64,000 bases of DNA from Variovorax paradoxus (GTDB lineage Bacteria > Pseudomonadota > Gammaproteobacteria > Burkholderiales > Burkholderiaceae_C), in assembly GCF_022009635.1 (NCBI RefSeq), contig NZ_CP091716.1, positions 1,875,001-1,939,000 of the forward strand. Reading direction: 5' to 3'. Of this stretch, positions 1 through 64,000 are shown in pieces (within the stretch, counting starts at the first letter, position 1; each line of letters starts with the position of its first letter). Under the pieces are notes generated by a model that was not told the DNA's origin, ran no database searches, and worked only from the letters and a program-made list of their open reading frames with translations. Both the position numbers and the translations under genes were made by a program.

Positions 1-1
1 C

Positions 2-166
2 TGGATGCGCGCGGGCAAGAACAACTTCGCCGAAGTGTTCGTCTACGTGGCGATCATCGGCGTGCTGCTGGCTTGGCGCGTTTGGGATTTCGCGAGCAAG
101 CGCAAGGCAAAGGCAACCGCGGCCGCAACGGCGCGCGGCGGCAACAAGCCGCTGCGCACCGGCTGA
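2..166 (+). CDS. C-terminal fragment of an unidentified membrane protein (cut by window edge)
   Basis: Only the last 54 residues are in the window. They read in frame 2 from the left edge to a TGA at 164-166. One hydrophobic stretch (VFVYVAIIGVLLAW) is followed by a basic, Ala-rich tail (KRKAKATAAATARGG), which suggests a single terminal transmembrane helix with a cytoplasmic end. The gene is convergent with lysA and stops 18 bp before the lysA stop. I do not recognise the family; the shape would fit the last helix of an ABC-type permease, but that is a guess. Confidence 0.5.
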   Translation, partial: WMRAGKNNFAEVFVYVAIIGVLLAWRVWDFASKRKAKATAAATARGGNKPLRTG

Positions 167-184
167 CCGCCGGGCGAGGACAGG

Positions 185-1474
185 TCAGCCGTCGATCTCG
201 GCGCGCAGCTGGTCTTCCATCGTCTCGCGGCGGCGGATCAGCTTGGCGGCCGCGCCGCTCACCAGCACTTCGGCGGCACGACCGCGCGTGTTGTAGTTGC
301 TGGCCATGCTCATGCAATACGCGCCGGCCGACAGCACGGCGAGCAGGTCGCCGGCCACCACGTTGAGCGTGCGGTCGCGGCCGATCCAGTCGCCGCTTTC
401 GCAGACCGGGCCGACTACGTCGTAGACCGGTGCGTCGCCGGCGCGGGTGCGCACCGGCACGATGCGCTGGAAAGCCTGGTACATCGCGGGCCGCGGCAGG
501 TCGTTCATGGCCGCGTCGATGATGCAGAAGTTCTTGTCTTCGCCGGGCTTGGTGTAGAGCACCTCGGTCACGCACACGCCCGCGTTGCCGACCAGCGAAC
601 GGCCGGGCTCGATGACCAGCTTGCGCTGGCCGAAGCCGCGGGCGTCGAGCTTGGCGAGCAGCTGCTGCCAGAGCGCATCGGCCTTGGGCGGCACTTCGCC
701 GTTGTAGTCGATGCCCAGGCCGCCGCCGAAGTCCAGGTGATGGATCGGCACGCCGGCCGCCTCGATGGCCTCGACGAGGTCGAGCACGCGGTCGCAGGCA
801 TCGAGATAAGGCGAGGCTTCGGTGATCTGCGAGCCGATGTGGCAGTCGATGCCGACGACCTCGAGGCCCGGCAGTCTTGCGGCGTGGCGGTAAGCCTCGA
901 CAGCGCGGTCGTGCGCGATGCCGAACTTGTTGCCCTTGAGGCCGGTGGAAATGTAGGGATGCGTCTTCGGGTCGACGTTCGGATTGATGCGGATGCTGAT
1001 CGGCGCACGCTTGCCTTCGGCGGCGGCGACTTCGCTCAGCACGTCGAGTTCGGCTTCGCTCTCGACGTTGAAGCAGGCGATGCCGGCGGCGAGGGCCTGG
1101 CGCATCTCGGCGCGGGTCTTGCCGACGCCCGAAAAAATGATCTTCTTCGGATCGGCGCCGACGGCCAGTACGCGCGACAGCTCACCGCCCGAGACGATGT
1201 CGAAGCCGCAGCCCGCCTCGGCGAACACGCGCAGCACGCCGAGCGACGAATTGGCCTTCATGGCGTAGCAGATGAGGGCATCGCGACCTTCGAAGCCGCG
1301 CTGGTAGGCGGCCAGGGCGTCGAGCATCCACTGCTTCGAGTAGACGAAAAGGGGGGTGCCATGTTCGCGAGCCAGCGCGTCGAGCGCGACGCCTTCGACG
1401 TGCAGCGCGCCATCGCGTTGTGCGACGTGGGGTTGGCCGGGCAGGGGAGAGGACGAAGAAACGCTGCCGGTCAT
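185..1474 (-). CDS. lysA: Diaminopimelate decarboxylase LysA
   Basis: PLP enzyme that decarboxylates meso-diaminopimelate to L-lysine, the last step of lysine synthesis, in the cytosol. The 429-residue product has the fold-III layout: the PLP lysine lies in YAMKANSS (about residue 73), the glycine-rich phosphate-binding and barrel segments follow (HIGSQ, DFGGGLG), and the C-terminal domain carries the partner-site cysteine in GPVCESGD. I start at the ATG at 1474, which gives [10 protein letters not shown] and normal family length. A longer in-frame extension to 1660 runs through lptM in another frame and looks non-coding. The start overlaps the lptM stop by 4 bp (ATGA), so the two are probably translationally coupled. 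Confidence 0.96.
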   Translation of the reverse strand: MTGSVSSSSPLPGQPHVAQRDGALHVEGVALDALAREHGTPLFVYSKQWMLDALAAYQRGFEGRDALICYAMKANSSLGVLRVFAEAGCGFDIVSGGELSRVLAVGADPKKIIFSGVGKTRAEMRQALAAGIACFNVESEAELDVLSEVAAAEGKRAPISIRINPNVDPKTHPYISTGLKGNKFGIAHDRAVEAYRHAARLPGLEVVGIDCHIGSQITEASPYLDACDRVLDLVEAIEAAGVPIHHLDFGGGLGIDYNGEVPPKADALWQQLLAKLDARGFGQRKLVIEPGRSLVGNAGVCVTEVLYTKPGEDKNFCIIDAAMNDLPRPAMYQAFQRIVPVRTRAGDAPVYDVVGPVCESGDWIGRDRTLNVVAGDLLAVLSAGAYCMSMASNYNTRGRAAEVLVSGAAAKLIRRRETMEDQLRAEIDG

Positions 1475-1749
1475 TTGCGGGTTCCGGTGCTGTCGTTGGT
1501 GCTGTTGGTGGTGGCACTGCTGGCCGGGGCGGCCGGCGCGGGCGTGGTGTTCGTGCTCGACGTGGAATCCGATCCGCCCGGGGTCAGCAGCTGCGGCAAC
1601 GTCGCCCGCTGGGCCGCGGCGGGATCGGTCGGGAGGTACAGGGCTCCCTTCTGGCCGCAAGCGGCCAGACCGGTGGTGGCTGCGGCGAGGCAGACCATGA
1701 GCGCAGCGCGGACGCGGGTGCTCACTAGAATTTGGCGAACGTTCAACAT
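1471..1749 (-). CDS. lptM: LPS-assembly lipoprotein LptM (YifL-like)
   Basis: Small lipoprotein of 92 residues. A basic, hydrophobic signal peptide ends in a lipobox (GLAAC) with the lipidated cysteine at residue 31. The [10 protein letters not shown] motif that follows is the conserved signature of the YifL/LptM family (CGxKGPLYxP in enterics). LptM is known to help the LptDE outer-membrane LPS translocon mature. The rest is a low-complexity Ser/Thr/Pro/Ala tail, as is usual for the family. It sits directly upstream of lysA with a 4-bp overlap, the same pairing as in many proteobacteria (yifL near dapF/lysA and cyaY). Confidence 0.88.
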
Positions 1750-1761
1750 AGCGAAATTGTA

Positions 1762-2094
1762 ATGACCGACATTGAGTACATGGACCGCGCCGAAGCCGCG
1801 CTCGCCGCCATCGAGGAGGGCTGCGACCGCATCAACGACGCGACCGATGCCGACATCGACAACCAGAGGGTTGGCGGGATGATCACGATTTCATTCCAGA
1901 ACGGCAGCCAGTTGATCGTGAATCTGCAGAAGCCCCTGCACGAAATCTGGTTGGCCGCGCGTTCGGGCGGCTATCACTACCGACACGACGGCAAGGCCTG
2001 GGTGGATACCAAGACCGGCGAAGAGTTCTTCGGCAACCTTTCGCGCGAAGCCACCCTGCAGGCCGGGCAGCCGCTGGAATTCGCGGCCGCCTGA
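1762..2094 (+). CDS. cyaY: Iron donor protein CyaY (bacterial frataxin)
   Basis: Frataxin homologue of 110 residues that binds iron and modulates iron-sulfur cluster assembly by IscS/IscU. The N-terminal acidic helix ([20 protein letters not shown] ...) and the beta-sheet motif around [17 protein letters not shown], with the conserved tryptophan, are visible. The ATG at 1762 is preferred over an upstream TTG-type extension because it gives the normal family start. The gene is divergent from lptM with only 12 bp between start codons, so its promoter must lie inside lptM; a TAGAAT hexamer at 1726-1731 is a weak -10 candidate. It converges on mrcA with a 9-bp gap. Confidence 0.94.
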
Positions 2095-2103
2095 TCCACT
2101 GCG

Positions 2104-4515
2104 TCAGTTCCTGAAGAGATCGAGGATGCGGCTGCGCTCCTCGGGCGGGGCCGGCGGGCTGACCGGTGCGCCGGTCAGCGCTTCCACCGGCGCCACGGGC
2201 GCGGCCTCCACGCCCAGGGTCGCCACGCCGCGGCCCGGCGCGTAGTCGTCGTAGTACCACTCGCCGCCCACGTTCACGATGCCCGCTGGCGGTGCCGTCG
2301 CGATATCGGTCACCGGCACGCCCTTGATGGCGGTTTCCATGTAGTTGATCCAGATCGGCAGGCTCAGGCCGCCGCCGGTCTCGCGGTCGCCCAGGTTGCG
2401 CGGCGTGTCGTAGCCGATCCACGAGATGGCGGTCATGGTGGGCTGGAAGCCCGCGAACCAGGCGTCGAGCGAATCGTTGGTGGTGCCGGTCTTGCCGTAG
2501 AGGTCGGGACGCTTGAGCATCGCCTGTGCCTTGGCGGCGGTGCCGGCGCGCGCCACCGACTGCAGCAGCGTGTCCATGATGAAGGCGTTGCGCTGGGGAA
2601 TGGCGCGCAGCGACTCGTTGAGCAGCGGCGGCTGCTTGTCGACCAGCACCTTGTCCTTGTGGTCGGTGATGCGGGTCACGAGGTAAGGATTGACGCGGTA
2701 GCCGCCGTTGGCGAACACCGAATAGCCCACCGCCATCTGCATCGGCGTGACCGAGCCCGCGCCGAGGGCCATGGGCAGGTAGGCGGGGTGCTTGTCCTTG
2801 TCGAAGCCGAAGTTGGTGATCCACTCCTGGGCATAGCGCGTGCCGATGGACTGCAGGATGCGGATCGACACCAGGTTCTTCGACTTCATGAGCGCGGTGC
2901 GCATCGACATCGGGCCGTCGTAGCCGCCGCCGTAGTTCTTCGGCTCCCAGGGCTGGCCGCCAGTGGTGCCCGCGTCGAAGAAGAGCGGGCCGTCGTTGAT
3001 GACGGTGGCGGGGGTGAAGCCCTTCTCGAGCGCCGCTGAATAGATGAACGGCTTGAAGCTCGAACCCGGCTGGCGCCAGGCCTGCGTCACGTGGTTGAAC
3101 TTGTTCTTGCCGAAATCGAAGCCGCCGACCAGCGCCTTGATGGCGCCGTCGCGCGGGTCCATGGCAATGAAGGCGCCTTCCACTTCGGGCAGCTGGGTGA
3201 TTTCCCAGGTGTTCTTGGGCGTCTTCACCACGCGGATCACCGCGCCGCGGCGGATCTTGATGTTGGGCGGCGCCTTGTCCGAAAGGCCGGACTGCGCGGG
3301 CTTGAGGCCCTCGCCGGTGATCTGCACCGGATCGCCGTTGGCGCGCACCGCGTCGATCTGCTTGGGCGTGGCCTTGAGCACCACGGCGGCCATCACGTCG
3401 CCGTTGTCGGGGTGGTCGCTGAGCGCGTCATCCACCGCTTCGTCGATGTCCTTGGCGTCGTTGGGCAGGTCGACGAACTTCTCGGGGCCGCGGTAGATCT
3501 GGCGGCGCTCGTAATCCATGATGCCCTTGCGCAGCGCCTTGTAGGCCGCGGCCTGGTCGGCCGCGACCAGCGAGGTGTAGACCTTGAGGCCGCGCGTGTA
3601 GGTGCTGTCGCCGTATTGCGCATACATCAGCTGGCGCACCGTTTCGGCTACGTACTCGGCATGCAGGCGGTTCGGATCGGCGGCATCGCGCAGATGCAGT
3701 TCTTCCTTCTTGGCTTCGGCAGCCTGTTCGGCGGTGATGAAGCCGGCTTCCTGCATGCGGTCGATCACGTAGAACTGCCGGCCGCGCGCGCGCTGCGGGT
3801 TGTTGACCGGATTGTTCGCGCCCGGGGCCTTCGGCAGGCCGGCCAGCATGGCGGCCTGGGCGATCGTGAGTTCCTGCAGCGGCTTGCCGAAATACGCTTC
3901 CGACGCGGCTGCGAAACCGTAGGCGCGGTTGCCGAGGTAGATCTGGTTCAGATAGATCTCGAAGATCTGGTCCTTGGTCAGCAGGTGCTCCAGCTTGAAG
4001 GTCAGGAGCACTTCGTAGACCTTGCGGGTCAGCGTTTTCTCGGAGCTCAGGTAGACGTTGCGCGCCACCTGCATGGTGATGGTCGAGGCGCCCTGGCTCT
4101 TCACCCGGTTCAGGTTGGCCAGGCCGGCGCGGACCATGCCCTTGTAGTCGACGCCGCCGTGGTCGTAGAAGCGCGAGTCTTCGGCGGCCAGCACGGCGTC
4201 TTTCACGACCTTGGGAATGGCCGAGATGGGCGTCAGGTTGCGGCGTTCCTCGCCGAATTCCCCGATCAGCGTGCCTTCGGCGGAGAAAACCCGAAGCGGC
4301 AGCTTGGGGCGATAGTCCGACAGTTCGCTGATGTCCGGCAGGTTGGGATAGGCGACCGCCAGAGCCACCGCCACTACGCATAGGACCGACAGCACGCCGG
4401 CCGCGGCAATGCCGAACCCCCAGAAAAAGAGGCGCAGCAGCCATCTCAGCCAGGCTGGGCGTTTGGGGGGAGGGGTCTTGGCTGGCCCTTTGGGGCTTGA
4501 AGTTTTTTCTTGCAT
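2104..4515 (-). CDS. mrcA: Penicillin-binding protein 1A (bifunctional transglycosylase/transpeptidase)
   Basis: Class A PBP that polymerises and cross-links peptidoglycan on the periplasmic face of the inner membrane. Seen in order: a basic Pro-rich cytoplasmic tail, one membrane anchor (LLRLFFWGFGIAAAGVLSVLCVV), a GT51 domain with EDSRFYDHGG and GASTITMQVARN, and a transpeptidase domain with the SxxK serine in GSSFKPF, an SKN-type second motif and KTGTTND. About 803 residues, normal for PBP1A. A GTG 18 bp upstream (4533) is possible, but a perfect TATAAT on this strand at 4544-4539 would place the transcript start at about 4532, so I choose the ATG at 4515. Confidence 0.94.
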   Translation of the reverse strand: MQEKTSSPKGPAKTPPPKRPAWLRWLLRLFFWGFGIAAAGVLSVLCVVAVALAVAYPNLPDISELSDYRPKLPLRVFSAEGTLIGEFGEERRNLTPISAIPKVVKDAVLAAEDSRFYDHGGVDYKGMVRAGLANLNRVKSQGASTITMQVARNVYLSSEKTLTRKVYEVLLTFKLEHLLTKDQIFEIYLNQIYLGNRAYGFAAASEAYFGKPLQELTIAQAAMLAGLPKAPGANNPVNNPQRARGRQFYVIDRMQEAGFITAEQAAEAKKEELHLRDAADPNRLHAEYVAETVRQLMYAQYGDSTYTRGLKVYTSLVAADQAAAYKALRKGIMDYERRQIYRGPEKFVDLPNDAKDIDEAVDDALSDHPDNGDVMAAVVLKATPKQIDAVRANGDPVQITGEGLKPAQSGLSDKAPPNIKIRRGAVIRVVKTPKNTWEITQLPEVEGAFIAMDPRDGAIKALVGGFDFGKNKFNHVTQAWRQPGSSFKPFIYSAALEKGFTPATVINDGPLFFDAGTTGGQPWEPKNYGGGYDGPMSMRTALMKSKNLVSIRILQSIGTRYAQEWITNFGFDKDKHPAYLPMALGAGSVTPMQMAVGYSVFANGGYRVNPYLVTRITDHKDKVLVDKQPPLLNESLRAIPQRNAFIMDTLLQSVARAGTAAKAQAMLKRPDLYGKTGTTNDSLDAWFAGFQPTMTAISWIGYDTPRNLGDRETGGGLSLPIWINYMETAIKGVPVTDIATAPPAGIVNVGGEWYYDDYAPGRGVATLGVEAAPVAPVEALTGAPVSPPAPPEERSRILDLFRN

Positions 4516-4538
4516 GGAGGGCCGAGGAGTCACCCTGC

Positions 4539-4544
4539 ATTATA
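4539..4544 (-). promoter_or_regulatory. Candidate -10 box of mrcA (TATAAT)
   Basis: A perfect TATAAT hexamer on the minus strand, 23 bp upstream of the chosen mrcA ATG. No good -35 match lies 17 bp further up, so this is a partial sigma-70 promoter. It implies a 5' UTR of only about 16 nt with no clear Shine-Dalgarno sequence. Confidence 0.45.
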
Positions 4545-4754
4545 AAAAGCCGCTCCCTTCGAACCATCCGATCTTTGTTACCCTCGCCACGCGCTAATTC
4601 AAAAGTTACAGAATGCGGCTTTGCCGTCAGCTTTTGACAACGCTCGGGAACTTTGCCCCCTGGCGTCGCTTGGTTGCCGCTACGCCTGCTGCTAGCATGC
4701 AACCGAACGCAAATTTTTCCATTGGTTACAAATACAGGGGAAAAGGGACCTCAC

Positions 4755-5834
4755 TTGGCTTCTCTTGGATCATTGTTTCGTCGTCAGAACGCTCCCCTGC
4801 TGGGGTTGGACGTCAGTTCGTCCAGCGTCAAGCTGGTCGAGCTCGGCCGTGAGGCCAGCGGCAAGCTGGTTCTGGAACGCTGTGCCATCGAGCCCCTCGA
4901 GCGTGGCTGGATCACTGACGGCAACGTCGAGAAATTCGACGAAGTCGCCGAGGCCGTGCGCCGCGTCATCCGCAAGAGCGGCACGCGCACGCGCAACGTC
5001 GCACTCGCCTTGCCCCCTTCGGCCGTAATCACCAAGAAGATCATTCTTCCGGGCGGCATGAGCGAGCAGGAGCTCGAGATTCAGGTCGAATCGGAAGCCA
5101 ACCAGTACATCCCGTTTTCGCTGGATGAAGTGAGCCTCGACTTCTGCGTGACCGGCCCGAGCATGACGTCGGCCGGCGACGTGGAAGTGCTGATCGCCGC
5201 CTCCCGCAAGGAGAAGGTCCAGGATCGCGAAGGCTTGGCCGAGGCGGCCGGGCTGAAGGCGATGATTCTGGACGTCGAGTCCTATGCCTCGCGTCTCGCT
5301 ACGGCACGGCTGATCGAGCAATTGCCCGGCAAGGGCGTCGATGCCGTCGTCGCGCTTTTCGAAGTGGGCGCTTTCACCACCAGCATGCAGGTGCTGCGCA
5401 ACCAGGAAGTGCTGTACGACCGCGACCAGGCATTCGGCGGCGCGCAGTTGACCCAGCTCATCGTTCGGCAGTACGGCTTTTCCGCGGAAGAAGCCGAAGC
5501 CAAGAAGCGCAGCGGCGACCTGCCCGATGACTACGGCTCCGGGGTGCTCAAGCCTTTCGTGGAAAGCATCGCGCAGGAAATCGCGCGCGCGCTGCAGTTC
5601 TTCTTCACGAGCACGCCGCACAACCGCGTGGACTATGTGCTGTTGGCCGGCGGCTCTTCGTCGCTGCCGGGGTTGACCAACGCGGTGACGCGCCAGACCT
5701 CGTTCGCCTGTTCCCTTGTGAATCCCTTCGACGGCATGGACTTCGGCCCGAACATCCGTGAAAAGAAGGTGCGGCGCGAAGCGCCTTCGTACCTGACCTC
5801 GTGCGGGCTCGCCATGCGGAGATTTCTGCAGTGA
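4755..5834 (+). CDS. pilM: Type IV pilus assembly protein PilM
   Basis: Actin-like cytoplasmic ATPase-fold protein that binds the PilN N-terminus and links the pilus alignment complex to the motor. The product is 359 residues. The N-terminal LLGLDVSSSSVKLVEL is the phosphate-1 motif plus the conserved PilM start, and LLAGGSSSLPGL near the C-terminus is the adenosine motif. The start is a TTG at 4755, preceded at good spacing by AAAAGGGA. No ATG gives a sensible N-terminus, and longer in-frame translations begin with non-conserved sequence. First gene of pilMNOPQ, divergent from mrcA, as is usual in beta- and gammaproteobacteria. Confidence 0.93.
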   Translation: MASLGSLFRRQNAPLLGLDVSSSSVKLVELGREASGKLVLERCAIEPLERGWITDGNVEKFDEVAEAVRRVIRKSGTRTRNVALALPPSAVITKKIILPGGMSEQELEIQVESEANQYIPFSLDEVSLDFCVTGPSMTSAGDVEVLIAASRKEKVQDREGLAEAAGLKAMILDVESYASRLATARLIEQLPGKGVDAVVALFEVGAFTTSMQVLRNQEVLYDRDQAFGGAQLTQLIVRQYGFSAEEAEAKKRSGDLPDDYGSGVLKPFVESIAQEIARALQFFFTSTPHNRVDYVLLAGGSSSLPGLTNAVTRQTSFACSLVNPFDGMDFGPNIREKKVRREAPSYLTSCGLAMRRFLQ

Positions 5835-6454
5835 TTCTGATCAATCTGCTTCCGCACCGCGAAGCCGCTCGAAAGCGGCGGCGCGAGGCGTTCTATGGAA
5901 CCTTGGGTGCGGCAGCTCTCCTGGGCGTGCTGATCTCCGGCTTGGGGTACCTCTGGTACGAAGCCCAGATTTCGGCGCAGCAATCGAAAAACAGCTTTCT
6001 CCAAGCCGAGATCAAGAAGCTGGAAGTCGAGATCAAGGAGATCTCGACCTTGCAGGAAGAAATCGCAGCCCTGCGCGCACGCCAGCAGGCGGTCGAAGAC
6101 CTGCAGGGCGACCGGAATCTCCCGGTGCACCTCTTCAATGAACTGGTGCGGCAGTTGCCCGACGGGGTCTACCTCACCAGCATGAAGCAAGACAACCAGA
6201 TCGTCACGCTGCAAGGCATGGCGCAGTCGAACGAGCGGGTGTCCGAATTGCTGCGTAACCTGGGTAACAACAGCCCTTGGTTGGTGAAGCCTGAACTCGT
6301 CGAAATCACTTCCGCGAATGTCAGCTTGAGCCAGCGCGACCAACGGCGTGTTGCCAATTTCACGATTCGCATCGGCCTGAAGCGCCCCACCGACGCCCAG
6401 AAGGCGGCCGCCGACAAGGCATTGGCGACCGCCACGGCGCAATCCAAGGGGTAA
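5831..6454 (+). CDS. pilN: Type IV pilus assembly protein PilN
   Basis: Bitopic inner-membrane protein of the pilus alignment complex, 207 residues. The N-terminal ILINLLPHREAARKRR is the conserved cytoplasmic tail (INLLPxR) bound by PilM. One membrane helix follows (GAAALLGVLISGLGYLWY), then a coiled coil (QSKNSFLQAEIKKLEVEIKEI) and a ferredoxin-like periplasmic domain. It starts with GTG overlapping the pilM TGA (GTGA), implying translational coupling. Pairs with PilO. Confidence 0.93.
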   Translation: MILINLLPHREAARKRRREAFYGTLGAAALLGVLISGLGYLWYEAQISAQQSKNSFLQAEIKKLEVEIKEISTLQEEIAALRARQQAVEDLQGDRNLPVHLFNELVRQLPDGVYLTSMKQDNQIVTLQGMAQSNERVSELLRNLGNNSPWLVKPELVEITSANVSLSQRDQRRVANFTIRIGLKRPTDAQKAAADKALATATAQSKG

Positions 6455-6460
6455 CCGATC

Positions 6461-7138
6461 ATGGCAAGCAAACGATCCTTACCCAAAGTGGATGTCGGCG
6501 TTGCACTGCAGCGCTTCAGCGAGCAATTTCGCGGACTCAATCCGAACGATCCCTCGGTGTGGCCGGCCGTGCCGCGGTATGCGCTCTGTCTGGCGGTGAC
6601 CGCCTTCGTGCTGGTTGCCCTGTGGTTCGTCTGGCTGACCAATTCGAATGACGAACTCGAGGCCGAGCGCGGCAAGGAAGTCACGCTCAAGGCCGACTAC
6701 CAGAAGAAAGTCGCGCAGGCGGCCAACCTCGACCTGCTGAAGAAGCAGCGCGAACAGGTGCAGCAGTACGTGACCCTGCTCGAGAAGCAGCTGCCCAGCA
6801 AGGCGGAAATGGACGCGCTGCTGTCAGACATCAATCAGGCCGGACTTGGCCGCAGCCTGCAGTTCGAACTGTTCCGGCCCGGCCAGGTGGTGGTCAAGGA
6901 CTACTACGCCGAATTGCCGATCGCGGTCCGTGTCACCGGCAAGTACCACGACATGGGCGCCTTTGTCGCCGATGTCGCTGGCCTCTCGCGCATCGTCACG
7001 CTGAACGGCGTGACGATCACCCCCCAGAAGGACAAGGACACGCTGACGATGGACGCCACGGCGCGCACCTTCCGCTATCTCGACGACGACGAGCGGGCCG
7101 CCCAGAAGCGCGCTGCCGCGCCAAAGGCGAAGAAATGA
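6461..7138 (+). CDS. pilO: Type IV pilus inner-membrane protein PilO
   Basis: Partner of PilN in the inner-membrane alignment complex, 225 residues. The N-terminal cytoplasmic segment has the family-typical FRGLNPNDPSVWPAVPRY. A single membrane helix (LCLAVTAFVLVALWFVWL), a coiled coil (LEAERGKEVTLKADYQKKVAQA) and a periplasmic PilO domain follow. The gene starts 6 bp after pilN and overlaps pilP by 4 bp. The C-terminus is Lys/Ala rich. Confidence 0.94.
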   Translation: MASKRSLPKVDVGVALQRFSEQFRGLNPNDPSVWPAVPRYALCLAVTAFVLVALWFVWLTNSNDELEAERGKEVTLKADYQKKVAQAANLDLLKKQREQVQQYVTLLEKQLPSKAEMDALLSDINQAGLGRSLQFELFRPGQVVVKDYYAELPIAVRVTGKYHDMGAFVADVAGLSRIVTLNGVTITPQKDKDTLTMDATARTFRYLDDDERAAQKRAAAPKAKK

Positions 7139-7674
7139 AAGTCGCCGTCAAAGTCTTGGTGGTCGTGCTGATCGCCGCGGGCCTGAGCGCCTGCGATTCC
7201 GACCAGGAAGACCTGCAGCGCTGGATGGCCGAGCAGCGCGCCCAGGTGAAGCCTTCGGTGCCGCGCATCACGGAACCCAAGAAGTTCACGCCGCAGACGT
7301 ACACCGAGGCGTCCTCGTTCGAGCCCTTCAACATGCTGAAGCTGACGCAGGCGCTGCGCCGCGAATCGAACCAGCCGAGCACCTCGGAACTGATCGCGCC
7401 CGAGCTGGCGCGCCGCAAGGAAGCGCTCGAAGCCTTCCCGCTCGACTCGATGGCAATGGTCGGCAGCATGAACCGCAACGGCCAGCCGGTGGCGCTGGTC
7501 CGTGTCGACAAGCTGCTCTACAAGGTGCGCGTCGGCGAATACCTGGGACTCAACTACGGGCGCATCACCCGTATCAACGAAACCGAAGTCGGCTTGCGCG
7601 AAATCGTGCAGGACGCCGCCGGTGAATGGATCGAACGCGTAGCCACGCTGCAGTTGCAAGAGAGTGCGAAATGA
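7135..7674 (+). CDS. pilP: Type IV pilus lipoprotein PilP
   Basis: Inner-membrane lipoprotein that connects PilNO to the secretin PilQ. The product is 179 residues. The signal peptide MKVAVKVLVVVLIAAGLSAC ends in a lipobox with Cys20, followed by an unstructured linker and a beta-sandwich homology domain (MAMVGSMNRNGQPVALVRVDKLLYKVRVGEYLGLNYGRI). Overlaps pilO at its start and pilQ at its end by 4 bp each (ATGA junctions). Confidence 0.94.
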   Translation: MKVAVKVLVVVLIAAGLSACDSDQEDLQRWMAEQRAQVKPSVPRITEPKKFTPQTYTEASSFEPFNMLKLTQALRRESNQPSTSELIAPELARRKEALEAFPLDSMAMVGSMNRNGQPVALVRVDKLLYKVRVGEYLGLNYGRITRINETEVGLREIVQDAAGEWIERVATLQLQESAK

Positions 7675-9851
7675 ACCAGAAAAAATCAACGATGGCACAG
7701 TGGCTGCGCGCTGCCGGGCTGGGTCTGCTGACCTTGAGCGCCTGGGCCGTGGCTCATGCGCAGAACGCGATCGAATCCGTGACCAGTTCGACGCAGTCCG
7801 GGGCGGAAGTGATCCGCATCGATCTCGCGCAGCCACTCACCGCGGTGCCGGCGGGCTTTGCCGTTCAGACGCCTGCGCGCATCGCGCTTGATTTCCCCGG
7901 CGTCACGAATGCCATCGGACGCTCCGCGATCGAAGTGAACCAGGGCAACCTGCGCTCGGTCAATGTGGTGCAGGCCGGCGATCGCAGCCGCGTGGTGCTG
8001 AACCTGAAGCAGGCGACGGCTTACAAGGCTGAAATTCAAGGCAAGTCGCTACTGGTCGTGCTCGAGCCCGTGGCCGGCGCGGCATTGGCAGTGTCCGCCG
8101 CCACCACCTTTGCCGAGAACCGCAACCGCGACACGCTGCCGCTTCGGGATGTCGACTTCCGCCTCGGTTCCGACAATACGGGCCGGGTGATCGTCGATCT
8201 GCCGAACAACCAGGTCGGCGTCGACGTCAAGCAACAGGGCAAGAACCTCGTCGTGGAGTTCACCAAGTCGACCTTGCCGGAAGGCCTGCGCCGCCGCCTC
8301 GACGTGGCGGACTTCGGCACGCCGGTGCAGATGATCACGTCGCAGCAATCGGGTGATCGCGTGCGCATGACCATCGAGGCCAAGGGTGACTGGGAGCACA
8401 GCGCTTACCAAAGCGAAAACCAGTTCGTGGTCGAAATGCGGGCCCGCAAGGTCGATCCGACCAAGCTGACCCAAGGCGCCGGCTACAACGGCGAAAAGCT
8501 CTCGCTGAACTTCCAGAACATCGAAATCCGTTCGCTCCTGCAGGTGATCGCCGATTTCACGAATTTCAACATCGTGACCTCGGACTCGGTGACCGGTGCG
8601 CTGACGCTGCGCCTGAAGGATGTGCCCTGGGACCAGGCGCTGGACATCATCATGCAGGCGAAGAACCTCGGCATGCGAAAGAACGGCAGCGTGCTGTGGA
8701 TTGCGCCGAAGGATGAAATCAATGCCAAGGAAAAGCTCGAATTCGAGGCCAAGGCGACGATCGAGAACCTTGAGCCGCTGCGGACCCAGTCCTTCCAGCT
8801 CAACTACACCAAAGCCATTGCGATTGCGCAAGGTTTGACCGGCACGGGTGCTTCGGCAGGCGGTGGCGGAGGGGGCGGCGGCGGAGGCACGACTTCCCGC
8901 ATCTTGAGCCCTCGTGGCAGCGTGATCGCGGAATCCCGCACCAACCAACTGTTCGTATCGGATATCCCATCGCGGCTCGCACAAATCGCGGACTTGATCC
9001 AGAAACTGGACATTCCGGTTCGGCAAGTGCTGATCGAAGCCCGCATCGTGGAAGCCTCAGACACCTTCGGCAAATCACTGGGTGTCAAGCTGGGCGGTGG
9101 CGTGATCAACCGAAACAACTCATTCGGTACCTGGCCCTCCGTTACTGGAGGGGGGACGACGTCAACATCGACGTCGACCGGCAGCACCACGACGCAGACC
9201 TCGACCACCACGAGCCCCACCGTCACCTTCGGCTCGCCGACCAGCAGCAACTTCATCAATCTGCCGGCCGGCGATGCGGGCGGCACGGGTAACTCGGCGG
9301 GCTCCTTCGCGTTCTCGCTCTTCAATTCGAGCTTCTCGCGCATGCTGAACCTCGAAATCTCCGCGCTCGAAGCCGACGGCAAGGGCAAGCTGGTATCCAG
9401 CCCCCGCGTCATCACGGCCGACCAGACGAAGGCGTTGATCGAGCAGGGCGAAGAAATCCCGTATCAGCAGGCGACGTCCAGCGGTGCGACCTCCATTTCG
9501 TTCCGCAAGGCCGTGCTGAAGTTGGAAGTGACCCCGCAGATCACGCCCGAGGGCAATATCATCCTGACCCTGGACGTGAGCAAGGATGCCCGCGGCGTCA
9601 ACACTTCCGCGGGCCCGGCCATCAACACCAAGCACGTGCAGACCGAGGTGCTGGTCGAGAACGGCGGCACGGTCGTCATCGGTGGTATCTTCGAACTCAC
9701 CGAAACCAATGACGAATCGCGCGTGCCGGTGCTGGGTGAAGTGCCCTACCTGGGGGCACTGTTCCGCAAGCGCGAACGCGTTGCCAACAAGACTGAAATG
9801 CTCGTCTTTATCACCCCGAAGATGATTACCGACCGCAACGCCGCGCGCTGA
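7671..9851 (+). CDS. pilQ: Type IV pilus secretin PilQ
   Basis: Outer-membrane secretin through which the pilus fibre passes, 726 residues. The signal peptide ends near AVAHAQNA. Two AMIN domains follow (repeated GxxVRMTIEA / SRVVLNLKQ patterns), then an STN/N0 domain (ISLNFQNIEIRSLLQVIADFTNFN-like segment, about residue 280), an N1 domain, and the secretin domain with VLIEARIVEA and VPVLGEVPYLGALFRKR near the C-terminus. Two low-complexity linkers stand out: a run of nine or more glycines near residue 400, and a Ser/Thr tract near residue 500 (TSTSTSTGSTTTQTSTTT). The ATG at 7671 overlaps the pilP stop. Last gene of the pil operon proper. Confidence 0.95.
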   Translation: MNQKKSTMAQWLRAAGLGLLTLSAWAVAHAQNAIESVTSSTQSGAEVIRIDLAQPLTAVPAGFAVQTPARIALDFPGVTNAIGRSAIEVNQGNLRSVNVVQAGDRSRVVLNLKQATAYKAEIQGKSLLVVLEPVAGAALAVSAATTFAENRNRDTLPLRDVDFRLGSDNTGRVIVDLPNNQVGVDVKQQGKNLVVEFTKSTLPEGLRRRLDVADFGTPVQMITSQQSGDRVRMTIEAKGDWEHSAYQSENQFVVEMRARKVDPTKLTQGAGYNGEKLSLNFQNIEIRSLLQVIADFTNFNIVTSDSVTGALTLRLKDVPWDQALDIIMQAKNLGMRKNGSVLWIAPKDEINAKEKLEFEAKATIENLEPLRTQSFQLNYTKAIAIAQGLTGTGASAGGGGGGGGGGTTSRILSPRGSVIAESRTNQLFVSDIPSRLAQIADLIQKLDIPVRQVLIEARIVEASDTFGKSLGVKLGGGVINRNNSFGTWPSVTGGGTTSTSTSTGSTTTQTSTTTSPTVTFGSPTSSNFINLPAGDAGGTGNSAGSFAFSLFNSSFSRMLNLEISALEADGKGKLVSSPRVITADQTKALIEQGEEIPYQQATSSGATSISFRKAVLKLEVTPQITPEGNIILTLDVSKDARGVNTSAGPAINTKHVQTEVLVENGGTVVIGGIFELTETNDESRVPVLGEVPYLGALFRKRERVANKTEMLVFITPKMITDRNAAR

Positions 9852-9874
9852 CGCGCGGGCGTAGCAGCCACCGC

Positions 9875-10423
9875 GTGGCGGTCGCACTCGTCGGCTTGCC
9901 CGGCGCCGGAAAATCCGCAGTGGGCCGGCGCCTGGGGATGCGGCTGGACCTTCCATTCGTCGACACCGATCACGTGATCGAGCACCGCATTGGCTGCTCG
10001 ATCCGTGACTATTTCGACCGGGAAGGGGAAGCCGCCTTCCGAGACCTCGAACAAACCGTGATCGCCGACCTGGCGGCCAACGCTCAGGGCGTGCTGGCCA
10101 CCGGCGGCGGTGCGGTGCTGCGGGAGGCCAACCGCAATCAGCTGCGCGATCACTTCCATGTGATCTACCTGCGCTCGTCGCCGGAGGACCTGTTCCGGCG
10201 CCTGCGCCACGACGTCAAGCGCCCCTTGCTGCAAGTGGCCGATCCGTTGGGCCGACTGCGCGAGCTGCATGACGCGCGCGACCCGTTCTATCGGGAGACG
10301 GCCCATGACGTGGTCGACACCGGCCGGCCGTCCATCGCCATGCTGGTGAACATCATCGTCATGCAGCTCGAACTGGCCGGGATCGTCGAGCCCGGCGCCC
10401 ACCCGGAAGAGCCCGGCGACTGA
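9875..10423 (+). CDS. aroK: Shikimate kinase
   Basis: Phosphorylates shikimate at the 3-hydroxyl in the aromatic amino acid pathway. The 182-residue P-loop kinase has Walker [12 protein letters not shown] at the N-terminus, the substrate-binding DTD (FVDTDHVIE), the conserved arginine context [11 protein letters not shown], and the Walker-B-like LATGGGAVL. The start is a GTG at 9875, 23 bp after pilQ. Placement between pilQ and aroB matches the pilMNOPQ-aroKB operon of many proteobacteria. Confidence 0.95.
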
Positions 10424-10457
10424 GCCGGCACCGGCCGCAGCGCCTAAACTCGCTGCC

Positions 10458-11567
10458 ATGTCCTTGTCCGTACTTTCCGCTCCGCCAGAACGCGTCGACA
10501 TCCAGCTCGGCGACCGCAGCTACCCGATCCTGATCGGTGCCGGCCTGCTGGACGATCCCGCGAGCTTTGCCGCCACGCCGGCCGCGGCTTCCGCCCTGAT
10601 CGTCAGCAACACCACGGTGGCTCCGCTCTACGCGAAGGCGCTGCTAGCCGCGCTGGCCGGCCGTTTCCGCACCGTGCATCTGCTCGAGCTGCCCGACGGC
10701 GAGGTGCACAAGAACCTGCAGACCCTGAACCTGATCTTCGACGACCTGCTGGGCCACGGCAGCGACCGCAAGACCGTGCTGTTCGCCCTCGGCGGCGGGG
10801 TGGTGGGCGACATGACGGGCTTCGCCGCCGCCAGCTACATGCGCGGCGTGCCTTTCGTGCAGGTGCCGACCACTTTGCTGGCGCAGGTCGATTCCTCGGT
10901 TGGCGGCAAGACGGCCATCAACCATCCGCTCGGCAAGAACATGATCGGCGCCTTCTACCAGCCGCAGCTCGTGGTCTGCGATCTGGGCACGCTGCAGACG
11001 CTGCCGCCGCGCGAACTCAGCGCGGGGCTGGCGGAAGTCATCAAGTACGGCCCGATTTACGACATGGCTTTCTTCGACTGGATCGAGGCCAATATCGAGG
11101 CGTTGACCGCGCGCGAGCCGGCCGCGCTGGCTCACGCCGTCAAGCGCAGCTGCGAGATCAAGGCGTTGGTCGTCGGCCAGGACGAGCGCGAGACCGGCCT
11201 GCGCGCCATCCTCAATTTCGGCCACACCTTCGGGCATGCCATCGAGTCGGGCCTGGGCTACGGCGAGTGGCTGCACGGCGAGGCGGTCGGCTGCGGCATG
11301 GTCATGGCGGCCCATCTGTCGCAGCGGCTCGGCGGCGTCGACGCCGCGTTCGTCGAGCGTCTCACGCGGCTGATCGAACGCGCCGGCCTGCCGACCGTCG
11401 GACCGGCCCTCGGCGCGGAGCGCTACCTGGAGCTGATGCGCGTCGACAAGAAATCGGAAGCCGGCGAGATCCGCTTCGTGGTGATCGACAAGCCCGGCTC
11501 GGCCGTGGTCCGCAGCGCACCTGACGCGCTCGTGCGCGAAGTGCTCGCGCAGTGCTGCGAGGGATGA
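10458..11567 (+). CDS. aroB: 3-dehydroquinate synthase
   Basis: NAD- and metal-dependent cyclisation of DAHP to 3-dehydroquinate, the second step of the shikimate pathway. The 369-residue product shows [32 protein letters not shown] and the metal-binding histidines in [11 protein letters not shown] and HGEAVGCGM. Normal length. It overlaps the next gene (dGTPase) by 4 bp. Confidence 0.97.
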
Positions 11568-12694
11568 GCCTCGCGGCCTATGCCTGCCAGCCCGCGCAAT
11601 CGCGCGGCAGGCGCCATGCGGAGCCGCCCGCGCCCACGCGCGACGCCTTCCAGCGCGACCGCGACCGCATCGTGCATTCCACGGCCTTCCGGCGGCTGGT
11701 CTACAAGACGCAGGTTTTCCTGAATCACGAGGGCGACCTGTTCCGCACGCGGCTCACGCATTCGCTGGAGGTCGCGCAGTTGGGGCGCTCCATTGCTCGG
11801 GCCCTGCGCATCAATGAAGACCTGGTCGAGGCGATTGCCTTGGCCCACGACCTGGGCCACACGCCTTTCGGCCATGCCGGCCAGGATGCGCTCAATTCCT
11901 GCATGGCCGGCCACGGCGGCTTCGAACACAACCTGCAGAGCCTGCGCGTGGTCGATGCACTGGAGCACCGCTATCCGCAGTACGACGGCCTGAATCTCAG
12001 CTTCGAGACGCGCGAAGGCATCCTGAAGCACTGCTCGCGCGCCAATGCTGAGCGGCTGGAAGCGGTCGAACCTAACGGCGTGGCCCGGCGTTTCCTGGAC
12101 CGCACGCAGCCCGGCTTGGAGGCGCAGTTGTGCAACCTGGCCGACGCCATCGCCTACAACGCGCACGACATCGACGATGGCGTGCGCTCCGGGCTGATCA
12201 CCGTTGAGCAGCTCGGCGAGGTGGAGCTGTTCGAGCGCTACCGCCGGGAAGCGCTCGCCGAATATCCCGAACTGCAGGGCCGCCGCGTGCTCTACGAGAC
12301 CATCCGGCGCATGCTCAGCGCGCAGGTCTACGACGTGATCGACGCGACGCGCGCGGCCATCGAAGCCGTTGCCCCGACCGACGCGGACGCCGTGCGCCAC
12401 GCCCCGCCGCTGGTCGCCTTCAGCGAGACGATGCAGGCGCAGTCCGAGGAACTCAAGCGCTTTCTCTTCCGCAATCTGTACCGCCATCCGCAGGTCACGC
12501 AGACCACCGACCAGGCGCAGCAGGTGGTGCGCGAGCTGTTCGATGCCTACCTCGAACGCGGCGGCGAGATGCCCGCTTCGTATGCCGACCGCCGAGACCG
12601 GCCCCGGGCCGTCGCCGACTACATCGCCGGCATGACCGATCGCTTCGCCGTGCGCGAGCATGAAAGGCTCACCGGGCGGCGGGGTATCGCGTGA
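11564..12694 (+). CDS. dgt: dGTP triphosphohydrolase-like HD protein
   Basis: HD-domain phosphohydrolase of the dNTPase (Dgt) family, 376 residues. It is expected to hydrolyse dNTPs to nucleosides and triphosphate. The HD metal site is visible as [17 protein letters not shown] and [16 protein letters not shown], with later [14 protein letters not shown] supplying the final aspartate. The ATG at 11564 overlaps the aroB stop (ATGA). The aroB-dgt junction is common in betaproteobacteria. The family includes the shorter type-2 Dgt proteins that need a dNTP activator; which subtype this is cannot be decided by eye. Confidence 0.9.
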
Positions 12695-13947
12695 ACCCGG
12701 CTGTGCGTCCCCGCGTTCCCGTGGCCGCTTTCGCCGTTCTGCTGGGCGGCGTCAGCGGTGCATTGCACCTGGGCAAGCTGCCGCCTGCCGTGCCCGCGCT
12801 GCAGGCGTCGCTGGGCATCGGGCTGGTCGAGGCGGGCTTTTTGCTGTCGCTGGTGCAGGTCGCCAGCATGACGCTGGGGCTGATCGCCGGTTTGGCCGCC
12901 GACAGCATCGGCCTGCGGCGAAGCATGCTGACGGGGCTCGTTATCTTGACCGTCGCCAGCCTGCTGGGCGGATGGGTCGGCAGCGGCGCCGTGGAGGGCG
13001 CTCATGCGGTCGGGTGGCTACTTGCCTTGCGGGCTGTGGAAGGCATCGGCTTCCTGCTGACCGTCATGCCCGGTCCAGGGCTGATCCGGGCCTTGACCCC
13101 GCCGGGCGCCGACAAGGCCGCGCTGGGGTTGTGGGGTGCCTACATGCCGCTCGGCGTGGCGCTGGCCTTGCTGGTGGGGCCGGCCCTGATCGCCTGGGGC
13201 GGATGGCCCGACTGGTGGTGGGCGCTGTCGGTCGTTTCAGCCGTGGCGGCCCTGTGGCTCTGGCTCGCGGTGCCGGCCGACCGGCTGCGGCCGGCAGCGG
13301 CGGGCGGTGCTTCCACGGCTTGGTCGTCGCGCCTGCGAGCCACGGTCGGCGCGCGCGCGCCCTGGCTGATCGCGCTGACCTTTGCCGTCTACTCGGCCCA
13401 GTGGATGGCGGTGATCGGCTTTCTGCCCGCCATCTACGCCGGCGCCGGCGTGCCGGCCGGCTGGAGCGCCGTGCTGACCGCGCTGGCCGCAGCCATGAAC
13501 ATCGTCGGCAACATTGCCGGCGGTCGCCGGCTGCAACGCGGCGTGGCGCCCGAGCGGCTGCTGCAATGGGGCTTCCTCACGATGGCGCTGGGCGGTGTCG
13601 CGGCCTTCGCCCAAGCCGGGCAGGGCGCCGATGCGCTGGGCCTGCCGCCGGTGCTGCGCTATGTCGCGGTCTGCGCCTTCTCGCTGGGCGGCGGCATGGT
13701 GCCGGCGACGCTGTTCCTGCTCGGCGTGCGTTTCGCGCCCGGGCCGACCACGGTTTCCACCACCGTCGGCCTGATGCAGCAGGCCTCTTCGCTGGGCCAG
13801 TTCCTGGCGCCCCCCGCGGTCGCCTGGGTGGCGCATCGCGTCGGCGGCTGGCACTGGACCTGGACGGCCACGCTGGCCTGCTCGCTGGTCGGCATGGCGA
13901 TCGCCCGGCGCCTGGGGCGGATTCGCCCTGTGGCGGAGATGGCATGA
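12691..13947 (+). CDS. MFS transporter (CynX/NimT-like)
   Basis: Major facilitator protein of 418 residues with about 12 hydrophobic helices. Typical MFS sequence lies between helices 2 and 3 (GLAADSIGLRRSML), and a glycine-rich first helix (FAVLLGGVSGALHLGKLPPAVPALQ). The start is a GTG overlapping the dgt TGA (GTGA), so it is translationally coupled to dgt. The substrate cannot be read from sequence; the general look is of the CynX/cyanate-like and organic-anion group. It overlaps the next gene by 4 bp. Confidence 0.8.
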   Translation: MNPAVRPRVPVAAFAVLLGGVSGALHLGKLPPAVPALQASLGIGLVEAGFLLSLVQVASMTLGLIAGLAADSIGLRRSMLTGLVILTVASLLGGWVGSGAVEGAHAVGWLLALRAVEGIGFLLTVMPGPGLIRALTPPGADKAALGLWGAYMPLGVALALLVGPALIAWGGWPDWWWALSVVSAVAALWLWLAVPADRLRPAAAGGASTAWSSRLRATVGARAPWLIALTFAVYSAQWMAVIGFLPAIYAGAGVPAGWSAVLTALAAAMNIVGNIAGGRRLQRGVAPERLLQWGFLTMALGGVAAFAQAGQGADALGLPPVLRYVAVCAFSLGGGMVPATLFLLGVRFAPGPTTVSTTVGLMQQASSLGQFLAPPAVAWVAHRVGGWHWTWTATLACSLVGMAIARRLGRIRPVAEMA

Positions 13948-14519
13948 GCGGCCCGGCGACAATCGGGGCCGCCCAGGCCTGCGCCGACATGCGGCGCTGG
14001 CTCGAACGCGCGGTGATCGGCCTCAACCTGTGCCCGTTCGCGAAGGCGGTGCATGTGAAGGGGCAGATCCACTACGCCGTTTACGAGCCCGCCGAAGAAG
14101 CCGACCTGATGGACGCGCTGCTGGCCGAAGCCGGAGACCTCGCGGCGCTCGATGCCGACGTGCGCGACACCACCCTTTTGATTGCACCCAACACCTTGGC
14201 CGACTTTCTGGATTTCAACGATTTCGCGGCGCGTGCCGAACGCCGGCTGGCCCGCGCCGGGTTCGACGGCGTGTTCCAGCTGGCGAGCTTTCATCCGCAA
14301 TTCCAGTTCGCCGGCACGGAGCCGGACGACATCGGCAACGCCACCAACCGTGCGCCTTACCCCACGCTGCATCTGCTGCGCGAGGAGAGCGTGGACCGCG
14401 CGGTCGATGCCTTTCCCGAAGCGGAAGCGATCTTCGAGCGCAACATCGACACGCTCGAAGCCCTCGGCCCTGCGGGCTGGGCTGCCCTTGATGTCGGCCC
14501 CGGGAGTGCCAAGCCATGA
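13944..14519 (+). CDS. DUF1415 family protein
   Basis: A 191-residue soluble protein matching the DUF1415 family pattern: an N-terminal WLERAVIGLNLCPFAKAV, a central ASFHPQFQFAGT, and TNRAPYPTLHLLREESVDRAV near the C-terminus. The conserved Cys-Pro-Phe and the HPxFQF segment suggest a functional site, but no biochemical role is established that I know of. It is linked by 4-bp ATGA overlaps to the MFS gene before it and the methyltransferase after it. Confidence 0.85.
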   Translation: MSGPATIGAAQACADMRRWLERAVIGLNLCPFAKAVHVKGQIHYAVYEPAEEADLMDALLAEAGDLAALDADVRDTTLLIAPNTLADFLDFNDFAARAERRLARAGFDGVFQLASFHPQFQFAGTEPDDIGNATNRAPYPTLHLLREESVDRAVDAFPEAEAIFERNIDTLEALGPAGWAALDVGPGSAKP

Positions 14520-15400
14520 ACACCAAATTTGCTTCCAAGGCACCAAAGACGAACAAGGTTGCAAAGGCCGACGCAGAACTGGCGGAAGTGCTGAAGCCCG
14601 GCCAGTCCGTCGAGCTGCTCAAGGAGCTGCACATCCTCACCCGCGAGGGTCGGCTCAATCAGGATTCGCGGCGCAAGCTCAAGCAGGTCTATCACCTGTT
14701 CCAGTTCATCGAGCAACTGCTGCGCGAGCTGCCGGAAGAGGGGGCCGGTGCCACGCTGGCCGACCATGGCGCCGGCAAGTCTTACCTCGGATTCATCATC
14801 TATGACCTGTTCTTCCGTGCGCGGCAGGGCGGGCATGTGTACGGCATCGAGACGCGCGGCGAGCTGGTCGAGCGTTCGCGCGCGCTGGCGCAGCGGCTGG
14901 GTTTCGGCCGCATGTCGTTCCTGAATCTCACCGTGGCCGAGTCGGCGAAGGCGAGCGAACTGCCGGCGCAGATCGACGTCGTCACCGCGCTGCATGCCTG
15001 CGACACCGCGACGGACGACGCCATCGCTTTCGGCCTGGCGAAGAAGGCACGCTGCATGGTGCTGGTGCCCTGCTGCCAGGCCGAGGTGGCGGCCTGCCTT
15101 CGCGAAACCAAGGCGCTGGCGCTTTCGCGCACGCCGCTGGCCGAGCTGTGGCGCCATCCGCTGCACACGCGCGAGATCGGCAGCCAGCTCACCAACGTGT
15201 TGCGCTGCCTGTATCTCGAAGCGAACGGCTACAGCGTCACAGTCACCGAACTGGTCGGCTGGGAGCACAGCATGAAGAACGAGCTGATTCTGGCGCGCTA
15301 CACCGGCCAGCGAAAGGCGAGCGCGGCGACGCGCCTGGGCGAGCTGCTGTCGCAGTTCGGGCTCGACGCGCTGGGCGATACGCGCTTCAAGCTGAGCTGA
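14516..15400 (+). CDS. SAM-dependent methyltransferase (Methyltransf_32 type)
   Basis: Class I methyltransferase-like protein of 294 residues. The SAM-binding motif I appears as LADHGAGKSYLGFI (about residue 80), and the acidic post-I region follows in YGIETRGELVERS. The motif ALHACDTATDDAIAFGL followed by VLVPCCQAE is characteristic of the Methyltransf_32/METTL25-like family. A Lys-rich N-terminal extension precedes it. Coupled by a 4-bp overlap to the DUF1415 gene. The substrate is unknown. Confidence 0.82.
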   Translation: MNTKFASKAPKTNKVAKADAELAEVLKPGQSVELLKELHILTREGRLNQDSRRKLKQVYHLFQFIEQLLRELPEEGAGATLADHGAGKSYLGFIIYDLFFRARQGGHVYGIETRGELVERSRALAQRLGFGRMSFLNLTVAESAKASELPAQIDVVTALHACDTATDDAIAFGLAKKARCMVLVPCCQAEVAACLRETKALALSRTPLAELWRHPLHTREIGSQLTNVLRCLYLEANGYSVTVTELVGWEHSMKNELILARYTGQRKASAATRLGELLSQFGLDALGDTRFKLS

Positions 15401-15416
15401 GGCTCCGGCTGTTCTC

Positions 15417-16124
15417 TCAGGCGGGGCGCGAGGCCAGCAGGTCGGTCAGCTCGTCCCGCGTGGGCCAGGCCACGGTCTTCCAGGGGCTGCGTTCGTTCTC
15501 GAGCAGCTTTTCCGTCACCGAAGCCAGCAGCTTGCGCCCGACGAAGTTGCTGCCCGGCGCCTCGCGTTCGCCCGCAAGAAAGTTCCGGGCGTAGTCGTCC
15601 CAACCGCTGAAACGCTCGACGGCCAGTTTCACGACGGGTACGAGCCACTCCAGTGCCGTCGGGGTTTCGACATGGCCGACCGCCGCCGCTCCAGTGGCGA
15701 GATGGCTGGCGCGGCCGATCCAGAGTGCCAGGTCTCCGTCGCTGGCTTGAGAGGGGAGGTCGCCGGCGATGGTTGCCACTGTGACTTCGGCGCTTTCACC
15801 GTCCGTGACCGAGAAGTCGCGCTCCAACAGCTTCTTCCAGGGCTCGATCTCCTTTTCGGGAATGCCGATGCACAGCAGATGCACCGCGCTGCGCCGGGCT
15901 TCCTCGGCTTCCCGCAGGTCAGGTGCGAAGGTCTCCCGGTACACGGCCGCCAGCGCCACGGCGAAGTTCTCGAAGCGGGACGAGGCGGCGAGACGCGCAT
16001 CGAGCGCCGCATTGCTTTCCTGCAGCTTCGCCTCGCGCTCGGCGGCTTCCTGCGCCAGTTCGGCCCTTCCCTCCGCCATGCCTTCCTTCACCGAATCGAT
16101 CAATTCCTTGAAAAGCTTGAACAT
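15417..16124 (-). CDS. DUF1266-like protein of unknown function
   Basis: A 235-residue soluble protein. The N-terminus is an amphipathic, charged, coiled-coil-like helix (MFKLFKELIDSVKEGMAEGRAELAQEAAEREAKLQES, abridged here by position 1-37). The C-terminal half resembles DUF1266: a GDLALWIGRASHLATGAAAVG segment, then VERFSGWDDYARNFLAGER. The ATG at 16124 is chosen because GGAGGGA lies at good distance upstream; a longer in-frame start at 16190 lacks this. It converges with the methyltransferase (16-bp gap) and is divergent from the transposase. Confidence 0.7.
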   Translation of the reverse strand: MFKLFKELIDSVKEGMAEGRAELAQEAAEREAKLQESNAALDARLAASSRFENFAVALAAVYRETFAPDLREAEEARRSAVHLLCIGIPEKEIEPWKKLLERDFSVTDGESAEVTVATIAGDLPSQASDGDLALWIGRASHLATGAAAVGHVETPTALEWLVPVVKLAVERFSGWDDYARNFLAGEREAPGSNFVGRKLLASVTEKLLENERSPWKTVAWPTRDELTDLLASRPA

Positions 16125-16192
16125 TCGCGGCTCCCTCCGGTTGTTTGTAAACGGGCCGCTTAGGATACAAGTCCCGAGCGTCAACACCATCC

Positions 16193-16888
16193 ATGGCCCG
16201 TCTTCCCCGTCTCACCCTGGCAGGCATGCCGCACCACGTGATCCAGCGTGGCAACAACCGCCAGCCAATCTTCGTGGACCGGGCGGACCATGAGAAGCTG
16301 CTCGCGCTGATGGCCGAGAACGCCGTGCGCTTCCGCGTCGCGCTGCATGCCTACATCTTGATGGACAACCACTTCCACCTGCTGGCGACGCCCGACAGCG
16401 CCACCGGCCTGCCGCAATTCATGCAGTCGGTGGGGCGCAGCTACGTGCGCTACTTCAACGATCGCCATGGGCGCAGCGGCACCCTGTGGGAAGGGCGCTA
16501 CAGGTCGACGCTGATCCAGACTGACCGCTACCTGCTGACTTGCATGGTCTACATCGACCTCAATCCGGTGCGCGCCGGCATGGTGGCCGATGCGCGCGAC
16601 TTTCCCTGGTCCAGTCACGGCCACTACGCCGGGCTGCGACACGACAAGCTCCTGACGCCGCACCCGCTGTACTGGGAGCTCGGCAACACCCCGTTTGCGC
16701 GCGAGGCCGCCTACGTCGAGTTGGTGCGCGCTGGCGTGCGCGCAGCCGACCAGGACGCGCTGACTCAGGCCACCCTGCGCGGCTGGGCTGCCGGCGACGA
16801 CGACTTTCTGGGCACCTTGCAGAAGTCCACGGAACGCCGGGTGATCAAGGCCAAGGCGGGCCGACCGCCTTCCAACACCATTTCCTGA
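16193..16888 (+). mobile_element. REP-associated Y1 transposase (RAYT)
   Basis: Single-gene element encoding a 231-residue Y1 (HUH) transposase of the IS200/IS605-related REP-associated family. The N-terminal RLTLAGMPHHVIQRGNNRQPIF is the family start. The HUH metal motif is in YILMDNHFHLL, and the catalytic tyrosine region is VYIDLNPVRAGMV. These enzymes act on single-stranded DNA hairpins and are often domesticated single copies. No accessory TnpB is present. Downstream (16916-17000) are a hairpin terminator and the AT-rich sequence framed by GTGTCCCC and TGACCCC often seen with these genes. Confidence 0.88.
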
Positions 16889-16915
16889 GCCTCGATCGAC
16901 GCCAAGCCATTGGCT

Positions 16916-16941
16916 GAGCAAGGTTTTTTGCTCCTCTTTTT
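16916..16941 (+). terminator. Candidate intrinsic terminator after the transposase gene
   Basis: Perfect 6-bp inverted repeat GAGCAA (16916-16921) / TTGCTC (16928-16933) with loop GGTTTT, followed by CTCTTTTTG. The stem is short and only half GC, so termination may be weak. Confidence 0.45.
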
Positions 16942-16945
16942 GATG

Positions 16946-17000
16946 TGTCCCCAATTAAATTCCGATAAGAAAACTCAACATTTAATTCGAATCTGACCCC
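16946..17000. repeat. AT-rich terminal sequence of the Y1-transposase element
   Basis: Unlike its GC-rich surroundings, this stretch is AT rich. It contains a perfect inverted repeat AATTAAAT (16953-16960) / ATTTAATT (16980-16987) flanked by GTGTCCCC on the left and TCTGACCCC on the right. Sequences of this form are recurrent neighbours of RAYT-type transposase genes in proteobacteria, and I read it as the right end of the element. No matching left end was found upstream of 16193. Confidence 0.5.
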
Positions 17001-17011
17001 TATTAAAGTGT

Positions 17012-17040
17012 TTGGCATTCTTTGTGCATCGCAATATGCT
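17012..17040 (+). promoter_or_regulatory. Candidate sigma-70 promoter of gltBD
   Basis: TTGGCA at 17012-17017 and TATGCT at 17035-17040 are separated by exactly 17 bp. They lie 34 bp upstream of the gltB ATG, which has AAGGAG at 17061-17066. The -35 box begins only about 12 bp after the presumed transposon end, so the insertion lies right against the promoter. Confidence 0.55.
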
Positions 17041-17073
17041 CCCTTTCCCTGCGAAAACTGAAGGAGCGCGCCC

Positions 17074-21831
<4,758 letters not shown>

Positions 21832-21865
21832 GCGCCCACGAGTACAGAGAACAAAGGAAAGCACG

Positions 21866-23344
21866 ATGGGAAAGATCACCGGCTTCATGGAGCATGAGCG
21901 CGTCGAAGAGGGCTACAAGCCCGTTGGCGAGCGCCTCAAGCACTACAAGGAATTCGTCGTCGGCCTGGATGCCGACCAGGCCAAGGTACAGGGCGCGCGC
22001 TGCATGGACTGCGGCACGCCGTTCTGCAACAGCGGCTGTCCGGTCAACAACATCATTCCGGACTTCAACGACCTGGTGTACCGCAACGACTGGCAGAACG
22101 CCTTCGCGGTGCTCGACTCGACCAACAACTTCCCGGAGTTCACCGGCCGCATCTGCCCCGCGCCCTGCGAGGCAGCCTGCGTGCTCAACGTGAACGACGA
22201 CGCGGTCGGCATCAAGTCGCTGGAGCACGCGATCATCGACCGTGCCTGGGACGAAGGCTGGGTGGCGCCGCGCGTCGCCAAGCACAAGACCGGCAAGAAG
22301 GTGGCGGTGGTGGGCGCGGGCCCGGCCGGCATGGCGGCCGCGCAGCAACTGGCGCGCGCCGGCCACGACGTGACGCTGTTCGAGAAGAACGACCGCATCG
22401 GCGGCCTGCTGCGCTACGGCATTCCCGACTTCAAGATGGAGAAGTCGCACATCGACCGCCGCGTCGAGCAGATGAAGGCCGAAGGCGTGGTGTTCCGCAC
22501 CGGCGTGATCGTCGGCGCCGCGAAAGACCCGCTGGGCAAGGGCTCCAAGGTCACGAACCTGGCCAAGGAAACCGTCACGCCCGAGCAACTGCAGAAAGAG
22601 TTCGACGCCGTGCTGCTCACCGGCGGCGCCGAGCAATCGCGCGACCTGCCGGTGCCCGGCCGCGATCTCGACGGCATCCATTTCGCGATGGAGTTCCTGC
22701 CGCAGCAGAACCGCGTCAACGCGGGCGACAAGGTCAAGGGCCAATTGCGCGCCGACGGCAAGCACGTCATCGTCATCGGCGGCGGCGACACCGGCTCCGA
22801 CTGCGTGGGCACCAGCAACCGCCACGGCGCCGTCAGCGTCACGCAGTTCGAACTGATGCCCCAGCCGCCCGAGGAAGAAAACCGCCCGCTGACCTGGCCC
22901 TACTGGCCGATCAAGCTGCGCACCAGCTCCAGCCATGAAGAGGGCTGCGAGCGCGAGTTCGCGATCTCCACCAAGGAGTTCATCGGCGAAAAGGGCAAGG
23001 TCACCGGCCTGAAGACCGTTCGCGTGGAATGGAAGGACGGCAAGATGCAGGAAGTGGCCGGCAGCGAGCAGGTGCTCAAGGCCGACCTCGTGCTGCTGGC
23101 CATGGGTTTCATCAGCCCCGTGGCCACCGTGCTCGACGCCTTCGGCGTGGAAAAGGACGCGCGCGGCAATGCCCGGGCGACGGTCGACTTCATCGGCGGC
23201 TATGCCACCAACGTGCCGAAGGTTTTTGCCGCCGGCGACATCCGCCGCGGACAGTCGCTCGTGGTGTGGGCAATTCGCGAAGGCCGTCAAGCGGCGCGTT
23301 CGGTGGATGAGTTTCTGATGGGATTCAGCGACTTGCCGCGCTGA
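21866..23344 (+). CDS. gltD: Glutamate synthase (NADPH), small subunit
   Basis: FAD- and 4Fe-4S-containing subunit that passes NADPH electrons to GltB. The 492-residue product has N-terminal cysteine clusters ([32 protein letters not shown]), an FAD-binding dinucleotide fold ([21 protein letters not shown]), a second nucleotide fold for NADPH ([17 protein letters not shown]) and the closing FAD motif near [34 protein letters not shown] precedes the ATG. An intrinsic terminator follows about 60 bp later. Confidence 0.97.
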
Positions 23345-23405
23345 TTTTTGTTTCAGTTTCGCGGTCGCTGTCGCGGCCCCGTTATCATCCGCTGCAAAAC
23401 CGCAC

Positions 23406-23440
23406 GCCGGGATGCTTGAAAGAGCGCCCCGGCTTTTTTA
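23406..23440 (+). terminator. Intrinsic terminator of gltBD
   Basis: GCCGGG (23406-23411) pairs with CCCGGC (23428-23433) and is followed directly by TTTTTTA. The 16-nt loop is long, but the stem is all GC. It separates gltD from the mla operon. Confidence 0.65.
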
Positions 23441-23445
23441 TTGAG

Positions 23446-24273
23446 ATGGACCCAGCCACACAGCCACATCCCTTCGTAGAGTTTCGCGACGTCACGTTCG
23501 GCTACGGTGCGCGCGCCATCCTCGATGGCGTGTCTTTCTCCGTGCCGCGCGGCAAGGTGACGGCGCTCATGGGCGCATCGGGTGGCGGCAAGACCACGGT
23601 CCTGCGATTGATCGGCGGGCAGCAGCGCGCGCAACGCGGCGCGGTCCTGTTCGATGGTCAGGACGTCGTCAGGTTCGACGCGGCGGCGCTCTATGCGGCG
23701 CGCCGGCGCATGGGCATGCTCTTCCAGTTCGGTGCGCTGTTCACCGACATGAGCGTGTTCGACAACGTGGCTTTCCCACTGCGTGAGCACACACAACTCT
23801 CCGAAGCGCTGGTGCGCGACATCGTGCTCATGAAGCTCGACGCGGTCGGCCTGCGCGGCGCGCGCGACCTGATGCCCAGCGAGGTGTCGGGCGGCATGGC
23901 GCGGCGCGTGGCACTGGCGCGTGCGATCGCCCTGGACCCCGACCTCGTGATGTACGACGAACCCTTCGCCGGGCTCGACCCGATCTCGCTGGGCACTGCC
24001 GCGCGGCTGATCCGGCAGCTCAACGACACGCTCGGTCTCACCAGCATCATCGTGTCGCACGACCTCGAGGAAACCTTCCGCATCGCCGACCACGTGATCA
24101 TCCTGGCCAACGGCGGCATCGCCGCGCAGGGCGTGCCCGACGATGTGCGCAACAGCGCCGATCCGCTGGTGCACCAGTTCGTGAACGCGCTGCCCGACGG
24201 GCCGGTGCGCTTCCACTACCCCGGCGTCAGCATCGAAGCGGATTTCGGCAATGTCGAAGGGGGCCGCTCATGA
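23446..24273 (+). CDS. mlaF: Phospholipid transport ATP-binding protein MlaF
   Basis: ATPase of the MlaFEDB complex that moves phospholipids between the outer and inner membranes. The 275-residue product has Walker A MGASGGGKTTVL, signature VSGGMARRVALARAI, Walker B LVMYDEPFAGLDP and the switch histidine in IVSHDLEET. I start at the ATG at 23446; a TTG-initiated extension at 23416 would run through the terminator stem and adds nothing conserved. First of mlaFEDACB, with a 4-bp overlap into mlaE. Confidence 0.94.
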   Translation: MDPATQPHPFVEFRDVTFGYGARAILDGVSFSVPRGKVTALMGASGGGKTTVLRLIGGQQRAQRGAVLFDGQDVVRFDAAALYAARRRMGMLFQFGALFTDMSVFDNVAFPLREHTQLSEALVRDIVLMKLDAVGLRGARDLMPSEVSGGMARRVALARAIALDPDLVMYDEPFAGLDPISLGTAARLIRQLNDTLGLTSIIVSHDLEETFRIADHVIILANGGIAAQGVPDDVRNSADPLVHQFVNALPDGPVRFHYPGVSIEADFGNVEGGRS

Positions 24274-25052
24274 GTTGGTGGAAGCCTGCCGATGTCGGCT
24301 TCGCGGTGCGCCGCCATCTGGCCAACCTGGGCTACGGCGCAAAGCTCTTCATGCGCCTGGTCGGTCCCGGCGCGCGGATCATGCGGCGCTTCGGGCTGGT
24401 GCGCGACCAGATCCATTTTTTGGGCAACTACTCGCTCGCGATCATCGGCGTGTCGGGGCTGTTCGTGGGCTTCGTGCTGGGGCTGCAGATGTATTACGCG
24501 CTGCAGCGGTACGGCTCGTCGGAGGCGCTCGGCCTGCTGGTCACGCTGAGCCTGGTGCGCGAGCTCGGGCCCGTGGTGGCGGCGCTGCTGTTCACCGGCC
24601 GCGCCGGTACTTCGCTCACCGCGGAAATCGGGCTCATGAAGGCCGACGAGCAATTGAGCGCGATGGAAATGATGGCGGTCGACCCCGTGCAGCGCATCCT
24701 CGCGCCGCGCTTCTGGGCCGGTGTCATCACCATGCCCCTGCTGGCGGCGGTGTTCAGCGCGGTCGGCATCATGGGCGGCTACGTGGTGGGCGTGCTGATG
24801 CTGGGTGTCGACCCGGGCGCGTTCTGGGGCCAGATGCAAGGCGGCGTCGACGTGTGGCGCGACGTCGGCAACGGCGTCATCAAGAGCATCGTGTTCGGCT
24901 TCACCGTTACCTTCATCGCGCTGCTGCAGGGCTATGAAGCCCAGCCCACGCCCGAAGGCGTGTCTCGGGCGACCACCAAGACCGTGGTCACGGCGTCTTT
25001 GGCGGTACTGGGGCTGGACTTCCTGCTCACCGCCATGATGTTCAGTATCTAA
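24270..25052 (+). CDS. mlaE: Phospholipid transport permease MlaE
   Basis: Inner-membrane permease of the Mla complex, 260 residues. It has the MlaE/DUF140 pattern: an amphipathic N-terminus, YSLAIIGVSGLFVGFVLGLQMYYAL, and the signature ALLFTGRAGTSLTAEIGLMKADEQLSAMEMMAVDP, followed by three more helices. ATGA overlap with mlaF. Confidence 0.95.
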   Translation: MSWWKPADVGFAVRRHLANLGYGAKLFMRLVGPGARIMRRFGLVRDQIHFLGNYSLAIIGVSGLFVGFVLGLQMYYALQRYGSSEALGLLVTLSLVRELGPVVAALLFTGRAGTSLTAEIGLMKADEQLSAMEMMAVDPVQRILAPRFWAGVITMPLLAAVFSAVGIMGGYVVGVLMLGVDPGAFWGQMQGGVDVWRDVGNGVIKSIVFGFTVTFIALLQGYEAQPTPEGVSRATTKTVVTASLAVLGLDFLLTAMMFSI

Positions 25053-25090
25053 AAGGGGCCGGGCCCCAATCGTTCTAGAGAGTGCAAACC

Positions 25091-25582
25091 ATGCAACGTT
25101 CCAACAACGACATCTGGGTCGGCCTGTTCGTCCTGATCGGCGCGGCGGCGCTGCTGTTTCTCGCGCTGCAGTCGGCCAACCTGCTGAGCCTGAACTTCCA
25201 GAAGACCTATTCGGTGACGGCACGCTTCGACAACATCGGCGGGCTCAAGCCCCAGACCGCGGTCAAGAGCGCCGGGGTGGTGGTCGGCCGCGTGGAGTCG
25301 ATTTCCTTCAACGACAAGACCTTTCAGGCCAACGTCACACTGGCTTTGCAAAACCGTTACAGTTTTCCCAAGGACAGCTCTCTGAAGATCCTGACCAGTG
25401 GTCTGCTCGGCGAGCAGTACATCGGGATCGAGGCGGGCGCCGACGACAAGAACTTGCAGGCAGGCGATACCGTTACCGCGACCCAGTCGGCCGTGGTGCT
25501 GGAGAACCTGATCAGTCAGTTCCTGTACAGCAAGGCGGCGGAAGGTAATACGTCGTCGCCTGGAACAGCCAACAAAAAATGA
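25091..25582 (+). CDS. mlaD: Mla substrate-carrier protein MlaD (MCE domain)
   Basis: Membrane-anchored MCE-domain protein that forms the periplasmic hexameric ring of the MlaFEDB transporter, 163 residues. One N-terminal helix (IWVGLFVLIGAAALLFLAL), then the MCE domain (YSVTARFDNIGGLKPQTAVKSAGVVVGRVESI) and the conserved LTSGLLGEQYIGIE. The ATG at 25091 follows an in-frame GTG by 9 bp; the ATG is preferred. Overlaps mlaA by 4 bp. Confidence 0.94.
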   Translation: MQRSNNDIWVGLFVLIGAAALLFLALQSANLLSLNFQKTYSVTARFDNIGGLKPQTAVKSAGVVVGRVESISFNDKTFQANVTLALQNRYSFPKDSSLKILTSGLLGEQYIGIEAGADDKNLQAGDTVTATQSAVVLENLISQFLYSKAAEGNTSSPGTANKK

Positions 25583-26325
25583 AAACACGATCAAATCTGT
25601 CAAACGCCGTGCACCGCATGGGTGGCGGCGTACGCTGGGCAAGTGCCGCGGCGGTCTTCGCGCTCGTGGCCGGATGCGCCACCGGCCCCAACGCCAATCC
25701 GGCCGACCCGCTCGAGCCGTTCAACCGCGGTGTCACCCGCTTCAACGACACCGTCGACGACGCGGTGCTCGTTCCCGCGGCTACCGCCTACCAGAAGGTA
25801 TTGCCCTCGATGGTGCGTACCGGCGTGAACAACTTCTTCGGCAACATCGGCGACGTCTGGAGCCTGGCCAACAACGTGGCCCAGCTCAAGCTGCAGGACA
25901 GCGCAGAGACCTTCATGCGCCTGAACGTCAACACCTTCTTCGGCCTCGGCGGCCTGCTGGATGTCGCGACCGAAGCGGGCATTCAACGCCACGAGAAGGA
26001 CTTCGGCCAGACGCTCGGCTACTGGGGCGTGGGCCCCGGCCCGTACCTCGTGCTGCCGCTGCTGGGCTCGTCGACCGTGCGCGATGCCGCCGCCAAGCCG
26101 CTGGACTTCTACGGCGACCCGCTGAACCACGTGCACGACATCCCCTGGCGCAATTCGCTGACCGTGCTGCGCGTGGTCGACACCCGCTCACAGTACCTGC
26201 GGGCCAGCCGCCCGCTCGGCGATGCGGCGCTCGACAAGTATTCATTCACGCGCGACGCGTTCCTGCAGCGCCGCCGCAACCAGATCTACGACGGCAATCC
26301 GCCCGACGACGGCAGCGGAAAGTAA
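25579..26325 (+). CDS. mlaA: Outer-membrane phospholipid-binding lipoprotein MlaA (VacJ)
   Basis: Outer-membrane lipoprotein of 248 residues that removes misplaced phospholipids from the outer leaflet and hands them to MlaC. A long signal peptide ends in lipobox LVAGC (Cys33). The family sequence DPLEPFNRGVTRFNDTVDDAVLVP follows, then NFFGNIGDVWSLANNVAQLK and the hallmark FGQTLGYWGVGPGPYLVLPLLGSS. Unlike in E. coli, it lies inside the mla operon, the usual betaproteobacterial arrangement. Confidence 0.95.
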   Translation: MKTRSNLSNAVHRMGGGVRWASAAAVFALVAGCATGPNANPADPLEPFNRGVTRFNDTVDDAVLVPAATAYQKVLPSMVRTGVNNFFGNIGDVWSLANNVAQLKLQDSAETFMRLNVNTFFGLGGLLDVATEAGIQRHEKDFGQTLGYWGVGPGPYLVLPLLGSSTVRDAAAKPLDFYGDPLNHVHDIPWRNSLTVLRVVDTRSQYLRASRPLGDAALDKYSFTRDAFLQRRRNQIYDGNPPDDGSGK

Positions 26326-26490
26326 GCGTACGGTGTGCATGGGAGGCTTGGCCGCTTGCATCCGGTTGCAAGGCTTCACCTCCCGGACAGGAACCTGGTC
26401 GGCCCGGTGCCGCTCGAATCCGTTCCTGTCTCAGCACATCGCTGCTTTGACGTGCTTCGCAGATTTTCAAACTTGACCGAGGGACTCTCC

Positions 26491-27147
26491 ATGAACAACA
26501 AGACCTTGCAACGACGCGATCTGGGCCGCCTGGTGCTGGCCGGTGCCCTGCTGTTCGGTGCCGCTGTCGCCTTCGTCCAGCCCGCGCGCGCCGCGGACGA
26601 AACGCCCGACGCGCTGGTGAAGCGCCTCTCGACCGACGTGCTCGAGACCATCAAGTCCGACCCGACCATCAAGGCCGGCGACGTCAACAAGATCATGCTG
26701 CTGGTCGACAGCAAGATCATGCCGAACGTCAACTTCCAGCGCATGACGGCATCGGCCGTCGGCCCGGCATGGCGCACCGCCACGCCCGAGCAGCAAAAGC
26801 GTCTGCAGGACGAATTCAAGACCCTGCTGGTGCGCACCTATGCCGGCGCGCTCGACCAAGTGACCGACCAGACCGTCACGATCCGTCCGTTCCGCGGTTC
26901 GCCCGATGACACCGACGTGCTGGTGCGCACCGAGGTCCGTGGCCGCGGCGACCCGGTCCAGCTCGACTACCGCCTTGAAAAGACCCCCGGCCAGGGCGCC
27001 GGCTGGAAGGTCTACAACCTGAACGTGCTGGGCGTGTGGCTGGTCGATACCTACCGCACCCAGTTCGCGCAGGAAATCAACAAGAGCGGCATCGATGGCC
27101 TGATCTCCGCGCTGGCCGCGCGCAACAAGGGCAACGCCAAGGGCTGA
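26491..27147 (+). CDS. mlaC: Periplasmic phospholipid shuttle MlaC
   Basis: Soluble periplasmic carrier of the Mla pathway, 218 residues, with a signal peptide ending near QPARAADE. The Tol_Tol_Ttg2 fold is recognisable by LVDSKIMPNVNFQRMTASAVGPAWRTATPEQQKRLQDEFK (abridged) and the C-terminal VDTYRTQFAQEINKSGIDGLI. The ATG at 26491 is chosen because it gives a clean signal peptide. The 165 bp between mlaA and mlaC holds no gene or clear terminator. Confidence 0.94.
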   Translation: MNNKTLQRRDLGRLVLAGALLFGAAVAFVQPARAADETPDALVKRLSTDVLETIKSDPTIKAGDVNKIMLLVDSKIMPNVNFQRMTASAVGPAWRTATPEQQKRLQDEFKTLLVRTYAGALDQVTDQTVTIRPFRGSPDDTDVLVRTEVRGRGDPVQLDYRLEKTPGQGAGWKVYNLNVLGVWLVDTYRTQFAQEINKSGIDGLISALAARNKGNAKG

Positions 27148-27157
27148 GGGCCGCGCG

Positions 27158-27433
27158 ATGTTGGTCCTGCCCACCCGGCTCACCCATGACGAGGCCCCCG
27201 CCTGCATGCGCATGCTGCAGCAGGGGCTCAAGGGCCAGACCGATTCGTCGTCCACCGTGGTCGACGCGACCGCGCTGGCCCAGTTCGATTCGTCGGCGCT
27301 GGCCGTGCTGCTGGAGTGCCGCCGCGAATCGAGCGCGCTGGGCCGGGGTTTCTCGGTCAAGGGCCTGTCGCCGCGCCTGCGCGAACTGGCCACCTTGTAC
27401 GGCGTTGCGGGCCTTTTGCCCGCCGCGCCCTGA
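27158..27433 (+). CDS. mlaB: STAS-domain protein MlaB
   Basis: Cytoplasmic STAS-domain subunit that binds MlaF and is needed for full activity of the Mla ATPase. Only 91 residues: a beta-strand start (MLVLPTRLTHDEA), then VVDATALAQFDSSALAVLLECRR, the STAS loop and helix with the conserved small hydroxyl residues, and GLSPRLRELATLYGVAGLL at the end. It follows mlaC by 10 bp and completes the Mla gene set. Confidence 0.88.
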   Translation: MLVLPTRLTHDEAPACMRMLQQGLKGQTDSSSTVVDATALAQFDSSALAVLLECRRESSALGRGFSVKGLSPRLRELATLYGVAGLLPAAP

Positions 27434-27466
27434 AAAAGTAACAGCCCCGTAAAATCGCGGGCTCCC

Positions 27467-28414
27467 ATGCCCGCGATCTCATTCCAATCGGTCTCCAAGA
27501 CCTACCCCCCCTCCAAGCAGCAGAAAGCCCAAGGCAAGCAAGGGCTGAAGGCGGTCGACGAGGTCAGCTTCCAGATCGAGCCGGGTGAATTCTTCGGCCT
27601 GCTCGGCCCGAACGGTGCCGGCAAGACCTCGCTGATCAGCATGCTCGCGGGGCTTTCGCGCCCGACGTCGGGCACCGTCAGCGTCCACGGCTTCGACGTG
27701 CAGCGCGACTACGCCGAGGCACGCCGCCAGCTGGGCATCGTGCCGCAGGAGCTGGTTTTCGACCCCTTCTTCAATGTGCGCGAGTCGCTGCGCATCCAGT
27801 CGGGTTACTTCGGCATCAAGAACAACGAAGCCTGGATCGACGAGCTGCTGCAGAGCCTGGGCCTTGCCGACAAGGCCACGGCCAACATGCGTCAGCTCTC
27901 GGGCGGCATGAAGCGCCGGGTGCTGGTGGCGCAGGCGCTGGTGCACAAGCCGCCGGTGATCGTGCTCGACGAGCCTACCGCCGGTGTCGACGTCGAGCTG
28001 CGCCAGACGCTCTGGCAGTTCGTCGCCCGCCTCAACAAGCAGGGCAGTACCGTGCTGCTGACCACCCATTACCTCGAGGAAGCCGAGGCCCTGTGCAGCC
28101 GCATCGCCATGCTCAAGCTGGGCAAAGTGATCGCCCTGGCTCGCACCGGCGACCTGCTGAAGGCCGCCTCGAGCAACGTGCTGCGGTTCAAGACGGACGC
28201 CATGCTGCCCTGGGAGATCGCGAAGAACGCGCGCATCACCGGGCGCATCGTGCAGCTGCCGGCGCAGAACGCCCATGAAGTCGAACAACTGCTGGCCGCG
28301 ATCCGCGAAGCCGGCGTCGCGGTGGAAGACGTGGAAATGCGCAAGGCCGACCTGGAAGACGTGTTCATCGACCTGATGGCGGGCGAGCAGACGCCGCTGG
28401 AGGTCGCGAGATGA
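27467..28414 (+). CDS. ABC transporter ATP-binding protein (YadG-like exporter)
   Basis: ATPase of 315 residues with Walker A GPNGAGKTSLISML, signature LSGGMKRRVLVAQALVHKP, Walker B VIVLDEPTAGVDVELR and the switch histidine in LLTTHYLEEAE. An extra C-terminal domain of about 80 residues (ILRFKTDAML ... AGVAVEDVEMRKADLEDVFIDLM) is typical of the DrrA/NodI/YadG exporter class. It overlaps its permease by 4 bp. Its position between mlaB and ibaG suggests an envelope role, but the substrate is unknown. Confidence 0.88.
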   Translation: MPAISFQSVSKTYPPSKQQKAQGKQGLKAVDEVSFQIEPGEFFGLLGPNGAGKTSLISMLAGLSRPTSGTVSVHGFDVQRDYAEARRQLGIVPQELVFDPFFNVRESLRIQSGYFGIKNNEAWIDELLQSLGLADKATANMRQLSGGMKRRVLVAQALVHKPPVIVLDEPTAGVDVELRQTLWQFVARLNKQGSTVLLTTHYLEEAEALCSRIAMLKLGKVIALARTGDLLKAASSNVLRFKTDAMLPWEIAKNARITGRIVQLPAQNAHEVEQLLAAIREAGVAVEDVEMRKADLEDVFIDLMAGEQTPLEVAR

Positions 28415-29175
28415 TGGCGGTAACCGGGTGGCGCGCGCTGCTCTACAAGGAAACGCTGCGCTTCTGGAAGGTCGGTTTCCAGACCGTCGGCGCGCCGGTG
28501 CTCACCGCGCTGCTGTACCTCATGGTGTTCGGCCATGTGCTCGAAGGCCGCGTGACGGTCTACGGCACGGTCGGCTACACGGCCTTCCTGGTGCCCGGCC
28601 TCGTGATGATGAGCGTGCTGCAGAACGCCTTCGCCAACAGCTCGTCGTCGATCATCCAGAGCAAGATCATGGGCAACCTGGTGTTCGTGCTGCTCACGCC
28701 GCTGTCGCACTGGGGCTGGTTCTTCGCCTACGTGGGCTCCTCCATCATCCGCGGGCTGGCCGTGGGGCTGGGCGTGTTCCTGGTGACCATGCTCTTCGCC
28801 GTGCCCGACTTCGTGGCGCCGCTGTGGATCATCGTGTTCGCGCTGCTGGGCGCGGCCATGCTGGGCACGCTGGGCCTCATCGCCGGGCTCTGGGCCGAGA
28901 AGTTCGACCAGATGGCGGTGTTCCAGAATTTCCTGATCATGCCCATGACCTTCCTGTCGGGCGTGTTCTATTCGATCGGCTCGCTGCCGCCGTTCTGGCA
29001 GAAGGTGAGCCACCTGAACCCGTTCTTCTACATGATCGACGGCTTCCGCTACGGTTTCTTCGGTGTCAGCGACGCCTCGCCCTGGCTCAGCCTGGGCATC
29101 GTCGGCACCGCCTGGCTGGTGGTGAGCGCCATCGCCGTCCACCTGCTTCGAATCGGCTACAAAATCCGAGGCTGA
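28411..29175 (+). CDS. ABC-2 type permease (YadH-like)
   Basis: Integral membrane permease of 254 residues with about six helices, matching the ABC-2 family: [32 protein letters not shown] at the start, the central [24 protein letters not shown], and [19 protein letters not shown] plus [16 protein letters not shown] near the end. Translationally coupled to the ATPase gene. Together they form an exporter of YadGH type; the exported molecule cannot be inferred. Confidence 0.88.
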
Positions 29176-29195
29176 ACGCCTCTTTTCCAGACCCC

Positions 29196-29438
29196 ATGAC
29201 CGCCGAACAACTCCAGGCCCTGATCCAGTCCCACCTCCCTTGCGAGCACATCACGCTCGAGGGCGACGGCCGACATTGGTACGCCACCATCGTCTCGGCC
29301 GAATTCGAGGGCAAGCGCGCGATCCAGCGCCATCAGCGGGTCTACGCCACCCTCGGTGCGAAAATGCATACCGACGAGGTGCATGCGCTTTCGATGAAGA
29401 CCTACACGCCGGCCGAATGGGCGGCGGTGGAAAAATAA
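29196..29438 (+). CDS. ibaG: BolA-family protein IbaG
   Basis: Small BolA-fold protein of 80 residues, with the BolA core as [32 protein letters not shown] and [12 protein letters not shown] at the end. BolA-type proteins bind monothiol glutaredoxins and 2Fe-2S clusters. I assign IbaG rather than BolA because the gene lies directly upstream of murA beside the mla operon, as in E. coli. ATG at 29196, 20 bp after the permease gene. Confidence 0.88.
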
Positions 29439-29444
29439 CGTTTC

Positions 29445-29458
29445 GCCCCTGCAGGGGC
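29445..29458. repeat. Perfect 14-bp palindrome between ibaG and murA
   Basis: GCCCCTGCAGGGGC lies 6 bp after the ibaG stop and 21 bp before the murA start. It could fold as a short hairpin in the transcript, but there is no T-tract, so it is not a standard terminator. Confidence 0.5.
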
Positions 29459-29479
29459 CCTGATTTCGCTGGAACTTCG

Positions 29480-30772
29480 ATGGACAAACTTCTGATTCGC
29501 GGCGGGCGAGAGCTCCGCGGCGAAGTACTCATTTCCGGCGCCAAGAACGCCGCGCTGCCCGAGTTGTGCGCGGCGCTGCTGACCGACCAGCCCGTGGTGC
29601 TGCACAACGTGCCCCGCCTGCAGGACGTGTCGACCATGCTCAAGCTGGTGCGCAACATGGGCGTGACGGCCGAGCGCGACGACAACGGCACGGTGCGCCT
29701 GAACGCCGCCGACCTGACCAACCCCGAAGCCCCCTACGAACTGGTGAAGACCATGCGGGCCTCCGTGCTGGCCCTGGGCCCGCTGCTGGCGCGCTTCGGC
29801 CATGCCAAGGTGTCGTTGCCGGGCGGCTGCGCCATCGGCTCGCGGCCGGTCGACCAGCACATCAAGGGCCTGCAGGCCATGGGCGCGGAGATCGTGGTCG
29901 AGCACGGCTACATGGTCGCGCGCCTGCCGGAAGGCCGCACCCGCCTGAAGGGCGCGCGCATCCTGACCGACATGGTCACCGTCACCGGCACCGAGAATTT
30001 CCTCATGGCCGCCGCGCTGGCCGAGGGCGAAACGCTGCTCGAGAACGCCGCGCAGGAGCCCGAGATCGTCGACCTGGCCGAAATGCTGATCCGCATGGGC
30101 GCGAAGATCGAAGGCCACGGCACCAGCCACATCCGCGTGCAGGGCGTCGAGAAGCTGCACGGCTGCGAGCACGCCGTGGTGGCCGACCGCATCGAGGCCG
30201 GAACCTTCCTGTGCGCCGTCGCGGCCACGGGTGGCGAGGCCTTCCTGCGCCACGCGCGCGGCGACCACCTCGACGCCGTGATCGACAAGCTTCGCGACGC
30301 GGGCTGCACCGTTTCCTGCGAAAAAGACGGCGTGCGCATCGGCTCCAGGGGCCCCGCCTACGAACACCTGAAGGCGCAGAGCTTCAGCACCACCGAATAC
30401 CCCGGCTTCCCGACCGACATGCAGGCCCAGTTCATGGCCCTGAACGTGATCGCGCGCGGCGCCTCGATGGTCACCGAAACCATCTTCGAGAACCGCTTCA
30501 TGCACGTGAACGAGATGGTGCGCCTGGGTGCCCACATCCATGTCGAAGGCAAGGTCGCGATGGTCAACGGCGTGCGGCAACTGTCGGGCGCCACCGTGAT
30601 GGCCACCGACCTGCGCGCCTCCGCCAGCCTCGTCATTGCCGGCCTCGTGGCCGAGGGCGAGACGCTGGTCGACCGCATCTACCACCTGGACCGGGGCTAC
30701 GACCGCATGGAATCCAAGCTGCGCGGCCTGGGGGCCGATATCGAACGACTGACCGGAGCCGCCGCCGCATGA
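29480..30772 (+). CDS. murA: UDP-N-acetylglucosamine 1-carboxyvinyltransferase
   Basis: First committed enzyme of peptidoglycan precursor synthesis, adding enolpyruvate from PEP to UDP-GlcNAc. The 430-residue product has [20 protein letters not shown] near the start, the catalytic cysteine loop [19 protein letters not shown] (the fosfomycin-sensitive form with Cys, not Asp), and [17 protein letters not shown] near the end. ATG at 29480. Overlaps hisG by 4 bp. Confidence 0.97.
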
Positions 30773-31410
30773 TCACTTTGGCTCTTTCCAAAGGCCGCAT
30801 CTTCGAAGAGACGATGCCCCTGCTGGCCGCGGCCGGCATCGAGGTCACCGAAGACCCCGAGAAGTCGCGCAAGCTGATTCTCGAAACCACCCGTCCCGAC
30901 GTGCGCGTGGTGCTGGTGCGCGCTTCCGACGTGCCCACCTACGTGCAGTACGGCGGTGCGGACCTCGGCGTGACCGGGCTCGACGTGCTGCTGGAGAACG
31001 GCAACCAGGGCATGTACCAGCCGCTGGATCTGCGCATCGCGGCCTGCCGCCTGAGCGTGGCCGTGCGCGCCGACTACGACTACGCCTCTGCAGTGAAGCA
31101 GGGCTCGCGCCTGCGCGTGGCCACCAAGTACGTGGGCCTGGCGCGCGACTTCTTCGCGAGCAAGGGCGTGCACGTCGACCTGATCAAGCTCTACGGCAGC
31201 ATGGAACTGGCGCCGCTCACGGGCCTGGCCGATGCCATCGTCGACCTGGTCTCCACCGGCAACACGCTCAAGGCCAACCACCTCGTCGAGGTGGAACGCA
31301 TCATGGACATCAGCGCCCGCCTCGTGGTGAACCAGGCGGCGCTCAAGCTCAAGCGCGAGCCCATCCGTCACATCATCGACGCGTTCGCGTCCGCCATTCC
31401 GTCCTCCTGA
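30769..31410 (+). CDS. hisG: ATP phosphoribosyltransferase, short form
   Basis: First enzyme of histidine synthesis, joining ATP and PRPP. At 213 residues it is the short HisG, lacking the C-terminal regulatory domain. It shows the N-terminal [30 protein letters not shown] and the PRPP loop [16 protein letters not shown]. Short HisG requires the HisS-like subunit HisZ, which is not in this window. Starts by ATGA overlap with murA. Confidence 0.96.
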
Positions 31411-31430
31411 AACCCACCCACTCCACGCAC

Positions 31431-32753
31431 ATGACTCTGAAAGCAGCCCCCGCCCGACTGTCCACGACTTCAGCCAGCTTCGACGCTGAATTCAAGGCGC
31501 GGCTGCATTGGTCCGCGGACGACGACGCGGCCATCGAGAAGGTGGTGGCCGACATCCTCGCCGATGTGCGCAAGCGCGGCGACGAGGCGGTGCTGGAGTA
31601 CACCAACCGCTTCGACAAGCTGGATGCGAAGACGCTGCCCGAGCTGGAACTCACCCAGGCCGAGCTGAAGGCCGCCTTCGAATCGCTGCCCGCCGCGCAG
31701 CGCGACGCGCTCGAAGCCGCCGCGCGCCGCGTGCGCAGCTACCACGAGGCCCAGAAGAAGGCCAGCGGCGAGAGCTGGAGCTACCGCGACGCCGACGGCA
31801 CGCTGCTCGGCCAGAAGGTCACGCCGCTCGACCGCGTCGGCATCTACGTACCGGGCGGCAAGGCCGCCTACCCGTCGAGCGTGCTGATGAACGCCATTCC
31901 CGCGCACGTCGCGGGCGTGGGCGAGATCATCATGGTCGTGCCCACCCCCAAGGGCGAGAAGAACCAGCTCGTGCTCGCCGCCGCCTACGTGGCCGGCGTG
32001 ACGCGCGGCTTCACCATCGGCGGCGCCCAGGCCGTGGCCGCGCTGGCCTACGGCACCGCCACCGTGCCCGCCGTCGACAAGATCACCGGCCCAGGCAACG
32101 CCTACGTGGCCGCCGCCAAGCGCCGCGTGTTCGGCACCGTGGGCATCGACATGATCGCCGGCCCGAGCGAGATCCTGGTGCTGGCCGACGGCAGCACGCC
32201 GCCCGATTGGGTGGCCATGGACCTGTTCAGCCAGGCCGAGCACGACGAGCTGGCCCAGAGCATCCTGCTGTGCCCCGACGCGGCCTACATCGACCGCGTG
32301 CAGGCCGAGATCGACCGCTTGCTGCCGGCCATGCCGCGCGCGGAAATCATCGCCGCCTCGCTCAACGGCCGCGGCGCGCTGATCCACACGAAGAGCATGG
32401 AAGAGGCCTGCGAGATCAGCAACCGCATCGCCCCCGAGCATCTGGAAGTGAGCAGCAGCCAGCCGGACCGCTGGGAGCCGCTGCTGCGCCACGCCGGCGC
32501 GATCTTCCTGGGCGCCTTCACCAGCGAAAGCCTGGGCGACTACTGCGCCGGCCCCAACCACGTGCTGCCCACCAGCGGCACGGCGCGTTTCTCGAGCCCT
32601 CTGGGCGTCTACGACTTCCAGAAGCGCTCCAGCCTGATCGAGGTCAGCGAGGCCGGCGCCCAGGTGCTCGGCCCGATCGCCGTCACCCTGGCCGAGGGCG
32701 AGGGCCTGCAGGCGCACGCCGAGGCCGCGCGAATGCGCCTGCGTAAGATCTGA
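31431..32753 (+). CDS. hisD: Histidinol dehydrogenase
   Basis: Zinc- and NAD-dependent four-electron oxidation of histidinol to histidine, the final step of the pathway. The 440-residue product shows [24 protein letters not shown], the family signature [16 protein letters not shown], the zinc and catalytic residues around [10 protein letters not shown], and [10 protein letters not shown]. Follows hisG after 20 bp. Confidence 0.97.
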
Positions 32754-32785
32754 GGCTCCACAACCCTCCGGGAGGAGCCAGCAAG

Positions 32786-33598
32786 ATGATTGATCGTCTC
32801 TATCGTTCGCGTCTTTTCAAGTTCGCCACGGGCATCGTCGCCGGTGCGGCATTGCTTGCCGCCTGCAGCCAGATGCCGCAGGCGGTCACCACCAGCACCG
32901 CGCCCAGCGCGGCAGCGCCCGCGCCGCGGCTCGGCACCCAGTGGGGCGAGGGCCTCGAATCGAAGACCCGCGAGGTCGCCGCCAAGCGCCTGTCCGAGCA
33001 GCCGGACGACATGGCCTCGCTGGGCTACAACGAAGCCTCCGCCGTGCGCCGCGCGGTGGGCAACAACCCCGAACGCCGCCTGAACCTGCTGCTGGCAGAC
33101 GGCGATGTCGAATGGTCGGTGCTCGACGAGAGCGGCAGCCCGCTGCCGCTGCAGCGCGCCCGCCGGGGCAGCGGCGGCGACGACACCTTCCGCCTTGCCG
33201 GCATCGAGGGCTCGCGCTACACGCTGCGCTTTCGCAACCTGAGCGAGCGCAGCTACGAGGTGATTGCCACGGTCGACGGCCTGGACGTGCTCAACGGTAA
33301 GCCCGGCAGCCTGCGCAACGGCGGCTACGTGCTGGGCCCGATGCAGGCGCTGACCATCGAGGGCTTCCGCAAGAGCCAGAACGAGGTCGCCGCCTTCCGC
33401 TTCGCCACGCCCGGGCGCGCCTATGCCGCCAACACCGAAGCCGGTGACGTGCGCAACATCGGCGTGATCGGCGCCGCGCTGTTCGAGCTGGAGCAGCGCA
33501 ACGTGCCGCGCCGCCAGCGCCGTGACGCATCGCCGTCGCAGCCCAGTGCCTTCCCGGCCGACGGCACTTACGCGCCGCCGCCGCGCTATCGCCAGTGA
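32786..33598 (+). CDS. Lipoprotein of unknown function in the his operon
   Basis: A 270-residue predicted lipoprotein: a basic N-terminus, a hydrophobic stretch FKFATGIVAGAALLAAC with the lipidated cysteine at position 27, then an Ala/Thr/Pro linker. The body looks all-beta (RLNLLLADGDVEWSVLDESG, YTLRFRNLSERSYEVIATVDG). The tail is Pro/Tyr/Arg rich and disordered. I do not recognise the family. A strong Shine-Dalgarno (GGGAGGAG) lies upstream of the ATG. It sits between hisD and hisC and probably shares their transcript, though nothing links it to histidine. Confidence 0.8.
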   Translation: MIDRLYRSRLFKFATGIVAGAALLAACSQMPQAVTTSTAPSAAAPAPRLGTQWGEGLESKTREVAAKRLSEQPDDMASLGYNEASAVRRAVGNNPERRLNLLLADGDVEWSVLDESGSPLPLQRARRGSGGDDTFRLAGIEGSRYTLRFRNLSERSYEVIATVDGLDVLNGKPGSLRNGGYVLGPMQALTIEGFRKSQNEVAAFRFATPGRAYAANTEAGDVRNIGVIGAALFELEQRNVPRRQRRDASPSQPSAFPADGTYAPPPRYRQ

Positions 33599-33608
33599 CG
33601 CTGCCGCC

Positions 33609-33959
33609 ATGAAACGTGTTGCCGCCTTCCTGCTGCTCGCGCTGGCTGCCGCCACCGGCGCGCAGGCCATGAGCATCCGCGAACTGCGCACGCTCGAGGC
33701 CAGCGAGAAGGACGGCAAGGCCTATGCCGGCTATTACCTCGTGGGCGTGCTGGAAGGCCTGCGCGAAGGCGTCGAATCGTCGCAGCGCAACGGGCAGAAG
33801 CCCGTGTTCTGCGTCGAGGGGCGCCGCCTCGAGCCCTCCATGGCCCGCTCGCTCTACCAGACCGAGCTGAGCCGCAACGCCGACAGTTACGAAGCCGACA
33901 TGCCAGTGCAACTGGTCATGGCCGGCGCCCTGAAGAACAGCTACCGCTGCACGAAATGA
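33609..33959 (+). CDS. Small periplasmic protein, Rap1a/Tai-like
   Basis: A 116-residue protein with a clear signal peptide (MKRVAAFLLLALAAATGAQA). The mature part is helical, with YAGYYLVGVLEGLREGV, a central FCVEGRRLEPSMA and a final cysteine in SYRC. The pattern resembles the Rap1a/Tai immunity-protein fold: a helical start, FC near the middle and a late Cys that could form a disulfide. The resemblance is by eye only. It follows the lipoprotein gene by 10 bp and overlaps hisC by 4 bp (ATGA). Confidence 0.75.
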   Translation: MKRVAAFLLLALAAATGAQAMSIRELRTLEASEKDGKAYAGYYLVGVLEGLREGVESSQRNGQKPVFCVEGRRLEPSMARSLYQTELSRNADSYEADMPVQLVMAGALKNSYRCTK

Positions 33960-35047
33960 CCGCTCCCGAATCCGCCCGCCCGCCGCTCGACCGCATCCGC
34001 TCCGACGTACGGTCCATGCATGCCTATGCGGTACAGGACGCGCGCGGCCTCATCAAGCTCGACGCGATGGAAAACCCCTTCGGCCTGCCGCTCGCGCTGC
34101 AGGCCGAGCTGGGCGCCCGCCTGGGCGCGCTGGCGCTCAACCGCTATCCGGGCGACCGCGGCGCCGAGCTGCAGCGCGCGCTGGCGGCCCACGCGCAGAT
34201 GCCCGAAGGCTTCGCGCTGATGCTGGGCAACGGTTCGGACGAGCTGATCTCGCTGCTGGCCATTGCCTGCGACCTGCCCGGCGCGACGGTGCTGGCGCCG
34301 GTGCCCGGCTTCGTCATGTACGCCATGAGCGCGCAGCTGCAGGGCCTGAAGTTCGTCGGCGTGCCGCTCACGGCCGATTTCGAGCTCGACGAGGCCGCCA
34401 TGCTGGCCGCCATCGCGCGCGATAAGCCCGCCATCGTCTACCTGGCCTACCCGAACAACCCGACCGCCAACCTCTGGAACGACGCCGTCGTCGAGAAGAT
34501 CGTCGAGGCCCAGGGCGCGCAGGGCGGCCTGGTGGTGATCGACGAGGCCTACCAGCCCTTTGCCGCGCGCAGCTACATCGACCGGCTGGCCCGGCACCGC
34601 CATGTGCTGCTGATGCGCACGCTCAGCAAGTTCGGCCTGGCCGGCATCCGGCTGGGCTACCTGATGGGGCCGGCCGCGCTGGTCGCCGAGATCGACAAGG
34701 TGCGCCCGCCCTACAACATCAGCGTGCTCAACTGCGAGTGCGCGCTGTTCGCGCTGGAGCACACCGAGGTGTTCGAGGCCCAGGCCCGCCAGATCCGCGA
34801 GGAGCGCGAGCGCCTCATGACCGGGCTCGGCCGCCTGCCGGGCGTCAAGACCTGGCCCAGCGACGCCAACATGATCCTCTTGCGCGTGCCCGATGCCGCC
34901 AAGACCTTCGAAGGCATGAAGGCTCGCGGGGTTCTGGTGAAGAACGTTTCTAAAATGCACGAACTGCTCGCAAACTGCCTGCGCCTCACCGTCGGAACGG
35001 CCGACGAGAATGCGCGGATGCTCGCGGCGCTCGAAGCCTCACTATGA
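33956..35047 (+). CDS. hisC: Histidinol-phosphate aminotransferase
   Basis: PLP-dependent fold-I aminotransferase of 363 residues converting imidazole acetol phosphate to histidinol phosphate. The N-terminal [11 protein letters not shown], the aspartate region [14 protein letters not shown] and [10 protein letters not shown], and the PLP lysine in [16 protein letters not shown] are all present. Coupled to the small periplasmic protein gene upstream and to hisB downstream by 4-bp overlaps. Confidence 0.96.
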
Positions 35048-35661
35048 CCACCCCCACCAGCCAGGACAGCGGCGACCGCATCGCGTCCGTCACCCGCAAC
35101 ACCGCCGAAACGAAGATCACCGTCACCGTCAACCTCGACGGCACCGGCAAGGCCAAGCTCTCCACCGGCATCGGCTTCTTCGACCACATGCTCGACCAGA
35201 TCGCCCGCCACGGGCTGATCGACCTCGACATCGACTGCCAGGGCGACCTGCACATCGACGGCCACCACACGGTGGAAGACGTCGGCATCACGCTGGGGCA
35301 GGCCGTGGCCAAGGCCATCGGCGACAAGAAGGGCATCCGCCGCTACGGCCATGCCTACGTGCCGCTCGACGAAGCCCTGAGCCGCGTCGTCATCGACTTC
35401 TCGGGCCGCCCCGGCCTCGTGATGCACGTGCCCTTCACCAGCGGGATGATCGGCACCTTCGACAGCCAGCTCACCTACGAGTTCTTCCAGGGCTTCGTGA
35501 ACCACGCCTTCGTCACGCTGCACATCGACAACCTCAAGGGCGTCAATGCGCACCACCAGTGCGAGACCGTCTTCAAGGCCTTCGCGCGCGCCATGCGCGG
35601 CGCGCTCGAGCTGGACCCGCGTTCCGTCGGCGTCATCCCCTCGACCAAGGGCTCGCTCTGA
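35044..35661 (+). CDS. hisB: Imidazoleglycerol-phosphate dehydratase
   Basis: Monofunctional HisB of 205 residues (no N-terminal phosphatase domain). It dehydrates imidazole glycerol phosphate using a di-manganese site: the histidine clusters [24 protein letters not shown] and [16 protein letters not shown] are intact. ATGA overlap with hisC. A separate histidinol-phosphate phosphatase must exist elsewhere. Confidence 0.97.
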
Positions 35662-35680
35662 ACGCGGTCGTCCATCAGCT

Positions 35681-36337
35681 ATGAAATCTGTAGCAAATAC
35701 CGTTGCCGTCGTCGACTACGGCATGGGCAACCTGCATTCGGTGTCGCAGGCCGTGCGCCATGCGGCCGACCAGGTGGGCGTGGAGGTGTTCGTCACCTCC
35801 GACCCGGACGTGGTCCGCAAGGCCACCCGCGTGGTGCTACCGGGGCAGGGCGCCATGCCCGACTGCATGCGCGAGCTGCGCGACTCCGGCCTGCAGGAAT
35901 CGGTGCTCGAGGCGGCGGCCAGCAAGCCGCTGTTCGGCGTGTGCGTGGGCATGCAGATGATGCTGTCGCGCAGCGACGAGGGCCCGACCGAGGGCCTCGG
36001 CCTCATTCCGGGCGAGGTCGTCAAGTTCGACCTGGCCGGGCGGCTGCAGGCCGACGGCAGCCGATTCAAGGTGCCGCAGATGGGCTGGAACCAGGTGCGC
36101 CAGGCCCGGCCGCATGCGGTGTGGGCGGGTATTCCCGACCTGAGCTACTTCTATTTCGTGCACAGCTTCTACGCCCGGCCGGCCGACGCCCGGCACAGCG
36201 TGGGCGAGGCCGATTACGGCGCGAGCTTTACCGCAGCCATCGCACGCGATAACATTTTTGCTACCCAGTTCCACCCGGAGAAGAGTGCGGACCACGGGCT
36301 GCAGCTCTATCGCAACTTCCTCCACTGGAACCCCTGA
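35681..36337 (+). CDS. hisH: Imidazole glycerol phosphate synthase, glutaminase subunit
   Basis: Class I glutamine amidotransferase of 218 residues that feeds ammonia to HisF. It shows [14 protein letters not shown] at the start, the nucleophile in GVCVGMQMM and the His-Glu pair in [10 protein letters not shown]. Start at the ATG at 35681; upstream in-frame translation overlaps hisB and is not conserved. Confidence 0.96.
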
Positions 36338-36400
36338 ACCCATTTTTCCGACCGGGCCGAACCTTTCACAGCCCGGATTCCGCTCACTCGCGTCACTTCC

Positions 36401-37141
36401 ATGCTCCTCATTCCCGCCATTGATCTCAAAGACGGCCACTGCGTTCGCCTCAAACAGGGCGACATGGACCAGTCCACTGTCTTCAGCGAAGACCCCGCCG
36501 CCATGGCCCGCAAATGGGTCGAGGCCGGCGCACGTCGGCTGCACCTGGTCGATCTGAATGGCGCCTTCGCCGGCAAGCCGCAGAACCACGCGGCGATCAA
36601 GGCAATCCTTAAAGAGGTGGGCGACGACATTCCGGTGCAGCTCGGCGGCGGCATCCGCGACCTCGACACCATCGAGCGCTACATCGACGACGGCCTGCGC
36701 TACGTGATCATCGGCACCGCCGCGGTCAAGAACCCCGGTTTCCTGAAAGACGCCTGCAGCGCCTTCGGCGGCCACATCATCGTGGGCCTGGACGCCAAGG
36801 ACGGCAAGGTCGCCACCGACGGCTGGAGCAAGCTCACGGGCCACGAGGTGGCCGACCTGGGCAAGAAGTTCGAGGACTACGGCGTCGAGTCGATCATCTA
36901 TACCGACATCGGCCGCGACGGCATGCTGTCGGGCATCAACATCGAGGCCACCGTGCGGCTCGCGCAGGCGCTGACCATTCCGGTGATCGCCTCGGGCGGC
37001 CTGTCGAACATGGCCGACATCGACCAGCTCTGCGCGGTCGAGTCGGACGGCATCGAGGGTGTGATCTGCGGCCGCGCCATCTACTCGGGCGACCTCGACT
37101 TCGCCGCCGCGCAGGCCCGCGCGGACGAACTGGCCGCCTGA
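36401..37141 (+). CDS. hisA: Phosphoribosylformimino-AICAR ribotide isomerase
   Basis: TIM-barrel isomerase of 246 residues. The first catalytic aspartate is in [19 protein letters not shown], and the second-half counterpart in [14 protein letters not shown]. Phosphate-binding loops QLGGGIRD and [11 protein letters not shown] are present. A 63-bp gap separates it from hisH. It is the last his gene before the 4.4-kb interruption; hisF resumes at 41569. Confidence 0.96.
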
Positions 37142-37175
37142 CGCCTTCCCACCTTTAGGCCAGGCCCTGCAGCGC

Positions 37176-38348
37176 GTGCTTTCCGCGCTCGCCATTGCCA
37201 ACTACCGCTCGCTGCGGCAACTGACGGTGCCGCTGGGCCGGCTCACGGTCGTGACCGGGGCCAACGGCAGCGGCAAGTCGAGCGTGTACCGGGCGATGCG
37301 CCTGCTGGCCGACATCGCCAACGGCGGGGTGATCCGTTCGCTGGTGCGCGAGGGCGGCCTGTCTTCCACGCTGTGGGCAGGGCCCGAGCGCTTCTCGGCC
37401 GCCATGCTGCGCGGCGAGATGCCGGTGCAGGGCACCACGCGCAGCGAGCCGGTGGCTCTCCAGCTCGGCTTTGCCGGTACCACGGCCGAAGACTTCGGCT
37501 ATGCCATCGACATCGGCCTGCCGCCGCCGATTCCGTCGACTGCCTTCTCGCACGACCCCGAAATCAAGCACGAGGCTATCTGGAGCGGCCCCTTGCTGCG
37601 GCTGTCGACGCAACTGGTCGACCGCAAGGGCGCCGCGCTGCGCCTGCGTGAGGGCAAGGGCTGGCAGGCCGTGGGCCGGCCGATTCCGGCCTTCGCCAGC
37701 ATGATGACCGAGCACGCCGACCCGCGCGACGCGCCGGAGATGCTCACGCTGCGCGAGCAGATGCGCTCATGGCGCTTCTACGACCACTTCCGCTCCGACG
37801 CCGAGGCGCCCGCGCGCCAACCGCAGCTCGGCACCCGCACGCCGGTGCTGGCCAACGACGGCGCCGACCTGGCAGCGGCGCTGCAGACCATCCGCGAGAT
37901 CGGCGACGGCGGCGCCCTCGACCGCGCGGTGGACGACGCCTTTCCGGGCGCAAGCATCGAGGTGCGTGCGTCCGGCGACCGCTTCGAGACGCTGATGCAT
38001 CAGCACGGCCTGCTCAGGCCCCTGACGGCCGCCGAGCTGTCCGACGGCACGCTGCGCTACCTGCTGTGGATCGCGGCGCTGCTCACGCCGCGTCCACCCG
38101 CGCTGCTGGTGCTCAACGAGCCCGAGACCAGCCTTCACCCCGACCTCCTGCCGGCCCTCGGCCGCCTCATCGCGCAGGCCGCGCGCGGCTCGCAGGTGAT
38201 CGTGGTGTCGCACGCCGCGCGGCTGATTGCCGCGCTGGAGGACAGCGACGGCGTGCAGCCCGTGGTGCTGGAGAAGCGGTTCGGCGAGACGCGCATCGCC
38301 AACCTCGACATGAGCGAGATTCCGCGCTGGGAGTGGCCGGCACGGTGA
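37176..38348 (+). CDS. AAA-family ATPase (RecF/OLD-like, AAA_21)
   Basis: A 390-residue ABC-type ATPase of the SMC/RecF-like class. The N-terminal LSALAIANYRSLRQLTVPLG is the typical strand start, Walker A is GANGSGKSSVYRAM, Walker B is ALLVLNEPETSLHPDLLPAL, and VVSHAARLIAALE supplies the switch histidine. No nuclease (TOPRIM) domain is visible after the ATPase, so it is not a full OLD protein. The start is a GTG at 37176, 34 bp after hisA, probably read through from the his operon. Its role is unknown. Confidence 0.82.
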   Translation: MLSALAIANYRSLRQLTVPLGRLTVVTGANGSGKSSVYRAMRLLADIANGGVIRSLVREGGLSSTLWAGPERFSAAMLRGEMPVQGTTRSEPVALQLGFAGTTAEDFGYAIDIGLPPPIPSTAFSHDPEIKHEAIWSGPLLRLSTQLVDRKGAALRLREGKGWQAVGRPIPAFASMMTEHADPRDAPEMLTLREQMRSWRFYDHFRSDAEAPARQPQLGTRTPVLANDGADLAAALQTIREIGDGGALDRAVDDAFPGASIEVRASGDRFETLMHQHGLLRPLTAAELSDGTLRYLLWIAALLTPRPPALLVLNEPETSLHPDLLPALGRLIAQAARGSQVIVVSHAARLIAALEDSDGVQPVVLEKRFGETRIANLDMSEIPRWEWPAR

Positions 38349-38369
38349 CGGCTGCCGCCTGGCGAAGGC

Positions 38370-39260
38370 CTACTCGGCCTTCACCGACATCGTCTGGATG
38401 ATCGTCTCCAGCTGCGCGCTCATCGGCAGGTTGATGCTCTCCCCGGTCGGCAGCTTGCGCAGGAACCAGCGCTTGTACTGCCGCTCGATCTCGCCGTCTT
38501 CCGCGAGCACCTGGAAGGCATCGATGACCACCTTGTTCAGTTGCGGGTCGTCCTTGCGGTACATGATCCCGTAGGGGTCGTAGGAGAGAAAGTCGCCGAC
38601 CACCTCGTAGTCGGCCTTGGCCGCGTCCTGGGCGATCAGGCCGTAGAGCAGCACATCGTCGGTCGCGAAGGCGTCGGCCTGGCCGCTCTTCACGAGCCCG
38701 AACGACTCCGCGTGGTCACGCGCCACCAGCAAGTCGATGCCGAGCTTGAACTTCGCCGACAGGTCGCGCAGCGTCTTCTCGTTGGTGGTGCCGGCCGTCA
38801 CCGCCACCTTCCTGCCCGCGAGGTCGCGGAACGACTTGATGGGCGAGCCCTTGCGCACCAGCACCTTGGTGCCGGAGACGAACATGGTCGGCGAGAAGCT
38901 CACGCGCTTCTGGCGCTCGAGGTTGTTGGTGGTCGAGCCGCATTCCAGGTCGACCTTGCCGCTCACGACCGCGTCGATGCGCGAGTCGGACGTGACGGGC
39001 ACCCACTGGATGGCGAGGCTCTTGTTCACCGCGTCTTCGATGGCGCTCACCAGCGAGCGGCACAGTTCGATCGAATAGCCGATGGGTTCCTTGCGCGTGT
39101 TGAGGAACGAGAACGGCACCGACGACTCGCGGTAGCCGATGGCGATGGTGCCGCTGGCGCGTGCCTTGGCCAGCGTGCCGATGAGTTCCTGCGCCTGGGC
39201 GGCAACGGCCGCCGTGGCCAGCGTCACGGTTGCGAGCAGCAGGCCGGCGATGCGCTTCAT
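38370..39260 (-). CDS. Periplasmic amino-acid-type solute-binding protein (SBP family 3)
   Basis: A 296-residue exported protein. The signal peptide MKRIAGLLLATVTLATAAVAAQAQ is followed by an SBP_bac_3 domain: IAIGYRESSVPFSFL, GYSIELCRSLVSAIE, SDSRIDAVVSGKVDLECG, GRKVAVTAGTTNEKTL, YGIMYRKDDPQLNKVV. It most resembles glutamate/aspartate-binding GltI-type proteins. An alternative ATG at 39278 overlaps the stop of the symporter gene (ATGA) and adds six residues; either way the two genes are coupled. No ABC permease or ATPase gene accompanies it. Confidence 0.88.
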   Translation of the reverse strand: MKRIAGLLLATVTLATAAVAAQAQELIGTLAKARASGTIAIGYRESSVPFSFLNTRKEPIGYSIELCRSLVSAIEDAVNKSLAIQWVPVTSDSRIDAVVSGKVDLECGSTTNNLERQKRVSFSPTMFVSGTKVLVRKGSPIKSFRDLAGRKVAVTAGTTNEKTLRDLSAKFKLGIDLLVARDHAESFGLVKSGQADAFATDDVLLYGLIAQDAAKADYEVVGDFLSYDPYGIMYRKDDPQLNKVVIDAFQVLAEDGEIERQYKRWFLRKLPTGESINLPMSAQLETIIQTMSVKAE

Positions 39261-39274
39261 GATGGCGCCTTGGC

Positions 39275-40582
39275 TCATGCGTGCGCCGGATGGGCGAGGG
39301 TGGCGCTGGCCTCTTCGTCGAGCGCCTTGGCGTTGATCTCGGCGTCTCTCTCGGAGAGCAGTTCGCCTTCCCACTTGGCAACCACGGCGGTGGCGATGGA
39401 GTTGCCCACCGCGTTGGTGGCCGAGCGGCCCATGTCGAGGAAGGTGTCCACGCCCAGGATCAGCAGCAGGCCGGCCTCCGGAATGTCGAAGTGGTTCAGC
39501 GTGGCGGCGATCACCACCAGCGAGGCACGCGGCACGCCGGCCATGCCCTTGGAGGTGAGCATCAGGATCAGCAGCATCGTGACCTGCGTGCTGATCGGCA
39601 TGTGGATGTTGTAGGCCTGTGCGATGAAGAGCACGGCAAAGGTGCAGTACATCATGGAGCCGTCGAGGTTGAACGAGTAGCCCATGGGCATCACGAAGCT
39701 CGAGATCTTGCGTTTCACGCCGAAGCGGTCGAGCGCCTGCAGGATCTTGGGGTAGGCCGCCTCGGAACTGGCCGTGGCAAAGGACAGCAGGAAGGCTTCC
39801 TTGATGAGCACCAGCAGCTTGAACACGCGCGGGCCGAGGAACAGGAAGCCCGCCAGCGTCAGCACGCTCCACAGCACGAACAGGCCCAGATAGAAGTCGC
39901 CCATGAACACCGCGAACTTGATCAGGATGCCCAGCCCGTTCACGGCCACCGTGGCGGCCATGGCCGCCAGCACCGCGAGCGGCGCGAGCTTCATGACGTA
40001 GCCGGTGATCTTGAGCATGGCGTGCGACAGCTCCTCGATGGCCGCCACCAGCGTCTTGGCCTTGTCGCCCAGCGAGGCGAGCGCCACGCCGAAGAACATC
40101 GAGAACACCACGATCTGCAGGATCTCGTTGTTGGCCATGGCCTCGACAAAGGACTTGGGCACCGTGTGGCTCACGAAGTCCTTCAGCGTGAACTTGGAAG
40201 TCGCGAGGTTGGCCGAGGCGCCGATGTCGGGCAGCGGCAGGCCCAGGTTCTCGCCGGGCTTGAGCAGGTTGGCCATGATCAGGCCGATCACCAGCGAGAT
40301 CAGCGAGGCCGTGAGGAACCAGCCGATGGCCTTGCCGAACACGCGGCCGACCGACTTGGCGTCGCCCATGTGCGCGATGCCCACCACCAGCGTGGAGAAC
40401 ACCAGCGGGCCGATCAGCATCTTGATCAGGCGCAGGAACACGTCCGAGACAATGGAGACGTAGTCGGCGATCTCCTTGGCGGCTTTCTTGTCCGGAAAGC
40501 TTGTGAAGATCATGTAGCCCACGAGGATGCCCAGGACCATGGCGATCAGGATCCAGGCGGCCATCGGCAGCTTCTTTTTCAT
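39275..40582 (-). CDS. Dicarboxylate/amino acid:cation symporter (DAACS family)
   Basis: Secondary transporter of 435 residues in the sodium:dicarboxylate/glutamate family. Conserved features: the serine-rich reentrant loop FATASSEAAYPKIL, MPMGYSFNLDGSMMY (counterpart of the NMDGT-type motif) and the substrate-binding DTFLDMGRSATNAVGNSIAT. An AAAAGGGGA Shine-Dalgarno precedes the ATG at 40582. It is followed at once by a solute-binding protein gene with stop/start overlap. Likely substrates are C4-dicarboxylates or acidic amino acids; DctA and GltP types cannot be told apart by eye. Confidence 0.9.
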   Translation of the reverse strand: MKKKLPMAAWILIAMVLGILVGYMIFTSFPDKKAAKEIADYVSIVSDVFLRLIKMLIGPLVFSTLVVGIAHMGDAKSVGRVFGKAIGWFLTASLISLVIGLIMANLLKPGENLGLPLPDIGASANLATSKFTLKDFVSHTVPKSFVEAMANNEILQIVVFSMFFGVALASLGDKAKTLVAAIEELSHAMLKITGYVMKLAPLAVLAAMAATVAVNGLGILIKFAVFMGDFYLGLFVLWSVLTLAGFLFLGPRVFKLLVLIKEAFLLSFATASSEAAYPKILQALDRFGVKRKISSFVMPMGYSFNLDGSMMYCTFAVLFIAQAYNIHMPISTQVTMLLILMLTSKGMAGVPRASLVVIAATLNHFDIPEAGLLLILGVDTFLDMGRSATNAVGNSIATAVVAKWEGELLSERDAEINAKALDEEASATLAHPAHA

Positions 40583-40715
40583 GCGTATCCCCTTTTGTCG
40601 TGTATGAGTATTTCTTCGGCCACAGGGTATCGAAGAAGCCCCATGGCACGCAATGGCTCCAGAGGCCCAATTCCATGCGGCGGCCATGCGGCTGGCGCTG
40701 CCTACAATTCCTTGC

Positions 40716-41549
40716 ATGGAAATCAGCTCGATCGAGTTTCGCGGCCAGCTCGCCGTATGCGCCCGTGGCGCCGACGGCAGTAGCCTCACCGTGGCGCTGC
40801 ACGGCGCGCAAGTACTCTCCTGGATCACGGCCGACGGGGTGGAAAGGCTTTACCTGAGCCCGCGCGCCGTGTTCGACGGGCAGGCGGCCATCCGCGGCGG
40901 CGTGCCGATATGTTGCCCGCAATTCAACCAGCGCGGCATGCTGCCCAAACATGGTTTCATGCGCAATCTGCCTTGGGAAGCCGAAGCCGCCGGCATGCCC
41001 GGCACGCTCCGGCTCACGCTGCGCGACAGCGAAGCCACCCGCAAGCTCTGGCCGCATGCCTTCGAGGCGCGGCTCGAAGCCACCCTGGAAGCCGGCAAGC
41101 TGCGCACGGCGCTCACGCTGCTCAATACCGACAACGCGCCCTGGACCTTCGCCGCGGCGCTGCACACCTACCTGCGGGTCGACGACATCGCTCAGGTGCG
41201 GCTCGAAGGCCTGCAGGGTGCCAACCGCTGGGATTCGCTGCGCGACGATCGCCATGTGGAAACCGAGCCGGCGCTGCATTTCGACGCCGAATTCGACAGC
41301 GTCTATGCCGCGCCGCCCGAGCCGCTGCGGCTGGTTCAGCCCGCCGGCACCCTCGAGATCTCGCAAAGCGCCAGCTGCACCGAAACCGTGGTCTGGAACC
41401 CCGGTGCCGTGCTCGGTGCGAAACTCGCCGACATGCCCGAAGACGGCTATCGCCACATGCTCTGCGTCGAGGCGGCCCGCATCGACGAGCCGGTGCTGCT
41501 GGCACCCGGCGCCCAATGGCAGGGCTGGCAACAGCTTTGCGTTCTCTGA
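40716..41549 (+). CDS. D-hexose-6-phosphate mutarotase (YeaD-like)
   Basis: Aldose-1-epimerase superfamily protein of 277 residues. Family features: [49 protein letters not shown] with the active-site histidine, [12 protein letters not shown] with the second histidine, and LCVEAARI carrying the likely catalytic glutamate. Members interconvert anomers of glucose-6-phosphate and related sugars. Start at the ATG at 40716. It lies 19 bp upstream of hisF. Confidence 0.88.
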
Positions 41550-41568
41550 TTCTTTTCCGGTTCATCCC

Positions 41569-42348
41569 ATGCTTGCCAAACGCATCATTCCCTGCCTCGA
41601 CGTCACCGGCGGCCGTGTCGTCAAGGGCGTCAACTTCCTCGAACTGCGCGACGCCGGCGATCCGGTCGAGATCGCGGCGCGCTACAACGCCCAGGGCGCG
41701 GACGAACTGACCTTCCTGGACATCACCGCCACCAGCGACGGCCGCGACCTGATCCTGCCGATCATCGAGGCCGTGGCCTCGCAGGTCTTCATTCCCCTGA
41801 CCGTGGGCGGCGGCGTGCGCACCGTGGCCGACGTGCGGCGGCTGCTCAACGCGGGCGCCGACAAGACCAGCTTCAACTCGGCCGCCATCGCCGACCCGAA
41901 CGTGATCGACGCCGCCTCGCAGAAATACGGCTCGCAGTGCATCGTGGTGGCCATCGACGCCAAGCGCCGCACGCCTGAAGAGGCCGCCACGCGCGGCGCC
42001 GGCTGGGACGTGTACAGCCACGGCGGGCGCAAGAACACCGGTCTCGATGCCGTCGAATGGGCCACCGAGATGGTCCGCCGCGGTGCCGGCGAGATCTTGC
42101 TGACCAGCATGGACCGCGACGGCACCAAGAGCGGCTTCGACCTGGCGCTGACCCGCGCGGTGAGCGACGCGGTCGGCGTGCCGGTGATCGCCTCGGGCGG
42201 CGTGGGCAATCTCGACGACCTGGCCGACGGCATCCAGAACGGCGGCGCCGACGCGGTGCTGGCCGCCAGCATCTTCCACTACGGTGAATACACGGTCGGG
42301 CAGGCCAAGGCCCGCATGGCCGAGCGCGGAATCCCTGTGCGCAGCTGA
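41569..42348 (+). CDS. hisF: Imidazole glycerol phosphate synthase, cyclase subunit
   Basis: TIM-barrel cyclase of 259 residues that forms IGP and AICAR with ammonia from HisH. The catalytic aspartates are in [19 protein letters not shown] and [15 protein letters not shown]. Phosphate loops [10 protein letters not shown] and [11 protein letters not shown] are visible. It restarts the histidine gene series after the block of four unrelated genes. Confidence 0.97.
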
Positions 42349-42385
42349 GCTTTAAGGGTCTTTTTCTATCCCTGACAATACCTCC

Positions 42386-42775
42386 ATGAATTGGCTCGAT
42401 GAAGTGAAGTGGGACGCGAACGGCTTGGTGCCGGTCATCGCGCAGGAACAGGGCAGCAACGACGTCCTGATGTTCGCGTGGATGAACCGCGAGGCGCTCG
42501 AAAAGACCGCTGAGCTGGGTCGCGCCGTGTATTTCAGCCGTTCGCGCAACAAGCTCTGGTTCAAGGGCGAGGAATCCGGCCACGTGCAGACCGTGCACGA
42601 GATCCGCCTCGATTGCGACAACGACGTGGTGCTGCTCAAGGTCACCCAGCTCGGCCACGAGCCCGGCATCGCCTGCCACACCGGCCGCCACAGCTGCTTC
42701 TTCAGCAAGTACGAGAACGGCAACTGGACCGTGGTCGAGCCCGTCTTGAAAGACCCGGAGTCGATCTACAAATGA
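42386..42775 (+). CDS. hisI: Phosphoribosyl-AMP cyclohydrolase
   Basis: Zinc- and magnesium-dependent ring-opening enzyme of 129 residues. Signature sequences: [34 protein letters not shown], the metal-binding [15 protein letters not shown] and the zinc cysteines in [13 protein letters not shown]. Separate from hisE, in contrast to the fused hisIE of enterics, with a 4-bp overlap. Confidence 0.96.
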
Positions 42776-43173
42776 TGGCCGCCGTGAACACCGAGATCTC
42801 CGATGCCCTTGCCCGACTGGCCGCCGTCATCGAGACGCGCCTGCCCGCGCAAGGCGGCGACCCCGAAAAAAGCTACGTTGCGCGCCTGCTGCACAAGGGG
42901 CCCGACGCCTTCCTCAAGAAGATCGGCGAGGAAGCCACCGAGGTCGTGATGGCCGCCAAGGACGCCGACCACGGCGGCGACCGTTCGAAAATAGTGAACG
43001 AAGTGGCCGACCTGTGGTTCCACACCATGGTGGCGCTGGCGCACTACGGCTTTTCGCCGGCCGACGTGGTGGCGGAACTGGAGCGCCGCGAAGGCACCAG
43101 CGGCATCGAGGAAAAAGCCCTGCGCAAGGTGCAGCAGCGCAGCAGCGAAGAAAAAGGCGGGGTATCCGGATGA
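42772..43173 (+). CDS. hisE: Phosphoribosyl-ATP pyrophosphatase
   Basis: All-alpha MazG-like pyrophosphohydrolase of 133 residues acting second in histidine synthesis. It shows [31 protein letters not shown] with the metal-binding EExxE pattern and [18 protein letters not shown] overlaps at both ends (hisI before, the membrane protein gene after). Confidence 0.95.
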
Positions 43174-43541
43174 GCGACATCACCACCATCGACGACTTCT
43201 CCTCGGGCAAGACGCCCGAGCAGATCGAGAGCTTGCGCCAGATCACGCTGGCGGTCTACGTGCTGTATGCGCTGTCGTGGTTCACCGGCGGCCTCACGGG
43301 CATCGTGGGCATCGTGCTGAACTACGTCAAGCGCGAAGACGCCGCGGGCACGCTCTACCAGAGCCATTTCACCTGGCAGATCCGCACCTTCTGGTGGGGA
43401 TTGTGCTGGTCCATCCTGGGGTTCATCACCATCTGGATCCTGGTCGGTTTTCCCATTCTCTTTGCCACGGCCGTGTGGATGATCTACCGGCTGGTCAAGG
43501 GATGGCTGAACTGGAGCGAACGCAAGCCCATGGCTGTCTGA
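43170..43541 (+). CDS. Small inner-membrane protein (DUF4870-like)
   Basis: A 123-residue protein with three hydrophobic segments ([64 protein letters not shown]) and a polar acidic N-terminus. The pattern, with a basic turn after helix 1 ([21 protein letters not shown]), matches DUF4870-type membrane proteins. It is fixed in the hisE-hinT interval in many Burkholderiales; function unknown. Confidence 0.8.
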
Positions 43542-43543
43542 GC

Positions 43544-43903
43544 ATGTCACACGATCCCAACTGCATCTTCTGCAAAATCATCGAGGGCAAGATTCCCTCG
43601 CGCAAGGTCTACGAAGACGAAGACCTGTTCGGCTTTCACGACATCGCGCCGTGGGCGCCGGTGCACTTCATGCTGGTGCCCAAGAAGCACATCGCCTCGA
43701 TGGCCCAGCTGACGCCCGACGACGCGGCCCTCATGGGCAAGATCATGACCCTGGCACCCAAGCTGGCGCTGGAACAGGGCTGCAGGCCCTATCCGGAAGG
43801 CGGCTTCCGGGTCGTGGTCAACACGGGCGCCGAGGGTGGGCAGGAGGTCCAGCATCTCCATGTCCATGTCATGGGCGGTCCCCGGCCATGGCTTCGCGGC
43901 TGA
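43544..43903 (+). CDS. hinT: HIT-family nucleotide hydrolase (HinT-like)
   Basis: Histidine-triad protein of 119 residues that hydrolyses AMP-lysine and other purine nucleoside phosphoramidates. It has the zinc-type start CIFCKIIEGKIPSRKVYEDE, FHDIAPWAPVHFMLVPKKHI, and the triad QEVQHLHVHVMGG. Two bases after the stop of the membrane protein gene. Confidence 0.94.
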   Translation: MSHDPNCIFCKIIEGKIPSRKVYEDEDLFGFHDIAPWAPVHFMLVPKKHIASMAQLTPDDAALMGKIMTLAPKLALEQGCRPYPEGGFRVVVNTGAEGGQEVQHLHVHVMGGPRPWLRG

Positions 43904-43968
43904 GCCGCATTAAGCCAAACTGTCACATTACGCCCGACTAAAATCGGGCACATTCTTAGGAGTCTTCC

Positions 43969-44214
43969 ATGGGTTCTTTTTCTATCTGGCACTGGCTGAT
44001 CGTGCTGCTCGTCGTGGTCATGATCTTCGGCACCAAGAAGCTGCGGAACATGGGTTCGGACCTTGGTGGCGCCGTCAAGGGCTTCAAGGACGGCATGAAG
44101 GACGGCAGCTCGTCCGACGCCGCCGCTTCGTCGGCCCCTGCGCAGCAAGTGACGGGCCAGCCGGCCAACAGCGACAAGTCGACGATCGACGTCGAAGCGC
44201 GTCAGAAGTCCTGA
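43969..44214 (+). CDS. tatA: Sec-independent translocase subunit TatA
   Basis: TatA of 81 residues: short periplasmic N-terminus, membrane helix ([15 protein letters not shown]), the FGTKKL hinge, an amphipathic helix ([20 protein letters not shown]) and an Ala/Ser-rich tail. TatA oligomers form the pore for folded proteins bearing twin-arginine signals. First of tatABC. Confidence 0.96.
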
Positions 44215-44227
44215 GCGCGGCCCGCAC

Positions 44228-44698
44228 GTGCTCGACCTCGGCATTGAGAAGCTGGCGCTGATCGGCGTCGTGGCGCTGATCGTCATCGGCCCGGAAAAGC
44301 TGCCGCGCGTGGCCCGCACCGTCGGCACCTTGCTCGGCAAGGCGCAGCGCTACGTCAACGACGTCAAGGCCGAAGTCAACCGCTCGATGGAGCTCGACGA
44401 ACTGCGCAAGATGAAGACCACCGTGGAGGATGCGGCGCGCGACGTCGAGCACAGCATCCACACCGGTGCGAGCGAATTCGAGAAGCAGTTCTCCGGGTCG
44501 GGCGAAACCCTCTCGGCGCTGGCCGAACCAGAGCCGCCACCGCCGCCCGAATACAAGCACCCGCGCAAGAACTGGCGCCTGAAGCAGGGCGCCACGCCGC
44601 AGTGGTACAAGGCGCGCAACGGCGTGCGCACCAAGGCGCTGTCGGGCGCCGCGCGCGTCGCGCGCTTCCGTCCGCACACGATCAACAAGATCAACTAG
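44228..44698 (+). CDS. tatB: Sec-independent translocase subunit TatB
   Basis: TatB of 156 residues, the signal-peptide receptor subunit working with Tat[34 protein letters not shown] is the conserved start (abridged at the helix), with the Glu in the membrane helix and the GPEKLP hinge, followed by a long amphipathic region. The start is a GTG at 44228, 13 bp after tatA. Confidence 0.95.
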
Positions 44699-44764
44699 CG
44701 CATCCACAACACCGCGTTCTGAGCGCGCCGCACGCCGGCCGACGTCACGCTTTCTTCTTTTCCA

Positions 44765-45577
44765 ATGGCCGATTCCGACAACAAGAACAAAGACAAAGAA
44801 GACGAGCTGGCGGGCACCGAGCAGCCGTTCGTGGCGCATCTGGTCGAGCTTCGCGACCGGTTGCTCTACTGTGTCTACGGGCTCGTGGTCGCCGGCATCC
44901 TGCTGGCCATCTGGCCGGGCCCCGGCGGGCTGATCGACCTGATCGCCATGCCGATCAAGGCCCACATGCCGCACGACGCGAAGCTCATCGCCATCGGAGT
45001 GTTCTCGCCGTTCTTCGTGCCGCTCAAGGTGTTGATGATGGCGGCCGTGCTGCTGGCGCTGCCCTGGCTCATGTACCAGGCGTGGATGTTCGTGGCGCCG
45101 GGCCTCTACAGCCACGAAAAGAAGTTCGCGCTGCCGCTGATCTTCTTCGGCAGCCTGCTGGCCTACGCCGGCATCGCCTTCGTGCAGCTCTTCGTGCTGG
45201 ACAAGATGTTCAGCTTCATCCAGCGTTTCGCGCCCGCCGCGGTGCAGGCGACGCCGGACATTTCCTCCTACGTCGAGGCCATTCTTTCGCTCTACATCGC
45301 GTTCGGCGTCGCCTTCCAGGTGCCGATCGTCGTGATGCTGCTGGTGCGCTTCGAGATGGTCACCATCGAGAAGCTGAAGTCGTTTCGCGGCTACTTCATC
45401 GTGGTGGCCTTCGTGGTGGCCGCCGTGCTGACCCCGCCCGACGTGGTGTCGCAGCTCGCCCTGGCCGTGCCGATGTGCCTGCTTTACGAGGTGGGCATCA
45501 TCGGCGCCAAGTATTTCGCCAGCAGCGGCAAGAAGCCGGAAGACGAAGAAAGCGCCGATTCGGCATCATCCAGCTGA
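44765..45577 (+). CDS. tatC: Sec-independent translocase subunit TatC
   Basis: Six-helix membrane core of the Tat receptor, 270 residues. The twin-arginine binding start is FVAHLVELRDRLLYC, with FFVPLKVLMMAAVLLALPWLMYQAWMFVAPGLYSHEKK containing the conserved family stretch. An acidic Lys/Asp-rich N-terminus precedes it and a Glu/Ser-rich tail follows. Its stop is followed after 39 bp by a structured repeat. Confidence 0.96.
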   Translation: MADSDNKNKDKEDELAGTEQPFVAHLVELRDRLLYCVYGLVVAGILLAIWPGPGGLIDLIAMPIKAHMPHDAKLIAIGVFSPFFVPLKVLMMAAVLLALPWLMYQAWMFVAPGLYSHEKKFALPLIFFGSLLAYAGIAFVQLFVLDKMFSFIQRFAPAAVQATPDISSYVEAILSLYIAFGVAFQVPIVVMLLVRFEMVTIEKLKSFRGYFIVVAFVVAAVLTPPDVVSQLALAVPMCLLYEVGIIGAKYFASSGKKPEDEESADSASSS

Positions 45578-45616
45578 TCCGCTGAATGGGATAGCCGCAG
45601 GCGATCCCAATGTCCA

Positions 45617-45712
45617 GAACACCGAGGAACCGGCTTAGCCGGGTCTCAGGTGTTGCCCCCGGTAGGGGGAAGGCGAAGCGGACACGAAGTGCCGCGCAGC
45701 CTGGGGGCGAGC
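45617..45712. repeat. Two-hairpin intergenic repeat, copy 1
   Basis: 96-bp element, nearly identical to 50358-50451. It holds three nested or adjacent inverted repeats. Hairpin 1 is AACACC..GAG..CCGGCT/AGCCGG..CTC..GGTGTT. An outer stem pairs GCCCCCGG with CCTGGGGGC. An inner hairpin is GCGG-A-CAC-GAA-GTG-CCGC. The element ends exactly one base before the TAG of the protease gene on the minus strand and probably serves as a bidirectional terminator-like structure between convergent genes. Confidence 0.8.
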
Positions 45713-46873
<1,161 letters not shown>

Positions 46874-47169
46874 GAAAACTTGCTGAAAAGACGTTCGGAG
46901 AGCGCCATTCCAGGCGCGGCACTGCCTCCGATTGTCCCTCAACGGCACTGTCCATAGACCGCGCCGGGCGGTCGAGATTGCGGCCGGTCGGCTGCGTGAA
47001 TCCGGGATAACCCCTAGTATTCCGGGTCGGTTCCGATCCGGACCGTGCTTTCCAGGCCTCCCGCGCTGCCCACCCGGCGGATGCGGCCAGGCGTTTCGTC
47101 GGCGCGCCGCCTCCCGTTCCCACCCGGTCTCGCGGACCGGTGCGCGCAGCAACGATATCTCCGTCAGCC

Positions 47170-48522
47170 ATGACCCCAGAAGCAACCCTCCCGGACGGCG
47201 CGCAGCCGGCGCCGGCACGCACGCTCGGCACGAGCGACTACAAGACCCTGGCCCTGTCCGCCCTCGGCGGCACGCTGGAGTTCTACGACTTCGTCATCTA
47301 CGTCTTCTTCGCCACCGTGCTGGGAGCGCTGTTCTTCCCGACGGACATGCCCGACTGGCTGCGGCAGCTGCAGACCTTCGGCATCTTCGCGGCCGGCTAC
47401 CTGGCGCGGCCGGTGGGCGGCATCGTCATCGCGCATTTCGGCGACATCTTCGGCCGCAAGCGCATGTTCACGCTGTCGATCTTCCTGATGGCGGCGCCCA
47501 CGCTGGTCATCGGCCTGCTGCCGACCTACGCGAGCATCGGCGTGGCGGCGCCGCTGCTGCTGTTGCTGATGCGCGTGCTGCAGGGCGCGGCCATCGGCGG
47601 CGAGATGCCGGGTGCCTGGGTGTTCGTGGGCGAGCATGTGCCGGCCAGGCGCTACGGTTTCGGCATCGGCATGCTGACCTCGGGCATCACCGGCGGCATC
47701 CTGCTGGGTTCGCTGATCGCGGTGGCCATCAACCGCCATTACTCGCCCGAGCAGGTGAGCGACTTCGCCTGGCGCATTCCGTTCATCCTGGGCGGGGTGT
47801 TCGGGCTGGTGTCGGTGTACCTGCGCCGCTTCCTGCATGAGACGCCCGTGTTCAAGGAGCTGGCCGGCCGCCGCAGCGTGGCGCGCGAACTGCCGCTGCG
47901 CACCGTGCTGCGCGAGCACCGCCTGGCCTGCGTGTACGTCGCGCTGCTGACCTGGGTGCTGTCGGCCGCCATCGTGGTGGTGGTGCTCTACACGCCCACC
48001 TACCTGCAGAAGGTGCACCACATCCCGGCCGCGCTGTCGCTGGAAGCCAATGCGCTGGCCACGCTGACCCTGACGCTGGGCTGCATGCTCGCGGGCTGGG
48101 CCAGCGACCGTTTCGGCACGCGCACGGTGATGCTGGTGGGCTGGGGCGGACTGTTCGCGACCGCCTACCTTTTCTACACCGGCCTGCCCGGCACGCCGGC
48201 CACGCTGTTCTGGCACTACGGGCTGGTCGGCCTGTTCGTGGGCACCATCGCCACGGTGCCGATCGCGGGCGTGCGCGCGTTCCCGGCGCCGGTGCGGTTC
48301 ACCGGGCTTTCGTTCGCCTACAACATGTCTTATGCCGTCTTCGGCGGGCTCACGCCGGTGATCCTCACGCTCTGGCTGCAGCACGACACCATGGCGCCCG
48401 CGCACTACGTGGCGGTGCTGGCGGCGCTGGGCTTCCTGCTCGCGCTCCTGCCCCTTGCCGTGCGCGGCCATGCCATGCGCGACGGCGTGGCGCCCGCGGG
48501 GCGCGCGACAATGTCGCGATGA
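47170..48522 (+). CDS. MFS transporter, metabolite:H+ symporter (MHS) family
   Basis: Proton-coupled symporter of 450 residues with 12 helices. MHS hallmarks are LGGTLEFYDFVIYVFFATVLGALFFP in helix 1 and the loop 2-3 motif HFGDIFGRKRMFTLSIF, followed by RVLQGAAIGGEMPGAWVFVGEHVP. Relatives carry dicarboxylates, proline/betaine or citrate; the substrate here is open. ATG at 47170. The 4-bp overlap with the Nif3 gene suggests co-transcription. Confidence 0.88.
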   Translation: MTPEATLPDGAQPAPARTLGTSDYKTLALSALGGTLEFYDFVIYVFFATVLGALFFPTDMPDWLRQLQTFGIFAAGYLARPVGGIVIAHFGDIFGRKRMFTLSIFLMAAPTLVIGLLPTYASIGVAAPLLLLLMRVLQGAAIGGEMPGAWVFVGEHVPARRYGFGIGMLTSGITGGILLGSLIAVAINRHYSPEQVSDFAWRIPFILGGVFGLVSVYLRRFLHETPVFKELAGRRSVARELPLRTVLREHRLACVYVALLTWVLSAAIVVVVLYTPTYLQKVHHIPAALSLEANALATLTLTLGCMLAGWASDRFGTRTVMLVGWGGLFATAYLFYTGLPGTPATLFWHYGLVGLFVGTIATVPIAGVRAFPAPVRFTGLSFAYNMSYAVFGGLTPVILTLWLQHDTMAPAHYVAVLAALGFLLALLPLAVRGHAMRDGVAPAGRATMSR

Positions 48523-49292
48523 GCACCACCCGCCACGAACTGCTTCACGCATTCGACCTGCTGCTCGCCCCCGGGCGCTTCAAGGATTACGGACCCAACG
48601 GCCTTCAGGTCGAGGGGCGCACCGTGGTCCGCAAGATCGTCTCGGGCGTGACCGCCAGCCGCGCCTTGATCGAAGCCGCCATCCGCGCCGAAGCCGACGC
48701 CATCTTCGTCCACCACGGCCTGTTCTGGCGCGGCCAGAGCGGCTGCGTCACCGGCTGGATGAAACAGCGCCTGGGCCTGCTGCTCGGCCACGACATCAAC
48801 CTGTTCGCCTACCACCTGCCGCTCGACGCGCACCCTGAGTTGGGCAACAACGCGCAGCTTGGCCTGCAACTGGGGCTCGTGGCCCATCCTGGCGCCACCG
48901 GGCGCTTCGGCGAGCAGGAGCTGGGTTTCCTGGGCACGCGCGAGAACGGCGAGGGCTTTGCCGATGCCAAGGCGCTTGCCACCCATGTGGAGGGCGTGCT
49001 GAAGCGGCCCGTCACGCTGCTCGATACCGCGCAGCGTCCCATCAAGACCGTCGCCTGGTGCACGGGCGGCGCCCAGGGCTATTTCGAGGCCGCCATCGCG
49101 GCCGGGGCAGACGCCTTCATCACCGGCGAGATCTCGGAACCCCAGGCCCACTACGCACGCGAGATGGGTGTGGCCTTCCTGGCCTGCGGTCACCATGCCA
49201 CCGAGCGCTACGGCGCCCAGGCGGTGGCCGGGCACGTGGCGGCGCAGCTCGGGCTGACGCACGAGTTCATCGACATCGACAACCCCGCATGA
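48519..49292 (+). CDS. Nif3-like dinuclear metal centre protein (YbgI family)
   Basis: A 257-residue member of the Nif3/YbgI family. Metal-binding and family motifs: FKDYGPNGLQVEGR at the start, FVHHGLFWRGQ with the His pair, the second half with ITGEISEPQAHYAREM, and GHHATERYGAQ at the end. The family forms hexameric rings with two-metal sites; YbgI members are proposed GTP cyclohydrolase-1-like proteins, but function is unsettled. Overlaps pdxA by 4 bp. Confidence 0.92.
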   Translation: MSTTRHELLHAFDLLLAPGRFKDYGPNGLQVEGRTVVRKIVSGVTASRALIEAAIRAEADAIFVHHGLFWRGQSGCVTGWMKQRLGLLLGHDINLFAYHLPLDAHPELGNNAQLGLQLGLVAHPGATGRFGEQELGFLGTRENGEGFADAKALATHVEGVLKRPVTLLDTAQRPIKTVAWCTGGAQGYFEAAIAAGADAFITGEISEPQAHYAREMGVAFLACGHHATERYGAQAVAGHVAAQLGLTHEFIDIDNPA

Positions 49293-50332
49293 GCGCAGTG
49301 AACAGCCCCATCGCCATCACCCTGGGCGACCCCGCGGGCATCGGCCCCGAGATCATCGCCAAGGCTTTCCGCGAGGCGCCGGATGCCACGCGTGGCGCCT
49401 TCGTGGCCGGCGACGTCGGCACGATGCGCCAGGCCTCCCAGGCGCTGGCCGCGCCGGGAGAACTGGCGTGGCCGGTGCTGGAGATCGAATCCGTCGCCGA
49501 GGTTGCCACCGTGCCGCCGCGCTGCATCCCGGTGCTGCAGGTCATCGCGCCGCCTTCGGGCATCGAGATAGGGCAGGTCAGCGCCGAGGCCGGCCGCGTG
49601 GCGGGCGAATGCGTGGTCTGGGCCGCGCGGGCCGCGTTGCGCGGCGAGGTGGCCGCCATCGTGACCGCGCCGCTGCACAAGGAGGCGCTGTCCGCCGCTG
49701 GCTTTCCGTATCCCGGCCATACCGAATTGCTGCAGGCCGAGGCCGCCGCGCACCTGGGCCGCACCGTGGCCGACGTGCCGGTGCGCATGATGCTGGCCAA
49801 CGACGAGTTGCGCACCGTGCTCGTCAGCATTCATGTGTCGCTGCGCCAGGCCATCGAGGCGGTCCGCTTCGAGGGCGTGCTCGAGACGCTGCGCATCACG
49901 CACCGCGCGTTGACCCATGCGCTGGGCCGCATGCCGCGCATCGGCGTGGCGGGCCTGAACCCGCATGCGGGGGAGGGCGGCCTTTTCGGCTCGGAGGAGC
50001 GGGAGGTCATCGTGCCGGCCATCGAGGCCGCGCGCGCCGAAGGCATTGACGCCCATGGGCCCTATGCGCCCGACACCGTGTTCATGCGCGCGCGCGCCAA
50101 GGGCGGCGTGCCGTCCAGCGGCGAGTTCGACGTGGTGATTGCGATGTACCACGACCAGGGCCTGATCCCGGTCAAGTACCTGGGCGTGGAGAAGGGCGTG
50201 AACGTGACGCTGGGGCTGCCGCTGGTGCGCACCAGCCCCGATCACGGCACCGCGTTCGACATCGCGGGCACGGGGCAGGCCGATGCGTCCAGCCTCGTCG
50301 AGGCATTGCGCATGGCCCGTCGGCTGAGCTGA
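49289..50332 (+). CDS. pdxA: 4-hydroxythreonine-4-phosphate dehydrogenase
   Basis: NAD-dependent enzyme of pyridoxal 5'-phosphate synthesis (DXP-dependent route), 347 residues. Recognised by IAITLGDPAGIGPEIIAKAF, APLHKEALSAAGFPYPGHTELLQ with the zinc histidine, GLNPHAGEGGLFGSEE, and AMYHDQGLIPVKYLG with further metal ligands. Start at the ATG at 49289, overlapping the Nif3 gene. Confidence 0.95.
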   Translation: MSAVNSPIAITLGDPAGIGPEIIAKAFREAPDATRGAFVAGDVGTMRQASQALAAPGELAWPVLEIESVAEVATVPPRCIPVLQVIAPPSGIEIGQVSAEAGRVAGECVVWAARAALRGEVAAIVTAPLHKEALSAAGFPYPGHTELLQAEAAAHLGRTVADVPVRMMLANDELRTVLVSIHVSLRQAIEAVRFEGVLETLRITHRALTHALGRMPRIGVAGLNPHAGEGGLFGSEEREVIVPAIEAARAEGIDAHGPYAPDTVFMRARAKGGVPSSGEFDVVIAMYHDQGLIPVKYLGVEKGVNVTLGLPLVRTSPDHGTAFDIAGTGQADASSLVEALRMARRLS

Positions 50333-50357
50333 AAGCGAGAGCCGCCGGGGCTTTCAG

Positions 50358-50451
50358 GAACACCGAGGAACCGGCTCTGCCGGGCCTCTGGTGTTGCCCC
50401 CGGTAGGGGGTAGGCGAAGCGACACGAAGTGCGCGCAGCCTGGGGGCGAGC
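50358..50451. repeat. Two-hairpin intergenic repeat, copy 2
   Basis: 94-bp copy of the element at 45617-45712. It starts 25 bp after the pdxA stop and ends 5 bp before the mscL stop. Relative to copy 1 it lacks one G and one C on opposite sides of the inner hairpin (GCG-A-CAC-GAA-GTG-CGC), and the loop of hairpin 1 differs while the stem is kept. Orientation relative to the right-hand convergent gene is the same as in copy 1. Confidence 0.8.
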
Positions 50452-50456
50452 AACAG

Positions 50457-50885
50457 TTATCGCTTGAGGCTATCGCGAATTTCGCGCAGCAGTATCACGT
50501 CTTCGGGCGTTGCGGGGGCGGCGGCCGGTGCCGGCTCTTCGCTGCGCTTGAGGCGGTTGATCTGCTTGACCATCATGAAGATGATGAAGGCGAGGATCAC
50601 GAAGTTGACCGCGATGGTGATGAAGTTGCCGTAGGCCAGCACGGGCACGCCGGCCTTCTTCAGGTCGGCCAGCGTGTTCGCCACGCCGGCCGGTGCGGTG
50701 CCCAGCACCACGTAGAGGTTGGAGAAGTCGAGCTTCCCGAACACCAGGCCCACCAGCGGCATGATGATGTCGGCCACGAGCGAATCGACGATCTTGCCGA
50801 ACGCGCCGCCGATGATCACGCCGACCGCCAGGTCGATGACGTTGCCCTTGACGGCAAATTCCTTGAATTCACTGAGGATGCTCAT
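50457..50885 (-). CDS. mscL: Large-conductance mechanosensitive channel
   Basis: Emergency osmotic release channel of the inner membrane, 142 residues and pentameric in known members. It has the amphipathic N-terminus [38 protein letters not shown] (abridged), a periplasmic loop, the second helix ([23 protein letters not shown]) and the C-terminal charged cluster and helix ([14 protein letters not shown]). Normal length. Confidence 0.96.
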
Positions 50886-50944
50886 GATTCAAAAGGCTGC
50901 TGGAGCTCTGCTGTTGAAGGAGAGCCGAGTATGCCCGCGATTGT

Positions 50945-53434
50945 TCACTTCCCAGGCGGGCGCAACGCGACATCGACGTGCGCGGTGGGTAACCCTTCAC
51001 GACTGCGCGCGGCAATCTGCCTGAAGCCGTCCTCGAGGTGCCGCACGAAGCGCGGCGTGTCGAAGTAGCCGCGGCGCGCCTCCTTGGCCGCGGCCAGCCG
51101 CGCGCGCAAGGCAGCGAGTTCGTCGGGGTGCGTGGCGTAGTGGATGGCCTTCTGCACGTACTCCGCGTGGTTCGTGGCCACCAGCTCCGGCAGCCCGATG
51201 GCGCCCAGCAGGCTGCCCGCCATGCGCGACACCATCGTCGAGCCCGTGAGCGCCAGCAGCGGAACGCCCGACCACAGCACGTCGTTCGCGGTGGCGCCGC
51301 TGCTGTAGGGGAAGGTGTCGATGAACAGGTCGGCCAGGCCGATGCGCGCCAGGTGCTGGTCGACCGGCATGCGCGGCGACACGATCAGGCGCTCGGCCGG
51401 CAGGCCGGCCTTTTCCCAGTGCGCGCGCAGGTTGCGCTCGAAGCCGTTCGGGCCTTGCGCGAGCCATAGCACTGAGTTCGGAATGCCCCGCACGATGCGG
51501 ACCCAGGCGTCGAAGGTTTCGGGCTGGATCTTGAAGGACTGCGAGAAATTGCACAGCACGAACGCGTCTTCCGGCAGGCCGTGCGCCTCGCGCGTGGCCT
51601 TGTGCGGGTTGACGGGGCGCTTCGTGTCGATCACCTGGAAGGTCTCGGGCAGGCGCAGCAGCTTCTCGGTGTAGCAGTCTTCCGTGCCCTGCGGCGAGAG
51701 AAAACCGTCGGACACCAGGTAGTCGTAGTTGGTAGAGCCGCTGGTGCCCATGTAGCCCAGCCACATGAGCTGCGCGGGCGCCGTGTGATAGGCCATGACC
51801 TGCGGCTTGGCGCCGCGCGTGTCGCCCGAGAGGTCGACCAGGATGTCGATCTCGTCCTCGCGGATGCGCTCGGCCATCTGCTGGATCGACTGGCCGTGCA
51901 TGTCCACGAAATGCTCCGCCGACGCCGCGATGCGCGCGCGCGCCGGGTGGCCGTCGTCCGGGCCGTAGGAGTACACGAAGACTTCGAAGTCCTTTCGGTC
52001 GTGCAGGCTGTAGAGCTCGGCCGTCAGGTGGGCCACCGGGTGGTTGCGGAAGTCGAACGAGTAGTAGCCCACGCGGATGCGCGGCGATGTGCGGCGCGCC
52101 CCGGCATCGGCAAAGGGCTTGATGGCCGTGTTCCTGTCGGCCAGCGTGGCGGAGCGCTGGGTCCAGTGCATCAGCCGGTGGGCGTCGTCGTAGTTCGACA
52201 TCAGGATGAACGACGACGCTGTCTGGTCGTCGACCGGATTGTCCAGGCGGGCCGCGATCTTCGCGCGCAGCTCGGGCACGCCCTCCCAGCGGGCGATGTG
52301 CGCCTTTTCGCCGAGCAGCCACACCATGGCCGGCATGAAGTCCGGGTCGTCGCGCAGGCACTGCTCGAACTCCGCGATGGCGGCCTCCGACTGCCCGGCC
52401 ATCACGTAGGTCACGCCGAGGTTGCAGCGCGCGAGCACCTGGCGCGGATGCAGTTCGAGGGCCTTCTTGAGCACCTCGATGGCCGCGTCGTAGCGGCCCT
52501 GGCGGAAGTTCGTCGCGCCGAGGTTGTTCAGCAGCGCTTCCTGTTCGGGCATCGACTCCAGCGCGAGCTTGTACAGCTCTTCCGATTCGTCGAAGCGCAT
52601 CGCCGCGCCCTCCAGCGCGGCGCAGACGCCGTAGAGCGCCGCCACCGCTTCGGGGTCCGACAGGGCCCTGGCCCGCACTTCGACTGTCGAATGGCGCATG
52701 GCGCGCTGCATCGGCGCGATGGCCTCTTCGTTGCGGCCGCAGGCGATCAGCGCGCGCGACAGCAGATAGGCCGCCTCGAAGTCGGGCGGATCGGTCTGGG
52801 CCTGCTCCAGCGAAGTCAGCGCGCCGGCCCAGTCCTTCTGGTGGGCGCGGATCTTCCCGATGTTCTTGTGGGCGGCGATGTAGCCGGAGTCCAGCTTCAG
52901 TGCCTGGCGGAACTGCTCGACAGCCTCTTCGAGGCGGTCCTGCTCCATGTCGATCGCGCCGGCGTTGTTCCATGCCGCGGGTGACTGAGGCGCCAGCCGC
53001 GTGGCCTCGCCGGCGGCTTCGCGTGCCTGGCGGAATTTTTTCTGCTGGCGGTAGACCGCCGACAGGTTCACATAGGCCTCGGGATAGTTCGGCAGCGCCT
53101 TGATCGCGCGGCGAAGGTCTTGCTGCGCTTCGGCCAGCAGGCCCATGTGCATGAAGATGGTTGCGCGCGTATTGAAATAGAAGTGGTGCGGCGACTTCGC
53201 GATCGCACGGTTCACGTAGTTCAGCGCCAGCTTCGGGCGGCCCTGCCGGTAGAGCGCCTCACCCGTGAGGTGCAGTGCGTCGGCGTGCTCGGGGAATTGC
53301 GACAGCAGGTTTTCGTAGATCCGCAGGGCTTCGGTGAAGCGGCCCATGCGGTGCTGCGTCAGCCCCTGTTCCAGAAGACGGCTTGCCTCATCGGCGGAGG
53401 CGGTGGGCGCGGGGGCGAGAGAAGGTGAGTTCAT
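50945..53434 (-). CDS. TPR protein with GT41 glycosyltransferase domain (SPINDLY/OGT type)
   Basis: An 829-residue cytosolic glycosyltransferase. The N-terminal half holds about nine or ten TPR units (for example ALRIYENLLSQFPEHADALH; AVEQFRQALKLDSGYIAAHK). From about residue 455 there is a complete GT41 domain with the OGT motifs RVGYYSFDFRNHPVAHL (active-site histidine), QLMWLGYMGTSGSTNYDY, NFSQSFKIQPETFDAW (UDP-binding Lys), NSVLWL and ATANDVLWSGVPLL. The family transfers GlcNAc, fucose or glucose to Ser/Thr or, in the HMW1C branch, Asn. It lies directly downstream of the giant adhesin gene on the same strand, which makes that protein a candidate substrate. Confidence 0.93.
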   Translation of the reverse strand: MNSPSLAPAPTASADEASRLLEQGLTQHRMGRFTEALRIYENLLSQFPEHADALHLTGEALYRQGRPKLALNYVNRAIAKSPHHFYFNTRATIFMHMGLLAEAQQDLRRAIKALPNYPEAYVNLSAVYRQQKKFRQAREAAGEATRLAPQSPAAWNNAGAIDMEQDRLEEAVEQFRQALKLDSGYIAAHKNIGKIRAHQKDWAGALTSLEQAQTDPPDFEAAYLLSRALIACGRNEEAIAPMQRAMRHSTVEVRARALSDPEAVAALYGVCAALEGAAMRFDESEELYKLALESMPEQEALLNNLGATNFRQGRYDAAIEVLKKALELHPRQVLARCNLGVTYVMAGQSEAAIAEFEQCLRDDPDFMPAMVWLLGEKAHIARWEGVPELRAKIAARLDNPVDDQTASSFILMSNYDDAHRLMHWTQRSATLADRNTAIKPFADAGARRTSPRIRVGYYSFDFRNHPVAHLTAELYSLHDRKDFEVFVYSYGPDDGHPARARIAASAEHFVDMHGQSIQQMAERIREDEIDILVDLSGDTRGAKPQVMAYHTAPAQLMWLGYMGTSGSTNYDYLVSDGFLSPQGTEDCYTEKLLRLPETFQVIDTKRPVNPHKATREAHGLPEDAFVLCNFSQSFKIQPETFDAWVRIVRGIPNSVLWLAQGPNGFERNLRAHWEKAGLPAERLIVSPRMPVDQHLARIGLADLFIDTFPYSSGATANDVLWSGVPLLALTGSTMVSRMAGSLLGAIGLPELVATNHAEYVQKAIHYATHPDELAALRARLAAAKEARRGYFDTPRFVRHLEDGFRQIAARSREGLPTAHVDVALRPPGK

Positions 53435-53493
53435 GAAGCCGTGGGTTGGACGGGTCAGAAGATCGGCCGCTGAAATTCCGGCCTGGAGGCATG

Positions 53494-53526
53494 AAAAAAG
53501 ACCGGCCACCCAGTATAGGTGGCCGG
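53494..53526 (-). terminator. Strong intrinsic terminator between the adhesin and glycosyltransferase genes
   Basis: Read on the minus strand, CCGGCCACC (53526-53518) pairs perfectly with GGTGGCCGG (53510-53502) around a 7-nt loop, followed by TC and TTTTTT. It would end most adhesin transcripts before the glycosyltransferase gene, so that gene needs read-through or its own promoter. Confidence 0.85.
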
Positions 53527-53592
53527 CCTCGTGTTGTAACCGTTGGCAACCCCCGGCAGCGCACAGGCGCCGCCCGGGGATCGCCGCGTGGA

Positions 53593-56500
53593 TCACCAGG
53601 ACCAGGAAGCGCCGACCCCGCCGCCGACCTTGCCGCTCTGGCCGGTGCCGAGGTTGACCTTGATCTGCGACGCCTCGCCGAGGCGGAAGCTGATCGCGGC
53701 CGCAATCGCCGAGCGGCCGTCGTAGGAGCCGACGCCCACGCCCACGCCGAACTGCTTGCCCGCTTCCAGGGCCGGCACCGAGGCCGCGGCCATCGCGATG
53801 GCCGCGCCGGTGCTGCCGACCTTGCGCGCGTCCTGCACTTCGCTGCGCACCTGGTTCAGCTGTTGCATGTTGGCTGCGTCCGTCGGCAGGATGCCTGGGG
53901 CCACGTTCTGCACGCGGCCGTTCGCCACCACGCCGTTGCCCGCCGTGATCGTGCCGCCGGCGTTCACGTTGCCCGTCACGTTGACCGTGCCGGCATTCAG
54001 CGTCGTGACGTTGCCCGTCACCGCGTTGATCGTCGTGATGTTGCCGGTCTGCGTGTTGAGCACCGTGATGTTGCCGTTGGCCGCGGTGATCGTCTGGAAG
54101 TTGCCGGTGGTCGCGTTCACCGTGCCGGCATTGACCGTGCTCGCGTTCACCGTCGTTGCGCTCACCGTGTTGGCGGTCAGTGCGTTGATGGTGGCGCTGG
54201 CCGCCGTCAGGTTGGTGGTGCTGACGTTGGTCGAGTTCAGCGTGTTGATCGTGCCGTGGCCCGCCGACAGGTTGGCCGTCGTGATGTTGGTCGACGTCAG
54301 GTTGTTGATCGTGCCGTTGGCGGTCGTCAGGTTGTTGGTGCTGACGTTGGTCGCGCTCAACGTGTTGATCGTGCCGTTGTTTGCGGTCAGGTTCGTGGTG
54401 CTGACGTTCGTGGCGTTCAGCGTGTTGACCGTACCGTTGCTCGCCGACAGGTTCGTCGTCGTGACGTTGGTAGCGCTCAACGTGTTGATCGTGCCCGCGG
54501 TCGCCGACAGGTTGGATGTCGTGACGTTGGTCGCGTTCAGGGTGTTGATCGTGCCGTTGCTGGCCGTCAGGTTGGTGGTGCTGACGTTGGTGGCGTTCAG
54601 CGTATTGACCGTGCCGTTGCTTGCCGACAGGTTCGTCGTCGTGATGTCGGTGGCGTTCAGCGTGTTGATGGTGCCGCTGCTGGCCGTCAGGTTCGTCGTG
54701 CTGACGTTCGTGGCATTCAGCGTATTGACCGTACCGTTGCTTGCCGACAGGTTCGTCGTCGTGATGTCGGTGGCGTTCAGCGTGTTGATGGTGCCGCTGC
54801 TGGCCGTCAGGTTCGTCGTGCTGACGTTCGTGGCATTCAGCGTATTGACCGTACCGTTGCTTGCCGACAGGTTCGTCGTCGTGATGTCGGTGGCGTTCAG
54901 CGTGTTGATGGTGCCGCTGCTGGCCGTCAGGTTGGTGGTGCTGACGTTGGTGGCATTCAACGTATTGACCGTACCGTTGCTCGCCGACAGGTTGGTCGTC
55001 GTGATGTCGGTGGCGTTCAGCGTGTTGATGGTGCCGTTGCTGGCCGTCAGGTTGGTGGTGCTGACGTTGGTGGCATTCAACGTGTTGACCGTGCCGTTGC
55101 TTGCCGACAGGTTCGTCGTCGTGATGTCGGTGGCGTTCAGCGTGTTGACCGTGCCCGTGGTCGCCGACAGGCTGGACGTCGTGACGTTGGTCGCGTTCAG
55201 CGTGTTGATGGTGCCGTTGCTGGCGGTCAGATCGGTCGTGCTGACATTGGTCGCGTTCAGCGTGTTGACCGTGCCCGTGGTCGCCGACAGGCTGGACGTC
55301 GTGACGTTGGTGGCGTTCAGCGTATTGATGGTGCCGTTGCTGGCGGTCAGGGCCGTCGTGCTGACGTTGGTCGCGTTCAGCGTGTTGACCGTACCGGTGG
55401 TCGCCGACAGGCTGGACGTCGTGACATTGGTCGCGTTCAGCGTATTGATGGTGCCGTTGCTGGCCGTCAGGTCCGTCGTGCTGACGTTGGTGGCGTTCAG
55501 CGTGTTGACCGTGCCCGTGGTCGCCGACAGGTTGGATGTCGTGACGTTGGTCGCGTTCAGCGTATTGATGGTGCCGTTGCCGGCGGTCAGATCGGTCGTG
55601 CTGACATTGGTGGCGTTCAACGTGTTGACTGTGCCAGTGGTTGCCGACAGGCTGGACGTCGTGACGTTGGTCGCGTTCAACGTATTGATGGTGCCGTTGC
55701 TGGCGGTCAGGGCCGTCGTGCTGACATTGGTCGCGTTCAGCGTGTTGACCGTACCCGTGGTCGCCGACAGGCTGGACGTCGTGACGTTGGTCGCGTTCAG
55801 CGTGTTGATGGTGCCGTTGCCGGCGGTCAGATCGGTCGTGCTGACATTGGTGGCGTTCAACGTGTTGACCGTGCCGGTGGTCGCCGACAGGCTGGACGTC
55901 GTGACGTTGGTCGCGTTCAGCGTGTTGATGGTGCCGTTGCTGGCGGTCAAGTCCGTCGTGCTGACATTGGTAGCGTTCAGCGTGTTGACCGTACCGGTGG
56001 TCGCCGACAGGCTGGACGTCGTGACGGTGGTCGCGTTCAACGTATTGATGGTGCCGTTGCTGGCGGTCAGGGCCGTCGTGCTGACATTGGTCGCGTTCAG
56101 CGTGTTGACCGTACCCGTGGTCGCCGACAGGCTGGACGTCGTGACGTTGGTCGCGTTCAGCGTGTTGATGGTGCCGCTGCTGGCGGTCAGATCGGTCGTG
56201 CTGACATTGGTGGCGTTCAGCGTGTTGACCGTACCGGTGGTCGCCGACAGGCTGGACGTCGTGACGTTGGTGGCGTTCAGCGTATTGATGGTGCCGTTGC
56301 TGGCCGTCAGGTCCGTCGTGCTGACGTTGGTGGCGTTCAGCGTGTTGACCGTGCCCGTGGTCGCCGACAGGTTGGATGTCGTGACGTTGGTCGCGTTCAG
56401 CGTATTGATGGTGCCGTTGCCGGCGGTCAGATCGGTCGTGCTGACATTGGTAGCGTTCAGCGTGTTGACCGTACCGGTGGTCGCCGACAGGCTGGACGTC

Positions 56501-57555
56501 GTGACGTTGGTCGCGTTCAGCGTATTGATGGTGCCGTTGCCGGCGGTCAGATCGGTCGTGCTGACATTGGTGGCGTTCAGCGTGTTGACCGTACCGGTGG
56601 TCGCCGACAGGCTGGACGTCGTGACGTTGGTCGCGTTCAGCGTATTGATGGTGCCGTTGCTGGCGGTCAGATCGGTCGTGCTGACATTGGTGGCGTTCAG
56701 CGTGTTGACCGTACCGGTGGTCGCCGACAGGCTGGACGTCGTGACGTTGGTCGCGTTCAGCGTATTGATGGTGCCGTTGCCGGCGGTCAGATCGGTCGTG
56801 CTGACATTGGTGGCGTTCAGCGTGTTGACCGTACCGGTGGTCGCCGACAGGCTGGACGTCGTGACGTTGGTCGCGTTCAGCGTATTGATGGTGCCGTTGC
56901 TGGCCGTCAGGGCCGTCGTGCTGACGTTGGTGGCGTTCAGCGTGTTGACCGTACCCGTGGTCGCCGACAGGTTGGACGTCGTGGTGTTCGTCGCGTTGAT
57001 GGTGCCGGCAGTGAGCGTGCCGGTACTGATGCTGGTCGACGTGAGACTGGTGATCGTGCCTGTCGCGGCGGTCAGCACGTTGGCGCCGAGGGTGCCGGTG
57101 AAGGTTCCGTTGGTTGCCTGGACACCGTTGGCCGTCACGGTGCCGGTGATGTTGGCGCTGCCTGCCGTCAGGGCCGCGATGTTGGCGCCGGCCGCGGTCA
57201 CGTTGCCGGTGACGTCGACGCTGCCGGCGGAAACGGTGGCAGACGTGATGCTTGACGCGCTGAGCGTATTGATGGTGCCGGTGTTGGCGGTGATGGTGCC
57301 CGCGCTGATGCTGCCGGCAGTCAGGGAGGTCGTACTCACGCCCTGGGGCGCGTTCAGCAGGCCACCGGTGTTGGTTGCGTTGCCACCGTTATTGATCCGG
57401 ATGGGGTCGCCCCCGATCGTCACTGCCTGCGCGTACGCCACTGGCAGCGTCATTACATATCCCGCCCCCACCAATACCGAGGCAAGCAGGTGGCTGATGC
57501 CCGTGCTGCGCGTGCCGGAAGACGAACGTTTGGAAGAGCGCTTGGGTGTAGTCAT
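53593..57555 (-). CDS. Giant repetitive trimeric autotransporter adhesin (YadA-type anchor)
   Basis: A 1320-residue surface protein. It has a long basic extended signal region (KRSSKRSSSGTRSTGISHLL) and a hydrophobic core ending near PVAYAQA. A beta-rich GTITA-type head region spans about residues 45-190. About 47 tandem 20-residue repeats (about 190-1130) follow the 10-residue pattern xxxLxA(S/T)NxT, for example TTNLSASNGT VNTLNATNVS. The C-terminus is a YadA-like neck and beta-barrel anchor: GILPTDAANMQQLNQVRSEV, AIAMAAASVPALEAGKQFGVGVG, and a terminal GASWSW. AAGGAAAAAGG precedes the ATG. Repeats are Thr/Asn/Ser rich with 2-4 N-X-S/T sequons each. Charged residues are scarce. Likely forms a trimeric adhesive fibre. 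Confidence 0.88.
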   Translation of the reverse strand: MTTPKRSSKRSSSGTRSTGISHLLASVLVGAGYVMTLPVAYAQAVTIGGDPIRINNGGNATNTGGLLNAPQGVSTTSLTAGSISAGTITANTGTINTLSASSITSATVSAGSVDVTGNVTAAGANIAALTAGSANITGTVTANGVQATNGTFTGTLGANVLTAATGTITSLTSTSISTGTLTAGTINATNTTTSNLSATTGTVNTLNATNVSTTALTASNGTINTLNATNVTTSSLSATTGTVNTLNATNVSTTDLTAGNGTINTLNATNVTTSSLSATTGTVNTLNATNVSTTDLTASNGTINTLNATNVTTSSLSATTGTVNTLNATNVSTTDLTAGNGTINTLNATNVTTSSLSATTGTVNTLNATNVSTTDLTAGNGTINTLNATNVTTSNLSATTGTVNTLNATNVSTTDLTASNGTINTLNATNVTTSSLSATTGTVNTLNATNVSTTDLTASSGTINTLNATNVTTSSLSATTGTVNTLNATNVSTTALTASNGTINTLNATTVTTSSLSATTGTVNTLNATNVSTTDLTASNGTINTLNATNVTTSSLSATTGTVNTLNATNVSTTDLTAGNGTINTLNATNVTTSSLSATTGTVNTLNATNVSTTALTASNGTINTLNATNVTTSSLSATTGTVNTLNATNVSTTDLTAGNGTINTLNATNVTTSNLSATTGTVNTLNATNVSTTDLTASNGTINTLNATNVTTSSLSATTGTVNTLNATNVSTTALTASNGTINTLNATNVTTSSLSATTGTVNTLNATNVSTTDLTASNGTINTLNATNVTTSSLSATTGTVNTLNATDITTTNLSASNGTVNTLNATNVSTTNLTASNGTINTLNATDITTTNLSASNGTVNTLNATNVSTTNLTASSGTINTLNATDITTTNLSASNGTVNTLNATNVSTTNLTASSGTINTLNATDITTTNLSASNGTVNTLNATNVSTTNLTASSGTINTLNATDITTTNLSASNGTVNTLNATNVSTTNLTASNGTINTLNATNVTTSNLSATAGTINTLSATNVTTTNLSASNGTVNTLNATNVSTTNLTANNGTINTLSATNVSTNNLTTANGTINNLTSTNITTANLSAGHGTINTLNSTNVSTTNLTAASATINALTANTVSATTVNASTVNAGTVNATTGNFQTITAANGNITVLNTQTGNITTINAVTGNVTTLNAGTVNVTGNVNAGGTITAGNGVVANGRVQNVAPGILPTDAANMQQLNQVRSEVQDARKVGSTGAAIAMAAASVPALEAGKQFGVGVGVGSYDGRSAIAAAISFRLGEASQIKVNLGTGQSGKVGGGVGASWSW
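54181..57000 (-). repeat. Array of about 47 in-frame 60-bp tandem repeats
   Basis: The unit length is exactly 60 bp with no indel across 2.8 kb. Units alternate between two types, giving a 120-bp (40-residue) higher-order period. In coding order: about 31 units of an SSLSATTGTVNTLNATNVST / DLTASNGTINTLNATNVTT type (57000-55141), then 10 units of an NLSASNGT / NLTASSGT type (55140-54541), then six more diverged units (54540-54181). Near identity between neighbours indicates recent duplication or gene conversion. Confidence 0.92.
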
Positions 57556-58171
57556 TTGGACCTTTTTCCTTGATGTATCGATGGCGACTTCCGGGCTCCC
57601 AGAGTCCCTTGTCGCGTGAAAGCAGGGTCGGGTTTCATTGCGTTACCCGGTGCAACCGATGCTAGGAATCGAGGTACTTGCTGAACATCACCGGGATCCG
57701 TAGTTCTGCGGTCCCGCGAGCGCTTCGATGCGTGTTCGAAAAAAAGTGGAGAGGTCCGCAAAGCCAATGCCCATGCGGCTTCGCGGGCATCACATGAATC
57801 CGTGGGCCATGCGTCGACACGCGATGTCGAGCGCGTTTCGTGTTGCGCGGTGCTACGTAACGTGCGCTCAAAACGCCACGTAACAACCGCGCGAAAACGA
57901 CCTTTTCAGAGCCCTCTCAAGACCGCGTTGCACGGTCCGTTTGCGTCAATTTCTTCAATGAAATCAAAGTACTACAGGCAATGGCATGCCTGTTCGCACG
58001 GTGCTTTTTCGCGCAGGCATCGTTCCTGCGACATCTGAAACGAAAGACAACATTTCGAAGCTACCCGCAGGTAGCAATGAGCAAGAGGGGATGTCGCGTG
58101 GTCAATCTGTTTTCGAGCTTTGCCAATGCCTACATGGACACGGTTTTCCGTGTCGCCAGGGGAGTGCGGTC
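57556..58171. promoter_or_regulatory. 616-bp divergent intergenic region between adhesin and response regulator
   Basis: No convincing gene: the short reading frames here lack ribosome sites and family features. It must hold the promoters of both divergent genes, but I found no strong sigma-70 match. On the regulator side are three perfect inverted repeats: ATGCCTG 57986-57992 / CAGGCAT 58014-58020, GCTACC 58060-58065 / GGTAGC 58070-58075, and GACACGG 58137-58143 / CCGTGTC 58148-58154. A direct repeat of ACGTAAC lies near 57855 and 57879. Confidence 0.55.
58137..58154 (+). promoter_or_regulatory. Stem-loop just upstream of the response regulator ribosome site
   Basis: GACACGG-TTTT-CCGTGTC, a perfect 7-bp stem with a 4-nt loop. 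It ends 3 nt before the AGGGGAG Shine-Dalgarno (58158-58164) of the gene starting at 58172. Such a position could affect ribosome access or mRNA stability. Confidence 0.5.
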
Positions 58172-58942
58172 ATGGAAATGAATATGAGTGTCCGTTGCCA
58201 ACCCGTGCGGCCGATGCCGTCGGTTGCGCAGATGTATGGCGGTGTCTTCCATGCCGCGCTGATCGTCGCGGACGATCTTGCGGTCGCCGATCGCATGCGT
58301 CGCATCCTGGCCGAGCTCGCGCCGCGCCGCCGCATCGTGGTGGCGTCGAGCCGCGCCGAAGCCTGCAACCTGCTGGCCGCGCTGCCGTATGACCTCGCCC
58401 TGGTCGATATGCGGCTGCCGTCGAACGAAGGCATCTCGCTGCTTCATCATGTGCGCCAGAACTACCCGGGCATCGAAAGCGTCGGCATGTCCGATATCGA
58501 CGACCAGGAACTGGTGGGCGCCGCGATTGCCGCGGGCGCCATCGGCTATCTGCTGACGGAAGCGGACGACATCGAGCTTGCCTATCTGCTGCGTTCGGTG
58601 GAACGCGGCGGCGCGCCGATGGACTCGCGCATCGCGCGGCGCATACTGAGTTCGATCGCCGCGTCCGCCAAGGCGCGCACGATCGAGCCGATCCGCGTGC
58701 AGGAGCCGCAGCAAGACGAGCCCGTGTCGGCCACGAAGCTGCCGCGCGGCCTGCTGTCGCCCAGGGAGCTCAAGGTGCTGCGGCTGATTGCGCAGGGCTG
58801 GAGCAACCGGCAGATCGCGGAAGCGGTCTATCTGTCGGTCAACACCATCGAGTTTCATGCCAAGAGCATCTACCGCAAGCTGTCCGTCAAGTCGCGGACC
58901 CAGGCGGTTCATGAGGCGATGCAGCACGGTCTTCTGAACTGA
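58172..58942 (+). CDS. LuxR/FixJ-type response regulator with atypical receiver
   Basis: A 256-residue two-domain regulator. The receiver (about 25-145) has the acidic pair in IVADD and a phospho-acceptor-type aspartate in LALVDMRLPS. However, the conserved lysine of the GYLLK motif is threonine here (GYLLTEADD), so phosphorylation signalling may be altered. The C-terminal helix-turn-helix is a standard GerE domain: LSPRELKVLRLIAQGWSNRQIAEAVYLSVNTIEFHAKSIYRKL (abridged by motif). Start ATG at 58172 with AGGGGAG upstream; longer in-frame starts lack this. No histidine kinase gene is adjacent. It is divergent from the adhesin gene and is its likely local regulator. Confidence 0.88.
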   Translation: MEMNMSVRCQPVRPMPSVAQMYGGVFHAALIVADDLAVADRMRRILAELAPRRRIVVASSRAEACNLLAALPYDLALVDMRLPSNEGISLLHHVRQNYPGIESVGMSDIDDQELVGAAIAAGAIGYLLTEADDIELAYLLRSVERGGAPMDSRIARRILSSIAASAKARTIEPIRVQEPQQDEPVSATKLPRGLLSPRELKVLRLIAQGWSNRQIAEAVYLSVNTIEFHAKSIYRKLSVKSRTQAVHEAMQHGLLN

Positions 58943-59002
58943 AGACGGCATCGGGGACAACCCTTGTCGCCAGGCGCCGCGCCGCCCTGCGCGCGCCTTG
59001 CA

Positions 59003-59020
59003 GCCCGCCTGCAGGCGGGC
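59003..59020. promoter_or_regulatory. Perfect 18-bp GC-rich palindrome upstream of petA
   Basis: GCCCGCCTGCAGGCGGGC, 60 bp after the response regulator stop and 18 bp upstream of the presumed petA -35 box. It could be a T-less terminator hairpin for the regulator gene or an operator for petABC. No T-tract follows. Confidence 0.5.
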
Positions 59021-59037
59021 CGGACGCAATTCGGCCG

Positions 59038-59067
59038 TTGAATTCTCCCCCAGCGCCCCGCTACAAT
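59038..59067 (+). promoter_or_regulatory. Candidate sigma-70 promoter of petABC
   Basis: TTGAAT (59038-59043) and TACAAT (59062-59067) with an 18-bp spacer, 65 bp upstream of the petA ATG. The -10 match is good; the -35 is moderate. Confidence 0.5.
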
Positions 59068-59132
59068 CGCTGGTTGACCCTGTTCAAGCCAAGGGTTGGC
59101 CCTGCTCCAGCGAAGAAGACAAGAGGATCCCC

Positions 59133-59750
59133 ATGAGTGACATGACCTCCGGCTCGCCCCGGATCGACACAGGCAAACGAACCTGGCTGATCGCGTCCAG
59201 TTGTGCCGGCGTGGTGGGTGGCGTGGCAACCGCCATTCCCTTTGTGAGCACTTTCCAGCCTTCCGAGAAGGCCAAAGCCGCCGGCGCAGCGGTAGAGGTC
59301 GATATCTCGGGCCTCAAGGTCGGCGAGAAGATCACCGTCGAATGGCGTGGCAAGCCGGTCTGGATCCTCAAGCGCACCCCCGAGCAGGTCGCGGAACTCC
59401 CCAAGCTGGACGGGCAACTCGCCGACCCCCTGTCCAAGCGTCACCCCGACGAATTCACCCCCAAGTACGCACAGAACGAGCACCGTTCGATCAAGCCCGA
59501 AGTGCTGGTCGTGGTTGGCATCTGCACGCACCTGGGCTGCTCCCCGAGCGACCGCTTCCAGGCCGGCCCGCAGCCCTCGCTGCCCGCCGACTGGGAAGGC
59601 GGCTTCCTCTGCCCCTGCCACGGTTCCACTTTCGACCTGGCTGGCCGAGTCTTCAAGAACAAGCCCGCGCCCGACAACCTGCCGGTGCCGCCGCACATGT
59701 ACCTGTCGGACACCAAGCTCCTGATCGGTGAAGACTCCAAGAAGGCCTGA
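59133..59750 (+). CDS. petA: Ubiquinol-cytochrome c reductase iron-sulfur (Rieske) subunit
   Basis: Rieske protein of the bc1 complex, 205 residues, oxidising ubiquinol at the periplasmic face. An N-terminal anchor/signal (GKRTWLIASSCAGVVGGVATAIPFV) precedes the 2Fe-2S domain, with ligands in CTHLGCSP and CPCHGSTFD. The signal has Lys-Arg rather than the twin arginine usual for Tat-dependent Rieske proteins. Start at the ATG at 59133. petB follows after 14 bp. Confidence 0.96.
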   Translation: MSDMTSGSPRIDTGKRTWLIASSCAGVVGGVATAIPFVSTFQPSEKAKAAGAAVEVDISGLKVGEKITVEWRGKPVWILKRTPEQVAELPKLDGQLADPLSKRHPDEFTPKYAQNEHRSIKPEVLVVVGICTHLGCSPSDRFQAGPQPSLPADWEGGFLCPCHGSTFDLAGRVFKNKPAPDNLPVPPHMYLSDTKLLIGEDSKKA

Positions 59751-59764
59751 GGCGGAAGAAGAAC

Positions 59765-61201
59765 ATGGCTGAATTCCACGAGATTTCCCCCAACGCACCG
59801 ACCAGCGAAAAACTGCTGAACTGGGTCGACAACCGGTTCCCGCTCAGCAAGCTCTGGAACGACCAGTGGGGCAAGTACTACGCGCCGAAGAACTTCAACT
59901 TCTGGTACATCTTCGGCTCGCTGGCCATGCTGGTCCTGGTGATCCAGATCGTCACCGGCATCTTCCTGGTCATGCACTACAAGCCCGATGCGGCCCAGGC
60001 GTTCGCCTCGGTCGAGTACATCATGCGCGACGTGCCATGGGGCTGGCTGATCCGCTACATCCACTCGACGGGCGCCTCGGCGTTCTTCATCGTGGTGTAC
60101 CTGCACATGTTCCGCGGCCTCATGTACGGCAGCTACCGCAAGCCGCGCGAGCTGATCTGGGTGTTCGGCTGCGCGATCTTCCTGTGCCTGATGGCCGAAG
60201 CCTTCATGGGCTACCTGCTGCCCTGGGGCCAGATGTCCTACTGGGGCGCCCAGGTGATCGTGAACCTGTTCGCCGCCATCCCGTTCATCGGCCCCGACCT
60301 GGCCCTGCTGATCCGCGGCGACTACGTGGTGAGCGACGCCACGCTGAACCGCTTCTTCAGCTTCCACGTGATCGCCGTGCCGCTGGTGCTGCTCGGCCTG
60401 GTGGTGGCCCACCTGATCGCGCTGCACGAAGTGGGTTCGAACAACCCCGACGGCATCGAGATCAAGGCCAAGCGCGGCCCCGACGGCCATCCGCTCGACG
60501 GCATTCCGTCGCACCCGTACTACACGGTGCACGACATCTTCGGCGTGGTGGTGTTCCTCACGATCTTCTCGGCCGTGATCTTCTTCGCGCCGGAAGCTGG
60601 CGGGTACTTCCTCGAGTACAACAACTTCATTCCGGCCGATTCGCTGAAGACGCCGAACCACATCGCCCCGGTCTGGTACTTCACGCCGTTCTATTCGATG
60701 CTGCGCGCAACCACCGACGACATGGTCAACGTGTTCTCGCTGATCATCGCCGCGGGCGCCATCCTGAACTTCGTCAAGGGCAAGTCGGGCACGGCGTTCA
60801 AGGTCGCGCTCATCGTCGTGGCGGCCGTGGTCATCTTCCTGCTCAAGTCCTTCGACGCCAAGTTCTGGGGCGTGGTCGTGATGGGCGGCTCGGTCATCAT
60901 CCTGTTCTTCCTGCCGTGGCTCGACCACAGCGAAGTCAAGTCGATCCGCTACCGTCCGAGCTGGCACAAGTACGTGTACGGCGCCTTCGTCTTCTTCTTC
61001 CTCATCCTCGGCTACCTGGGCATCCAGCCGCCGGGCGTCTGGGGCAACCTGGTCATCGGATCGTTCGCGCTCGACATCGCGCAGACCATCTCGCAGATCG
61101 GCACGCTGGTCTACTTCGGCTTCTTCCTGCTGATGCCGTGGTGGAGCCGCAAGGGCGAGTTCAAGACCGTGCCCGAGCGCGTTGTCTTCGCCGCCCATTG
61201 A
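59765..61201 (+). CDS. petB: Ubiquinol-cytochrome c reductase cytochrome b subunit
   Basis: Cytochrome b of 478 residues with about nine hydrophobic segments. Haem ligands are the histidine pairs in helices B and D (RYIHSTGASAFFIVVYLHMF; RFFSFHVIAVPLVLLGLVVAHLIALH). The quinol-site motif PEWY is present as an APVWYFTPFYSMLRA variant; here the usual Pro-Glu-Trp-Tyr reads Pro-Val-Trp-Tyr, as in many alpha/betaproteobacterial b subunits. Full-length form (b6 plus subunit IV fused). Confidence 0.96.
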   Translation: MAEFHEISPNAPTSEKLLNWVDNRFPLSKLWNDQWGKYYAPKNFNFWYIFGSLAMLVLVIQIVTGIFLVMHYKPDAAQAFASVEYIMRDVPWGWLIRYIHSTGASAFFIVVYLHMFRGLMYGSYRKPRELIWVFGCAIFLCLMAEAFMGYLLPWGQMSYWGAQVIVNLFAAIPFIGPDLALLIRGDYVVSDATLNRFFSFHVIAVPLVLLGLVVAHLIALHEVGSNNPDGIEIKAKRGPDGHPLDGIPSHPYYTVHDIFGVVVFLTIFSAVIFFAPEAGGYFLEYNNFIPADSLKTPNHIAPVWYFTPFYSMLRATTDDMVNVFSLIIAAGAILNFVKGKSGTAFKVALIVVAAVVIFLLKSFDAKFWGVVVMGGSVIILFFLPWLDHSEVKSIRYRPSWHKYVYGAFVFFFLILGYLGIQPPGVWGNLVIGSFALDIAQTISQIGTLVYFGFFLLMPWWSRKGEFKTVPERVVFAAH

Positions 61202-61234
61202 GACATGCTGCCCAAGAGAGCTGAGAGAAACACG

Positions 61235-62011
61235 ATGAAGAAGAAAAGCATTTCCGGCTGGCTCGCGGTCCTGGGTCTGGCGCTGGGCCTGACCTTCTCC
61301 GCAGCCGCGTCGGCCGAGTCCGAAGGCATCGCCTGGGACAAGGCCAACACCAAGACCAACGACATGGCCGCGCTGCAGAACGGCGCCAAGCTGTTCGTCA
61401 ACTACTGCCTGAACTGCCACTCGGCGGCGTTCATGCGCTACAACCGACTGCAGGACATCGGCATCACCGAGCAGCAGATCAAGGACAACCTTCTGTTCAC
61501 GACCGACAAGGTCGGCGAAACCATGAAGGCCAACATCGATCCGCGCCAGGCCAAGGACTGGTTCGGCACCACGCCACCCGACCTCACGCTGGTCGCGCGC
61601 TCGCGCGCCGGCCACGGCGGCACGGGCGCAGACTACCTCTACACGTATCTGCGCACCTACTACCGCGACGACACAAAAGCCACCGGCTGGAACAACCTTG
61701 CGTTCCCCAGCGTCGCCATGCCGAACCCCCTGTGGGAACTGCAAGGCGAACGCCGCCCGGTCTACACCAAGGTCGAACAGCACGGCCACGAAACCGAAGT
61801 GTTCAAGGGCTGGGAGCAAGTCACTCCCGGCACCCTGACACCCGTGCAGTACGACAATGCCGTCGGCGACCTGGTGAGTTACCTGCAATGGATGGCCGAG
61901 CCGGCTCAGAACACCCGCATCCGCATCGGCGTGTGGGTGCTGCTGTTCCTGGCCATGTCGGTGGTTTTTGTGTGGCGACTGAACGCCTCGTACTGGAAAG
62001 ACGTCAAGTAG
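61235..62011 (+). CDS. petC: Ubiquinol-cytochrome c reductase cytochrome c1 subunit
   Basis: Membrane-anchored c-type cytochrome of 258 residues. The signal peptide ends near ASAESEG, the haem-binding CxxCH is in NYCLNCHSAAFMRYNRL, and an axial methionine is likely in the FPSVAMPNPLWEL region. A C-terminal anchor (IGVWVLLFLAMSVVFVWRL) ends the protein. Start at the ATG at 61235, since the in-frame ATG at 61205 precedes the signal with a non-hydrophobic stretch. Terminator 47 bp downstream. Confidence 0.95.
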   Translation: MKKKSISGWLAVLGLALGLTFSAAASAESEGIAWDKANTKTNDMAALQNGAKLFVNYCLNCHSAAFMRYNRLQDIGITEQQIKDNLLFTTDKVGETMKANIDPRQAKDWFGTTPPDLTLVARSRAGHGGTGADYLYTYLRTYYRDDTKATGWNNLAFPSVAMPNPLWELQGERRPVYTKVEQHGHETEVFKGWEQVTPGTLTPVQYDNAVGDLVSYLQWMAEPAQNTRIRIGVWVLLFLAMSVVFVWRLNASYWKDVK

Positions 62012-62057
62012 TTCCGTCCACGCCGACCGGGCGCCCCGCCAGGGCATCCGGTCCCAC

Positions 62058-62096
62058 AGAGTGGGTTGCCAACGCGACCCACTCTTTTTGATTTTT
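62058..62096 (+). terminator. Intrinsic terminator of petABC
   Basis: AGAGTGGGT (62058-62066) pairs perfectly with ACCCACTCT (62077-62085) around a 10-nt loop, followed by TTTTTGATTTTT. It separates petABC from sspAB. Confidence 0.9.
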
Positions 62097-62110
62097 AGGA
62101 GTCTCTCGCC

Positions 62111-62722
62111 ATGATGGTCTTGTATTCAGGAACGACCTGCCCCTTTTCCCACCGCTGCCGCTTCGTGTTGTTCGAAAAGGGCATGGACTTCGAGATTCGC
62201 GACGTCGATCTCTACAACAAGCCCGAAGACATCAGCGTGATGAACCCGTACGGCCAGGTGCCGATCCTGGTCGAGCGCGACCTGATCCTGTACGAGTCGA
62301 ACATCATCAACGAGTACATCGACGAGCGCTTCCCGCATCCGCAGCTGATGCCCGGCGACCCGGTCGACCGCGCCCGCGTGCGCCTGTTCCTGCTCAACTT
62401 CGAGAAGGAACTGTTCGTGCATGTGTCGACGCTCGAAAACCGCACCGCCAAGGGCAACGACAAGGCGCTCGAAAAGGCCCGCTCGCACATCCGCGACCGC
62501 CTGACGCAGCTGGCACCCGTGTTCCTCAAGAACAAGTACATGCTGGGCGACAACTTCTCGATGCTCGACGTGGCCATCGCGCCGCTGCTGTGGCGCCTCG
62601 ACTACTACGGCATCGACCTGAGCAAGAACGCTGCGCCGCTGCTGAAGTACGCCGAGCGCATCTTCTCGCGCCCGGCCTACATCGAAGCACTGACGCCGTC
62701 TGAAAAGGTCATGCGAAAGTAA
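62111..62722 (+). CDS. sspA: Stringent starvation protein A (GST-fold)
   Basis: A 203-residue glutathione-transferase-fold protein that binds RNA polymerase in enterics and influences stress transcription. N-terminal thioredoxin-like domain: MVLYSGTTCPFSHRCRFVLFEKGM, NPYGQVPILVERDLILYESNIINEYIDERFPHPQL (abridged). The C-terminal all-alpha domain follows. The start may be either ATG of the pair at 62111 and 62114. Linked to sspB in the conserved pet-ssp order. Confidence 0.93.
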   Translation: MMVLYSGTTCPFSHRCRFVLFEKGMDFEIRDVDLYNKPEDISVMNPYGQVPILVERDLILYESNIINEYIDERFPHPQLMPGDPVDRARVRLFLLNFEKELFVHVSTLENRTAKGNDKALEKARSHIRDRLTQLAPVFLKNKYMLGDNFSMLDVAIAPLLWRLDYYGIDLSKNAAPLLKYAERIFSRPAYIEALTPSEKVMRK

Positions 62723-62763
62723 GTAAGCTCCGTGCTTGCTTTCATCGTTTTTCGCCGTCTTTC

Positions 62764-63345
62764 ATGATCAACGCGCTCGAGTCGTCTTCCACCCGCCCGT
62801 ACCTTATCCGGGCGCTGTATGAATGGTGCACCGACAACGGGTTCACCCCCTATGTCGCCGTGCAGGTCGACGACACCGTCCAGGTTCCGCGCGAGTACGT
62901 GAAGAACGGCGAGATCGTGCTCAACATCAGCTTCGACGCGACCAGCTCGCTCAAGCTCGGCAACGATTTCATCGAGTTCAAGGCCCGTTTCGCGGGCAGT
63001 GCGCGCGAAATCAGCGTGCCGGTGGGGCGCGTGATCGCGATCTACGCGCGTGAAAACGGGCAAGGCATGGCGTTTCCCGCGCCGGTGCCCGCCGCTTCCG
63101 CGTCGGACAGCGGCAACGGCGAGGTGCCGTCATCGGCACCGTCTTCGCCGCAGGGCCCCGCGCGCATGCCGCTGCGCGATGCCTCGCGCGGCACTGAAGG
63201 CGACGCCAGCAAGATCGTCCACCTGGTGACGGGTGATGACGCCGACGAAACGGTAGATGCGGGCCCGGCCACGGACCCTGCCGACGAGCCGCCGCGCCCG
63301 CCGGCCGGTGGCGGATCCAGGCCGTCGTTGAAACGCATCAAGTGA
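62764..63345 (+). CDS. sspB: ClpXP adaptor SspB
   Basis: Adaptor that binds ssrA-tagged proteins and delivers them to ClpXP, 193 residues. The folded domain shows SSTRPYLIRALYEWCTDNGFTPYVAVQVD, VLNISFDATSSLKLGNDFIEFKARF (each abridged) and VPVGRVIAIYARENGQGM. A long disordered Pro/Ser/Asp linker follows. The extreme C-terminus (RPSLKRIK) fits the short ClpX-binding tail. It follows sspA by 41 bp. Confidence 0.94.
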   Translation: MINALESSSTRPYLIRALYEWCTDNGFTPYVAVQVDDTVQVPREYVKNGEIVLNISFDATSSLKLGNDFIEFKARFAGSAREISVPVGRVIAIYARENGQGMAFPAPVPAASASDSGNGEVPSSAPSSPQGPARMPLRDASRGTEGDASKIVHLVTGDDADETVDAGPATDPADEPPRPPAGGGSRPSLKRIK

Positions 63346-63405
63346 GCTGGGCGGCCGGATCATGCCGGCCACGCCACTAGAATCACGCTCTGAAGAAATT
63401 CACCA

Positions 63406-63481
63406 GCCGCTTTAGCTCAATTGGTAGAGCACCCGCCTTGTAAGCGGAAGGTCGTCAGTTCGATTCCGACAAGCGGCACCA
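63406..63481 (+). tRNA. tRNA-Thr (anticodon TGT)
   Basis: A 76-nt cloverleaf. Acceptor GCCGCTT (63406-63412) pairs with AAGCGGC (63471-63477). The D-loop is AGCTCAATTGGTAGAGC, the anticodon stem-loop CCGCCTTGTAAGCGG carries TGT, and the T-arm is GTCAGTTCGATTCCGAC. CCA is encoded at 63479-63481. A TAGAAT at 63378-63383 may be its -10 box. Intrinsic terminator directly downstream. Confidence 0.97.
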
Positions 63482-63487
63482 TTCGAA

Positions 63488-63521
63488 AACCCCTGGCTCA
63501 CCCGTGATCCAGGGGTTTTTT
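63488..63521 (+). terminator. Intrinsic terminator after tRNA-Thr
   Basis: AACCCCTGG (63488-63496) pairs with CCAGGGGTT (63509-63517), followed by a T-run to 63521. On the other strand the hairpin ends in TTTT, so it may also serve the convergent GGDEF gene. Confidence 0.88.
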
Positions 63522-64000
63522 CATGCGCCGCGCGCCGAGCCTCCGTGCTCGCCCGCAAACGCATACGCAGGCCCCATGCGTTGCTGCTTGCAGTGCCGCA
63601 GCGCTTCCGCCGCCGAAGCCATCAGGCTGGCGAGCGTGTCGCCGTCGGCGGGATGGCAGGCGATGCCCATGCTCAGCTCGCCGCCCGCGAGCAGGCGGCC
63701 TTCGTATGTGACTGGCGTCGCGCCCGCGGTCTCGATGCGGATGGCCATTTCCGCGAGTTTCTGGCGTGTCGGGCTGCCGACCAGCAGCAAGGCAAATTCG
63801 TCATCGCCCAGGCGCGCCACCATGTCGTCGGCACGCACCTGCTGGCGCAGCCGCTGCGCAATGGCCGCGAGCACCGCGTCGCCGCCTGCGCGGCCATGCC
63901 GTTCGTTCACGCGGCTGAAACCGTTCAGGCCGACCAGCATCAGCGAGAACGGCCGGCCTTCGCGCAGCCATTCGTCGCCGCGGCTCTCGAAGCCGGCGCG
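63521..64000 (-). CDS. GGDEF-domain protein with degenerate GDDEF motif (partial, 5' end outside window)
   Basis: C-terminal 159 residues of a protein whose frame stays open to the right window edge. It is a diguanylate-cyclase-type domain: FSLMLVGLNGFSRVNERHGRAGGDAVLAAIAQRL, then RADDMVARLGDDEFALLL (each abridged), and LSMGIACHPADGDTLASLMASAAEALRHCK at the end. The active-site signature reads GDDEF instead of GG(D/E)EF, while the product-inhibition I-site RxxD five residues upstream is intact. It may bind c-di-GMP rather than make it. Confidence 0.85.
   Translation of the reverse strand, partial: RAGFESRGDEWLREGRPFSLMLVGLNGFSRVNERHGRAGGDAVLAAIAQRLRQQVRADDMVARLGDDEFALLLVGSPTRQKLAEMAIRIETAGATPVTYEGRLLAGGELSMGIACHPADGDTLASLMASAAEALRHCKQQRMGPAYAFAGEHGGSARGA

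Follow-up and report, generated by a model that had tools for sequence, protein, structure and literature searches.

The window, i.e. the whole stretch of 64,000 nucleotides of Variovorax paradoxus DNA that was analysed, spans positions 1875001-1939000 of its contig and contains a gene for a YadA-type trimeric autotransporter adhesin and, directly downstream on the same strand, a gene for a TPR-containing glycosyltransferase (GT) of family GT41 (Table 1). This arrangement agrees with the first-pass annotation, to which a terminator-like hairpin with a T-run between the two genes can be added. The gene order in the window is pdxA (+), mscL (-), GT41 (-), adhesin (-), LuxR-type response regulator (+), and petABC (+). 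The pdxA, mscL, luxR, and petA genes were traced by homology; pdxA and petABC were named from their translations.

Table 1. Features of the adhesin-glycosyltransferase locus in the window and loci of a second GT41-YadA pairing in other Variovorax genomes.
Feature	Sequence	Position	Strand	Basis
TPR-GT41 glycosyltransferase, 829 aa	window	50945..53434	-	PF13844, TPR families, start shared by orthologs
Terminator-like hairpin and T-run, TATACT in loop	window	53498..53530	-	alignment
First inverted repeat after adhesin stop	window	53551..53579	-	alignment columns 26-65
YadA-type trimeric autotransporter adhesin, 1320 aa	window	53593..57555	-	PF03895
YadA membrane anchor, adhesin residues 1261-1320	window	53596..53775	-	PF03895 profile match
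20-residue Asn/Thr/Ser-rich repeats, adhesin residues about 181-1120	window	54196..57015	-	periods 20 and 40
Second GT41-YadA pairing	L092 (G031)	5696-9585		
Second GT41-YadA pairing	L093 (G084)	7587-11476		
Second GT41-YadA pairing	L094 (G024)	6290-16469		
Second GT41-YadA pairing	L095 (G033)	6036-13868		

The adhesin ends in a type Vc anchor, which matched the YadA_anchor profile above the Pfam cut-off (E 1.1e-11; 45.1 bits against 22.7). By eye, its N-terminus reads as a hydrophobic segment followed by AYAQA near residue 43. The structure was predicted as a monomer for the last 400 amino acids only. A Foldseek search with this model ranked the Hia anchor (E 0.022) and the YadA anchor (E 0.26) highest, each as a weak match. 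The repeats within the modelled part formed a regular beta-solenoid, with block pLDDT values of 86-95 across the first 170 residues and lower ones beyond, and the fold search returned generic solenoids only. Pentapeptide-repeat structures were absent among the listed Foldseek matches, which excludes nothing. AlphaFold can build solenoids from exact repeats, and such repeats may mislead the prediction here; with this reservation, a structural role for the Asn-rich repeats is plausible from the model. The PF25296 'Decapeptide' family was tried as a marker of this type of adhesin and rejected: whole-genome searches were positive in 4 of 14 control genomes, and the matches listed for the genome under study, G061, and G154 lay at sites other than the adhesin, so that they are uninformative on adhesins without GT.

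The GT matched PF13844 (Glyco_transf_41) with 307.3 bits against a cut-off of 25, preceded by an N-terminal array of many TPR families. In the structural model, a helical TPR part (residues about 14-380) is followed by a GT-B part (about 448-815). The start was assigned to the ATG at 53434, which is common to the orthologs and leaves a gap of 158 bp to the adhesin gene; the reading frame as first listed began with a GTG at 53596 and overlapped the adhesin end. No signal peptide was evident by eye. This is the single GT41 gene detected in the 7.95-Mb genome at E 0.001 (two domain matches within one gene). Database relatives of the GT included enzymes of 45-62% identity (P0027-P0073). The best full-domain sequence and fold matches were of the OGT/SPINDLY type: Xanthomonas campestris OGT, Thermobaculum OGT, and human OGT. 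Residues D554, H558, K842, and D925 of human OGT align with D461, H465, K635 (the equivalent of K842), and D718 of the GT, and the residues aligned with the human active site were invariant across all 42 rows of the alignment. The NCBIfam model of HMW1C/NGT enzymes (NF049992) gave only 40.9 bits against a cut-off of 1000, and the TPR array is present where these enzymes possess an AAD domain. Judged by sequence and model, the enzyme is of the OGT/XcOGT type and not an HMW1C, as the first-pass annotation had it.

Two inverted repeats lie between the genes. In the first, numerous base changes among the Variovorax sequences compensate each other. The second is largely kept and its TATACT is invariant in the alignment, which covers 16 of 21 intergenic stretches; TATACT itself was found in all 20 stretches between the paired genes and in that of genome G087, which has the GT but no adhesin. 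At locus L083, outside the alignment, the T-run is missing and the hairpin is weaker. The -35 region of the GT gene is not conserved. From these features, the second hairpin may be the adhesin terminator, possibly with a -10 element of the GT gene inside it, and the two genes are probably neighbours but not one simple transcript.

The genus survey included 101 Variovorax genomes, that of the window among them. A full-length GT ortholog (81-100% identity) was present in 20 of these and a contig-cut fragment in two more, while other listed GT matches shared no more than 44% identity. The C-terminal 135 amino acids of the adhesin were recovered at 84-100% identity in 19 genomes, all within the 20 with a full-length GT; the next matches reached 58% at most. 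All 19 adhesin anchors lay directly upstream of the GT gene on the same strand, and, accordingly, 19 of the 20 full-length GTs were accompanied by the adhesin. Variovorax sp. KBW07 is an additional genome carrying the pair, and all 15 named loci with a close relative of the GT belong to Variovorax. In G087, the LuxR gene is followed after 0.5 kb by the GT (88% identity) without an adhesin. The pairwise dN/dS of this GT was not raised (0.119-0.154 against its six nearest relatives; overall median 0.193); as these are whole-history values, uninformative on a recent loss, they were discarded as a test of relaxed selection. In G071 and G009, petA, luxR, mscL, and pdxA are present without the pair. 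A remnant of the GT C-terminus was found in front of mscL by sequence inspection in both genomes and also by tblastn in G009; the loss in the two genomes may be one event. Thus, the adhesin was never seen without the GT, the GT was seen once without the adhesin, and both were lost in two genomes. The survey of co-occurrence that the first-pass annotation had called for, together with two further genera described below, strongly supports the link, and the adhesin and the GT form a conserved module. That annotation had also stated that its proposal would fail if the GT41 gene were just as common, and next to genes of other kinds, in relatives without the adhesin; within this GT clade, the survey did not refute the proposal, G087 being the one exception. 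The divergent LuxR-type response regulator gene (57986-58942) stays beside petA with or without the pair, e.g. in G071 and G009, and is therefore not pair-specific.

In the family survey of 399 genomes, 179 contained a GT41 match at E values up to 1e-60, and 177 of these were outside Variovorax. The best non-Variovorax GTs were those of G256 (50% identity) and G154 (41%); the remaining listed matches either spanned most of the enzyme with 31-34% identity or covered parts of it with at most 45%. YadA anchors were surveyed in 40 GT41-holding genomes: eight of Variovorax and the highest-scoring 32 of the 177 others. Among the latter, only G256 and G154 possessed one. The absence of any YadA from the other 30 indicates that GT41 enzymes in general have other targets. 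The distance from the end of the YadA gene to the GT reading frame, which follows on the same strand, is 120 bp in G256 and 87 bp in G154. Both adhesins are cut by contig ends; the visible parts are Asn/Thr/Ser-rich and contain PF03895. The gene neighbours of the pair differ from those in Variovorax. In a quick tree of 52 GT41 domains, the enzymes of eight Variovorax genomes, G256, and G154 formed one clade (SH-aLRT 98), with the rows labelled as unlinked judged partly by coordinates and partly by reading frames rather than by a single test. The linked cases descend from one GT clade and are, therefore, not independent. The GT was absent from the other genomes searched of the genera of G256 and G154 (three and two, respectively).

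Further observations were made around GT41 genes of other genomes. Genes of the Polysacc_synt_2 and RmlD_sub_bind families, which are of the nucleotide-sugar type, converge on the GT of G154 (L149, 6252-8358), a possible hint at the GT donor. The GT of G256 is followed by methyltransferase-like and Glyco_tranf_2_5 genes (L148, 3674-4938). The order-level search of 399 genomes showed that, besides the genome under study, only G624, G707, and G693 passed 1e-110. None of the reading frames of at least 200 amino acids at the four loci of these genomes exceeded a Ser+Thr+Asn fraction of 0.29; in G624, only about 0.7 kb of contig C29 precedes the aligned GT start, and an upstream gene may be cut off there. 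Genome G707 has two tandem GT41 genes (L174, 7958-12453), whose flanking frames end, by eye, in PEP-CTERM-like tails.

A second pairing was detected in four Variovorax genomes, G031, G084, G024, and G033, where GT41 genes of a distinct clade (support 100) are divergent to a YadA-type gene. The distance between the two is 0.2 kb in two genomes and about 1.4 kb in the other two. The four YadA frames are not sequon-rich (1.4-2.4 sequons per 100 amino acids). In G024, the YadA anchor (L094, about 6290-6700) is in a different frame from the 2011-aa frame upstream, which stops before the anchor; a broken gene or an assembly error may account for this. Should the partners of this second pairing likewise act as enzyme and substrate, a GT41 and an adhesin can be paired without dense sequons.

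The first-pass annotation had counted about 100 N-X-S/T sequons in the adhesin; the number is 139. Lys and Arg are scarce in the repeats. Shuffling of the passenger composition gave 85 expected sequons (z 8.4), a score overstated by the copying of one 20/40-residue repeat many times. It was rejected as a sign of selection for sequons, since the repeats lack independence and motifs in mirror orientation occur equally often. Composition was further compared between 16 GT-linked adhesins (four of 20 rows were dropped) and 19 unlinked ones from the same genus (20 fetched, one without a frame). Two properties separated the groups without overlap: Asn content (0.117-0.177 versus 0.012-0.088; medians 0.141 and 0.047) and sequons per 100 amino acids (5.5-11.7 versus 0.08-1.94; medians 7.7 and 1.2). 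The p value of 5e-7 obtained for each is overstated because the 16 linked adhesins are orthologs. Ser+Thr content did not differ between these groups (medians 0.390 and 0.368; p 0.86). The unlinked trimeric autotransporters (L176-L195) include frames with up to 58% Ser+Thr and hardly any Asn (L182) and frames of up to 3,786 residues (L181).

The direction of the motifs and the conservation of single columns were also compared. The 16 linked Variovorax adhesins showed no directional excess (833 forward N-x-S/T versus 885 mirror S/T-x-N motifs); the unlinked ones contained 346 and 407, respectively. The partial adhesins of G256 and G154, with 16.1 and 8.3 sequons per 100 amino acids, were forward-biased (2.34x and 1.85x; mirror 0.76x and 0.71x). 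Among 221 aligned 20-mers, the best-kept Asn was the non-sequon one of column 4 (191 copies), while the sequon Asn of columns 7, 10, 15, and 20 was kept in 57, 154, 139, and 102; Asp occupied sequon columns 10 and 15 in 40 and 38 copies. The regular expression used to pick these 20-mers left the Asn columns free and partly fixed the Ser/Thr columns. An alignment made without it (11 rows) also had many invariant Thr columns. According to the mirror and column controls, the sequon density in Variovorax is that expected of a repeat rich in Asn, Thr, and Ser, and the saturation with sequons is not supported as a sign of N-glycosylation; the first-pass annotation had allowed for either N- or O-linkage.

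We interpret the adhesin and the GT as one functional module, in which an OGT-type glycosyltransferase is dedicated to one adhesin family (probability roughly 70%). This reading rests on conserved adjacency, shared loss, a single enzyme clade, the OGT-type fold, and the OGT-aligned active-site residues. The GT without adhesin in G087, the terminator-like element between the genes, the restriction of linked cases to one clade, the lack of any YadA in 30 of the 32 non-Variovorax GT41 genomes surveyed, and the absence of the GT from other genomes of the G256 and G154 genera count against it. The adhesin is likely the natural substrate. The GT, with its long TPR arm, would bind the adhesin polypeptide, presumably in the cytosol, and would attach single sugars at many positions of the Asn/Thr/Ser-rich repeats, with a nucleotide sugar as donor. 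The adhesin would thus be modified before it is exported by Sec, trimerises, and is displayed. O-linkage to Ser/Thr is slightly favoured, at about even odds, by the type of the enzyme and by the well-kept Thr columns; N-linkage to Asn is doubtful, and the rest is left to neither linkage or both.

N-glycosylation at sequons would combine OGT architecture with NGT chemistry. The clean separation of linked from unlinked adhesins by Asn and sequon density but not by Ser+Thr, as well as the forward bias in G256 and G154, argues for it, and the donor alpha-phosphate has been proposed as the base for both NGT and OGT in the part of the source consulted (PMC10507012). The balance of forward and mirror motifs in Variovorax, the better conservation of a non-sequon Asn, the replacement of sequon Asn by Asp, the low score with the NGT model, and the non-independence of the 16 orthologs speak against it, and we consider this chemistry possible at best. 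It is likewise doubtful that a TPR-OGT-type GT41 came to N-glycosylate trimeric autotransporters with dense sequons, independently of HMW1C/NGT and inside a branch for which Ser/Thr transfer is the activity known to date. Somewhat less probable still, the Asn-rich repeats may be a structural beta-solenoid with sequons as by-products, the GT acting on other proteins and the adjacency being inherited synteny. The N/D-[VL]-[ST] columns of the repeats, which we take to resemble the pentapeptide-repeat motif, the regular solenoid predicted for them, and the retention of the GT alone in G087 are consistent with this; the side-by-side position of the genes in three genera whose flanking genes differ, the loss of both genes in G071 and G009, and the finding that none of the 19 adhesins lacks the GT are not. 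A chaperone or export function of the GT, with the TPR arm mattering more than sugar transfer, appears quite improbable: the arm is long and such a role has been raised for HMW1C in the consulted parts of two sources (PMC3983070; PMC8151025), but the GT positions that correspond to the OGT active site do not vary.

The Burkholderia cenocepacia cluster BCAM0219-0224, presumably with a glycosyltransferase, was considered and rejected: regulators, sensor kinases, and a lipoprotein are named for it in the portion consulted, and 'glycosyl' is absent from the main text (PMC3404963). The HMW1C/NGT enzymes, acting on HMW1, EtpA, and the trimeric autotransporters of Kingella kingae and Aggregatibacter aphrophilus, likewise have the GT41 GT-B fold. 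As far as the consulted parts of the sources go, they modify type V adhesins in the cytosol, as the putative Variovorax pair would, and in the HMW1 and Etp systems the enzyme gene also lies beside the adhesin gene (PMC3983070; PMC8151025); they differ from the Variovorax GT by an AAD domain in place of the TPR array (PMC3983070). The reference list of one of these sources includes two studies, one that ties glycosylation of EmaA of A. actinomycetemcomitans to the LPS pathway and one that deals with K. kingae and A. aphrophilus (PMC8151025). The OGTs of X. campestris, Thermobaculum, and human, as well as SPINDLY, share the combination of TPR arm and GT41 with the Variovorax GT, and no adhesin partner was found for any of them in the open-licence PMC literature surveyed. 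BAHT heptosyltransferases, whose targets also include TibA, represent a different enzyme family from GT41. Together with AIDA-I and Ag43, they exemplify a dedicated cytosolic autotransporter enzyme of the kind proposed here, according to the consulted part of PMC8151025; AIDA-I and Ag43 are classical autotransporters, whereas the Variovorax adhesin is of the trimeric type. A survey of the open-licence PMC literature at listing level yielded no paper in which the pairing of a trimeric autotransporter with a GT41 of the TPR-OGT type was recognized. We regard the pair as a putative novel form of adhesin glycosylation by a dedicated cytosolic enzyme, with an OGT-type enzyme and a trimeric autotransporter as partner.

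Many bacteria carry GT41 genes of the TPR-OGT type, as the family survey illustrates. To our knowledge, their natural substrates are hardly known; the authors of the TtOGT study were unable to identify modified proteins, as stated in the part consulted (PMC4683255). The conserved enzyme-adhesin pair offers a concrete, testable substrate for an enzyme of this type. Members of the genus Variovorax are soil and plant-associated bacteria. If the proposed module is real, a second GT41 branch would have been recruited to type V adhesins, and the choice between N- and O-linkage within GT41 would become open to study on a natural, highly repetitive acceptor.
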